Source: Bdellovibrionales bacterium RIFOXYD1_FULL_55_31
Lineage (GTDB): Bacteria; Bdellovibrionota; UBA1018
NCBI GenBank assembly: GCA_001770175.1
Contig: MEQK01000076.1
Location: 5,836-48,967 of the forward strand
Reading direction: 5' to 3'
Length of the DNA stretch: 43,132 nucleotides
The notes under the pieces are model-generated. The model was not told the DNA's origin, ran no database searches, and saw only the letters and a program-made list of their open reading frames with translations. Positions 1 through 43,132 of the stretch are shown one piece after another (the first letter of the stretch is position 1; the number at the start of each line of letters is the position of its first letter). The position numbers and the translations under genes were made by a program.

Positions 1-107
1 AAAAACGCAATCATTTCTTATCGTTTACCCACAAAACAGGCTCTTTTAGCACATGCAGCACAGGTACCGTTTTATGCGTTCTTGTGCGCAAAAATGCGCC
101 TCTATTC
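1..107. repeat. attL-side direct repeat, ungapped match to 42589-42695
   Basis: AAAAACGCAATCATTTCTTATCGTTT... matches 42589 onward over 107 bp with about 11 mismatches, almost all transitions; the first 26 bp are identical. Confidence 0.9.
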
Positions 108-123
108 GGCGAAAATTCGGCGA
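104..123 (+). promoter_or_regulatory. candidate integrase arm-type site (ATTCGGCGA-AA-ATTCGGCGA)
   Basis: 20-bp tandem repeat identical to 42468-42487; each lies about 100 bp from the att core. Confidence 0.55.
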
Positions 124-251
124 CTCTGACAGGCTTTTCTCTTTCGTGGATTGCCTCAGCGGAGTGGGGGGGCGAAACAGCTCTTACCCCACACTCTCGC
201 CGAGAACGAAATAAACACAAAATCATTTTTTCAATCTGTGTTGGGGGGGGC

Positions 252-479
252 ATGAAACTAACGAACAATCTTATCGAGAATGCCGTCCTGCCTCCAGAGG
301 GGTGTGATCTGGCCGAGACCCTTCTCCGGGTAGAGGACTGCCTTATTGACCAGGCCCTCGAGCGCACCGGGCAGAATAAAAATCAAGCCGCGAAGCTCCT
401 TAGCCTGAACCGAACCACGCTTGTCGAAAAGCTCCGCAAGCGCGGGATGATCGTGCCGCGAAACGGCGGTGCCGCGTGA
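252..479 (+). CDS. Fis-type HTH protein (75 aa)
   Basis: ...VEDCLIDQALERTGQNKNQAAKLLSLNRTTLVEKLRKRG resembles the Fis/NtrC C-terminal HTH. Confidence 0.75.
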   Translation: MKLTNNLIENAVLPPEGCDLAETLLRVEDCLIDQALERTGQNKNQAAKLLSLNRTTLVEKLRKRGMIVPRNGGAA

Positions 480-520
480 ACACGTTCGCCGTCCCTGTCC
501 CATGGGGGTCGCATGATTGA
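476..520 (+). CDS. micro-ORF/leader peptide VNTFAVPVPWGSHD
   Basis: GTG start overlaps the upstream TGA, stop overlaps the downstream ATG; peptide resembles MSPGTVPVPWGGCM at 3033. Confidence 0.35.
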   Translation: MNTFAVPVPWGSHD

Positions 521-1100
521 AGCTTTCCCGCTCTGCTGGCCTGCCGGATATCCCAGGACCGTTCATCGGCGTCGGGCGCTATTCAAGGCGTCCATGGCAC
601 CTGCCCGGGACGGAATTCTCCACGAGGTCCGGCTAATGGGGGCCAAGCTTCCGGTAATCTCGAGCAACCTTCCGCTGCGCCGCGACGGGCTGCCCTATGC
701 TGGCCAAGCTGAGCCGCGGGATCCGGGTGTCGCGGTCTATTTTCAATGGAAAGGAAAGTCGCTGGTCCTGGCCTCTGATCGCTGGGATCGAGTCGGAGAT
801 AATTTCCGAGCCATCGAAAAGGCGATTGAAGCTATGCGCGGCCTTGATCGTTGGGGGGTCAGTGAAATGCTCGATCGGGCGTTCAGCGGATTCGCGGCCC
901 TTCCTGAGCCAAGTCGGCCCCGCTCAACGTGTTGGGAGGTGCTTGGTGTTGATCAACGAGACTCTCTCGACGTTATCGAAACGATGTACCGCGCCAAAAC
1001 AAAGCGGGCCCATCCGGATCTCGGCGGTTCACATGACGAAATGGCTCGCCTAAATCGCGCGATCGAAGAGGCGCGCGCGGCGAAGGGCGGTGTTCAGTGA
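513..1100 (+). CDS. J-domain-like protein (C-terminal DnaJ-like domain)
   Basis: CWEVLGVDQRDSLDVIETMYRAKTKRAHPDLGGSHDEMARLNRAIEEAR, HPD motif present. Confidence 0.75.
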   Translation: MIEAFPLCWPAGYPRTVHRRRALFKASMAPARDGILHEVRLMGAKLPVISSNLPLRRDGLPYAGQAEPRDPGVAVYFQWKGKSLVLASDRWDRVGDNFRAIEKAIEAMRGLDRWGVSEMLDRAFSGFAALPEPSRPRSTCWEVLGVDQRDSLDVIETMYRAKTKRAHPDLGGSHDEMARLNRAIEEARAAKGGVQ

Positions 1101-1384
1101 CCCGCATAATTCCTAGGTCCCTATGGGACGAATTGAAGCGGTTCTTGACAGAATCTAAGCTGAGGTCCGCTCGGACGGTGGTTGTTCGCAAGGATCTCGA
1201 GCTTGGCGAACTCTTACCGGGAAAGATTGTGTACCGGAAAGAGTGTCCGCCCAAATATCTGCAAAATTGTCCAGAGTGCGGTCGGGAGCTGAAGGCCGCC
1301 TATCTCGACAACGGTCGGCGCTGGTGTTCCCACTGTCGCTGTTACTGGACTCCGGTTCAAGGGGGTCCGAATGGCCTTCGGTAA
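1097..1384 (+). CDS. zinc-ribbon protein
   Basis: NCPECGRELKAAYLDNGRRWCSHC: CxxC...CxxC; ATGA-type overlap with upstream gene. Confidence 0.6.
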   Translation: MTRIIPRSLWDELKRFLTESKLRSARTVVVRKDLELGELLPGKIVYRKECPPKYLQNCPECGRELKAAYLDNGRRWCSHCRCYWTPVQGGPNGLR

Positions 1385-1835
1385 CAATCCGCTAACTGGT
1401 CGTCCGGGCCCTGCGCCTATGCCGCCAAGGGATGGAGATCGCGAGCAAGCGAGACAGCGAATCAACGTGGAAGTCCGGACCGGACGGAGGCCGCACCCGA
1501 ATGAGGTTCCCTGTGCTGATTGCGGGCACGTTTGGGCGGATGGGGCTCGGCGGCATGAATATCACCACGCGAAAGGTTACGCCCCAGAAAACCACTTGGA
1601 AGTGATTTCGTTATGCACCTGGTGCCACTCGCGGCGGGACAGCCTTAAAGCGTCGCAGACGCATTGTCTTTATGGGCACGAATACACCTCCTCCAATACG
1701 ATCCGAAAAGCCAACGGAACGCGATCTTGTCGGGAGTGTCGGCGCGTTCGGGATAGAAGACGTCGAAAGAAAGTCTCGCTCCCGCTTCTGGATGGGCGGC
1801 AATGGGCAGAGTTTCCGAGGGGTGGTGTGGAATGA
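1371..1835 (+). CDS. HNH-like nuclease/zinc protein
   Basis: CADCGHVW..HEYHHAKGYAPENHLEVISLCTWCHSRRD..CRECRRVRDRRRRKK. Confidence 0.6.
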   Translation: MAFGNNPLTGRPGPAPMPPRDGDREQARQRINVEVRTGRRPHPNEVPCADCGHVWADGARRHEYHHAKGYAPENHLEVISLCTWCHSRRDSLKASQTHCLYGHEYTSSNTIRKANGTRSCRECRRVRDRRRRKKVSLPLLDGRQWAEFPRGGVE

Positions 1836-2038
1836 TGTGGGTTCATCAATCAGATATCGACGAGATTGAGGAATATCTCGAAAAGCTCCAAAGAGCGAAA
1901 GAACTTCAGGATGAGACCGATGAAATCGCGGAACTAGAGAAGAAGGTCGCTCGTCTTCAAAACCATCTCATTGCAGCAGACAAGGAAATCGCCGTGCTTA
2001 AAGCGGAGCTTGCCGCACTCAAGGGCGGTGCAGCATGA
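1832..2038 (+). CDS. small coiled-coil protein
   Basis: EELEKLQRAKELQDETDEIAELEKKVARLQNHLIAADKEIAVLKAELAALKGGAA; overlaps neighbours by ATGA. Confidence 0.6.
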   Translation: MMWVHQSDIDEIEEYLEKLQRAKELQDETDEIAELEKKVARLQNHLIAADKEIAVLKAELAALKGGAA

Positions 2039-3036
2039 CTTGGCGGATTCTTCACGGCGATTGCCTTGACATGCTCAAAACGCTTTCTGACGAGTCGGTA
2101 CATTGCTGCGTTTCATCTCCTCCGTATTGGGGGCTCCGGGACTATGGGGTCGCCGGCCAGATCGGGCTTGAAAAGTCGCCACAGGAATTCACGAAAAAAA
2201 TGGTGCGGGTATTTCGCGAGGTCCGGCGGGTTCTCCGTTCGGATGGGACACTCTGGCTTAATCTTGGGGATGGATATGCGTCCTCCGGCGGAACCGGGCA
2301 TCAAGGGAAACATGGAGATCGTCATAATCGATCGCACACGCAACGGCAGCTCATAGCCGCCGGCGGACTTTTCGGGCTGAAACACAAGGATTTGGTCGGC
2401 ATTCCCTGGATGGTCGCATTTGCACTCCGGGCTGATGGCTGGTATCTGAGAAGCGAGATTATATGGCACAAGCCGAACCCGATGCCGGAATCCGTTTCTG
2501 ATCGGCCGACGAAATCTCACGAGCAGATATTCCTCTTCGCAAAAAGTCGCCGGTACTACTACGACAAAAATGCGATTGCTGAGCCCATTTCTGAAACATC
2601 CCTGGCCCGGTATCGTCGAGCAAAGAAGTACAATATTAAAAAGTATGTCGGCGAGATGGGGCACGACCATGAAAAGATCCTGCTAAACGAGCGGTCTCGC
2701 TGGGTGGCTGCAAGCGACTGGGATGATCGGCACGCGAAGTACGCTGAACGGGCAAAGCCGTTTCGGAACAAGAGGACCGTCTGGTCAGTTTCGGCGCATC
2801 CGTTTCCCGGTGCTCACTTTGCGACGTTTCCACCAAAACTCGTTGAGCCCTGTGTTCTCGCTGGCACTCCTCCGGGAGGATTGGTTCTGGACCCGTTTGC
2901 CGGTGCGGGAACGACGGGCCTTGTCGCCTTGAAACACGGACGTCGCTTTCTCGGTATTGAGTTGAATCCCCAGTACGTTGAGCTCGCGAAGAAACGGATT
3001 GAGAACTCTCCGGTTCAGAACGGCGGTGCCGCATGA
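2035..3036 (+). CDS. DNA methyltransferase, N4-cytosine/N6-adenine class
   Basis: SPPYWGLRDYG catalytic motif and DPFAGAGTTGLVALKHGRRFLGIELNPQY SAM motif. Confidence 0.92.
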   Translation: MTWRILHGDCLDMLKTLSDESVHCCVSSPPYWGLRDYGVAGQIGLEKSPQEFTKKMVRVFREVRRVLRSDGTLWLNLGDGYASSGGTGHQGKHGDRHNRSHTQRQLIAAGGLFGLKHKDLVGIPWMVAFALRADGWYLRSEIIWHKPNPMPESVSDRPTKSHEQIFLFAKSRRYYYDKNAIAEPISETSLARYRRAKKYNIKKYVGEMGHDHEKILLNERSRWVAASDWDDRHAKYAERAKPFRNKRTVWSVSAHPFPGAHFATFPPKLVEPCVLAGTPPGGLVLDPFAGAGTTGLVALKHGRRFLGIELNPQYVELAKKRIENSPVQNGGAA

Positions 3037-3443
3037 GCCCCGGAACCGTCCCGGTCCCGTGGGGGGGCTGTATGAATCCGTGCCCAGGGTGTTCGATCAA
3101 GGATGACGAATTGTCCCGTCTCCGTGCGGACAACATAAAAATGCGTTCGGTAATCAGCGTCATCAAACGCGCAATTCACGAGGTGAAAATTGAAAGCATT
3201 GATGACCTTGGCTCTTTGAATATCGACCAGGCCACCCGGCTCTTGGTTCTTGAGGCTCTTGATAGAACCGGCGGAGATAGGGCTTTGGCCGCGAAACTTC
3301 TCGGAGTCGCCAGGTCAACTCTTTTTGAATTTCTGAAGCGGTACGAGATCAGAGATCGAAGGAGTCGATTACGAGAGCTGAAGCGAGCTCAGTCAGTCGA
3401 AATTGAGTATGTAAAAATGGCTCCGAGAGGGGGTGCCGCATGA
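3033..3443 (+). CDS. Fis-type HTH protein
   Basis: ATRLLVLEALDRTGGDRALAAKLLGVARSTLFEFLKRY. Confidence 0.75.
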   Translation: MSPGTVPVPWGGCMNPCPGCSIKDDELSRLRADNIKMRSVISVIKRAIHEVKIESIDDLGSLNIDQATRLLVLEALDRTGGDRALAAKLLGVARSTLFEFLKRYEIRDRRSRLRELKRAQSVEIEYVKMAPRGGAA

Positions 3444-4135
3444 AAGAGCGTCCGATTCTATTCAGCGGCCCTATGGTCCGCGCCATTCTTAAGGGCAGGA
3501 AGACTCAGACTCGGCGGGTGATGAAGCCGCAGCCCAGGGGGATTTGGGGAAGCGGCGTCGCGATGCCAGGCAATCTTCTCGGAGTTCGGAGCGATGCCTT
3601 CCATGTCCATTGCAACGTCGATGGCGACCACAGGTTCCTGTACTGTCCCTGCGGCCAGCCGGGAGACCGGCTCTGGATTCGGGAGACGTGGAGCCCTGAC
3701 GCAAGGAACGCCTACCCATGCCCCGAGTTCGTATATCGCGCGACAGATCCAGAGTACACGGAGCACGCGAAAGACTGCCGAGAACGCTACGAATCGAAGC
3801 AGACAGCACTCAAGACTCAAGACAAACACGCACCTGAAGGGTGCCTCTGTAGTTTTCGCTGGCACCCATCAATTCATATGCCCCGCCTGGCATCTCGTCT
3901 CACGCTGGAGATCACCGGCGTTCGAGTAGAGCGACTTCAGGAGATCAGTCATGAGGATGCCGTTGCCGAAGGGGTTCACGAGCACGGTCCATTTCCGCTG
4001 AAAGAAAAGCGCATGAGTCTCCATTGCCACGCCTTCGCCGACCTGTGGGACTCGCTCGCGAAGCCGGGCGTGACGTGGGCAGACAATCCGTGGGTCTGGG
4101 TAATCGAGTTCAAACGCATGGGGGCTTCGTGCTGA
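3440..4135 (+). CDS. conserved phage protein, ASCH/morphogenesis-like
   Basis: MKERPILFSGPMVRAILKGRKTQTRRVMKPQ N-terminus typical of a common phage family. Confidence 0.7.
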   Translation: MKERPILFSGPMVRAILKGRKTQTRRVMKPQPRGIWGSGVAMPGNLLGVRSDAFHVHCNVDGDHRFLYCPCGQPGDRLWIRETWSPDARNAYPCPEFVYRATDPEYTEHAKDCRERYESKQTALKTQDKHAPEGCLCSFRWHPSIHMPRLASRLTLEITGVRVERLQEISHEDAVAEGVHEHGPFPLKEKRMSLHCHAFADLWDSLAKPGVTWADNPWVWVIEFKRMGASC

Positions 4136-4893
4136 ATGGCCTGGATTTATTTAGCGGAATCGGAGGGCTTTCACTCAGCCTATCTCCATGGGTATCCCCA
4201 ACCGCTTATTGTGAGGCAGACCCATACTGCCAGGGAGTCCTTCTGTCGCGCATGGCATGCGGGCAGATCCCAAAAGCCCCAATTTGGGACGATGTTAGAA
4301 CCCTCACGGCTGCCGACCTGGATGGAGCGTCCATTGACATTATCTGCGGCGGATTCCCTTGCCAGGACATTAGTATTGCGGGAGCTGGAGCAGGGCTGGG
4401 AGGCAGCAGATCGGGCCTATTTTTCGAAGTCGTTCGGCTGGCTCGCGAGCTTCGACCTAGTTTCCTTTTCTTGGAGAACGTCCCAGCAGTCACTATTCGG
4501 GGGCTCGACAGAATTCTTATGGAGCTCGTTGCGCTGGGGTTCGACTGTCGGTGGACGATTGTATCAGCCGGCGAAATGGGTGCCTGTCATTTGCGAGAGA
4601 GATGGTGGCTTTGTGCCCACGCCAACCGCACGGGATTTCAAAAGCCCTGGGGTTTCGCGGACTCGTCGCACGAACATCGAAGAGCGTCGTGGGATACCGC
4701 TTTCCCTTTGGTTCAAAGAGACGTTTGGAACAAATCTGCATCCGACGTTTGTCGAATGGATGATGGGATATCCCCTAAAACACACCGTCTTAGAGCCTTG
4801 GGTAATGCGGTGGTTCCGCACGCAGCGCGGGAAGCTTTCATGCGTCTGATGGGAATTGGAGAAATCAACGTTCAACGAAAGGTGCGTGCGTAA
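4129..4893 (+). CDS. C5-cytosine DNA methyltransferase
   Basis: GLDLFSGIGGL, GGFPCQDIS, LENVP, RLRALGNAVVP motifs; GTG start overlaps the upstream stop. Confidence 0.92.
   Translation: MLNGLDLFSGIGGLSLSLSPWVSPTAYCEADPYCQGVLLSRMACGQIPKAPIWDDVRTLTAADLDGASIDIICGGFPCQDISIAGAGAGLGGSRSGLFFEVVRLARELRPSFLFLENVPAVTIRGLDRILMELVALGFDCRWTIVSAGEMGACHLRERWWLCAHANRTGFQKPWGFADSSHEHRRASWDTAFPLVQRDVWNKSASDVCRMDDGISPKTHRLRALGNAVVPHAAREAFMRLMGIGEINVQRKVRA
4136..4849 (+). CDS. overlapping-frame protein (WRTSQ...PTPTARD...VEWMMGYP type)
   Basis: 237-aa ORF in a different frame inside the C5-MTase gene; motifs resemble a phage protein family usually found next to such MTases. Confidence 0.65.
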   Translation: MAWIYLAESEGFHSAYLHGYPQPLIVRQTHTARESFCRAWHAGRSQKPQFGTMLEPSRLPTWMERPLTLSAADSLARTLVLRELEQGWEAADRAYFSKSFGWLASFDLVSFSWRTSQQSLFGGSTEFLWSSLRWGSTVGGRLYQPAKWVPVICERDGGFVPTPTARDFKSPGVSRTRRTNIEERRGIPLSLWFKETFGTNLHPTFVEWMMGYPLKHTVLEPWVMRWFRTQRGKLSCV

Positions 4894-5156
4894 TGAGTTC
4901 AGAAGAGATCAAAGAAGCGGTTCGGAAAGAACGCTTCGAAATCGCAGAACTCGTTTCGAGTTTTGGATTTCCGTGGTGGAGCTTCGAAGAGTCCGAGGCG
5001 GCCATGGCTCCTCTTGTTGACGCGATTCGAAGGCGGGACTGCAAGGAGCGTGGACACACTCGCGGCATTCCGACCAATCAGATAACCGGTCGCGAGCTCT
5101 GCCAGCACTGCCATGACGAAATTCACATTGAGCCCTGCCGGGAGCCAGCATGCTGA
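4893..5156 (+). CDS. small zinc-binding protein
   Basis: CKERGHTRG...CQHCHDEIH; overlaps upstream stop (TAATG). Confidence 0.55.
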   Translation: MSSEEIKEAVRKERFEIAELVSSFGFPWWSFEESEAAMAPLVDAIRRRDCKERGHTRGIPTNQITGRELCQHCHDEIHIEPCREPAC

Positions 5157-5314
5157 CGAAGCTCTGTAAAAAATGCGGCGTTGAAAAGCCTCTCGAGCAA
5201 TTCCCGAGAGACCGTCGGTACAAGTTCGGCCGCTTCTGTTGGTGCCTCGAATGTCGTCGACTTTACAACAAAATTGGACTGGCCACGAAGTGGCAACGAA
5301 AGGTGAGTGCATAA
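5150..5314 (+). CDS. 54-aa zinc finger protein
   Basis: MLTKLCKKCGVEKPLEQFPRDRRYKFGRFCWCLECRRLYNKIGLATKWQRKVSA; two CxxC; below the ORF-track size cut-off. Confidence 0.6.
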   Translation: MLTKLCKKCGVEKPLEQFPRDRRYKFGRFCWCLECRRLYNKIGLATKWQRKVSA

Positions 5315-5556
5315 TGGCGTATTCGACATCTGGTGAATGGAATCCGATGCGGAACTATCCGAGAAACGAGAAGTGTCCGTGCGGATCCGGACTGAAATTC
5401 AAGAAGTGTCATCTCCCGAAGATCCCGCTCGCGATCACGAAGGATTACGCCAAGTACTGTAGCGCCTGGCTCGACCGAGCGAAGGCTTCAAATTTCACGC
5501 TGATCTGGAAAGAGCCGGGGGCGGACGTGAAATCGTCTTCCAGTGATCCGCGCTGA
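5314..5556 (+). CDS. SEC-C motif protein
   Basis: EKCPCGSGLKFKKCH. Confidence 0.75.
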   Translation: MAYSTSGEWNPMRNYPRNEKCPCGSGLKFKKCHLPKIPLAITKDYAKYCSAWLDRAKASNFTLIWKEPGADVKSSSSDPR

Positions 5557-5603
5557 GGGTCGTCAAAGAGTGAGTCGGGGCATGGGCGAATGGGGGATTG
5601 GTT

Positions 5604-6230
5604 ATGGCAGCAACGATGATCAAGGAAACGGTTTTTGGGTCTGACGAAGTGGACGAGCTCATGAAGGCGATGGGCTGGAACGAGCGGGAGGCGATCGGTT
5701 GTCTTGCTCTGCTCTGGGCGGGCTCGCAGCGCCGCGGAGTCGAGCGGGCAACCCCGAAGCAGATTGGATACTGGTGTAGGGTTGACGGTGATGAGAGTGT
5801 TGCGAAACTCGTCTCAATCTTGAGTGATGAACTCGTTTCATTCATCAAATCTAACAACGACGGTACTTACACCATTGTTGGAAACTCGAAACACATAGCA
5901 AAAATCGACAACTGGAAAAGCTCTGGAAAAAAGGGCGGCAGAAAAACCCGCGAAAAATGGAAGGGGATGAAAAACCCGCAAAATCAACGACAAGACGCAG
6001 AGCCGAATGCCGTGGCGTTGGGTTCTGTTGACCCCCTAGCAAACGCCACAACCGTTTCTCTTCTTTCCTCTTCTCTTCTCTCCTCTTCTCTTCCTGTCTT
6101 TTCTGGCGAAAATTCGGCGCCAGCACTTCCGAAACAGATCGACCTTCCGCCTGATCCGGATGGTTCGTTCAAGAAGCTCTTGGAGAAGTTCAACGTGTTC
6201 AAACTCAAGGTTGCGGGGCAGACGCCATGA
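5604..6230 (+). CDS. phage replication-type winged-helix protein
   Basis: EVDELMKAMGWNEREAIGCLALLW...KIDNWKSSGKKGGRKTREKW, basic region; position before RusA. Confidence 0.5.
   Translation: MAATMIKETVFGSDEVDELMKAMGWNEREAIGCLALLWAGSQRRGVERATPKQIGYWCRVDGDESVAKLVSILSDELVSFIKSNNDGTYTIVGNSKHIAKIDNWKSSGKKGGRKTREKWKGMKNPQNQRQDAEPNAVALGSVDPLANATTVSLLSSSLLSSSLPVFSGENSAPALPKQIDLPPDPDGSFKKLLEKFNVFKLKVAGQTP
6055..6095 (+). repeat. 41-nt uninterrupted polypyrimidine tract (TTCTC-type)
   Basis: TTTCTCTTCTTTCCTCTTCTCTTCTCTCCTCTTCTCTTCCT inside the replication-type gene. Confidence 0.9.
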
Positions 6231-6436
6231 CTCCGGAAGTGTTCATTCGAGACCTCGCGCCGACATGGGCTGAGTCGATCACATTTGACGAATGGATCGT
6301 CAAAATGATTTCCGAGGGGAAGACCAGCGACGAATCGTTCGAGGCCGCTCTACGCGTTTATGGAAGGGATCGGATTGCGGAGATCTGGCGCAAGCACCAG
6401 GAGAAGACAGCCGGCGAGGGGGGGCGAGCGTCATGA
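6227..6436 (+). CDS. hypothetical protein
   Basis: ATGA overlap with upstream gene. Confidence 0.55.
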   Translation: MTPEVFIRDLAPTWAESITFDEWIVKMISEGKTSDESFEAALRVYGRDRIAEIWRKHQEKTAGEGGRAS

Positions 6437-7011
6437 CGCGTCTGTACACGGCGAAAACGGTGGCGCACCAAAAGACCTGGGAGCGGAAGGACGATCATAT
6501 CGAGGTCACCCTTCCGTGTGGAGCCAAGACCCAGATTGATCTCGATGACGAATGGATTCTCGAAAAATTCCCGAGCTGGGTTAAGACGAAGGGGCATGTC
6601 GCGGTTTCCAGGATAATTACTACCGAGTTTGGGTCAGCCGTGGAGAAATATTATCTCCATCGGCTTGTAACTCGGGCTTCGGTATCTTTTCAGGTCGACC
6701 ATAAGGATCGAAATGGACTGAACAACCGGAAGTCAAATCTGCGCTTTGCCACGAATTCTCAGAATGCTGCAAACACGGTTCGCCACACACGCGCGAAATC
6801 CGGATTTCGGGGTGTATTTTTGGACAGTAGGCGCTCGCTAAAGAAACGGTTTCGGTCATATATCCCCGGCGCCAACCAAAAGCATAAATATCTTGGACAC
6901 TTTGAAACCGCGGAAGAGGCGGCGCGGGCTTACGACAAAGCGGCCAAAGAAAAATGGGGAGAATTCGCGATCTTGAATTTCCCCGACGAGAGCGCCGAGG
7001 TGCAAACATGA
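6433..7011 (+). CDS. HNH homing-type endonuclease with AP2 domain
   Basis: VDHKDRNGLNNRKSNLRFATNSQN and SGFRGVFLD...YLGHFETAEEAARAYDKAAKE. Confidence 0.9.
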   Translation: MTRLYTAKTVAHQKTWERKDDHIEVTLPCGAKTQIDLDDEWILEKFPSWVKTKGHVAVSRIITTEFGSAVEKYYLHRLVTRASVSFQVDHKDRNGLNNRKSNLRFATNSQNAANTVRHTRAKSGFRGVFLDSRRSLKKRFRSYIPGANQKHKYLGHFETAEEAARAYDKAAKEKWGEFAILNFPDESAEVQT

Positions 7012-7352
7012 ACTCCGGGGGGGCTTTCTGGAAGACTGTGAGGGCCGAGGACGCGCTACTTCGATCTTTTTGGAAAAATTTTCCGTGCTGGTCGTGTGGA
7101 CAGCCGCCCGGGAATGATTTCAACCCCGTCGACTATTCGCATGTCCTCACGATTGGCGCCGGCAGGCCTGATGCGTGGTTCAACGGAACTCCTCAATGCA
7201 GGAGATGTCACACAGCGTTTGAAAATAATCGCTTGGAATTCATAGATGCTCACCCGAAATTCTGGAATCGACTCAGGTTGATGGGGTGGAAGATCGAGAT
7301 CTTCGTCGGAAAGCGTCGGCTCTGGCACCCGTACCTCGAGGGGGCTCAATGA
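7008..7352 (+). CDS. HNH-like zinc protein
   Basis: CWSCGQPPGN..DYSHVLTIGAGRPDAWFNGTPQCRRCHTAFEN. Confidence 0.6.
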   Translation: MNSGGAFWKTVRAEDALLRSFWKNFPCWSCGQPPGNDFNPVDYSHVLTIGAGRPDAWFNGTPQCRRCHTAFENNRLEFIDAHPKFWNRLRLMGWKIEIFVGKRRLWHPYLEGAQ

Positions 7353-7531
7353 CCCTGAAGGAAATTAAGATCCGGGCGATCGAGGATGCCCTTATCGCTG
7401 CGAATGGGAACAAGACTCGTGCCGCGCGCGAGCTCGGCGTGTCTATTCGTTGGCTGACAACCTGGGTAAGAGAAAACCCGGAGCTCTGGCGCTTTCGGAA
7501 TAACCGGCCCCGCGCTGGGAGGGCCGCATGA
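7349..7531 (+). CDS. Fis-type HTH protein
   Basis: AIEDALIAANGNKTRAARELGVSIRWLTTWVREN. Confidence 0.7.
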   Translation: MTLKEIKIRAIEDALIAANGNKTRAARELGVSIRWLTTWVRENPELWRFRNNRPRAGRAA

Positions 7532-7920
7532 TTTCCATGGTCCTCCGAGTAGAGCCCGTTGCGTGGGAACGAGTAAAGATCGGGCATTATTGCCAATCAT
7601 ACGTTCCGAGCAAAACTCGAGAATTCAAAGAAGCTTGCGGATATCTGGCACGAAGGCACCGCCCGGAAAGGCTTCTCGATGGGCCCCTGCGCTTAACGGC
7701 TAGGTTTTTTCTTCGCCCGCCGAAGAAACGAAAATTTGATCAGCCCGCGGTCAGGCCAGATCTCGACAACTATATCAAGGCGCTGAAAGACGCGCTGAAT
7801 CTGATCATTTGGACGGACGATTCCAGAGTCTGCCAGTATGGGGATGGAACCGGAAAATACTATGACTTGAGTCCGAATCCGCGGCCTCGAATTGAGCTTT
7901 CAGTCGAGGAGATTTCATGA
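7528..7920 (+). CDS. rusA: RusA-type Holliday junction resolvase
   Basis: RPDLDNYIKALKDALNLIIWTDDSRVCQ. Confidence 0.88.
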   Translation: MISMVLRVEPVAWERVKIGHYCQSYVPSKTREFKEACGYLARRHRPERLLDGPLRLTARFFLRPPKKRKFDQPAVRPDLDNYIKALKDALNLIIWTDDSRVCQYGDGTGKYYDLSPNPRPRIELSVEEIS

Positions 7921-8570
7921 GGCCGACAAAGAGGAAGCGGGCCACCCTAGCCCAAAGCGAACGATCCTGTTCAAGAAGATCAAGAATACCCTGCAACGAA
8001 TTTAATCCAAAACAAGTATTTAGATTCCAGAAAAGGGCCAGACATGTCGCACGGAAACGCGGATATCCCGAACTTGCAGATGATTTTGCTCAGCAGATCT
8101 TTGTCTACTTTTGTGAAAAGCCAGGCCGAGGCGCAACCGTTGATCAGCTTTTTATTGACTACCTACGGTCAACTTATGGTCGTCCAGGGACACCTGGCGT
8201 CGATGCGAGACGATTCGCTGAAACTCGAATGCTGTCGCTCGATGCTCCCATCAGAACGGATGAGGGCGAAGCTCTCAACCATGATGTTATCGGAGACTCT
8301 CGCCGAAATTCAGGAGCTTACTACGAGCTTCGGGACTGCTCTTTCTTGTTTACAGGACGAGAAGCAACCATTTACGCGCGGTACTTCATAGACCAGGCCC
8401 ACGAGCAAACTATCGCCGACGAGCTCTGTGTCTCGCCGGCGCGCATCTCCCAGGTCCTTGCGAGCATGAAGTCGAAAATCAAAGAGTATTACATTTCCCG
8501 AGAAGTCCGAGAACGGATTGAGTGGGACGAAGAATTCGGAATCTACTTTGTCGATTGGATACAAATATGA
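7917..8570 (+). CDS. sigma-70-like transcription factor
   Basis: region 2-like YPELADDFAQQIFVYFCEKPG and region 4-like FTGREATIYARYFIDQAHEQTIADELCVSPARISQVLASMKSKIKEY. Confidence 0.6.
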   Translation: MRPTKRKRATLAQSERSCSRRSRIPCNEFNPKQVFRFQKRARHVARKRGYPELADDFAQQIFVYFCEKPGRGATVDQLFIDYLRSTYGRPGTPGVDARRFAETRMLSLDAPIRTDEGEALNHDVIGDSRRNSGAYYELRDCSFLFTGREATIYARYFIDQAHEQTIADELCVSPARISQVLASMKSKIKEYYISREVRERIEWDEEFGIYFVDWIQI

Positions 8571-9421
8571 AGTTCGCCAGATGGACAGAAAAGGAAATCA
8601 GAAAACTCAAATCCCTCGCGTCCGACGAATCCAGGTTCTTTTCCGAAATTGCAAAAGATCTTGGAAGATCTCCGGCGTCGACCAGGTGGATGGCGCGTAA
8701 GCTTGGGATAAGTATCCGGCGACGCGGTGCCGCGATGGCGCGTATGGGTGAGTGGAATCGAAAGCACGCGCATTTGCACGAGCAGGTTTTAAAGTTTTAT
8801 CTCAGTCACAGTTTCGAAGAGACTGCCGATCACTTCGGGCTGACGCGATCAGAAATGAAGTCGTGCCTCACGTACGCTTATAAAGAACCATCGCTTAAGC
8901 ACATACGAAAAGAGTGGCGACCTCATTCGGCATGGTCGGATGAGGATTGGCTCTTTATGGTTCGACACGCAGGGGTACGTCCCCGCGAGTGGATAGCGAA
9001 GAAGCTCAAACGGGGATCAACCTACAATTCGGTCAAAGATGCCCTCGCAAAGTTTCAGGGAAGCGGTAAGTATTTCAACGGAATGCCGTGGGGATGGGCT
9101 CAGCATATTTTTGGAGAGGACGCCATTGCTCACACAATCAAGACCAAGGCCGGGCCAACAGGAAATGGCAAGAACGGATGGCAATACCGCCTAATCCCAT
9201 GGGTTGAGTGCGAGCGTCTTTTGAATCTTGGAAAGACCCGGCGTGTAGTTGGCCGCGGCAGGTGGGGTCCGAATCGCGCGCGCTTTGAGAGGCGGATCCA
9301 GATTGCCCCCGAAGTGGAGAGATCGATCCGAGCCATGGCCAAGTTTCAGAGATGGATACATGGAACGAAGGGACCGCGGGCCACGGCCAATCGAATCAGA
9401 GAGTCTTTGAAAGGGAGATAG
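8567..9421 (+). CDS. DNA-binding (Myb/HTH-like) protein
   Basis: FARWTEKEIRKLKSLASDESRFFSEIAKDLGRSPASTRWMARKLGI. Confidence 0.5.
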   Translation: MKFARWTEKEIRKLKSLASDESRFFSEIAKDLGRSPASTRWMARKLGISIRRRGAAMARMGEWNRKHAHLHEQVLKFYLSHSFEETADHFGLTRSEMKSCLTYAYKEPSLKHIRKEWRPHSAWSDEDWLFMVRHAGVRPREWIAKKLKRGSTYNSVKDALAKFQGSGKYFNGMPWGWAQHIFGEDAIAHTIKTKAGPTGNGKNGWQYRLIPWVECERLLNLGKTRRVVGRGRWGPNRARFERRIQIAPEVERSIRAMAKFQRWIHGTKGPRATANRIRESLKGR

Positions 9422-9423
9422 CT

Positions 9424-9837
9424 ATGACCGCCTTGGAGTCAAAACGAGAAGAAATTCAACAAACACTACGGAAATGCCGCGGAAATATTCCGTGGGCCGC
9501 AAAGGAGCTCGGGATGGGAATTGATGCACTAACTCGGCTCATTTCGACAGACCCCGCATTTTCGAAATTCAGGACCGAGAGATCTTTTAAACCAATAGAA
9601 CAGGAGAAAGCTGAAATGAGTAAAGAAGTTCAAATAGTCAGTGATCGTCGAATTCAGGAAACATTCAACACCAGGAACGTTGTCGGAAAGCTCGAGAGCT
9701 TGATGGACAAGGTTACTGCGAAGGAGTGTACGACGGAAACCGTCAATGCGGCGTGCAATTGTGCTGCGCGGATAACAGACATTCTCAGGGTTCACCTCGA
9801 GGTTGAACGCCTTGCCGCCAGAAACCGAAATTTGTGA
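9424..9837 (+). CDS. Fis-type HTH protein with C-terminal extension
   Basis: IQQTLRKCRGNIPWAAKELGMGIDALTRLI. Confidence 0.55.
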   Translation: MTALESKREEIQQTLRKCRGNIPWAAKELGMGIDALTRLISTDPAFSKFRTERSFKPIEQEKAEMSKEVQIVSDRRIQETFNTRNVVGKLESLMDKVTAKECTTETVNAACNCAARITDILRVHLEVERLAARNRNL

Positions 9838-9844
9838 GGGAAGT

Positions 9845-10048
9845 ATGAGTTGCGTTTCACACCACCATGCTTGCGATTGTAGGGAAAAGATATTCAGAGA
9901 GATGGAGGCCCGCATCGAGAAGCTTAGGGGTATTCTGGACCGCTGTGTTCGTCAGTGGAAGCAAGGCCACGTGGTAGATGCAGCTAGCTATATTGCCGAG
10001 GACGCGCAACGCCTTCTCGCCGAGCTGGACGGAACGGAGGGGAAATGA
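9845..10048 (+). CDS. hypothetical protein
   Basis: ATG after GGGAAGT; ATGA overlap with next gene. Confidence 0.5.
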   Translation: MSCVSHHHACDCREKIFREMEARIEKLRGILDRCVRQWKQGHVVDAASYIAEDAQRLLAELDGTEGK

Positions 10049-10251
10049 GGCGGATTCCGGTTATTCACAAAATTAGACACGACGATGAGGGTGTTGGGGG
10101 CGTTTACGAAATGTGGTGCGGGCTTAGGTTCTTTCGAGAGCCAGACCCAACCCCGGAACAAGCACGAGATATTGAAGAGAGTTTTTCACAGTCTCCCATC
10201 TGTAAGCGATGCCTTAAGGCACAAAAGAAATTCGAGGAGGCGCGGGGATGA
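10045..10251 (+). CDS. hypothetical, Cys pair
   Basis: CKRCLKAQKK; tightly packed. Confidence 0.5.
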   Translation: MRRIPVIHKIRHDDEGVGGVYEMWCGLRFFREPDPTPEQARDIEESFSQSPICKRCLKAQKKFEEARG

Positions 10252-10883
10252 AACTGAATTTACACCTTCACACAAACTACTCCGACGGAAACAACTCAAT
10301 AAGGGAAATGGCTGAGTGGGTTCAAAGTCTCGGTCACACTTGTCTGGTTACATCGGATCATGATTACTGGATGACCCCAGCGTCTTACGAAAAGCAAATC
10401 AAGGAATCTGAAGACGTAAGCCGGGAGCTCGGGTTTCCGATAATCAACGGCCTTGAAATCTCGCTTTGGTGTGAGGAGGCCGTCTTGATCGGAACTGATG
10501 CATGCCGCCGGTGGCTTCGCGAGCGACAGAAGCAAGAACATAAAGCGCACCTCGGCGACCACGGGAAAAACCACGCTTACAAGACCATGCCGCAGCTTCT
10601 CGACGGACTCGATTATGCGCTTTGCCTCGTTCATCCTGGACTTCGTGATCCGGTGGATTACTCCATGTTCCACGCTTACGAGGTCATGAACTCGGGGAGT
10701 GAATGGGATGACGCCACGATTTCACGGATGCGCGAGCTGATGCCAAACGCGAAGCCGGTAAGAGGGATGGACGCTCACTCGAACAGGGGCGACCATCACC
10801 TGGAAAGCTGCAATGCTATCGGATCTCCGATTGATAACGAGTCCGACATAATACATTGGATCAAAATTCGAGAAATTTCGTGA
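10248..10883 (+). CDS. PHP-domain phosphoesterase
   Basis: LNLHLHTNYSDGNNSIREMAEWVQSLGHTCLVTSDHDYW...INGLEIS...LVHPGLRD...RGMDAHS. Confidence 0.85.
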   Translation: MKLNLHLHTNYSDGNNSIREMAEWVQSLGHTCLVTSDHDYWMTPASYEKQIKESEDVSRELGFPIINGLEISLWCEEAVLIGTDACRRWLRERQKQEHKAHLGDHGKNHAYKTMPQLLDGLDYALCLVHPGLRDPVDYSMFHAYEVMNSGSEWDDATISRMRELMPNAKPVRGMDAHSNRGDHHLESCNAIGSPIDNESDIIHWIKIREIS

Positions 10884-10893
10884 GGAGGCGTAA

Positions 10894-11214
10894 GTGAGTA
10901 AAATATCGGCTATTGAATTGGTTGGTGCCGCAGAAGCAGAGAATTTTTTCATGGCCGCACTCACCGGCAGCAAATACGGCGGCAAGCGTCTTAGCGAGAT
11001 TCGTTCGTCGGAGGAGTTCGATGAGTGTTATTGGCGATCTTTTCGAGAAACCTGTCAACATCTGAAAAATCAAAGCTCTTTACTGATTTCTTGTTCTTCA
11101 GGCGGCGGGCAAGGTGTTCCAGGAAAAAGGCGCGCGTGTTCTGAGAATTTGAATTGCTCCGAAGCGCGCCGGCCAGGTCAGAGCAATGGTGGTGAGCATC
11201 ATGATCGTCGCTAA
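10894..11214 (+). CDS. hypothetical protein
   Basis: GTG after strong GAGGAGG; low-confidence C-terminus. Confidence 0.45.
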   Translation: MSKISAIELVGAAEAENFFMAALTGSKYGGKRLSEIRSSEEFDECYWRSFRETCQHLKNQSSLLISCSSGGGQGVPGKRRACSENLNCSEARRPGQSNGGEHHDRR

Positions 11215-11353
11215 GCACGTAAAAGAGCACGTCTTGAATTCCCATAATAAGCTCAACAATCATCTTCGACTCTTTCATGATGAATATATCGGAAGGAATA
11301 GTCACGAGCTTGAGACGATGGCGTTGTTAAGATTTCAAGGAGGATGCCAATGA
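11186..11353 (+). CDS. small hypothetical protein
   Basis: MVVSIMIVAKHVKEHVLNSHNKLNNHLRLFHDEYIGRNSHELETMALLRFQGGCQ; stop overlaps next start. Confidence 0.4.
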   Translation: MVVSIMIVAKHVKEHVLNSHNKLNNHLRLFHDEYIGRNSHELETMALLRFQGGCQ

Positions 11354-11595
11354 CCTGCACCGAAGGAGCGCACAAAGGCGTGGTGACATGCAATTGCACG
11401 TGGCAAGGGCTCTTGGATGATTTGAGGAAGGCGCGGGAGGAATGCGCGCAGCTGGAGCGGAAGCTGGGCATTGCGGTTGAGTGCCTAGACACAGTTGCAC
11501 AATGTGGCGGCGGGTGTGATGGACCGCTCGGGTGCATGTGCAAGGCTCCGCTCGCAAAGGAAGCGCGCGCGAAGATAAGGGGTTCTGTGGGATGA
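11350..11595 (+). CDS. Cys-rich hypothetical protein
   Basis: AAGGAGG before ATG; several Cys. Confidence 0.55.
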   Translation: MTCTEGAHKGVVTCNCTWQGLLDDLRKAREECAQLERKLGIAVECLDTVAQCGGGCDGPLGCMCKAPLAKEARAKIRGSVG

Positions 11596-11783
11596 GCGAG
11601 TGGAAAGGTTTTCTTGCCGAATCAAAGCACTACATGAATTATCCGCACTGCGGGCGATTCTATTTCTGGCGCAGACTGCCCGGAGCCTGGTTTCAGTATA
11701 CCCGGTTTAGTTTGAAAGGGCGACTGATTGCCTACTTTGACAGAGAGGTATCTAAGTCCGGAGACGGGAAGGAGCGGACGTGA
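11592..11783 (+). CDS. hypothetical protein
   Basis: ATGA overlap. Confidence 0.5.
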   Translation: MSEWKGFLAESKHYMNYPHCGRFYFWRRLPGAWFQYTRFSLKGRLIAYFDREVSKSGDGKERT

Positions 11784-11923
11784 GCAGAGCAGCATATTTA
11801 GGGTTTGCCGTACTGTGCGGAGCACTGGTCGTTATCGGCGTTTCTTCGCAAAACTGGCTTTCTGTCGCGGTTAATGCCGGACTTTTTGCTTACCACGGCT
11901 ATCTATTCTGGGAGCATTCATGA
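11780..11923 (+). CDS. 47-aa membrane protein
   Basis: GTG start; AAYLGFAVLCGALVVIGVSSQNWLSVAVNAGLFAYHGYLFW hydrophobic. Confidence 0.5.
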   Translation: MSRAAYLGFAVLCGALVVIGVSSQNWLSVAVNAGLFAYHGYLFWEHS

Positions 11924-12019
11924 AAACCCGCGAGCCCGAACTGGAACACACGGGTACGCATTGCTGATACCGGCGAAAAGCACTGCAATTACAACGGCGT
12001 GTGCCATCGCGCATTTGGC

Positions 12020-12048
12020 TTGCTTGTATATACAGGCGTATATATAAT
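12020..12048 (+). promoter_or_regulatory. sigma70-type promoter TTGCTT-N17-TATAAT
   Basis: hexamers at 12020-12025 and 12043-12048, spacer 17; GTATATAC/CGTATATA symmetry in spacer. Confidence 0.75.
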
Positions 12049-12054
12049 GTATTT

Positions 12055-12300
12055 ATGAGCACGGTGGTTGAACTCAATAACGGACTGAAGCTGACGATAA
12101 ATGCAGATGATCACAACCCGCCGCACGTTCATGTGATTGGAAGAGGCGGAATTGCCATAATCAATCTGAGGACCTTTCGGCCGATGATTGTGAAAGGGTT
12201 TTCGCTCTCGGACTTGAGAAAAATAAATTCGGCGGTTCGGCACTACGCGCCGCTGCTTTTGGCGAAATGGGATGAGTTACATGGAAAAGAAGAAGGGTAA
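12055..12300 (+). CDS. DUF4160-family protein
   Basis: LTINADDHNPPHVHVIGRGGIAIINLRTFRPM...SDLRKINSAVRHYAPLLLAKWDELHG. Confidence 0.85.
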   Translation: MSTVVELNNGLKLTINADDHNPPHVHVIGRGGIAIINLRTFRPMIVKGFSLSDLRKINSAVRHYAPLLLAKWDELHGKEEG

Positions 12301-12622
12301 GAAATTAAAATACGGGAAAAAGGATCTGCTGGCCGGCTGGGAGTTTGACCCGAATGAGGCGAAGGTCCTGATTTCCATTCGGCTTGATGGAGACGTCCTA
12401 GAGGCCGTTAAGGCGGCGGCGGCGAAGGCTGGCAAGAAGTATCAACCATGGATCAATGACGTTCTGCGCGAGATCACGATTGGCGCAAACGAATCTCCGC
12501 TGCTTTCTGCAGTACACGATCAGCTGAAGAGCATTCAAAAGAGTGTTGATGAAAAAATCGACGCAATGGCCAGGCGGCTACAGGAACTCGAGGCTCTCGA
12601 GAAGAGGCGCGGGGCGGCATGA
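12281..12622 (+). CDS. BrnA/RHH-type antitoxin-like protein
   Basis: VLISIRLDGDVLEAVKAAAAKAGKKYQPWINDVLREIT. Confidence 0.7.
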   Translation: MEKKKGKKLKYGKKDLLAGWEFDPNEAKVLISIRLDGDVLEAVKAAAAKAGKKYQPWINDVLREITIGANESPLLSAVHDQLKSIQKSVDEKIDAMARRLQELEALEKRRGAA

Positions 12623-12719
12623 TCGTGCGGAAAATTGAGCGATAAGATAAGGCCACCGTGGACGAAATGCGCCAGCCTCTTTTAAACAGGTACGCGCCGG
12701 GCTAATTGTGGGGGCCGAT

Positions 12720-12950
12720 CTAGCTGAATAGGGTCTGCTCTTCAATAAAGCGGACGAGAGTCGAAATTCGTATTTTCACCATCCTGCAGAACTCTGCCGC
12801 CTCAAGGAGCCGAAACTCACGTTCGCCGCTGATGACTCTGGACATCGATGCGCGATCGATTCCGAGCCGGCGAGAGACCGCCCCTTGCGTAATTCCTGCT
12901 TTCTGCATTTTCGAACTGAGCCATCGTTTTCTGGTTTCTTTCGTATTCAT
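12720..12950 (-). CDS. HTH transcriptional regulator (76 aa)
   Basis: MNTKETRKRWLSSKMQKAGITQGAVSRRLGIDRASMSRVISGEREFRLLEAAEFCRM. Confidence 0.75.
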   Translation of the reverse strand: MNTKETRKRWLSSKMQKAGITQGAVSRRLGIDRASMSRVISGEREFRLLEAAEFCRMVKIRISTLVRFIEEQTLFS

Positions 12951-12956
12951 GCGGAC

Positions 12957-12985
12957 TCTATAAGCCAGAAACCGGTCTGACGCAA
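12957..12985 (-). promoter_or_regulatory. promoter TTGCGT-N17-TATAGA for the reverse HTH gene
   Basis: minus strand hexamers; predicted +1 at 12950 is the A of the ATG. Confidence 0.6.
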
Positions 12986-13126
12986 ATTCGCCAGCGCCCC
13001 GCTGATGGTTAATCAGTCGTACAATCAATCTCAAATCCTTGCGAAAACTCCGGAAAATATTTTTTCGGCTCGGACCAGGTAGCAATCTAGCAAGGCGGTG
13101 GACAGTTCGACTCCGGCCGCCCCCGA

Positions 13127-13144
13127 ATATTTTCTGGAAAATAT
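13127..13144. promoter_or_regulatory. palindromic operator candidate ATATTTTC-TG-GAAAATAT
   Basis: perfect 8-bp inverted repeat between divergent genes; related GGAAAATATTTTTTC at 13052. Confidence 0.55.
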
Positions 13145-13168
13145 GTTTCACAGATATTCTAAGCCTCG

Positions 13169-13747
13169 ATGGCTGAAATCAAAATCGAGCTGGAAAAAAA
13201 TTTCGACAACCTCGGTCCGAGAATGCGCAAAGTGGTCGAGCGCGCGACTGTCCGTTCTCTGAATATCGCGATCAAGTCTGTTCGGAGCCAAGTCCAGAAG
13301 GCAATAACTGAGGGGGTAGGAGTCAAGCGGAAGGACATCATAAAGCGCCTATGGATCTTCCCGGCCGACTCAGGACGGCTTGAGGCAGCGCTGAACGTGA
13401 ATGGTGCTGGCGTTCCCCTTTTCAAATTCGATGCAAAGCGAACCAAGGTGAAGACAACCAGAGGCGTGCGCTATGGAGTAACGGCAATGATCAAAGGAGG
13501 CAGAACGTTCATTCCCGGAGGCTTCCTGGCTGAGATGAAATCTGGAAAGGTTGGCGTCTTCGAAAGGACGGGCACTGATCGTTTGCCCATAAGGCAGATG
13601 TTTTCAAACGAGGTAACTGACTTTCTTAAGAACAACTCGGGCTTCCTTCCAAGGATCAAGGATGATGCCAATAGAAAGCTGCAGCAGAACTTCGATCGCG
13701 ATTATTTATTTTACTACAGGAAAGAGTTTGGCACGAGCCTTGGCTAG
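13169..13747 (+). CDS. minor tail protein Z-like
   Basis: MAEIKIELEKNFDNLGPRMRKVVERATVRSLNIAIKSVRSQVQKAI...GVKRKDI. Confidence 0.6.
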   Translation: MAEIKIELEKNFDNLGPRMRKVVERATVRSLNIAIKSVRSQVQKAITEGVGVKRKDIIKRLWIFPADSGRLEAALNVNGAGVPLFKFDAKRTKVKTTRGVRYGVTAMIKGGRTFIPGGFLAEMKSGKVGVFERTGTDRLPIRQMFSNEVTDFLKNNSGFLPRIKDDANRKLQQNFDRDYLFYYRKEFGTSLG

Positions 13748-13846
13748 GTCGCGGGTCCTTCCCAGGGGTCTCGGAATACGGGTGAAACGGCCGCGATATT
13801 TCTCTAGCGTCAGGTTTGGAATTGGGTAGTCGTTTTAAGGGGATTT

Positions 13847-14365
13847 ATGGGCAAACGAAAGCGAAATGATGAGATCTCAGCACCAAAGTCGAAGCTTTTC
13901 CCGATTGATAAATTGGTCCCCTACGAGAAGAATCCGCGGATCCACCCAGAGCACCAGGTCCAGCAGCTCGTCGACAGCATCACCGAATACGGATTCGTCA
14001 GCCCGCTCGTGATCGATTCAAAATTTCGTGTGATCGCCGGGCACGGCCGGCTCATGGCCGCGAACCGGCTCGGCCTTTCTCACGTCCCATGCGTGATTGT
14101 TGATCACCTCACGGAGGCGCAACGCAGAGCGTACATCATCGCAGACAATCGCCTCGCTCTGAATTCCGATTGGGACATGGATATTTTGAAAGAAGAAGTC
14201 AGAGATCTCGACGCGGACGGCTTCGATATTGATGTTTTAGGGTTCTCGCTCTCAGAAATTGAGGCGCTCACAGTCGATTTGAAATCGGTTCCTCGGGTCA
14301 GGAAGGAAAAGAAGAGCAATGCCGTCGATTGTCCGAGCTGTGGGCATCGCTTCACTATCGAATAG
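13847..14365 (+). CDS. ParB-like nuclease domain protein with C-terminal zinc ribbon
   Basis: KLVPYEKNPRIHPEHQVQQLVDSITEYGFVSPLVID...VIAGHGRLMAANRLGL; CPSCGHRF. Confidence 0.85.
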   Translation: MGKRKRNDEISAPKSKLFPIDKLVPYEKNPRIHPEHQVQQLVDSITEYGFVSPLVIDSKFRVIAGHGRLMAANRLGLSHVPCVIVDHLTEAQRRAYIIADNRLALNSDWDMDILKEEVRDLDADGFDIDVLGFSLSEIEALTVDLKSVPRVRKEKKSNAVDCPSCGHRFTIE

Positions 14366-14377
14366 CGATGAGCAGAC

Positions 14378-14866
14378 ATGAAGCCGCTTTCGCTAAGAGC
14401 ATATGCCAAGCACCGCGGAGTTGCACTTCAGGCTGTCCAGAAGGCTGTGAAATCGGGGCGTATTACTCTCGTCAAGGGCGCCAAAGGCAAAAAGGGAATT
14501 GACCCCGCATCGGCAGATCGGCAGTGGGACGAGACAACTGACCCCGGAATGCAACGGAGTCAAAAGTCAGAGGCAACCGGAACTTTTCAGCAGGCAAGGG
14601 CCATGCGGGAGGCGTACCGCGCGAAAGAAGCAAAGCTTGCGTACGAAGAACGAATCGGCAAACTTGTAAGCGCCGAAAGGATAAAAACCGAAGCATTTGA
14701 ATGCGCCAGAATGGTTCGGGATTCCATTCTCAATATCCCGAACCGGATCGCGCATGAACTCGCCGGCGAAACCGACCCGGGCAAAGTTCACGCGCTCCTT
14801 ACCGTCGAGCTGAATAAAGCCCTCGAGGAACTTGCAAATGCAGGCAAGCGTCGCGCAGACAGCTGA
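14378..14866 (+). CDS. terminase small subunit
   Basis: N-terminal HTH and position just upstream of TerL. Confidence 0.65.
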   Translation: MKPLSLRAYAKHRGVALQAVQKAVKSGRITLVKGAKGKKGIDPASADRQWDETTDPGMQRSQKSEATGTFQQARAMREAYRAKEAKLAYEERIGKLVSAERIKTEAFECARMVRDSILNIPNRIAHELAGETDPGKVHALLTVELNKALEELANAGKRRADS

Positions 14867-16748
14867 GGAAATTCTCGATCGCGCGGGGACCCGTGTCTAC
14901 AACTCTGCCTTTTGGTCTGGAATGAAGCCGGATGAGCTGCTCACGGTTTCCGAGTGGGCAGACAAGTACCGCGTTTTGACTCAGAAGGCCTCGGCCGAAC
15001 CAGGGCAATGGCGGACGAGCCGGACCCCATACCTCAAGGAAATAATGGACTGCCTTTCGCCGCTTTCTCCCATCGAGAAGGTCGTGTTCATCAAGGGAGC
15101 TCAGGTCGGTGGAACTGAGGCTGGGAACAACTGGATCGGATACGTCATTGACTATTCGCCGGGGCCGATGATGTGCGTTCAGCCTACAGTTGTTACCGCG
15201 AAACGAAACTCGAAGCAAAGGATCGCTCCGCTAATCGAGGAATGCCCGCGGCTCGCGGCCAAGGTGAAGCAGGCGAGATCAAGAGATTCTGGAAATACAG
15301 TCCTAGAAAAAGATTTCCCGGGTGGGCGACTAGTAATGACTGGCGCAAATTCTGCGGTTGGGCTTCGGTCGATGCCGGTCAGATTTCTTTTTCTGGATGA
15401 GGTTGACGGATATCCGGGCGATGTCGATGGCGAGGGAGATCCGGTCGCACTCGCAGAGGCAAGGACAAGGACGTTCGCACGCAAGAAAATATTTTTGGTC
15501 TCGACGCCCACGTTCGAGGGGCGAAGCAAAATTAAAGCTGCATACGACGAAAGCGATCAACGAAAATACTATCTTCCTTGTCCCCATTGTGGCGGATTTC
15601 AAGACCTGAAGTGGTCTCAAGTGAAATGGCCGGCAGGCAAACCATTTGAAGCGGCTTATATCTGCGAACATTGCCAAAAGCCAATCGAGGAATACCACAA
15701 GACCAAGATGCTGGCCGCCGGCGAATGGCGTGCGCAAAAGCCCGGAGTCGGTGGCGGCAAAATCGCCGGGTTTCATCTCAACTCGCTTTATAGCCCCCTT
15801 GGCTGGTACTCCTGGGGTCAGGCGGCAGACGATTGGGAAAAGGCAAAGGGCAAGCCGGACAAACTTCGCGGACTCATCAACACAGTGCTAGGAGAGACGT
15901 GGAAGGAAAAGGGCGAGGCGCCGGAGTCGAAGCGACTTTATGAGCGTCGAGAGAGATATCCGCTCAACAAAGTACCCGCAGGCGGCCTATTCCTGACTGC
16001 CGGGGTAGACGTTCAAAAAGATCGTCTCGAGCTCGAAATAGTTGCATGGGGCCGAGACAAGCAGAGCTGGTCCATCGATTACCGGGTAATTTCTGGAGAG
16101 ACATCCTCGGAAGTCCCCTGGAAGGAACTCAACAAAGTGCTCATGCAGGAATGGCCGCATGAACGTGGGGCTTCGCTCCCGATTAAGATGCTCGCCGTCG
16201 ACTCAGGCTTCAACACTCAGCACGTTTACAACTGGGCCAGAAAGCATCCGATAACGAGAGTAATGGCGATCAAGGGGATTGATTCGGCAAGCATTCTCTT
16301 GGGTCAGCCGAGTGCGGTCGATGTCACGGTCCGGGGCCGTAAAGTGAAGCGCGGATTTCGCGTCTGGCCAGTTGGGGTAAGTATTGCGAAATCAGAACTG
16401 TATTCGTGGCTGAGGCTTGATTCCCCGTCTGAGGGGGAGGCCTACCCGCCGGGGTATTGTCACCTTCCGGAGTATGGAGAGGAATACTTTCAACAGATCA
16501 CCGCCGAAGAACTTGTCACTAAAATCGTCCGCGGATTCCGAAAATACGAGTGGGTTAAAACGAGAGATCGAAACGAAGCCCTTGACGCACGTGTCTACTC
16601 CCGGGCGGCGGCCGCTGCCGTCGGATTGGATCGGTTCAGCGAAGCACAATGGGATGAACTTTCCGACGAGATTGGCAGGGTTGAATCTGCAGAGCAAGAC
16701 CAACCGGAAGAACCGGAGAACGACCCGAACGAACGCCCATTCTGGTAG
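14838..16748 (+). CDS. terminase large subunit, GpA family
   Basis: KGAQVGGTEAGNNWIGY, FLDEVDGYP, CPHCGGFQDLKWSQVKWP, AGVDVQKDRLELEIVAWGRD. Confidence 0.95.
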   Translation: MQASVAQTAEEILDRAGTRVYNSAFWSGMKPDELLTVSEWADKYRVLTQKASAEPGQWRTSRTPYLKEIMDCLSPLSPIEKVVFIKGAQVGGTEAGNNWIGYVIDYSPGPMMCVQPTVVTAKRNSKQRIAPLIEECPRLAAKVKQARSRDSGNTVLEKDFPGGRLVMTGANSAVGLRSMPVRFLFLDEVDGYPGDVDGEGDPVALAEARTRTFARKKIFLVSTPTFEGRSKIKAAYDESDQRKYYLPCPHCGGFQDLKWSQVKWPAGKPFEAAYICEHCQKPIEEYHKTKMLAAGEWRAQKPGVGGGKIAGFHLNSLYSPLGWYSWGQAADDWEKAKGKPDKLRGLINTVLGETWKEKGEAPESKRLYERRERYPLNKVPAGGLFLTAGVDVQKDRLELEIVAWGRDKQSWSIDYRVISGETSSEVPWKELNKVLMQEWPHERGASLPIKMLAVDSGFNTQHVYNWARKHPITRVMAIKGIDSASILLGQPSAVDVTVRGRKVKRGFRVWPVGVSIAKSELYSWLRLDSPSEGEAYPPGYCHLPEYGEEYFQQITAEELVTKIVRGFRKYEWVKTRDRNEALDARVYSRAAAAAVGLDRFSEAQWDELSDEIGRVESAEQDQPEEPENDPNERPFW

Positions 16749-16761
16749 CCAAAAAAAGCGT

Positions 16762-16794
16762 TTGGTCGAAAATCCCGTTCGCCCTCAGTGTGTA
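16762..16794 (+). repeat. 33-bp repeat copy A, candidate late promoter
   Basis: TTGGTCGAAAATCCCGTTCGCCCTCAGTGTGTA, identical to 33307-33339. Confidence 0.8.
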
Positions 16795-16813
16795 CCTAAA
16801 CGCACGAGGACGA

Positions 16814-17023
16814 ATGGCATCCTTTTCCACTGAACAACTCGAAAAGCTCGAAGAGGCGATTGCTCAAGGAGCTCTCCGGGTGAAATACGCAGACAAAGAA
16901 GTTCAGTACCGCTCCCTCGATGAGATGTTTCGGATTCGAGAAATGATGCGCCAGAGTTTGGGGCTGACCGGAGACGGATCCGCGGGCCGTGTTTATCCGA
17001 CAATTTCGAAGGATTTGGAATGA
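16814..17023 (+). CDS. gpW-like head-tail connector
   Basis: FSTEQLEKLEEAIAQGALRVKYADKEVQYRSLDEMFRIREMM. Confidence 0.85.
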   Translation: MASFSTEQLEKLEEAIAQGALRVKYADKEVQYRSLDEMFRIREMMRQSLGLTGDGSAGRVYPTISKDLE

Positions 17024-18501
17024 ACTGGATCGACAGGGTTATAGAGTTCATAAGCCCTCAGGCCGGTTTTGCAAGATATCGGGCGCGACTTGCACAGAGG
17101 GCTCTTTCTGATTTTGAGAGAAAGTACGAGGGCGCTTCTGTTGGACGGCGAACTGACGGCTGGTTTGCCAATTCGACGTCAGCGAATACGGAGAATGCAC
17201 CGGCCCTCAGCCGGTTGAGAAATCGATCGCGCGATCTGGTTCGAAATAACCCATACGCAGCGAGAGCAGTTCAGGCGATTCAAACAAACACAATCGGAAC
17301 TGGGATCATTCCGCAGCCAAGTGGACGAAGCACAAGGGCGACGAAGGATCTGACTTCCGCTTGGGAACGTTGGGCGGAAACCACAGAATGCGATGCGGAC
17401 GGTGTTCTTGATTTCTACGGCATTCAAGGGCTTGTCATGAGGACCATCGCCGAGAGCGGCGAGTGTCTCGTACGTCGCCGATGGCGCCGCTCTTCGGATG
17501 GCCTATCCATACCAGTTCAGCTTCAAGTTCTGGAACCCGATTATATCGACACGACCAAGTCAGGGACGACGGACACAGGTGGATACATCATTCAGGGTAT
17601 CGAGTTCGATTCCATCGGACGTCGCGTTGCTTACTGGCTTTTTCAAGATCATCCAGGCGATGGTTTTTCGGGTAGGTCATTTAGTGCCGAACCGAAGCGC
17701 GTTGACTCTTCTGAGATTTTACATCTATTCCGCCAAGACCGGGCTGGGCAAGTTCGAGGTATTCCGTGGGGAGCGTCGGTTATCATCAAGTTGCGCGATC
17801 TTGATGAGCTCGAGGACGCCCAACTTACAAAACAGAAAACGGCTGCATGTTTTGCCGCCTTCGTTCATGACATCGAAGCGCCTCAGGATCCTACCAAAGC
17901 AGCGAAAAATTTTACGAAAGTGCTGAAGCCAGGCGCGATTGAAATGTTGCCGCCAGGAAAACAAATCACATTTCCATCTGTGCCGTCCGCCTCGGACGAT
18001 GGCCACTCAAGTCGTGTTCTGCACGCGGTTGCGATGGGATTCGGAGTCACCTATGAGCTCATGACAGGTGACTTTGGGAATGTAAATTTCAGCTCTGGTC
18101 GAATGGGGTGGATCGAGTTTCACCGAAACGTCGAGCAGTGGCGATGGCAACTTATAATCCCAAGATTATGTGTCCCGGTTTGGCAATGGTTTTGTGATGC
18201 CGCCTATCTTCAGGGATATCAGAGCCAAGATGCAACGGCCTCATGGACGCCGCCGCGTCGCGAAATGATCGACCCGACACGAGAGATTCCGGCCATTCGA
18301 GACGCCATCAGGTCAGGAGTGAAGACGCTGTCAGAGGCCATTCGAGAACAGGGAAATGATCCCGAACGGCAACTCCACGAATGGAAGAGGGACGCCGAGT
18401 TGCTCGATAAGCTCGGCCTCACATTGGATAGCGATCCGAGAAAGGTATCTCAGGCTGGGGGGGCCCAGAAGAACGAAAGTAACGATGGAGGAAAAGTATG
18501 A
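17020..18501 (+). CDS. portal protein, lambda family
   Basis: RSRDLVRNNPYAARAVQAIQTNTIGTGI...GFGVTYELMTGDFGNVNFSSGRMG. Confidence 0.95.
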   Translation: MNWIDRVIEFISPQAGFARYRARLAQRALSDFERKYEGASVGRRTDGWFANSTSANTENAPALSRLRNRSRDLVRNNPYAARAVQAIQTNTIGTGIIPQPSGRSTRATKDLTSAWERWAETTECDADGVLDFYGIQGLVMRTIAESGECLVRRRWRRSSDGLSIPVQLQVLEPDYIDTTKSGTTDTGGYIIQGIEFDSIGRRVAYWLFQDHPGDGFSGRSFSAEPKRVDSSEILHLFRQDRAGQVRGIPWGASVIIKLRDLDELEDAQLTKQKTAACFAAFVHDIEAPQDPTKAAKNFTKVLKPGAIEMLPPGKQITFPSVPSASDDGHSSRVLHAVAMGFGVTYELMTGDFGNVNFSSGRMGWIEFHRNVEQWRWQLIIPRLCVPVWQWFCDAAYLQGYQSQDATASWTPPRREMIDPTREIPAIRDAIRSGVKTLSEAIREQGNDPERQLHEWKRDAELLDKLGLTLDSDPRKVSQAGGAQKNESNDGGKV

Positions 18502-20510
18502 GCGCGAAAATCAGAGAGCGTACGGTTCAGATGCCTCTGCTCCAAATGCGAGCGGAGTTTTCCCCGGGTTCCTTCAATGCGGAAAAGCGGACGATTGAGC
18601 TCGTATGGTCCGTTGGGAAAAAGGGTCTTCGCGGATTCTACGACCCCTACTATGAAGAGCTCTCGATGAACCCAGCCCATGTTCGCATGGGGAGACTTGA
18701 GTCCGGCAATTCACCATTTATCGACAATCATGAGCGATGGCGTGGAAACCCGGCCGTGCTCGGTCGTATTCTGAGTGGCAAGCTCGAGACAGGCAAAGGC
18801 ACCGCCGTCGTGCGACTTGAGGACGCTGAGAGGCTCGAGAACATCGACGCGAAAGATACGATTCGAAAGATTGAGTCAGGAACCCTTGTTAATTGTTCTG
18901 TCGGGTACACCGTTTACAAGTACCAGCGGCAACCTTCCGTTGAAGGTGAAGAAATTCCAACCTACCTTGCCGTGGATTGGGAACCGACGGAGATCAGCAT
19001 TGTCCCGGTTGGCTTTGACGAGAACGCAGTGGTCCGGGGCAAGAACGAAAAAACCGCACCCTGCGTTTTTATAAACCTTCCCGAAGAGAGGAATAAGGAG
19101 GCACTAATGGACGAGAACGAAAAGAAGGAAATGGAGCGGAAAGCCGCTGAGGATAAGGCCGCTGCTGAGAAAGCGGCTGCCGAAAAGGCTCGAGCCGATG
19201 AAAAGTCGCGCCAGAGCGAAATCCGCTCGATTTGCACGAGGCTTGGGCTCGAAGAGAGCTTTGCGAAGCGCATGATCGACGAAGATAAGCCTCTGGACGA
19301 AGTTCGCAAACTCGTCATTGACGAAAAGGCGAAACAGAGTGCTACGACTGAAATCCGGAGTGCGAATCCGGTTCTGACCTGCGGAGCGGACTCCTCGGAG
19401 AAATTCCGAGACGGTGCGTCTCAGTGGCTCATTCAGCGCGCTGGATCCGGCGTTTCTGCGGCCGTCGAAAAGCATACCAGCAAGAAAGCCGAAGCCGGTG
19501 AGTTCCGTGGGATGTCGCTGGTTGAGCTCGCTCGCGAATCTCTGATTCGTCACGGTGTGAATGTCAAGGGCATGGACAAAATGGCTCTCGTCGGTATGGC
19601 TCTTACGCATCGTGGAGTGGGAACGCAGTCCACCAGCGATTTCGCCATTCTGCTTGAGAACACCATGCACAAGGTGCTCCTTGCGTCGTATGCGACGACG
19701 CCGGACACTTGGTCGCGGTTCTGTAAAAAGGGAAGCGTTTCGGATTTCCGGGCTCACCCCAGATATCGCCGCGGATTCCTCGGCAGGCTGGACAAGGTTG
19801 GTCAGAATGGTGAGTTCAAGAACAAGGCAGTCGCCGATGGAACAAAGGAAAGCGTAACGGCCGAAACCTTTGGTAACATCATCTCTCTCACGAGACAGGC
19901 GATCGTCAATGACGATATGGGTGCATTCTCCGATATGGCGATGCAGATAGGCCGCGCGGGGAAACTCTCCGTCGAAGTGGACGTTTATGCGTTGCTCGCA
20001 CTCAATGCCGGACTCGGTCCCGTTATGAGCGACACGAAGACACTGTTCCATGCCGATCATAAGAATATCGGCGCGGCAACGGCGCTCTCGGTTGCCGGAA
20101 TCGACGTCGACCGCGTGGTCCTCGGCTCTCAGACAGATCCGTCTGGAAACGAGATCTTGGACCTGCGTCCTGCCGTTCTCGTTCTTCCGCTCGCCCTTGG
20201 CGGCGATGCTCGTGTGATCAACGAGGCGCAGTACGATGCCGATACCGCGAACAAGCTGCAGAAACCGAATAAGGTGCGCGGTCTGTTCAAGGATATCGTG
20301 GACACGGCTCGCCTCACCGGGACTCGTCGGTATTTGTTCGCCGACCCGTCGATTGCTCCCGCGATCGAAGTCGCGTTCCTCGATGGTCAGGAAAATCCTT
20401 TCCTCGAGACCGAGCATGGATTCCGGATCGATGGCGTCGAATGGAAGGCCCGGCTCGATTACGGTGTCGCCGGCATTGACTATCGCGGCGCGGTCACCAA
20501 CGCCGGGTAA
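18498..20510 (+). CDS. prohead protease-major capsid protein fusion
   Basis: N-terminal prohead protease (VNCSVGYTVYKY, PTEISIVPVG), Lys/Ala/Glu-rich linker, C-terminal Mu-like/HK97-like capsid region. Confidence 0.88.
   Translation: MSAKIRERTVQMPLLQMRAEFSPGSFNAEKRTIELVWSVGKKGLRGFYDPYYEELSMNPAHVRMGRLESGNSPFIDNHERWRGNPAVLGRILSGKLETGKGTAVVRLEDAERLENIDAKDTIRKIESGTLVNCSVGYTVYKYQRQPSVEGEEIPTYLAVDWEPTEISIVPVGFDENAVVRGKNEKTAPCVFINLPEERNKEALMDENEKKEMERKAAEDKAAAEKAAAEKARADEKSRQSEIRSICTRLGLEESFAKRMIDEDKPLDEVRKLVIDEKAKQSATTEIRSANPVLTCGADSSEKFRDGASQWLIQRAGSGVSAAVEKHTSKKAEAGEFRGMSLVELARESLIRHGVNVKGMDKMALVGMALTHRGVGTQSTSDFAILLENTMHKVLLASYATTPDTWSRFCKKGSVSDFRAHPRYRRGFLGRLDKVGQNGEFKNKAVADGTKESVTAETFGNIISLTRQAIVNDDMGAFSDMAMQIGRAGKLSVEVDVYALLALNAGLGPVMSDTKTLFHADHKNIGAATALSVAGIDVDRVVLGSQTDPSGNEILDLRPAVLVLPLALGGDARVINEAQYDADTANKLQKPNKVRGLFKDIVDTARLTGTRRYLFADPSIAPAIEVAFLDGQENPFLETEHGFRIDGVEWKARLDYGVAGIDYRGAVTNAG
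19107..20510 (+). CDS. nested in-frame scaffold-capsid product
   Basis: AAGGAGG at 19095-19101, 5 nt before in-frame ATG at 19107. Confidence 0.5.
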   Translation: MDENEKKEMERKAAEDKAAAEKAAAEKARADEKSRQSEIRSICTRLGLEESFAKRMIDEDKPLDEVRKLVIDEKAKQSATTEIRSANPVLTCGADSSEKFRDGASQWLIQRAGSGVSAAVEKHTSKKAEAGEFRGMSLVELARESLIRHGVNVKGMDKMALVGMALTHRGVGTQSTSDFAILLENTMHKVLLASYATTPDTWSRFCKKGSVSDFRAHPRYRRGFLGRLDKVGQNGEFKNKAVADGTKESVTAETFGNIISLTRQAIVNDDMGAFSDMAMQIGRAGKLSVEVDVYALLALNAGLGPVMSDTKTLFHADHKNIGAATALSVAGIDVDRVVLGSQTDPSGNEILDLRPAVLVLPLALGGDARVINEAQYDADTANKLQKPNKVRGLFKDIVDTARLTGTRRYLFADPSIAPAIEVAFLDGQENPFLETEHGFRIDGVEWKARLDYGVAGIDYRGAVTNAG

Positions 20511-20533
20511 TCGGATCAAGAACCAAGGACTGG

Positions 20534-20562
20534 AGGCCGCAGGGTAAGGGGCTCTGCGGCCT
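20534..20562 (+). promoter_or_regulatory. 9-bp-stem hairpin between capsid and DUF2190 genes
   Basis: AGGCCGCAG-N11-CTGCGGCCT. Confidence 0.6.
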
Positions 20563-20594
20563 AAGTCCGCAACTGTAATTAGGAGGATTCTTAA

Positions 20595-21185
20595 ATGAAA
20601 AACTACGTTCAGCCCGGCGATGTGATCGAATTCACAGCTGGCGCGGATTATTTAAGTGGAGATCCGGTAGTCATCGGAGAGATGGTGGGTATCTGCACCG
20701 GAGACGTCGCAAATACCACAGTCGGGCGAGCAATCCTGTCTGGCGTGTTTCAGGTAGTTAAGGCCGCTGGCGCAACCTGGAGCAAGGGGCAGAAGCTGTT
20801 CTGGGATAAAACGAACAAGAACTTTACTCCGACCGCATCGTCAGACGCCGACCTTTTGGCGGGGTATGCGTTCGAGAGCGCGCTTCTCGCCGCCACCGTC
20901 GGATACATTAAGCTGATGGGCCCCGGTGTCGCGAAGGTCATTCCGGCCATCGCGGCACACGGAGCTCCGGCCGTAACCGCTACCGTGATCGCCGGTTCAA
21001 ACTTGGTCGCGGTAAATGCGGCTGAGCCGACGAAAGCCGAAGTGGACACGGGTATCGACACTTTGAAGACTGCCGTTGTTACCGCGCTTGATCTTAAGGC
21101 GGATAACGCGGACCTGGTCACCGTCGCGGCGAAGCTCGACGCGGTGATTGCGGCACTCAAAGTTGCCGGCTTGATGGACAACTAA
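20595..21185 (+). CDS. DUF2190-type capsid decoration protein
   Basis: MKNYVQPGDVIEFTAGADYLSGDPVVIGEMVGICTGDVANTT. Confidence 0.85.
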   Translation: MKNYVQPGDVIEFTAGADYLSGDPVVIGEMVGICTGDVANTTVGRAILSGVFQVVKAAGATWSKGQKLFWDKTNKNFTPTASSDADLLAGYAFESALLAATVGYIKLMGPGVAKVIPAIAAHGAPAVTATVIAGSNLVAVNAAEPTKAEVDTGIDTLKTAVVTALDLKADNADLVTVAAKLDAVIAALKVAGLMDN

Positions 21186-21222
21186 GGAGATCCGGGCGGG
21201 GCGCAAGGCCCCGCCCACTCTT

Positions 21223-21534
21223 ATGGACTGGTCGACGCTTTCAGATGGAGTTTTGAGCCGGGCACTGAATACGTTCGGAACTCCCGTTTCATACACTCCA
21301 AACGGAGGAGATGAAATTCAGATCTCCGGAGTCTTTTCGAACGCTCACATATTGGTTGAGGTGGGCGGGGTTCCTCAGTCAATGACCGCCCCGACTCTCG
21401 GGATCCGGTTGGCAGATCTGCCGGCAAAGCCGACCAAAGATGATCAGATCACAATCAAAGGTTTGAACTATCGAATTACCGATTCTCAGGAGGATGGTGA
21501 GGGCGGAACAACCCTTATTCTCAATCAAGTATGA
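21223..21534 (+). CDS. head-tail joining protein
   Basis: size/position and FII-like C-terminus ITIKGLNYRITDSQEDGEGGTTLILNQV. Confidence 0.65.
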   Translation: MDWSTLSDGVLSRALNTFGTPVSYTPNGGDEIQISGVFSNAHILVEVGGVPQSMTAPTLGIRLADLPAKPTKDDQITIKGLNYRITDSQEDGEGGTTLILNQV

Positions 21535-21947
21535 CGCATCACCGAACGAAGATCCGCGAGGCAGTCGTCGACCTACTTAAAGGCGCCACGTCTGCCGGCA
21601 TGAACGTTTTTCCGAGTCGGATTGGTCCACTCTGGAATATGCCGCTTCCGCTAATTCTGATCTATCTTCGCGACGAGACAGTCAGCCCGATATCATCGCT
21701 TCCGAAACCGCGAGAGCGAAAGCCGCAGCTCGCGATCGAAGTTCGGGCAAATGCCGCCGATGAAACCGCCGAAGCAACTCTCGACAGCATTGCGGCAGAA
21801 ATTGAACAGATCATGGATGCGAATCCAAGGCTGAGGGGAACGGTTCAGAGTTCCGGATTTCAAAGCACAGAAATGGATTTATCGGCGATTGGAGATAAAC
21901 CGATCGCTGCTGCACGCCTGACCTATGGGGTCACTTATGAAGAATGA
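21531..21947 (+). CDS. gpU-like tail terminator
   Basis: IREAVVDLLKG...VFPSRIGPLWNMPLPLILIYLRDE. Confidence 0.65.
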   Translation: MTHHRTKIREAVVDLLKGATSAGMNVFPSRIGPLWNMPLPLILIYLRDETVSPISSLPKPRERKPQLAIEVRANAADETAEATLDSIAAEIEQIMDANPRLRGTVQSSGFQSTEMDLSAIGDKPIAAARLTYGVTYEE

Positions 21948-21987
21948 ATTCAATGGACGGAGTCCTTAAAACGAAAGGGGAATAGCT

Positions 21988-22866
21988 ATGTTGTCCAATC
22001 CACGAATATTTTATGGGGTCTACTCGGTGACTCCGTACAGCCGCACCACCGGTGAGCCATATAGTACGGCGAAGGTCGTTGGCGAGGCGGCGGTCGCTTT
22101 GTCTGGAGAAACGAACAAACTGTTCGGGGGAGCCTCGAAATTTCCTTATGCGATTGAGGACGGTCCGATCAACTCCGATATTTCGCTGAAACTGAAAGAG
22201 TATCCGGACTTTCTGTTCGAGCTCTTCTTGGGAAAAAAGCCCACTACCGCAGCGGTTGACGCGGCAGGCGCGGTTACGGCAATCACGAACGTTAAGGGGG
22301 TAAGCGTTGTTGCCGCGACTGGTATTGCGTCTGCAACAGTTAAGGCAGCCAGTAAGACCGACCTAAAATTCACGAAGTACATCGTTAAAGCGACCGACGC
22401 CACGCACGTTGATGTTTATGCCATGAGCGACATCGATTTCGCGCGCGGAACGGACAAAGCATTCGAAAATGACGCCCTCAAAATCACAGCGGCTCCGCTT
22501 GCGATCGCCCAGGGAGTGCCGACCGAAATCCCAGGGTTTGGGCTGGAACTCACCGGCGGGGCCGGGATTATTGCCCTCGTCGCCGGCGACACGGCCGTTT
22601 TCGAAGTGAAGCCTCCTTCGACGTCTTCGATGAGCGTTCGGATTGGAGGTGCCGCGGATCTGTATCCTGAGTTCGGGCTGATTCTGATGGCTCAACAAAG
22701 GAGCAATGGCGAAATGTGTGAAATGGATATTTTCCGAGCGAAGGGGATTGGATTGCCAATTTCTTTTGCCGAAAAGGCCTATTCTGAAGCAGAAATCAAG
22801 GTCCAGGCGTTCTATGATGCAGCGAAGAGTGGTGTATTCGATCTCCGCTGGATCCAGACGAGCTGA
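21988..22866 (+). CDS. major tail protein
   Basis: position between gpU and tail chaperone; 292 aa. Confidence 0.65.
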   Translation: MLSNPRIFYGVYSVTPYSRTTGEPYSTAKVVGEAAVALSGETNKLFGGASKFPYAIEDGPINSDISLKLKEYPDFLFELFLGKKPTTAAVDAAGAVTAITNVKGVSVVAATGIASATVKAASKTDLKFTKYIVKATDATHVDVYAMSDIDFARGTDKAFENDALKITAAPLAIAQGVPTEIPGFGLELTGGAGIIALVAGDTAVFEVKPPSTSSMSVRIGGAADLYPEFGLILMAQQRSNGEMCEMDIFRAKGIGLPISFAEKAYSEAEIKVQAFYDAAKSGVFDLRWIQTS

Positions 22867-22889
22867 TCTGCTCCGACCAAAATGAAAAC

Positions 22890-22925
22890 AAAGGGCCTCA
22901 GCCGGTTTCGGGTGGGGCCCTTTTT
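22890..22925. terminator. rho-independent terminator, bidirectional
   Basis: AAAGGGCC...GGCCCTTTTT; lies between convergent genes. Confidence 0.8.
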
Positions 22926-23101
22926 ATCAGCACCCTTCGACGACAATTCAGGGCCGAATAGACGAGCCATACGCTTTCTTTTCCATTTGCATACAGTCGA
23001 GCAAGGGTGCGGATCCTGTTCTTTTCCGCTAGAGTGACTCGAAATCTACAGAACAAGGTCTTCGGATTCTTTGATCGCGGCCGTCCGGCTTTACGTTTCA
23101 T
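22898..23101 (-). CDS. small basic DNA-binding-like protein (moron)
   Basis: MKRKAGRPRSKNPKTLFCRFRVTLAEKNRIRTLARLYANGKESVWLVYSALNCRRRVLIKRAPPETG; only reverse gene inside the structural operon. Confidence 0.6.
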   Translation of the reverse strand: MKRKAGRPRSKNPKTLFCRFRVTLAEKNRIRTLARLYANGKESVWLVYSALNCRRRVLIKRAPPETG

Positions 23102-23145
23102 CCGAATAATGTGTCACTGAAACTCATTTTTCTAGCAGTATTTTC

Positions 23146-23178
23146 TTGGTGAAAAATAGCGTTCGCGCTCAGGCTCGA
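23146..23178 (+). repeat. 33-bp repeat copy C (diverged), candidate late promoter
   Basis: TTGGTGAAAAATAGCGTTCGCGCTCAGGCTCGA, 24/33 identical to copies A and B. Confidence 0.6.
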
Positions 23179-23182
23179 CTTT

Positions 23183-23689
23183 ATGAGGCCCATTAAACTT
23201 GAGGAACTCGTTCCTCTTCCCGGCGAATTCTACCTTCGCGCAACCCAGAAGACATATCACCTCCGTCCGGTCAGCATCGAAGACCGGGTTTGGATCACGA
23301 GCAAATATGGCTCTGAATTGCAGCAGATATTCAGAGAGGTGAGGGCAAAGGAAATCGCAGCGATAGCCTTTCATCAGCTCACTGATAAGGACAAGGCCGA
23401 TTTCAAAAAGAAGACGGTCGAAATCGTGGACGAAGAGGGCAACACGAAAGAGACGGAGCTCGGCGGAGTCGTGGTCTTAAGGATGCTCATTCAGGGAAAT
23501 GACGAGATTACCGCGGTCCTAACTGCGCTCCTCCACACGATCGGGATCTCAGAACCCCTCATTGAAGAAATGGCGGCGGACGCTGATTCAGAACTGGCTC
23601 AAAAAAAAAACGAGAATGTGACTGGGGAGAGGTCTTTGACATCATTGCCAGCGAATATGGATGGAGCTTCGACCAAATCCGTAGGCTGA
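23183..23689 (+). CDS. tail assembly chaperone (G-like)
   Basis: position before tape measure; ends in slippery region. Confidence 0.75.
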   Translation: MRPIKLEELVPLPGEFYLRATQKTYHLRPVSIEDRVWITSKYGSELQQIFREVRAKEIAAIAFHQLTDKDKADFKKKTVEIVDEEGNTKETELGGVVVLRMLIQGNDEITAVLTALLHTIGISEPLIEEMAADADSELAQKKNENVTGERSLTSLPANMDGASTKSVG

Positions 23690-23901
23690 CATTGAGGGAG
23701 GTTCGAATTGCATTGGATAATATCGGGACCAGAACGCACCAGAAAATGCGCTTCGACGCCGGCCTGCACGGTTTTACTCTTTCGGAAAACACGAGCGGGA
23801 ACAAACCAGTGAGCCTTACCCCTCGGCAAAAGCAAATTCTGGACACTGCTCTATCAGATACCCTGGCACGCAAGCGGGCTGAAGCGAGGTTGAATGGCTG
23901 A
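23183..23901 (+). CDS. frameshifted tail chaperone (G-GT-like)
   Basis: -1 shift at A10 (23601-23610) continues as KRECDWGEVFDIIASEYGWSFDQIRRLTLREVRIALDNIGTRTHQKMRF... to 23901. Confidence 0.8.
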
Positions 23902-26125
23902 TCTCGTCATTCGGATTTCTGGGAAAATTGACGACTTCGACAAGGCCATCGGAGAGGTTCAAGACAAGACCGACGGTTTGGAGTCGAAGCTCTCGACTAT
24001 CGCTAAGACCTCAGCAATCGCTTTCGCGGCGCTCTCGGGCGAGGTCCTTTTCGCCGCCAAGGCCTTTGGAGAGTCTGAGGAGACAGCCCGGCGCCTCACT
24101 CTCGCCATGCGGAACCAGGGAATATACAGCAAGGAACTCGAGGACCAGTACAACTCTACCGCGGAAGCCATTCAGAATCTGACCGGCATCGATGACGACG
24201 CCATAAAGAGCGGGATGGCAATGCTGCAAAGCATGATCGGTCAGACAGAGATATCGAAAGAACTCACACAGGCTGTTGTCGACCTTTCTGCCGAGGACGG
24301 AAATCTGAAGGGTGCTTTTGAGGCAGTCGGAAGGGCGATTGATGGAAATGTAAAAGGGCTGAAGAGTTACAGCATCGTGATCGACGCCAATCTTTCTCAG
24401 CAAGAGAGAATGGAAAAGATAATCGAGATCGTAAATCAGCGATATGCCGACCAGGGGGCTGCTGCAAACAAGGGCATCTCCGGGGTGAGGGGGCTCCAAA
24501 CTGCGCTCGGGAACCTCCAAGAAGACATTGGTGCCAGATTCGCCCCCGCACTGGGGCAAGCAATCAAGTCACTCACGGACTTTTTCAATACCGTCCGTCA
24601 AAACCAGGCCATGGTCGGTTTCATTGCGGATAACATCAAGGTGGGAATTGTCCTCTCTGGGCTCGGGGTCTCGCTCGCCACAGCGGGCGTCGCATTTCTA
24701 AAGCTCAAGCAGGCAATTGAGCTCTCGTCGATAGCGATGAGAATTTTTGGCACGTCTTCAAAAGCTGCGCTGATCACGTCCGGAATCGGGCTTGCCGTTA
24801 TCGCCCTTGGCGAGGCGTTCATTTATTTCTCAAACAAGGCTGAAGCCGGCACACAGAAGGCAAGCAAAGCGATCACGGACCATTCAGAGAGCATCAAGAA
24901 GCTTCGGTCCGAAATCGAAGCTCTTCAGAGGACGATGCCAGACACTGGTGGCAAGGAATCGTATCAGGTCGACTACAGAACTCAGCAGATGGCGAAAAGC
25001 ATACAGGCCCAGCTTGAGATGAAGCGCCAGCAGCTCGCCGAAGAGGAACGATTGCAAGCCGAGTTCGACCAGAACCAAGCAAAAAAATCGATGGGCGACG
25101 CGGCAGAACAGGAGCGTAGGGCGAAGAATCAACGTCTCATCGATGCAAATCGCGCTCAGAACGAGCTCATGAAACTTGAAGCCCAGAACGCATCGGCTGC
25201 GATGATCTCGCTCAAGAAGCAAGAAGCTGATCTCCTCGTAAAAATCGAAGATGAGAAATATGCAAAGACTCGCGATCAGATGCTTTCTCGCGTTCAAGAG
25301 CTCCGGCAGCTCCAGGATGAGCAGCAGCTCATCGATCGTGAGCAAACCGCCGCTTTTAACGAGCAGATTTTAGCTGACAACGAGGAGTTTCAGGCCCTGA
25401 CCACGGAGCAAAAACAAAACTTCCTCCTCCAAAATCAAGCGGCCTTACAGTCTGAGCTCCTGGTCGACGGGACTGTCCGTCAAGATGCTGCGAAACGGCG
25501 AATGTTGGATCAAATCGCCGCCAATAACCAGTTCCTTCTGGAGCAGCAGAAATACGGGACCGCGTACGCGACCATCAACAAGGTAATGCATTCCGAAGTC
25601 TACAAGGGGTCCAAACAGGCATTTGGGGAACTCGCGGAATTGCAGACCAGCAGTAATGCGACTCTAAAATCAATCGGAAAGGCTGCCGCGATCGCGAACA
25701 TCATAATCAAGACGGCCGAGTCGGCCATGAATATCTACGCTGGATTTGCCACGATTCCGATCGTCGGGCCAGTGCTCGGCGCGGCCGGCGCCGCTGCTGC
25801 TGCCCTATTCGGAGCCGAACAATTGGGCAAGGTCACTGCGGCTGCAAAGGGCGGCCTGATCACCGGCGGAATCAGGGGGGTTGATAGCGTGCCGGTTCTG
25901 GCGCAAGCGGGAGAACTGGTCACTCCGAGGTCTAACTATGAAGAGGTCATCGGATCCGTCCGAGCTCAAAGAGAGGCTGAGAAGCTCGGCATGAACGCGG
26001 CCGTAGGAGCAGAATCCGGCGAGCCGATCAATATTGTTCTTACTCTGAGAAATAACCTGATCGAGTTCGTGGAGGCCGGGATCGTAGAGAGACGGAATTT
26101 AAACCTTTCAATTCAAGGCGCGTAG
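23894..26125 (+). CDS. tape measure protein
   Basis: 743 aa, coiled-coil rich, C-terminal AAKGGLITGGIRGVDSVPVLAQAGELVTP. Confidence 0.9.
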   Translation: MADLVIRISGKIDDFDKAIGEVQDKTDGLESKLSTIAKTSAIAFAALSGEVLFAAKAFGESEETARRLTLAMRNQGIYSKELEDQYNSTAEAIQNLTGIDDDAIKSGMAMLQSMIGQTEISKELTQAVVDLSAEDGNLKGAFEAVGRAIDGNVKGLKSYSIVIDANLSQQERMEKIIEIVNQRYADQGAAANKGISGVRGLQTALGNLQEDIGARFAPALGQAIKSLTDFFNTVRQNQAMVGFIADNIKVGIVLSGLGVSLATAGVAFLKLKQAIELSSIAMRIFGTSSKAALITSGIGLAVIALGEAFIYFSNKAEAGTQKASKAITDHSESIKKLRSEIEALQRTMPDTGGKESYQVDYRTQQMAKSIQAQLEMKRQQLAEEERLQAEFDQNQAKKSMGDAAEQERRAKNQRLIDANRAQNELMKLEAQNASAAMISLKKQEADLLVKIEDEKYAKTRDQMLSRVQELRQLQDEQQLIDREQTAAFNEQILADNEEFQALTTEQKQNFLLQNQAALQSELLVDGTVRQDAAKRRMLDQIAANNQFLLEQQKYGTAYATINKVMHSEVYKGSKQAFGELAELQTSSNATLKSIGKAAAIANIIIKTAESAMNIYAGFATIPIVGPVLGAAGAAAAALFGAEQLGKVTAAAKGGLITGGIRGVDSVPVLAQAGELVTPRSNYEEVIGSVRAQREAEKLGMNAAVGAESGEPINIVLTLRNNLIEFVEAGIVERRNLNLSIQGA

Positions 26126-26128
26126 AAA

Positions 26129-26932
26129 ATGCCAAGTCAAATCATCGTCTTCAAAAAGAACATCTGCGATTACGGAAATTCGGAGGTTGTTCTTTCCGCG
26201 AGCGCGGCAGGTGAGTTCGTGAACTATTTACGGGACCGGTCAAACCGCACTGGATGGATGACGACCGGCAGCTCAGATGCTGAGCAAGTCACTTTGACCG
26301 CAGACTTCGGCGATACGAGGGACTTCGATTCTTTGCTCTTGGTCAAGCAGAACTTCAAAAGTTACTCGGCTCAATACGAGGATCCCGTAACCGAGCAAAT
26401 GGTGGATTTCAGCACCCCGATAAATGTCCTGAACAATCAGGATGAGGTCGCTTATCACCATTTTCAAAAAGTCGCGTCTAAAAAGCTCGAAATCAAGATC
26501 AACGGGACGATGATCCCGAACAGCGAAAAACGGATGTGTCAGTTGATCGCGACCGAACTGCGCGGCCAGTTTCAAGCTTGGCCAGTAATCAAAGATCCAA
26601 CACATTCCAGGAACAGAACCAAAACCAAGATGCTTTCCGGGAAGCAGAGCGTCCGAGAAAACGTTGGAGGAACCTCTTTCAAATTGAAGGTAAAAATTCT
26701 GAAGAATCAGGCTGATATTGATCTGGTCGAGAGCATGTACGACTCGAGTGAGGGATTCTTGGTTTGGCCATGCGGCGGCGACAGCTCTCAATTTATTTCA
26801 TCAATCAAGGGTTACAGGAAGGAAGATATCTTCCTGATGAAGTGTGAAAACGAGTACGAGTCCGAACGCTACGGCGGATTCTATCAGTCCGGAATCGAGC
26901 TTGGGATGAATTTAGCGGAGGTTGTAGACTGA
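26129..26932 (+). CDS. distal tail protein
   Basis: position after TMP; ATGA-type packing. Confidence 0.5.
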   Translation: MPSQIIVFKKNICDYGNSEVVLSASAAGEFVNYLRDRSNRTGWMTTGSSDAEQVTLTADFGDTRDFDSLLLVKQNFKSYSAQYEDPVTEQMVDFSTPINVLNNQDEVAYHHFQKVASKKLEIKINGTMIPNSEKRMCQLIATELRGQFQAWPVIKDPTHSRNRTKTKMLSGKQSVRENVGGTSFKLKVKILKNQADIDLVESMYDSSEGFLVWPCGGDSSQFISSIKGYRKEDIFLMKCENEYESERYGGFYQSGIELGMNLAEVVD

Positions 26933-28161
26933 TGGCTCTATTCAGAGTCTACATCCGACCCTTTGACGACGACGGAAATTACACATCATGGGTGGAGATT
27001 TCGAAGTATGTGTCGGCTCGAGCCCTCTCGGCTCTCGAGCAATCAATCGACTCTTCAGATTACCAGCTTGGTGTCTTTAGATATCCGAACTTCAATCTAA
27101 CTTTGGATAACCGAGACGGATCCTTCTCGGACGTTGGTGGCGCTCAAACAATATTCAGATATAAGCGCAGTGGTAGCCAAATTAAGGTGACGTTTTGTGA
27201 ACGGGAGTTCCCGCCCCTTTGTGGGTTCATGATTTGTGGAGATCCCGAGTCCGCAATGCTCTGGACCGAATTGACTGTTTTCAAGGGATTGCTGAACGAC
27301 GAGAGCTGCACACAATCAATCGCTGACGACACGATTACTTTCAACGTGCTTGGATTCGAATCCGAATTCTCGAGGGCTATCGTGCCGTTCGGGACCGTTC
27401 ACAATGGGGACCTGACCTCAGCTGTAATATTCAACTGTCTCAATCAGGATCAGATCACGAATCTGCTGACGGTCGATCAGGCGAACATCAGCGTAGGGAT
27501 TGATCAGCAAATCGACAGTATTGCCAGTCTCCAGAACAAAACCGTCAAAGAAGGACTGGACAAACTTTTATTGGCCACGAACAGCGTTCTCTTCATCGAG
27601 AACGACACAATCTATATTTCGGCCCGAACTCCCACAGCGGAGGTGAAATCGACATTCTATGGTCAGGCTTCGGCGCTCGGGCCAGAGAATATTCAGAATC
27701 TTTTCGATGTGAAGAATGGTCTGAGCCGAACCTTTAATTTCTTCTCTTGGAAGGATGCTCCGGCCGCCATGGTTACTGATCCTACCTCTACCACGAAATA
27801 CGGAATCAGAAAGAAGGAGCTTGATCTCGACTTTTTCGAAATAGCTCAAAAGCAGGTCAACATTCTCACGGCACTTCGAAATGAGTTTTCGACACCGAAG
27901 CAGGAGCTGTCGGTCACGATGCCGGCAACCCCTATCACCGTAGGGATTCGAGTTCTTGACCGGATCGCCATTGATTACCCGACTGTTCTAATACCAGCGG
28001 AGTCCGAAGTTCCTGTTTGTGGCGCCGCGGAGTTTGACGTCGCGGTTATGCCAGACGCGGCATGGAGCTTTTCTTTGGACACTGACACGCATTTCAAGGT
28101 CATTAGCAAAAAAGTGAATCCAGGTGCGTTGACCGTCGATTTCAGGTTGAGGGAGATTTAG
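26932..28161 (+). CDS. tail hub/baseplate protein
   Basis: FRVYIRPFDDDGNYTSWVEISKYV...; position. Confidence 0.5.
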   Translation: MALFRVYIRPFDDDGNYTSWVEISKYVSARALSALEQSIDSSDYQLGVFRYPNFNLTLDNRDGSFSDVGGAQTIFRYKRSGSQIKVTFCEREFPPLCGFMICGDPESAMLWTELTVFKGLLNDESCTQSIADDTITFNVLGFESEFSRAIVPFGTVHNGDLTSAVIFNCLNQDQITNLLTVDQANISVGIDQQIDSIASLQNKTVKEGLDKLLLATNSVLFIENDTIYISARTPTAEVKSTFYGQASALGPENIQNLFDVKNGLSRTFNFFSWKDAPAAMVTDPTSTTKYGIRKKELDLDFFEIAQKQVNILTALRNEFSTPKQELSVTMPATPITVGIRVLDRIAIDYPTVLIPAESEVPVCGAAEFDVAVMPDAAWSFSLDTDTHFKVISKKVNPGALTVDFRLREI

Positions 28162-28812
28162 ATGAGCACAAATAGGCTGAAGCTCAGAATTGACGGGCAG
28201 CCGATGGACGTGAGCTGGTTCAACTCAATCAAGGAGGCGATTTCCGGGGCACTCGTTCCGAGGCATTTTGAAACGAGTTTACCGACTGCAGAAGCCGCAA
28301 ACCTCGGCTCCCCAACTTGGCGATGGAAACGGATTTATAGAAGGGCTGGTGGCCTTTATGCCGGATGCATTAAGGCTAAATACGACTACGCCGGTGCCGT
28401 CCTTATCGAACAGGGGTGGATGAGGTGTGACGGCCGGATTGTGAGCCAGGCCAATTACGATGCCGAGCACGGAGCTGGATCATGGGCCGCATACATCGGC
28501 ACGAGCCCGCTTCAGGGAAAGTACCTTCCAAATTTTGCGACCACGTACATAGGCCACAAGCCAGGCGCAAAGCCGACCGGAGATGTTCCATTCGTCCCGA
28601 CTGGGTCGAACATGTTCGACTTCGAACACGCACACCCGCAGACCACATCGGACACGCCTAATCCAAATATGGGAAAAAATCTTGCGATGTACGAAGCGAG
28701 AAATACTCCACCGGATCATCAGCATACGATGAACTGGACGAATGCGTTAGTCGGGGAAAAGGTAATCTCACCAGAAGCGCTGGCTGTAAAAATATTCATG
28801 AGGATTATATGA
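28162..28812 (+). CDS. tail collar-like fibre protein, paralogue 1
   Basis: QGWMRCDGRIVSQANYDAEHGAGSWAAYIGTSPLQGKYLPN; His motifs. Confidence 0.75.
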   Translation: MSTNRLKLRIDGQPMDVSWFNSIKEAISGALVPRHFETSLPTAEAANLGSPTWRWKRIYRRAGGLYAGCIKAKYDYAGAVLIEQGWMRCDGRIVSQANYDAEHGAGSWAAYIGTSPLQGKYLPNFATTYIGHKPGAKPTGDVPFVPTGSNMFDFEHAHPQTTSDTPNPNMGKNLAMYEARNTPPDHQHTMNWTNALVGEKVISPEALAVKIFMRII

Positions 28813-29441
28813 GCGCCGAGGATCTGATTACGAGCTTCGGAAAGTACGCCACCGCGGCCCTCTTTAACCGAGTTCGTAGTATTCTTTCTGGAGATATCTT
28901 GCCCAGAAACTTGCTAGGGCAAGTTCAGGACTGCGCCGGGAGCCTAGGAGCTGAGAATTTTGAATATTTGAAAGCACATGTACGGGCAGGAGATCTTTTT
29001 CCAGGCGCGTTCCTCACATCCTTCGACGCGAACTCAGCACCACAGGGATACATGGAATGCGATGGCCGGATCATCAATAAAGAAAACTACGATGCCGAGC
29101 ACGGGGCTGGAACATGGGAGACCTACATCGGAAGCTCGGTTCTCGAAGGAAGATATCTTCCAAATCTAAACGATCTGTATACGGTTGGCGGCGACACACA
29201 AGAAGGAACGGCGCCGATCACGACTGTAGGGAATCCGGGCCACCAGGTCGACTTATCGCACACCCATTCGGGGGTTACCGGACCGTCTACTCTTTATGAA
29301 AACGTTCAGAGAAGTACCGGAAGTGTCGTTTCTGGATACGGCCACACGCACAATTTTTCTACTGGGCAGGCAGACATTCCTCTCAGCTTAACGCTTATTC
29401 CAAAAACGCTGACCGCCAGAACCTTCCTGAGGATCATATGA
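28809..29441 (+). CDS. tail collar-like fibre protein, paralogue 2
   Basis: QGYMECDGRIINKENYDAEHGAGTWETYIGSSVLEGRYLPN. Confidence 0.75.
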   Translation: MSAEDLITSFGKYATAALFNRVRSILSGDILPRNLLGQVQDCAGSLGAENFEYLKAHVRAGDLFPGAFLTSFDANSAPQGYMECDGRIINKENYDAEHGAGTWETYIGSSVLEGRYLPNLNDLYTVGGDTQEGTAPITTVGNPGHQVDLSHTHSGVTGPSTLYENVQRSTGSVVSGYGHTHNFSTGQADIPLSLTLIPKTLTARTFLRII

Positions 29442-30094
29442 GTTCTGACTCGCTACCAACCAGAAAGCCGAAGCAGACGATGCGATCCACATGGATGCAT
29501 GCGATCAATCAGACACTTATCGGCGATCTCGTTCCGAGGAATCCATCTGGAGTTGCGCAATCGATCGCGGGAGCGCTTGGAACGGTTTTCTATCCCTTTA
29601 AAAAGATGTTCATCGTCGCGGGTGAGTATGGCCCGGGGGATATTATTTGGGCTTACGATTTCGCAGGCATGATTCCGCCTGGCCAAGGGTGGATGAAGAT
29701 GGACGGGCGAATAGTCAGCGAAGCAAACTATGATGCAGAACACGGAGCGGGATCGTGGGCTGAATACGCTGCTGCCAGTCCGCTCGTCGGGAAATACCTT
29801 CCTAACATGACAGGAAAGTATCTAATTGGAACGTCGGGGTCCACGCAAAATGGATTAGTTCCTATTACCTATGCTGGCAATCCGGCGCATAAGGTCAATT
29901 TGGCTCACACGCACACAGCCATCAATGTGAGCACGGTCGCTCGATCCGGCACGAACTATTTTTCCATGGATAACACTGCTGGGTTTCCGGACTGGGACCA
30001 CAACCACTCGGCGGTGGCAAACTCCGCCCTGTCCGCAGAGCAGGTCATTCAGCCTGAGTCAATCGCGGTGAGATATTACATGAGGGTCATATGA
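29438..30094 (+). CDS. tail collar-like fibre protein, paralogue 3
   Basis: QGWMKMDGRIVSEANYDAEHGAGSWAEYAAASPLVGKYLPN. Confidence 0.75.
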   Translation: MSSDSLPTRKPKQTMRSTWMHAINQTLIGDLVPRNPSGVAQSIAGALGTVFYPFKKMFIVAGEYGPGDIIWAYDFAGMIPPGQGWMKMDGRIVSEANYDAEHGAGSWAEYAAASPLVGKYLPNMTGKYLIGTSGSTQNGLVPITYAGNPAHKVNLAHTHTAINVSTVARSGTNYFSMDNTAGFPDWDHNHSAVANSALSAEQVIQPESIAVRYYMRVI

Positions 30095-30555
30095 AATTCT
30101 CGCAAGTACTAGTTAGGGAAAATTCTAAGGCGGTCGAAGCGGCATGGTTCAATGATGTTCGAGCTTCTGGATTGGCCATCGAGAATACCTTAGGGGCAGG
30201 ATACGTCGAAGAAAAGGAGGCAGAACTCCTCAATAATCAGGCGGCTCCGGCCGACCTTTCGAGTTACCTCAATTTCGATACGACGAGCGTTCGGGCAGCC
30301 TTCATCGATTTTTTCGCTTATCGAAATAGCACGGTTTCAGGAGAGCGGGTTGGAGGTGGAAGACTGATTGCGATTTTTCGCCCTATCTCACTGACCTGGG
30401 AAATCAGCCCACCAATCGGACTTTGGGGGGATGATCTTGGCGTAAGTTTTTCAATGAGCGGGTCAAAGGTGCAATACGCGTCCGACCCCATGGATCCGGC
30501 CGGATACGGCGGAAAGATACGTTTCAAAGCCACGACTTTTGGTCTGTTTACGTGA
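30091..30555 (+). CDS. hypothetical tail-associated protein
   Basis: ATGA overlap with paralogue 3. Confidence 0.5.
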   Translation: MKFSQVLVRENSKAVEAAWFNDVRASGLAIENTLGAGYVEEKEAELLNNQAAPADLSSYLNFDTTSVRAAFIDFFAYRNSTVSGERVGGGRLIAIFRPISLTWEISPPIGLWGDDLGVSFSMSGSKVQYASDPMDPAGYGGKIRFKATTFGLFT

Positions 30556-30565
30556 GGAGAGTTCT

Positions 30566-32863
30566 ATGAAGTACTCGTTTTGTATTTTGCTCTGTTGGAT
30601 TTTGATCGGTAGCCAGGCCCTCGGTGCAAGCGCCGTCCGTCAGGACGATCTGATTATCAAGAACACTCTTAAGGTCGGGGGGGCGAGTGCGCCCAATTCG
30701 AAATCGGCCCTTGAGGTCGAAAGCACCACAAAAGGATTCCTACCCCCTCGGATGACGACGACACAGCGTAATGCGATTACAAGTCCGCCTGCGGGCCTGA
30801 GCGTATTCAATACGACGACAAACAAGGCAACGCATTTTGACGGGGCTTCGTGGCGCGAGGGATCGACGATTGATGGCACCGAGACGCTTTCAAATAAATC
30901 TCTTTCGGCACCACAGATTTTGGATTTCGCGGACTTGACAGAGCAGGCGGACGTAGCCTCGAATCCAGGTTCTGGAAAACGTCGAATGTATGTGAAAACA
31001 GATGGAAAGGCGTATTTACGGAACTCTTCTGGAGCTGAAACGGCGCTAGGGAGCGGAACGGGACCTTCTGGACCCTCGAAAAACTTTGTTGTGAATCCTT
31101 CGGCGGCTTCGGATACCACAACGTGGGGCGGCGTAAACGTATCCTTTGATAGGGACGTTACCGTTGGAAACAAAATCAACGGTGTCGCCTCGTTTGCTCT
31201 CACCTCAGCGACTCATACCGCGATGTTCATATCGGACGCGATGACGCTTGATGACGACACCACGGGAAATTGCGAAGCCCAGATACTCTACAAGGGTGAC
31301 GCGAGTAAGTGGAAGTTCGCGCTTTGGAACGCCGCTGAACTCCAGTCCGTGGCGCTCACCAACGAAACCGGCTGGCGCATGGCCTCGTTCAACTACCCGT
31401 GTACGACTGGCTTAACTCTTCGGGTAATTTCCACGGCGGCAAGTCCCGCGAACATCAACGTCGGTGGATTTTACTGGGGGAAGGCGACAAACATCGGGAG
31501 TGTCGCGCAAGCCGAATACATTGGAAGCATCAAGTTTTCAGGCAGCGGAAACGCCTGCGTGTGGTCAGCAGGAATTTCAACGTCCTTCGCGAATTTCACA
31601 CAGGATGCTGCGTGCGACACCACCGTTGACGGGAATGCGGCAGTTTTGGGGTCAAAGCGTCCTGGCATGACCATGACCAATCTGAAACCCGGTCGATATG
31701 TCGCGTATTTTACGGGATTTTTTGGGAGCACTGCTACAGGAAAGCAAGCGTACTTGAGATTGTTCGATGGCACTACGCAATGGGGTGGGGTCATCTCTGC
31801 CATGAGTAGTGCCGGTACTAACTATGCTCCATCGACTGCGGTATGGGAAACGACGTATAATGCCCCACAGGCAAGCGTTTCAATCGATATTCAAGGCATG
31901 ATTGACTCGGGCGGGGGGATACAGCTCGGCGGTGGTGCCGTCGATGACGTATTATCCGTTTACCGATTCCCCACGACCGCAGAGCAGGCGGTTAGTGTGG
32001 ACACTACGGCTCAAAGCTGGTCGGGGTATCACGATAATACTTGCTCATGGGCGAGGACGAACACCGCTCTCGGTGATCCTGCGGCAGACGCGACATGTGC
32101 CTTTGCGCAGAGGACGAATACCAATTTTGGAACGGTGGCTAGTGCGATTTCCGGCTCCGACAAACTCCCTGGCATTACATTCTCCCCCACTCAGGTCGGA
32201 AAGTATGACGTAAAGGTCGTATTCTTAGCTCAAGGGCCTGGAAACACGAACACGGCTTTTCAGCTTACGGATGGAACAACCGTTGTGGCTCAGACGCAGT
32301 ATTTCTTCGACACTGCGAATCAGCTCAAGTCGATAACTCTCTCCGGTCAATACGTTGCTAGTCCGACGGCTCCTGTGACTTTGAAGTTGCAAACGTCTGC
32401 CACGGCGAACACCGTCACAATTGGAGGAGGATCAAACACGACTGCCATTGCTGAGTGGAGCATCGTCGCCATAAACCAGGGGTTTCCGGCCCCGCTTCTC
32501 GTCGGAGGCGTAGTAAATTCAAGCTCCGGTGTTAGTCGGCCTGAGGCTATGACGCTCACCCCGAATGGAGCCGCCGGGTCATGCACGTACACGCAGCACG
32601 GCGACTGGATTTCCTCGGTAAGCGGGTCGGCGGTTGGGGATTGCACAGTAACGATAAAGGCTGGGGTCTTCAGCGCAGCACCGAAATGCATCGTAACGTC
32701 GAATAACAGCTTTACCACTCCCGACCGTTTCCACTTCAGTACGTCGGTGTTTAGCAAAACATCCACAAGCTTCCGAATTCAATCGAGTGTTCTCGACGAC
32801 ACAAGCGGGACCGTGTCTGGGGACGGCAGTCCGGTGGATATTCTTTGTTTTGGTCCAAGGTAA
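30566..32863 (+). CDS. large secreted fibre/adhesin-like protein with N-terminal signal peptide
   Basis: MKYSFCILLCWILIGSQALGASA; SALEVESTTKGFLPPRMTTTQRNAI...; two similar beta-rich domains. Confidence 0.65.
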   Translation: MKYSFCILLCWILIGSQALGASAVRQDDLIIKNTLKVGGASAPNSKSALEVESTTKGFLPPRMTTTQRNAITSPPAGLSVFNTTTNKATHFDGASWREGSTIDGTETLSNKSLSAPQILDFADLTEQADVASNPGSGKRRMYVKTDGKAYLRNSSGAETALGSGTGPSGPSKNFVVNPSAASDTTTWGGVNVSFDRDVTVGNKINGVASFALTSATHTAMFISDAMTLDDDTTGNCEAQILYKGDASKWKFALWNAAELQSVALTNETGWRMASFNYPCTTGLTLRVISTAASPANINVGGFYWGKATNIGSVAQAEYIGSIKFSGSGNACVWSAGISTSFANFTQDAACDTTVDGNAAVLGSKRPGMTMTNLKPGRYVAYFTGFFGSTATGKQAYLRLFDGTTQWGGVISAMSSAGTNYAPSTAVWETTYNAPQASVSIDIQGMIDSGGGIQLGGGAVDDVLSVYRFPTTAEQAVSVDTTAQSWSGYHDNTCSWARTNTALGDPAADATCAFAQRTNTNFGTVASAISGSDKLPGITFSPTQVGKYDVKVVFLAQGPGNTNTAFQLTDGTTVVAQTQYFFDTANQLKSITLSGQYVASPTAPVTLKLQTSATANTVTIGGGSNTTAIAEWSIVAINQGFPAPLLVGGVVNSSSGVSRPEAMTLTPNGAAGSCTYTQHGDWISSVSGSAVGDCTVTIKAGVFSAAPKCIVTSNNSFTTPDRFHFSTSVFSKTSTSFRIQSSVLDDTSGTVSGDGSPVDILCFGPR

Positions 32864-32877
32864 AAAAGGGGGATTTT

Positions 32878-33021
32878 ATGAAACTGATTCTGGTTTTGGT
32901 TGGGTTGGTGGTGCTTTCGGGTTGTGCAACCGCCGTTCACATGATCGACAAATGCAAAGACGTGCAGGGGCGCCCTGTGCAGGGCGACATCTGTACTGGC
33001 GAGTTCTTAAAGAAGCTGTGA
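32878..33021 (+). CDS. 47-aa lipoprotein (o-spanin-like candidate)
   Basis: MKLILVLVGLVVLSGCATAVHMIDKCKDVQGRPVQGDICTGEFLKKL; lipobox LSGC; AAAAAGGGGG SD. Confidence 0.65.
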   Translation: MKLILVLVGLVVLSGCATAVHMIDKCKDVQGRPVQGDICTGEFLKKL

Positions 33022-33024
33022 CTC

Positions 33025-33288
33025 ATGACTGCAGAAAATGCCAGGCGGGCTGCGGCCATTACGATGAATACCCTCATTCCATTGGGTTCTCTCGGCGCGA
33101 TTGCTGGAGTGGTTTGGTGGGCTTCTGGTCTGAATAAGACTGTCGAGGCCCACTCGATCGAGCTCGTCGCCGTGAAGGCGGCGCAGCGGGAGCACGAGAA
33201 AGTCCAGGCGGCGAAACTAGACTCAATGATTGAGGTTCTTGGTCAGATCAAAACAGACTTGGCTGTAATCAAAGCCCGCCTTAGATAA
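33025..33288 (+). CDS. one-TM coiled-coil protein (i-spanin/holin-like candidate)
   Basis: TLIPLGSLGAIAGVVWWASGL then charged helix. Confidence 0.5.
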   Translation: MTAENARRAAAITMNTLIPLGSLGAIAGVVWWASGLNKTVEAHSIELVAVKAAQREHEKVQAAKLDSMIEVLGQIKTDLAVIKARLR

Positions 33289-33306
33289 GTGCCACGAAAA
33301 TTCCGC

Positions 33307-33339
33307 TTGGTCGAAAATCCCGTTCGCCCTCAGTGTGTA
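33307..33339 (+). repeat. 33-bp repeat copy B, candidate late promoter
   Basis: identical to 16762-16794, 17 nt before the holin-like ATG. Confidence 0.8.
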
Positions 33340-33356
33340 TCGCAGAGGGAATCCCA

Positions 33357-33791
33357 ATGAAAAATCTTTGTTCTCGTTTGTTCTTGTTCATGTTCATCAT
33401 GACGTCTTTTCTATTCAGCCTGATCGCTTTCGCGGTGGATGTCACGGATCCGCTTTCGACCGTCGACTTTTTCACCCAGCTGATCGCGCTTCTCGGTGGT
33501 GTGAAGGGTGCCACTGGGCTCGGAATTGCGATCTTTGCGGTCCAAATTTTGATGATGTTCTTTCGAACTGAGATGGCGAACTTCGCCGGTAAATGGAAGC
33601 TCACAATTGTTCTGGGGCTCTCTCTCATGTTCGGAATTATGGCCTCGATCAATGCCGGGACGACTTGGTTCGCGGCGATCTTCAACAGTGTTACGATCAC
33701 TGCCATTCAGGTTTTCGCGAACCAGCTTTACAAGCAGCTGACGGAAAAGAACGAGACGCCTCCGGCGACTCCTGTCTCGGCGCTGAGGTAG
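33357..33791 (+). CDS. holin-like multi-TM protein
   Basis: several hydrophobic segments; position before endolysin. Confidence 0.55.
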   Translation: MKNLCSRLFLFMFIMTSFLFSLIAFAVDVTDPLSTVDFFTQLIALLGGVKGATGLGIAIFAVQILMMFFRTEMANFAGKWKLTIVLGLSLMFGIMASINAGTTWFAAIFNSVTITAIQVFANQLYKQLTEKNETPPATPVSALR

Positions 33792-33794
33792 AGC

Positions 33795-34571
33795 TTGAGA
33801 TTAACTCTTTTAATCCTTGTGGCTGGGCTCCTGATGTGGGGCCCAGCCTTTTCCGACTCTGGGATCCGCGGCGCGCTGACTCTTCAGGGCTACTGGTCAG
33901 TTGAATCCGCTGTTGCTGATCCGATTCATGGGGTCGCATGGAAAACGGAGTTGACGGGGCCCCTCGATGGGGGAGCCTTTGTTCAGACCAGAGCATATCC
34001 GTTCGACCAGGCGCACGGTTGCATTGCGAAAAAGCTGACTACCGGTGCGTGCAAGCGCATTCGGATCCGGGCTGAGAAGCCCGGCGATAAGGTCGCATCC
34101 TTCGCGGTACAGTTTCCCGGGCGGACGTTCGCTATAACGGCTCCGGAAGGGGCCCCCTTTGCTGAGATTCTCCTGAACGAAATCAGTCTGAACGACATCG
34201 GCGATATGTCGCTCATGCTGAACGTGACTGGAGCCGTGGAACAGTCATTCGGTATGATTTCACTTCGAACGCACGACCAGGAGATTACGCCGGCGGCTAC
34301 CGCGGCACTGAGTTCGGACGGCCGCGTACTCCGGGACGGAGATGCGATCAAAAAGGGTTGGCGGTTCCTGTTTTTCGGGACTGCCAAGGGAGTCGACGTG
34401 GTGGAAAATCCGGCCGATCTCCTATCCTTGTGCGGGTTCTTTCCGAATGGCGAGATCAGGTGCTCAGAGGACAATCGAATGAGCTTTTACGTGACTGAGC
34501 GTGGCGAGTACCTGTTCGTCTCCTGGAATACACGGCTTCAGAGCTCGCGGATATCAATCAGAGGCGCTTGA
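33795..34571 (+). CDS. secreted hypothetical protein
   Basis: TTG start; MRLTLLILVAGLLMWGPAFSDS signal peptide. Confidence 0.5.
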   Translation: MRLTLLILVAGLLMWGPAFSDSGIRGALTLQGYWSVESAVADPIHGVAWKTELTGPLDGGAFVQTRAYPFDQAHGCIAKKLTTGACKRIRIRAEKPGDKVASFAVQFPGRTFAITAPEGAPFAEILLNEISLNDIGDMSLMLNVTGAVEQSFGMISLRTHDQEITPAATAALSSDGRVLRDGDAIKKGWRFLFFGTAKGVDVVENPADLLSLCGFFPNGEIRCSEDNRMSFYVTERGEYLFVSWNTRLQSSRISIRGA

Positions 34572-34855
34572 TGGCGGAGATCGAGAAGACAAGCGTTTCG
34601 GTGGCTCCTGGTGCTCTCGAACTCGTTATTTTGGTTCTGAAGATCGGGCTCGACCTCTGGACCTATTTCAGGGGCAAGGCTCAGGCGAGGGCCGAGGCAG
34701 CGCGAGTCATCGCGGAGCGATTCACAAATCTCGAAAATCAGGGTTATCCGATCATGCGGGACATTCTGGTCGAGCAGGGGCGCTCGAGCTGGGTCGATTG
34801 GAGTCAAGTTCCGGCGCTCGATACACCTCCGGGAGGGGCTCAGAATGCGTTTTAG
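34571..34855 (+). CDS. small membrane-associated protein
   Basis: PGALELVILVLKIGLDLWTYFRGKAQARAEAARV. Confidence 0.45.
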   Translation: MAEIEKTSVSVAPGALELVILVLKIGLDLWTYFRGKAQARAEAARVIAERFTNLENQGYPIMRDILVEQGRSSWVDWSQVPALDTPPGGAQNAF

Positions 34856-34931
34856 ATGGATCGTCGTTTCTGTTGCCTTCTTCTTCACGCTCCTCGTGCC
34901 GAAACTAGTAGGAGCGGTGATTTTTTCCTGA
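34845..34931 (+). CDS. 28-aa hydrophobic peptide
   Basis: MRFRWIVVSVAFFFTLLVPKLVGAVIFS. Confidence 0.3.
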   Translation: MRFRWIVVSVAFFFTLLVPKLVGAVIFS

Positions 34932-34939
34932 GGTGAGAG

Positions 34940-35365
34940 ATGAGAGAACTCTTTTTATCGTATGCTCTCGCTCAAGTTGGAATTCGCTATAAATGGGGCG
35001 GGAATAATCCGGTTGATGGGTTCGACTGTTCGGGGCTGATTCAGTGGCTTCTCGCCTCAGTCGGGCTAGATCCGCCGGGTCGGCAAAATGCAAAACAACT
35101 TTATGAGCATTTCAGCGCCCAGGGGGGCATTCAGAACGAGAAAGTTTTTGGTTGCCTCGCATTTTTCGGAAAGTCACGCTCCGATATTTCACACGTTGCA
35201 TTGATTCTGAACGAGAGCCAAATGCTTGAGTCCGGTGGTGGCGATCATCTCTGCTTGACAGAAGCGGATGCCGCTGCCCGCAGTGCATGCGTGAAGATTA
35301 GCATGATTTCACGGCGGTCAGACTTGATTACGACTTTAAAGCCTAGGTATCCTTGGGTCGGATAG
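34940..35365 (+). CDS. NlpC/P60 endopeptidase, probable endolysin
   Basis: GIRYKWGGNNPVDGFDCSGLIQWLLASVGL...ISHVALILNES. Confidence 0.92.
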   Translation: MRELFLSYALAQVGIRYKWGGNNPVDGFDCSGLIQWLLASVGLDPPGRQNAKQLYEHFSAQGGIQNEKVFGCLAFFGKSRSDISHVALILNESQMLESGGGDHLCLTEADAAARSACVKISMISRRSDLITTLKPRYPWVG

Positions 35366-35370
35366 GTAGC

Positions 35371-35400
35371 GCATAACCACGCATAAAGGAGCATAAAACA
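35371..35400 (+). repeat. three tandem GCATAAnnnn repeats, 10-bp period
   Basis: GCATAACCAC GCATAAAGGA GCATAAAACA. Confidence 0.85.
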
Positions 35401-35481
35401 TGCTGTTTTTGTGGGCTGCGAAGATTGACAGTCCGGCTTTCCTTTGATCTGATTTTTCGAAAGAACATTTCCGGGGGAAGA

Positions 35482-35820
35482 ATGGCGATCGATGTGTCTA
35501 CGACCCGTTGCTCACTTTTCCGAAGATATAAAAGACTCATTTCTGCGCTGGATGCACTTCTCATAAATCGATTTATCACTCGAAAGCGTTACAAAGAGAT
35601 GAGGACTCGTGCCGATGATCTGTACGCAAAATGGAAATCGGAACGCAGGAGGCTTTGTTCGAAGAAGCCAGGTCGGCCCCGACGTCCGATTCCGCCCGAC
35701 GATCGCCGGCTTTATACTAGTTGCAAGTGCGGATGCGGACGCCCGCCGGCGCCAGGACAGGCGTACGCGACCCGAGAGTGCGCCCCGTTCGCTGATTACG
35801 GCGTGGAGCGTGTGGCATGA
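35482..35820 (+). CDS. basic Cys-containing protein
   Basis: CKCGCGRPPAPGQAYATRECAPFADYG. Confidence 0.5.
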   Translation: MAIDVSTTRCSLFRRYKRLISALDALLINRFITRKRYKEMRTRADDLYAKWKSERRRLCSKKPGRPRRPIPPDDRRLYTSCKCGCGRPPAPGQAYATRECAPFADYGVERVA

Positions 35821-36089
35821 CCCCAGATCGAAGAATGTTAATGCTCATTGTGATGGACGATCACCCGGCCGCGCCGCCGCTTCTGTACCATGTCGATCGG
35901 TTCAGACGCTGCGACGAGATCCTTCGCTGGCTCATCAACAATTACCTGATTGGGAGAAAATTCGTCGAGTGGGTGCGGCATGAGCACGGCAACTCGATTC
36001 TTCGCGCTGGGGCTCATGTTCTGATGAAGATCGATCGGGATCGCGTAATAAAGCCTGTCATCGGGGGGCGGGATTACATTTTGAACTGA
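35817..36089 (+). CDS. hypothetical protein
   Basis: ATGA overlap. Confidence 0.5.
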   Translation: MTPDRRMLMLIVMDDHPAAPPLLYHVDRFRRCDEILRWLINNYLIGRKFVEWVRHEHGNSILRAGAHVLMKIDRDRVIKPVIGGRDYILN

Positions 36090-36099
36090 GTCGAAGAGA

Positions 36100-36708
36100 T
36101 CACTCACGTACTGGATCGATGCTAAAGCTTAGCTTTTTCTTCAGATCAGCCAAAGTATTGGAAGTGGGCTGGAATGCGTTCGCATCAATGAAGCGCTTTG
36201 CGACGTCTGAATAGATCAATTTGCATTCGTCGCAGGCCTGTTCAAAAATGTTCAGCTTATTAAAAGAAAAATTGAAAATCCTTCGGTCCCGGAAATGTTT
36301 TTTGAGCTGCTGAATGGCTGGGATCAAGTCGGTATCTGCTGACAAAACGTAAGCGTCGTCATATCGTTGAAACATCGCGTCGAAAATCAGGTCTGTCGCG
36401 AGCCTAACGTCTACGCCCTTCTCCCGGGGCTGCTGTCTGCTGCCCTCGCCAGAAACGATAAAGCGACCTTCGACAACGATCACGCCGATCTTGGTGAGAG
36501 ACTTAAAAAAAGCATCGTCACTGTTATGTTTTTGGAGACTGACCCGGCGGGGGAATCTTGCTCCGTAATATTTGACGAAACTCAGGTCTTTAGATTGAGT
36601 AAGGTGCCTGGCGTAGGTCCAGAAATTAAACGATCTGCTGTCGAGCCCAAACCGGGCAAGGCCATGATGAAAATTTTGGCCATCTATGTAAACTGCTGCT
36701 TTCCTCAA
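36100..36708 (-). CDS. NYN-domain (LabA/DUF88-like) nuclease
   Basis: AAVYIDGQNFHHGL...KGVDVRLATDLIFDAMFQRYDDAYVLSADTDLIPAIQQL. Confidence 0.9.
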   Translation of the reverse strand: MRKAAVYIDGQNFHHGLARFGLDSRSFNFWTYARHLTQSKDLSFVKYYGARFPRRVSLQKHNSDDAFFKSLTKIGVIVVEGRFIVSGEGSRQQPREKGVDVRLATDLIFDAMFQRYDDAYVLSADTDLIPAIQQLKKHFRDRRIFNFSFNKLNIFEQACDECKLIYSDVAKRFIDANAFQPTSNTLADLKKKLSFSIDPVRE

Positions 36709-36729
36709 AAACTCACCACGAAAAGGTAA

Positions 36730-36750
36730 GGGGGGGCTTGTGGCCCCCCC
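36730..36750. other. strong G7/C7 hairpin
   Basis: GGGGGGGC-TTGTG-GCCCCCCC, no T-run. Confidence 0.7.
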
Positions 36751-37022
36751 AATTCCCGATGAGCCTTACGGCAGCTCGGGGTTTCAAACTTTCGAGGTAT
36801 TCTCTATAAAATATCTATCGGCACCGCAACAAAGAAGTTTACCCTTACTCCTATGATGACCGATTCATTAGACTTTTCAAGTGGGTCGATTTTGACCCAT
36901 TCACGCCGTAACACAAGCAAAAAAAGTGCCTCTAGCGCACGGGCGAACCCCTCAGTTGTTTTGTAAAAAGATATTCACAATCAATTGTTCTTGGGCGTTG
37001 TCGTCGGGCTGTAGCTATTCCC

Positions 37023-37493
37023 CTATTTACAGGGGGAGGTCGTAATTAACATGCCCGAATAGAACGTGCCGCGAGAATGCATACCGGATAGCGTGTCTCC
37101 TGTCGTCGGCGTTGGTGCTGAAAAATTTCCGTCGCGATCGATAAAGAACGTTTGCACTTTCCACCCGACGTATCCGCCAAAGGAGTTCTTCGCGTTGTAT
37201 ACTGCGCAAATTCTGTGGCCATATATTGGAGTAAACTCGACGTCTGAATAGTTGTCATACCAGTGATCTTTTACGGTGGCTTTATAAATAGCGGATTTTT
37301 CGGGGGCACTGATTGTCTTTAGCTGCAGTGACTCCGGATCTTTTAGAATAACTTTCCAGTGCTCCATTATTCGATCCTTGTGGTTTTTGGGAGCTGTTCC
37401 ATGTTCGGCGTTTTGATCTATGGGCTTGACCATTGTTTGAGCGCATCCGTACGTGAAACACAGTAATAGGGCGATGATGGCTAATTTGTTCAT
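37023..37493 (-). CDS. lipoprotein
   Basis: MNKLAIIALLLCFTYGCAQ. Confidence 0.7.
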   Translation of the reverse strand: MNKLAIIALLLCFTYGCAQTMVKPIDQNAEHGTAPKNHKDRIMEHWKVILKDPESLQLKTISAPEKSAIYKATVKDHWYDNYSDVEFTPIYGHRICAVYNAKNSFGGYVGWKVQTFFIDRDGNFSAPTPTTGDTLSGMHSRGTFYSGMLITTSPCK

Positions 37494-37538
37494 GTGATTA
37501 TCATCAGAGTATTCTGAAAAGAATGCGGTTTATTTTCC

Positions 37539-37934
37539 TCAATTTGCAAACGTACATTCTGATGGAAATATCAGGTGGAAGAAATTTTCATTATCGGTTT
37601 GGAACACCCCGACAGCGTCGCCACAGCCAGTTCGCTGAAATCGATAGCCGCCGAAAGTCGTACAGGTCCCGGCGGGATTTGCCGGGGCCGATCTTGTGGC
37701 GCTCCCGCTGTCTGCTCCCGCCGAGCAGGTGGCGTTCTGAGAGCCATCGGTGTTTTCGGTAAGTTCGTAACGGTACGTCGGGGCAGATGTCTCGTCGACA
37801 CAGGTCATGACCCTCGGCGCAGAAATGGGGGTTGATGGCGCGCAAAGGGCCGACGTTGAGGAGTTCGGGATTTCATTTCTACCGCAGCCAAGTAGCGAGA
37901 GCAGGGCTGCCGCACAGAGGAGTTCAATCCGCAT
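37539..37934 (-). CDS. Cys-rich lipoprotein
   Basis: MRIELLCAAALLSLLGCGRNE. Confidence 0.7.
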   Translation of the reverse strand: MRIELLCAAALLSLLGCGRNEIPNSSTSALCAPSTPISAPRVMTCVDETSAPTYRYELTENTDGSQNATCSAGADSGSATRSAPANPAGTCTTFGGYRFQRTGCGDAVGVFQTDNENFFHLIFPSECTFAN

Positions 37935-37986
37935 ACATTGATTATCGGATTGTATTCTAAAAATAATAATGTGTTTTCTTGGACAC

Positions 37987-38205
37987 TCACTCTTTAATTA
38001 AGTCACGAACTTTCATTTTCAGGACTGTGGCCCAACGAGAAAGCGTTGAGAGCTTGGGATCATAACTCGTCTTGAAATAGCGAAAGACGTTCTCGTATTT
38101 TAGGCCGATCATTTTGGCGAACTGTCGCTTCGAAAGCTGCTTTTTCTTGAGTATTTCGCCGAGGATGTGTTTTGCCACGCTTTCAGGGTATTGGGAGCCC
38201 GTCAA
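37987..38205 (-). CDS. small HTH protein
   Basis: ILKKKQLSKRQFAKMIGLKYENVFRYFKTSYDPKLSTLSRWATVL. Confidence 0.65.
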   Translation of the reverse strand: MTGSQYPESVAKHILGEILKKKQLSKRQFAKMIGLKYENVFRYFKTSYDPKLSTLSRWATVLKMKVRDLIKE

Positions 38206-38522
38206 ATCTGTAAGGCTCTCAAAAATGAGAGGGTAGCGGAAATCTCAAAGTTTCTGGTAAGAAGATCAAGACCGTGTTGCGGTGAGTTAAGTAATCTTGC
38301 CTGGAATAATTCGTATTAGACTAGTAAAAAAGGAATAGCCGGCAGTCCGAGGAAGGTGCAGCACACACCAACCCCGAACTGGTAGGGCAAACCGAAACAC
38401 GACTTCGGAGTCCACTACAGCAATAAGCTTTACGCTTGTGGAGGGTTCCTTGTCTATTAATTCGGATCAGTCCCAGGATCAGCAAATTCGAGAAGAGCTT
38501 GAAAAAATCACGGTCGAGCTTC

Positions 38523-38541
38523 AGTCGGGGTTAACCCGACT
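38523..38541. terminator. hairpin AGTCGGG-GTTAA-CCCGACT
   Basis: inverted repeat at the 3' end of the repressor gene. Confidence 0.5.
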
Positions 38542-38989
38542 TCTTGCTCTTTTCTCCCGTTTCCGCCTTGTCCCTCGACAGAGGGTCGGCGGTAATCCTC
38601 ATCAAACCCAGGTGTCGCGCACGCTCATCCTTATCCAGGGCGGAAAAAACTCGAAGTAATTCTTTTTCTTCTTCGTTGATGCTCGTGTGTTCTGATTGCT
38701 TGGCCGCCTTTAACGCGGTTGTTATGCGCGCGAGAATTTCGTCATCAGTCGGTTCTTTCGTAATGACCTCTGGGATCGGACCTTCGCTGATGAGGCTCGC
38801 GGCAGGGACTCCGAAAAATCGCGCGATTTGGTCCAGTGCGTCGAGTCCGGGAATGTTCTCGCCGTCTAGCCAATTTCGAACTTGGGCCGGATAAAATCCC
38901 GCCTCTCGCGCGAAGCGCGTCGGGTTGCTGTTGGTATTTGCAATTAACTCAGCGAGTTTATGTCTAAAAATATCGGAGGACTTACGCAA
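38531..38989 (-). CDS. CI-like phage repressor
   Basis: HTH: TRFAREAGFYPAQVRNWLDGENIPGLDALDQIARFFGVP; divergent from 39061 gene. Confidence 0.75.
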   Translation of the reverse strand: MRKSSDIFRHKLAELIANTNSNPTRFAREAGFYPAQVRNWLDGENIPGLDALDQIARFFGVPAASLISEGPIPEVITKEPTDDEILARITTALKAAKQSEHTSINEEEKELLRVFSALDKDERARHLGLMRITADPLSRDKAETGEKSKKSG

Positions 38990-39024
38990 GGTTAAGCTCC
39001 GATCCCACAGAATAAAAAATTATA

Positions 39025-39053
39025 TTGCAGAATGATATAAAACTTTGTACAAA
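39025..39053 (+). promoter_or_regulatory. PR-like promoter TTGCAG-N17-TACAAA
   Basis: spacer 17; predicted +1 at 39060/39061, the ATG. Confidence 0.6.
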
Positions 39054-39060
39054 TTGAATT

Positions 39061-39270
39061 ATGAGCGGACGACAAATCAGAGGAGAAATGGACGATCTTG
39101 GGGTGACGGCTGAACAGATTGCTGTTTCGGCCGGTTGCTGTACAAGCACGGTCTATAAACTCCTTCGTGATGACCCAAAAGTAAAAGGGTCCATCCGAGC
39201 AAAAGTTAAACGGGCCCTCGACAAGCTGCGAGCCGAGCTGAAGCCGGAACGACAGCTCGCCGCAGGGTAA
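39061..39270 (+). CDS. Cro-like HTH protein
   Basis: DDLGVTAEQIAVSAGCCTSTVYKLLRDDPKVKGSIRAKVKRALDKL. Confidence 0.7.
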   Translation: MSGRQIRGEMDDLGVTAEQIAVSAGCCTSTVYKLLRDDPKVKGSIRAKVKRALDKLRAELKPERQLAAG

Positions 39271-39326
39271 AACGTAGCAGAAATAATAAGATTCTGCAAG
39301 GCGTCATAAGGCGCAGGGAGATCCTT

Positions 39327-39668
39327 GTGTTTAAAAACAGCGAGTTATCGGAAACGGCCGGAGCGGCCCGGGTCGAAATTGTGAAAAGTCCTGGCAAAAC
39401 AGAGCCGAGTGCTGGCACGCCGGCGGATCTCCGGGGCGCCATCGAAAACGGCCTGAGAGCATACTCGGATGACCTCGGTTGTGGATGCAAGGAATGCGAG
39501 ATCTTGATCGACACTATTTTGAGACACATCAACGATCGGATCCGAAACTCATTGTGCAAATTTAGTTTGAGCGCATCGCCGATCGAAGCCGACATCGCGA
39601 TGGAGATCTGCTCGGAGCTGGTCGGCGAACAGTCCTGCTTGGCCCCGAAGGAGTTGAAACATGCCTAG
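39327..39668 (+). CDS. hypothetical protein
   Basis: GTG start; overlaps next ATG. Confidence 0.5.
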   Translation: MFKNSELSETAGAARVEIVKSPGKTEPSAGTPADLRGAIENGLRAYSDDLGCGCKECEILIDTILRHINDRIRNSLCKFSLSASPIEADIAMEICSELVGEQSCLAPKELKHA

Positions 39669-40032
39669 CCGTTCCTGTGATTACTGCGGAAGAGCGCTGA
39701 AAAAGAACGCGTTTAAAGTTCGCAAAGAGGAGTTCTGTAACGAGCGCTGTGCGACGGATTTCGCGCGGAAAAAGGATCTGAATGCAGATCAGGAAATCGA
39801 CTCGGTGTTCTTGCACCTGGTTCCTGTGCTTACTCCCGAAATTGGGAAACGAATCCGGATTCGTCGAAAGGAGCTGAGAATCACGCAGCAGGTTATGGCC
39901 GACTCGCTTGGGGTTTCTCAAAGCGCGATTTCGAAAATCGAACGCGGCAAATGCGGCATATACACGGCCCCGATGGCACGATTCGCCATGACTCTCCAGA
40001 CCACGCCAAGAGCGCTTTTGCTCGGAGCATAG
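39661..40032 (+). CDS. zinc finger + XRE-type HTH protein
   Basis: CDYCGRAL..EFCNERC and RRKELRITQQVMADSLGVSQSAISKIERGK. Confidence 0.85.
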   Translation: MPSRSCDYCGRALKKNAFKVRKEEFCNERCATDFARKKDLNADQEIDSVFLHLVPVLTPEIGKRIRIRRKELRITQQVMADSLGVSQSAISKIERGKCGIYTAPMARFAMTLQTTPRALLLGA

Positions 40033-40035
40033 ACG

Positions 40036-40173
40036 ATGGAACTGACACTGATCTTTGTTGCTGGCATGACGATCGTGACGATCGCGCTCGTTATGGGCGC
40101 GGGAGGGGGAAGAGATGCGAGTGAAATACGACCCGATGACCGGAGACCGGTTGTGTGGATCTGCCAAATTTGA
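40036..40173 (+). CDS. 45-aa hydrophobic protein
   Basis: MELTLIFVAGMTIVTIALVMGAGGGRD...; overlaps next gene. Confidence 0.3.
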   Translation: MELTLIFVAGMTIVTIALVMGAGGGRDASEIRPDDRRPVVWICQI

Positions 40174-40588
40174 CCTTGTTCACTGTTCGGTGCGCGGGAT
40201 TAGCAATATGGACGGTGCACCAGAGGTGGGAGTTCCATATCCGGTCATCCAGCGCAAAGATGAAGTGGGCGACGAGCTAGTTTGTGATGACTGCGCCAAG
40301 GCCGAGGACTGCAAATATCTTCCTGACTGGGATGAGACTCAATTTTTGGTGCTGGTCCCAGAACACTTACAGAACGGGCTTAGGGGGTATTTTGTACACG
40401 GGCATATCCCGGGAGATTTTCTTACATCCGTTCTCGAAAACGATTTGCTCGAAGCCGTAACAAGAGCCGACGAAGACAGCTTTTCCGGCCTAAGAGGCCT
40501 TGTCATCTTTCTTTGGAATTACACGCCTAGTTCGGCATGGGGCTCTCGCGAGAACGTCGGGCAGTGGGTTGAGGAACGAAAGGAATGA
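40115..40588 (+). CDS. hypothetical protein
   Basis: GGGAGGGGG before ATG. Confidence 0.5.
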   Translation: MRVKYDPMTGDRLCGSAKFDLVHCSVRGISNMDGAPEVGVPYPVIQRKDEVGDELVCDDCAKAEDCKYLPDWDETQFLVLVPEHLQNGLRGYFVHGHIPGDFLTSVLENDLLEAVTRADEDSFSGLRGLVIFLWNYTPSSAWGSRENVGQWVEERKE

Positions 40589-40616
40589 GTTTGTCTCGTG
40601 CTCCGCTAATGGAAAC

Positions 40617-40640
40617 GTCGGTTCGATTCCGACTGCGCCA
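40617..40640 (+). other. tRNA T-arm/3'-end remnant
   Basis: GTCGG-TTCGATT-CCGAC-TGCGCCA; no matching 5' acceptor strand. Confidence 0.45.
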
Positions 40641-40735
40641 CGCGACAATGGGTTGGGTAGCTTAAAGTAAAGCGTCCATGAATATGGAGGTTCCGGCGTA
40701 ACGACCCGGCCCAGCCAAATTTTGAGAGGTGAGAG

Positions 40736-41095
40736 ATGAGTGAAAAAACTACCGAGTTCTCCTCCTGGGCGATCGTTGAACTGCTTGGCCATGTCCGGAT
40801 GGCTGGAATGGTGAGCGAAGAAGAGCGATTCGGGTGCAAGATGGGGCGAATCGATATCCCGACCGATGATGGAAAGTTCGCAACGCAGTACTTCGGTGGC
40901 GGCTCCGTTTACCGTCTGACACCTACATCCGAAGAAGCGGCTCGCGCGGTTGCAAAAAGGAACGTTCCGCAGCCGGTTCATCAATGGGAATTGCCAGCGC
41001 CACCCAGTGGGCCTGTCGCCCCTAGCGAATTTTCGCAAAGTCGCGCGCGGCAGGATATCGAGCGCGACGAATCTGAGGACGATTTGATTTTTTAA
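40736..41095 (+). CDS. hypothetical protein
   Basis: GAGGTGAG SD before ATG. Confidence 0.6.
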   Translation: MSEKTTEFSSWAIVELLGHVRMAGMVSEEERFGCKMGRIDIPTDDGKFATQYFGGGSVYRLTPTSEEAARAVAKRNVPQPVHQWELPAPPSGPVAPSEFSQSRARQDIERDESEDDLIF

Positions 41096-41119
41096 GGCCC
41101 ATTTGGGCTTGGGGGAGTG

Positions 41120-41329
41120 ATGGAGAGAGACAAACTTTTGAACGAATTCGAAGCCGCTGAGCTGCTCGGGCTGACTGTTTCATCGTTGAGGACGCGCCGG
41201 GCCAGGCCGGGGCCGAATCCGATTCCGTACAAGAAGATCGGGCGTTCGGTTCGGTACTCAGAAAACGAGCTGAAGAGATATCTTGAGCAGAACTCTTACG
41301 ATTACGCGGGGGCCAAGCGAATCGCATGA
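41120..41329 (+). CDS. excisionase/AlpA-like HTH protein
   Basis: LLNEFEAAELLGLTVSSLRTRRARPGPNPIPYKKIGRSVRYSENELKRYLEQ. Confidence 0.85.
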   Translation: MERDKLLNEFEAAELLGLTVSSLRTRRARPGPNPIPYKKIGRSVRYSENELKRYLEQNSYDYAGAKRIA

Positions 41330-42447
41330 GGAAAAACCGTTCCAAGTACGCATCAAAGAATTATCCCAATCTGTACCGGTATCCAGACAGTCCGTTCTGG
41401 GTGTTCCGGAAATTCTCACACGAGAAGAAGGATGAGTTCAAGCAGTCCACCGGTGAAGCCAAGAACGAGGCCAAGGCCTACCGGATCGGGCTGGATGCGT
41501 ACAACGAGTGGCTCGGGCATTCGGGGGCTGGAAGTAAAACGATCACGATCAGAGATCTTGGGCTTCAGATCCTTGAATCGAAGGAATCGAAGAAGGCGAA
41601 CACAAAGAGGACCGTAAGGAATCAAATCAAAAATCACGTGATTCCGGCCTTTGGTTACCTTCAGCCAAATCAGATGAACTCGCTCCGCTGGGATAGGTAC
41701 GACGCCCAGGAGCGCGTTCGTAAGCGCATCTCGAAAAAAGGGAAGGAGCTCCCGCCCCGGACAAAGCTATTCAATACCCGAAAAGCGCTTATGGAGATAC
41801 TCAACCGGGCCGAGGAGCTTGGTTATATCCGGCGCGTTCCAGAACTGAAAAACCACGACCCGGCTCCTGAGCCCCCCCGCTACCTGGAACGAAAACAGAT
41901 TCGGATGATACTCAAGAACATGGTCCCCGGGAACGTAAAGAAGGTCGAGGGACGCGAGCTGGAGCTTTTTGAGCGGGTCGCATCGACCAAGCTCCTGGCA
42001 TTCATTATGTGGAAGCAGGGGGCCCGGCCTAACGAGGTTCTGCAATACCGGTTCTCGATGATCAATTGGAACGAAGGACCGCATGGGTCGATCCACATTC
42101 CGGCCATCATTACGAAGACCGGCAGGCCGCGTACGATTCCACTCAATTCTCGAGTGAGCCGGGTTCTTAAGTGGGTCCAGCAACGCGTTACCTCCGATCT
42201 CATTTTCCCGTCCATCAAAGACCCGGAGAAGGCCCAGGCCGCATACGATACGGCATGGAACAGTGCTTGCCGGAGGGCCGGGGTAGAGGCGACCATCTAC
42301 AACCTGAGGGACACCTACATCACGGACGCATTGAACCGTGGAATCAGCAGCAGCTTTATTGCCAAGTACGTCGACAACTCTGCCGCGATGATCGACAAGC
42401 GCTACGCGGTCGCCGAAAAATCGATTATGGAAAGGCTTGCCGGATGA
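41326..42447 (+). CDS. int: tyrosine recombinase integrase
   Basis: RPNEVLQ, TKTGRPRTIPL, YNLRDTYITDAL, KRYAV; adjacent to attR. Confidence 0.93.
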   Translation: MRKNRSKYASKNYPNLYRYPDSPFWVFRKFSHEKKDEFKQSTGEAKNEAKAYRIGLDAYNEWLGHSGAGSKTITIRDLGLQILESKESKKANTKRTVRNQIKNHVIPAFGYLQPNQMNSLRWDRYDAQERVRKRISKKGKELPPRTKLFNTRKALMEILNRAEELGYIRRVPELKNHDPAPEPPRYLERKQIRMILKNMVPGNVKKVEGRELELFERVASTKLLAFIMWKQGARPNEVLQYRFSMINWNEGPHGSIHIPAIITKTGRPRTIPLNSRVSRVLKWVQQRVTSDLIFPSIKDPEKAQAAYDTAWNSACRRAGVEATIYNLRDTYITDALNRGISSSFIAKYVDNSAAMIDKRYAVAEKSIMERLAG

Positions 42448-42467
42448 ATATGGGGGGGGTCCAAAAA

Positions 42468-42487
42468 ATTCGGCGAAAATTCGGCGA
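42468..42487 (+). promoter_or_regulatory. candidate integrase arm-type site
   Basis: ATTCGGCGAAAATTCGGCGA identical to 104-123. Confidence 0.55.
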
Positions 42488-42535
42488 GCTGCGCTGCAAC
42501 ACGAGACACGTGATCGAAGAAACGACCACACATGT

Positions 42536-42585
42536 GATGCCTTCTAAGCATCAGGTCGGGTGTTCGAGCCACCCCGGAGTCGCCA
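42536..42585 (+). tRNA. partial tRNA-Arg(TCT), 3' half, attR
   Basis: GATGC-CTTCTAA-GCATC anticodon arm, GGGTG-TTCGAGC-CACCC T arm, CGGAGTC acceptor 3' strand, G, CCA; 5' half absent here. Confidence 0.8.
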
Positions 42586-42588
42586 CTA

Positions 42589-42695
42589 AAAAACGCAATC
42601 ATTTCTTATCGTTTGCCCACAAAATAGGCTCTCTTAGCACATGCGGCACAGGTGCGGTTTTATGCGTTCTTGTGTGCGAGAATGCACCTTTATTC
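42589..42695. repeat. attR-side direct repeat
   Basis: matches 1-107. Confidence 0.9.
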
Positions 42696-43007
42696 CAAAT
42701 TCGATTCCTGACTGGCCGACTGTCTACATTGTCTGAAACAGCTTCTTTTGGATGTGTCAAAAACGCCTTCCTGAGTCGACAAATTATAAACAAGCCAAAT
42801 TGTTTATTTATTCCAGTTAAGCCCAACTTTTAAGGGCGTTAAAGTCAAAACCAAGATCGGAGCTTTGCGCGAACTACAATATTTGACTGTGTTAATCAAA
42901 TATAACAAAATTATAATATGCGCATAGCTGCACGTATGACTGTCGCAATATCCCCGAGACAGAGTTCTCAATATCTGCGATTCGTTCGATGTTCGAAGAG
43001 GCCCCAA

Positions 43008-43132
43008 ATGACTAGAGTTCCTTGCGTCATACAGATTGGGCGAACCGGGCTTGTAGCGTTGAGTGTTGCCGTCTTGATGGCGGCCTGTAGCCCGAAGATC
43101 ATCGCGCCCAAGTACTACACCGATGCCGTCGT
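43008..43132 (+). CDS. host lipoprotein, truncated by window end
   Basis: MTRVPCVIQIGRTGLVALSVAVLMAACSPK, lipobox MAAC. Confidence 0.6.
   Translation, partial: MTRVPCVIQIGRTGLVALSVAVLMAACSPKIIAPKYYTDAV

Follow-up and report, generated by a model that had tools for sequence, protein, structure and literature searches.

The window, by which we mean the whole 43,132-nucleotide stretch of DNA that was analysed, is a prophage with an integrase, and three copies of a non-coding repeat stand at the heads of its three late blocks: gpW/portal/capsid, tail and holin (lysis). With moderate confidence we interpret the three copies as late promoters of this WO-like prophage, most likely read by a sigma-70-family protein encoded at 7917-8570. 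The repeat itself is confirmed and very likely functional; that transcription starts at the motif, that it does so late and that the sigma protein recognises the motif are steps that we infer. Phage-specific late promoters had already been proposed in a sequence-only reading of this DNA. They are still the best explanation, because the motif occurs nowhere in the host outside the prophage, heads late blocks, lies behind a terminator at the second site, lacks a sigma-70 consensus and is accompanied by a phage sigma gene; another phage with the same core was looked for and not found.

The copies of the repeat and the first gene after each are as follows.

16762-16794, + strand: copy 1 of the repeat, in the TerL/gpW gap; an exact 33-mer with the core present
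16814-17023, + strand: gene for a gpW-like head-tail adaptor that directly follows copy 1 (phrog_2545, 2.9e-16)
23146-23178, + strand: copy 2, diverged (24/33 positions identical, 22/22 core positions kept), in the gap before the chaperone-position gene
23183-23689, + strand: chaperone-position gene that directly follows copy 2, named by gene order before the tape-measure-like gene; no family match
33307-33339, + strand: copy 3, identical to copy 1, in the gap before the holin-like gene
33357-33791, + strand: holin-like gene that directly follows copy 3; its product has three hydrophobic segments and matches Phage_holin_5_2 weakly (E 0.009)

Both exact copies and the diverged one were found as the sequence-only reading had described them, and shuffled sequence is expected to contain the 33-mer 0 times. 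The core of the repeat, TTGGT-N2-AAAAT-N2-CGTTCGC-N-CTCAG, has 22 fixed positions and occurs exactly three times in the window and 0 times in shuffled sequence; written as TTGGTNNAAAATNNCGTTCGCNCTCAG, it matches copy 2 at 23146-23172 with 0 mismatches. No fourth copy with up to three mismatches was found in the window, and when a matrix built from the copies was scanned over it, the next best match was only at the level of shuffles. Copy 2 differs from copy 1 at all five N positions and at four of the last six bases. Since the 22 core positions are kept while the N positions and the tail vary, the core appears to be under selection. The same pattern bears on the idea that the repeat is a neutral boundary or recombination element, copied between module junctions and without a role in transcription: the copies do sit at module boundaries, and copies 1 and 3 are identical over 33 bp amid unrelated flanks, but the way in which copy 2 varies around an intact core speaks against it, and we consider it very improbable.

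Each copy is intergenic, lying in a gap between + strand genes (16749-16813, 22867-23182 and 33289-33356) and on the same strand as they do. The distances from the end of the repeat to the likely start codon are 19, 4 and 17 nt for copies 1, 2 and 3, counted to ATG 16814 (gpW), ATG 23183 and ATG 33357, which bears out the earlier description of copies 4-19 nt before starts. GTG 16790 and GTG 33333 are mechanical ORF starts inside the repeat; the ATG codons at 16814 and 33357 are likelier, and the former is backed by the gpW start of a relative, L103 (MSHARFTPDQL). In a check for A/T-rich UP elements, copy 2 alone exceeded the 95th percentile.

The case for a phage signal had been made dependent on the motif not being scattered across the host independently of phage genes. 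This holds: in the whole host genome, with up to three mismatches allowed, the core is found at the three prophage sites only, as a low-copy conserved motif upstream of late genes that is absent elsewhere in the host. The 368 other genomes of the phylum gave 11 core matches against 16 for a reversed control pattern, and these 11 were judged to be chance. Exact matches in IMG/VR are one 42.9-kb record and one 2-kb fragment, which are the same phage since their flanks equal those of the window. In viral contigs other than those of the window's own phage, looser core patterns matched singly and here and there, never twice in one contig, and these matches were also put down to chance. A core match with two mismatches in G250, a genome that has a homologue of the sigma protein, was judged a coincidence: it is on a separate contig, within a chromosomal-type ORF. 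Across IMG/VR, viral contigs, phylum genomes and related prophages, no independent phage with the same core was found. The expectation that related prophages would carry this core at the same junctions thus failed for the sequence and held for the principle only, in a single relative (L103, see below).

The prophage belongs with the WO-like (Symbioviridae-type) phages: its TerL is 57-59% identical to terminases of Wolbachia phage WO and is followed by gpW and portal genes, both recognised by family matches. Late-gene labels without a family match were assigned by gene order. Upstream of copy 1 are a neck-like gene (13169), a ParB-like gene (13847), TerS (14378) and TerL (14832). The head block after copy 1 comprises gpW, portal (17020), a capsid-position ORF (18498), cement (20595), head closure (21223), tail terminator (21531) and a tail-tube-position ORF (21988), and is followed by a transcription terminator that precedes copy 2. 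The tail block runs from the gene at 23183 through a tape-measure-like gene (23894-26125) and further tail-block ORFs up to 33288; copy 3 and the holin-like gene (33357 onward) come next. Two names in the sequence-only reading thus hold in part: 'tail chaperone' by position, with no family to confirm it, and 'holin-like' by its hydrophobic segments, with a weak family match.

Several further features of the prophage were noted. An imperfect direct repeat of at least ~80 bp, with its copies 42.6 kb apart at 1-84 and 42589-42672, lies near the integrase gene (41326-42447) and probably represents the att sites. The early region encodes a PHP-domain protein (10248-10883; PF02811, 9e-8). Strong hairpins with no clear T run follow the capsid-position and cement genes (20528-20570 and 21193-21218), and are perhaps attenuators or mRNA stabilisers.

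The terminator ahead of the tail block is the following feature.

22889-22927, + strand: strong intrinsic terminator, located after the tail-tube-like gene and before copy 2, with a folding energy of -26.8 kcal/mol (z -4.6) and a T run after it

With this terminator upstream of copy 2, the tail block needs a new transcription start, unless antitermination acts. A scan of the three gaps for sigma-70-like promoters, within or after the motif, gave no match at any site and no -10 element that could be recognised at a constant spacing from the motif, under a score threshold that a weak -10 would escape. This agrees with the earlier statement that the repeat is not a normal sigma-70 promoter: the motif differs from the host sigma-70 consensus, and its conserved core is one long contiguous stretch, whereas promoters usually have separate -35 and -10 elements. 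Compared by eye with sigma-54, ECF (GGAAC/CGTC) and sigma-28 consensus sequences taken from general knowledge, the motif was a misfit in spacing or in sequence.

The result of the scan also weighs on an arrangement in which host sigma-70 holoenzyme is recruited by a phage activator bound to the motif, and the sigma-like gene serves something else. Mu C and P2 Ogr are phage activators of late promoters that act with the host sigma-70 holoenzyme. The prophage encodes several HTH regulators that could do the same, the candidates being a D5-like protein and the Fis-type HTH proteins at 84-479, 3033-3443 and 9352-9837, and at the TerL/gpW junction of L103 an operator array accompanies a sigma-70-like promoter. 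However, each of the window's sites is without the sigma-70-like promoter on which such an activator would act, and the motif is neither palindromic nor iterated; we regard this arrangement as unlikely, though credible.

At the level of RNA, an Rfam scan gave nothing near the gathering score. Copy 1 folds well (z -4.4), pairing with bases of its own flanks; copies 2 and 3 fold no better than shuffles, and there is no fold common to the copies, so the signal is more likely DNA than RNA. A leader-RNA element that acts on translation or mRNA processing would suit the placement of all copies 4-19 nt upstream of start codons and the folding of copy 1. It is at odds with the folding of the other two copies, with the lack of an Rfam family and with a core that contains no Shine-Dalgarno sequence, and we give it very little credence. 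Between copy 2 and ATG 23183 there are just 4-10 nt, without a Shine-Dalgarno, and a message that started there would be nearly leaderless.

For the late-promoter reading, the candidate reader of the motif and its possible partner are encoded by two adjacent genes.

7917-8570, + strand: sigma-70-family protein, candidate reader of the repeat (phrog_351 'RNA polymerase sigma factor', 6e-6; TIGR02937 sigma70-ECF, 2.1e-5, an NCBIfam score under the curated cutoff)
8522-9421, + strand: D5-like DNA-binding regulator, candidate partner of the sigma (phrog_323, T5 D5-like, 1.4e-13, with only ~100 of 319 profile positions matching)

That the prophage encodes a sigma-70-family protein is shown by these family matches and by a profile of three phage sigma homologues, which retrieves host proteins that we assigned, by reading their sequences, as RpoH- and FliA-type sigma factors. 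Homologues of the protein are found in G250:C89 (31% identical) and in the IMG/VR phage L224 (41%). An AlphaFold model made without homologues had a pLDDT of 51, and a PDB search with that model was uninformative. The sigma/D5-like pair is present in three phages or prophages: at 7917-9421 of the window, at G250:C89:59389-61261 (L218/L219) and at L224:10007-11382, where it stands directly before the terminase genes. A D5-like partner, 33% identical, closely adjoins the G250 sigma homologue, a weaker one lies beside that of L224, and such a partner is kept in G369 as it is in G250. When 369 genomes of the phylum were searched with the D5-like profile, matches came only from G250 and from the genome that holds the window, which are also the two with strong sigma matches, and tblastn of both proteins against 50,697 phage records gave no match. 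In the sigma-bearing phages G369 and G370 (homologues 32-41% identical; the records are fragments) the core was not found, and no convincing repeat peculiar to these phages was found either, a related motif in phages with a homologous sigma being expected for close relatives and not a defining requirement of the class. Repeats at 18751 and 24216 of G369 were dropped, as they are apparently in coding sequence (portal start, short ORF).

Taken as late promoters, the three copies would each mark the start of a late transcription unit, for the head, tail and lysis blocks on one strand. The sigma, perhaps with the D5-like protein, would be made earlier in the phage cycle; host RNA polymerase core would be directed to the motif by a phage factor, most likely this sigma, and the adjacent D5-like DNA-binding protein would perhaps assist. 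If this is true, one small prophage supplies both halves of a switch, motif and sigma factor, and the sigma/D5-like pair would show how related uncultured phages may turn on their structural genes. A broader proposal is tentative and, to us, rather doubtful: a two-protein late switch in a little-studied phage group, made up of an ECF-like sigma and a D5-like partner whose genes immediately precede those for packaging. It would act on a long contiguous 27-bp promoter, placed at the same junctions in these phages but with a sequence that evolved separately in each. Among the papers searched, none uses the phrase 'late promoter' together with phage WO and Wolbachia.

The relative L103 is a prophage contig from the same host family, with a TerL 59% identical to that of the window. 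It has a 114-nt non-coding repeat in two copies, 82% identical, at 13789-13902 and 17077-17190, that is, before the neck-like gene and at the TerL/gpW junction, and unrelated in sequence to the window's repeat. Each copy contains a sigma-70-like promoter, TTGAAC-N17-GATAAT, together with palindromes 21 bp apart; by its sequence, the module resembles a usual sigma-70 promoter equipped with operators, and a search of L103's genome with the window's sigma protein gave no match. A duplicated control module at the TerL/gpW junction of a second phage illustrates rather than proves the principle, the phages being two only. In the group as a whole this junction does not usually hold a promoter, since most of the listed TerL relatives have little or no TerL/gpW gap. 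The nearest relative of the window's phage, IMGVR 3300020057_001093, has a TerL that is 72% identical, and its record breaks off within TerL. In WO-like phages of Betaproteobacteria, a ATGAACGCGCTGTT...GAAGCCAAGTCAATTC-like stretch occurs several times upstream of TerL (L034:7566-9334, L072:7522-9370, L020, L131, L155 and L163); these stretches may be gene starts in common.

In the window, a Cro/C1-type HTH gene on the - strand (12720-13151; PF13443, 2.3e-6) faces away from the neck-like gene, and palindromic GGAAAATATTTT-type sequences at 13049-13064 and 13126-13148 (region 12720-13168, at the gap of the two genes) are possible operators of a further late promoter. This regulator could also be the repressor in a stoperator-like system, in which a prophage repressor binds asymmetric intergenic sites and blocks late transcription in the lysogen. 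The copies are indeed asymmetric, intergenic and all oriented with transcription. Yet there are three of them, at late blocks only, against more than 20 in L5, and none lies close to the early genes or to the regulator gene, as an operator should; we think this role improbable.

Known systems share parts of this picture. The stoperators of mycobacteriophage L5 and its relatives are, like the copies here, asymmetric, intergenic and oriented with transcription, but they are 13-mers that include operators in promoter regions, whereas the window's motif has 27 bp (PMC9283540). The start-associated sequence (SAS) of Cluster K mycobacteriophages is likewise a repeated asymmetric sequence just before start codons; it contains AGGAG in ribosome-binding position and lies 3-7 bp from the starts of mainly non-structural genes (PMC3203893), whereas the window's repeat has no AGGAG, ends 19, 4 and 17 nt from the starts and precedes structural and lysis genes. 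The L103 module shares with the window its place at the TerL/gpW junction and its duplication before two late genes, and differs in its unrelated sequence, its palindromic operators, its sigma-70-like promoter and the lack of a sigma-protein match. The protein at 8522-9421 resembles the T5 D5-like regulators by profile match, and its role in the window would be that of a candidate. Promoters of phage sigma factors are typically well conserved, few per genome and found by pairwise comparison of intergenic regions (PMC4331800). Those of phiEco32 and Salmonella phage 7-11 belong to lytic phages, with a consensus of ~9 bp, tAATGTAtA, in phiEco32, whereas the window is a prophage with an unrelated 27-bp core known from sequence alone; like the window, these phages encode a sigma factor and carry a few conserved intergenic motifs before structural genes (PMC4331800). 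The window's motif is thus probably a further case of a known class, phage-specific late promoters, with the candidate sigma in the same prophage.
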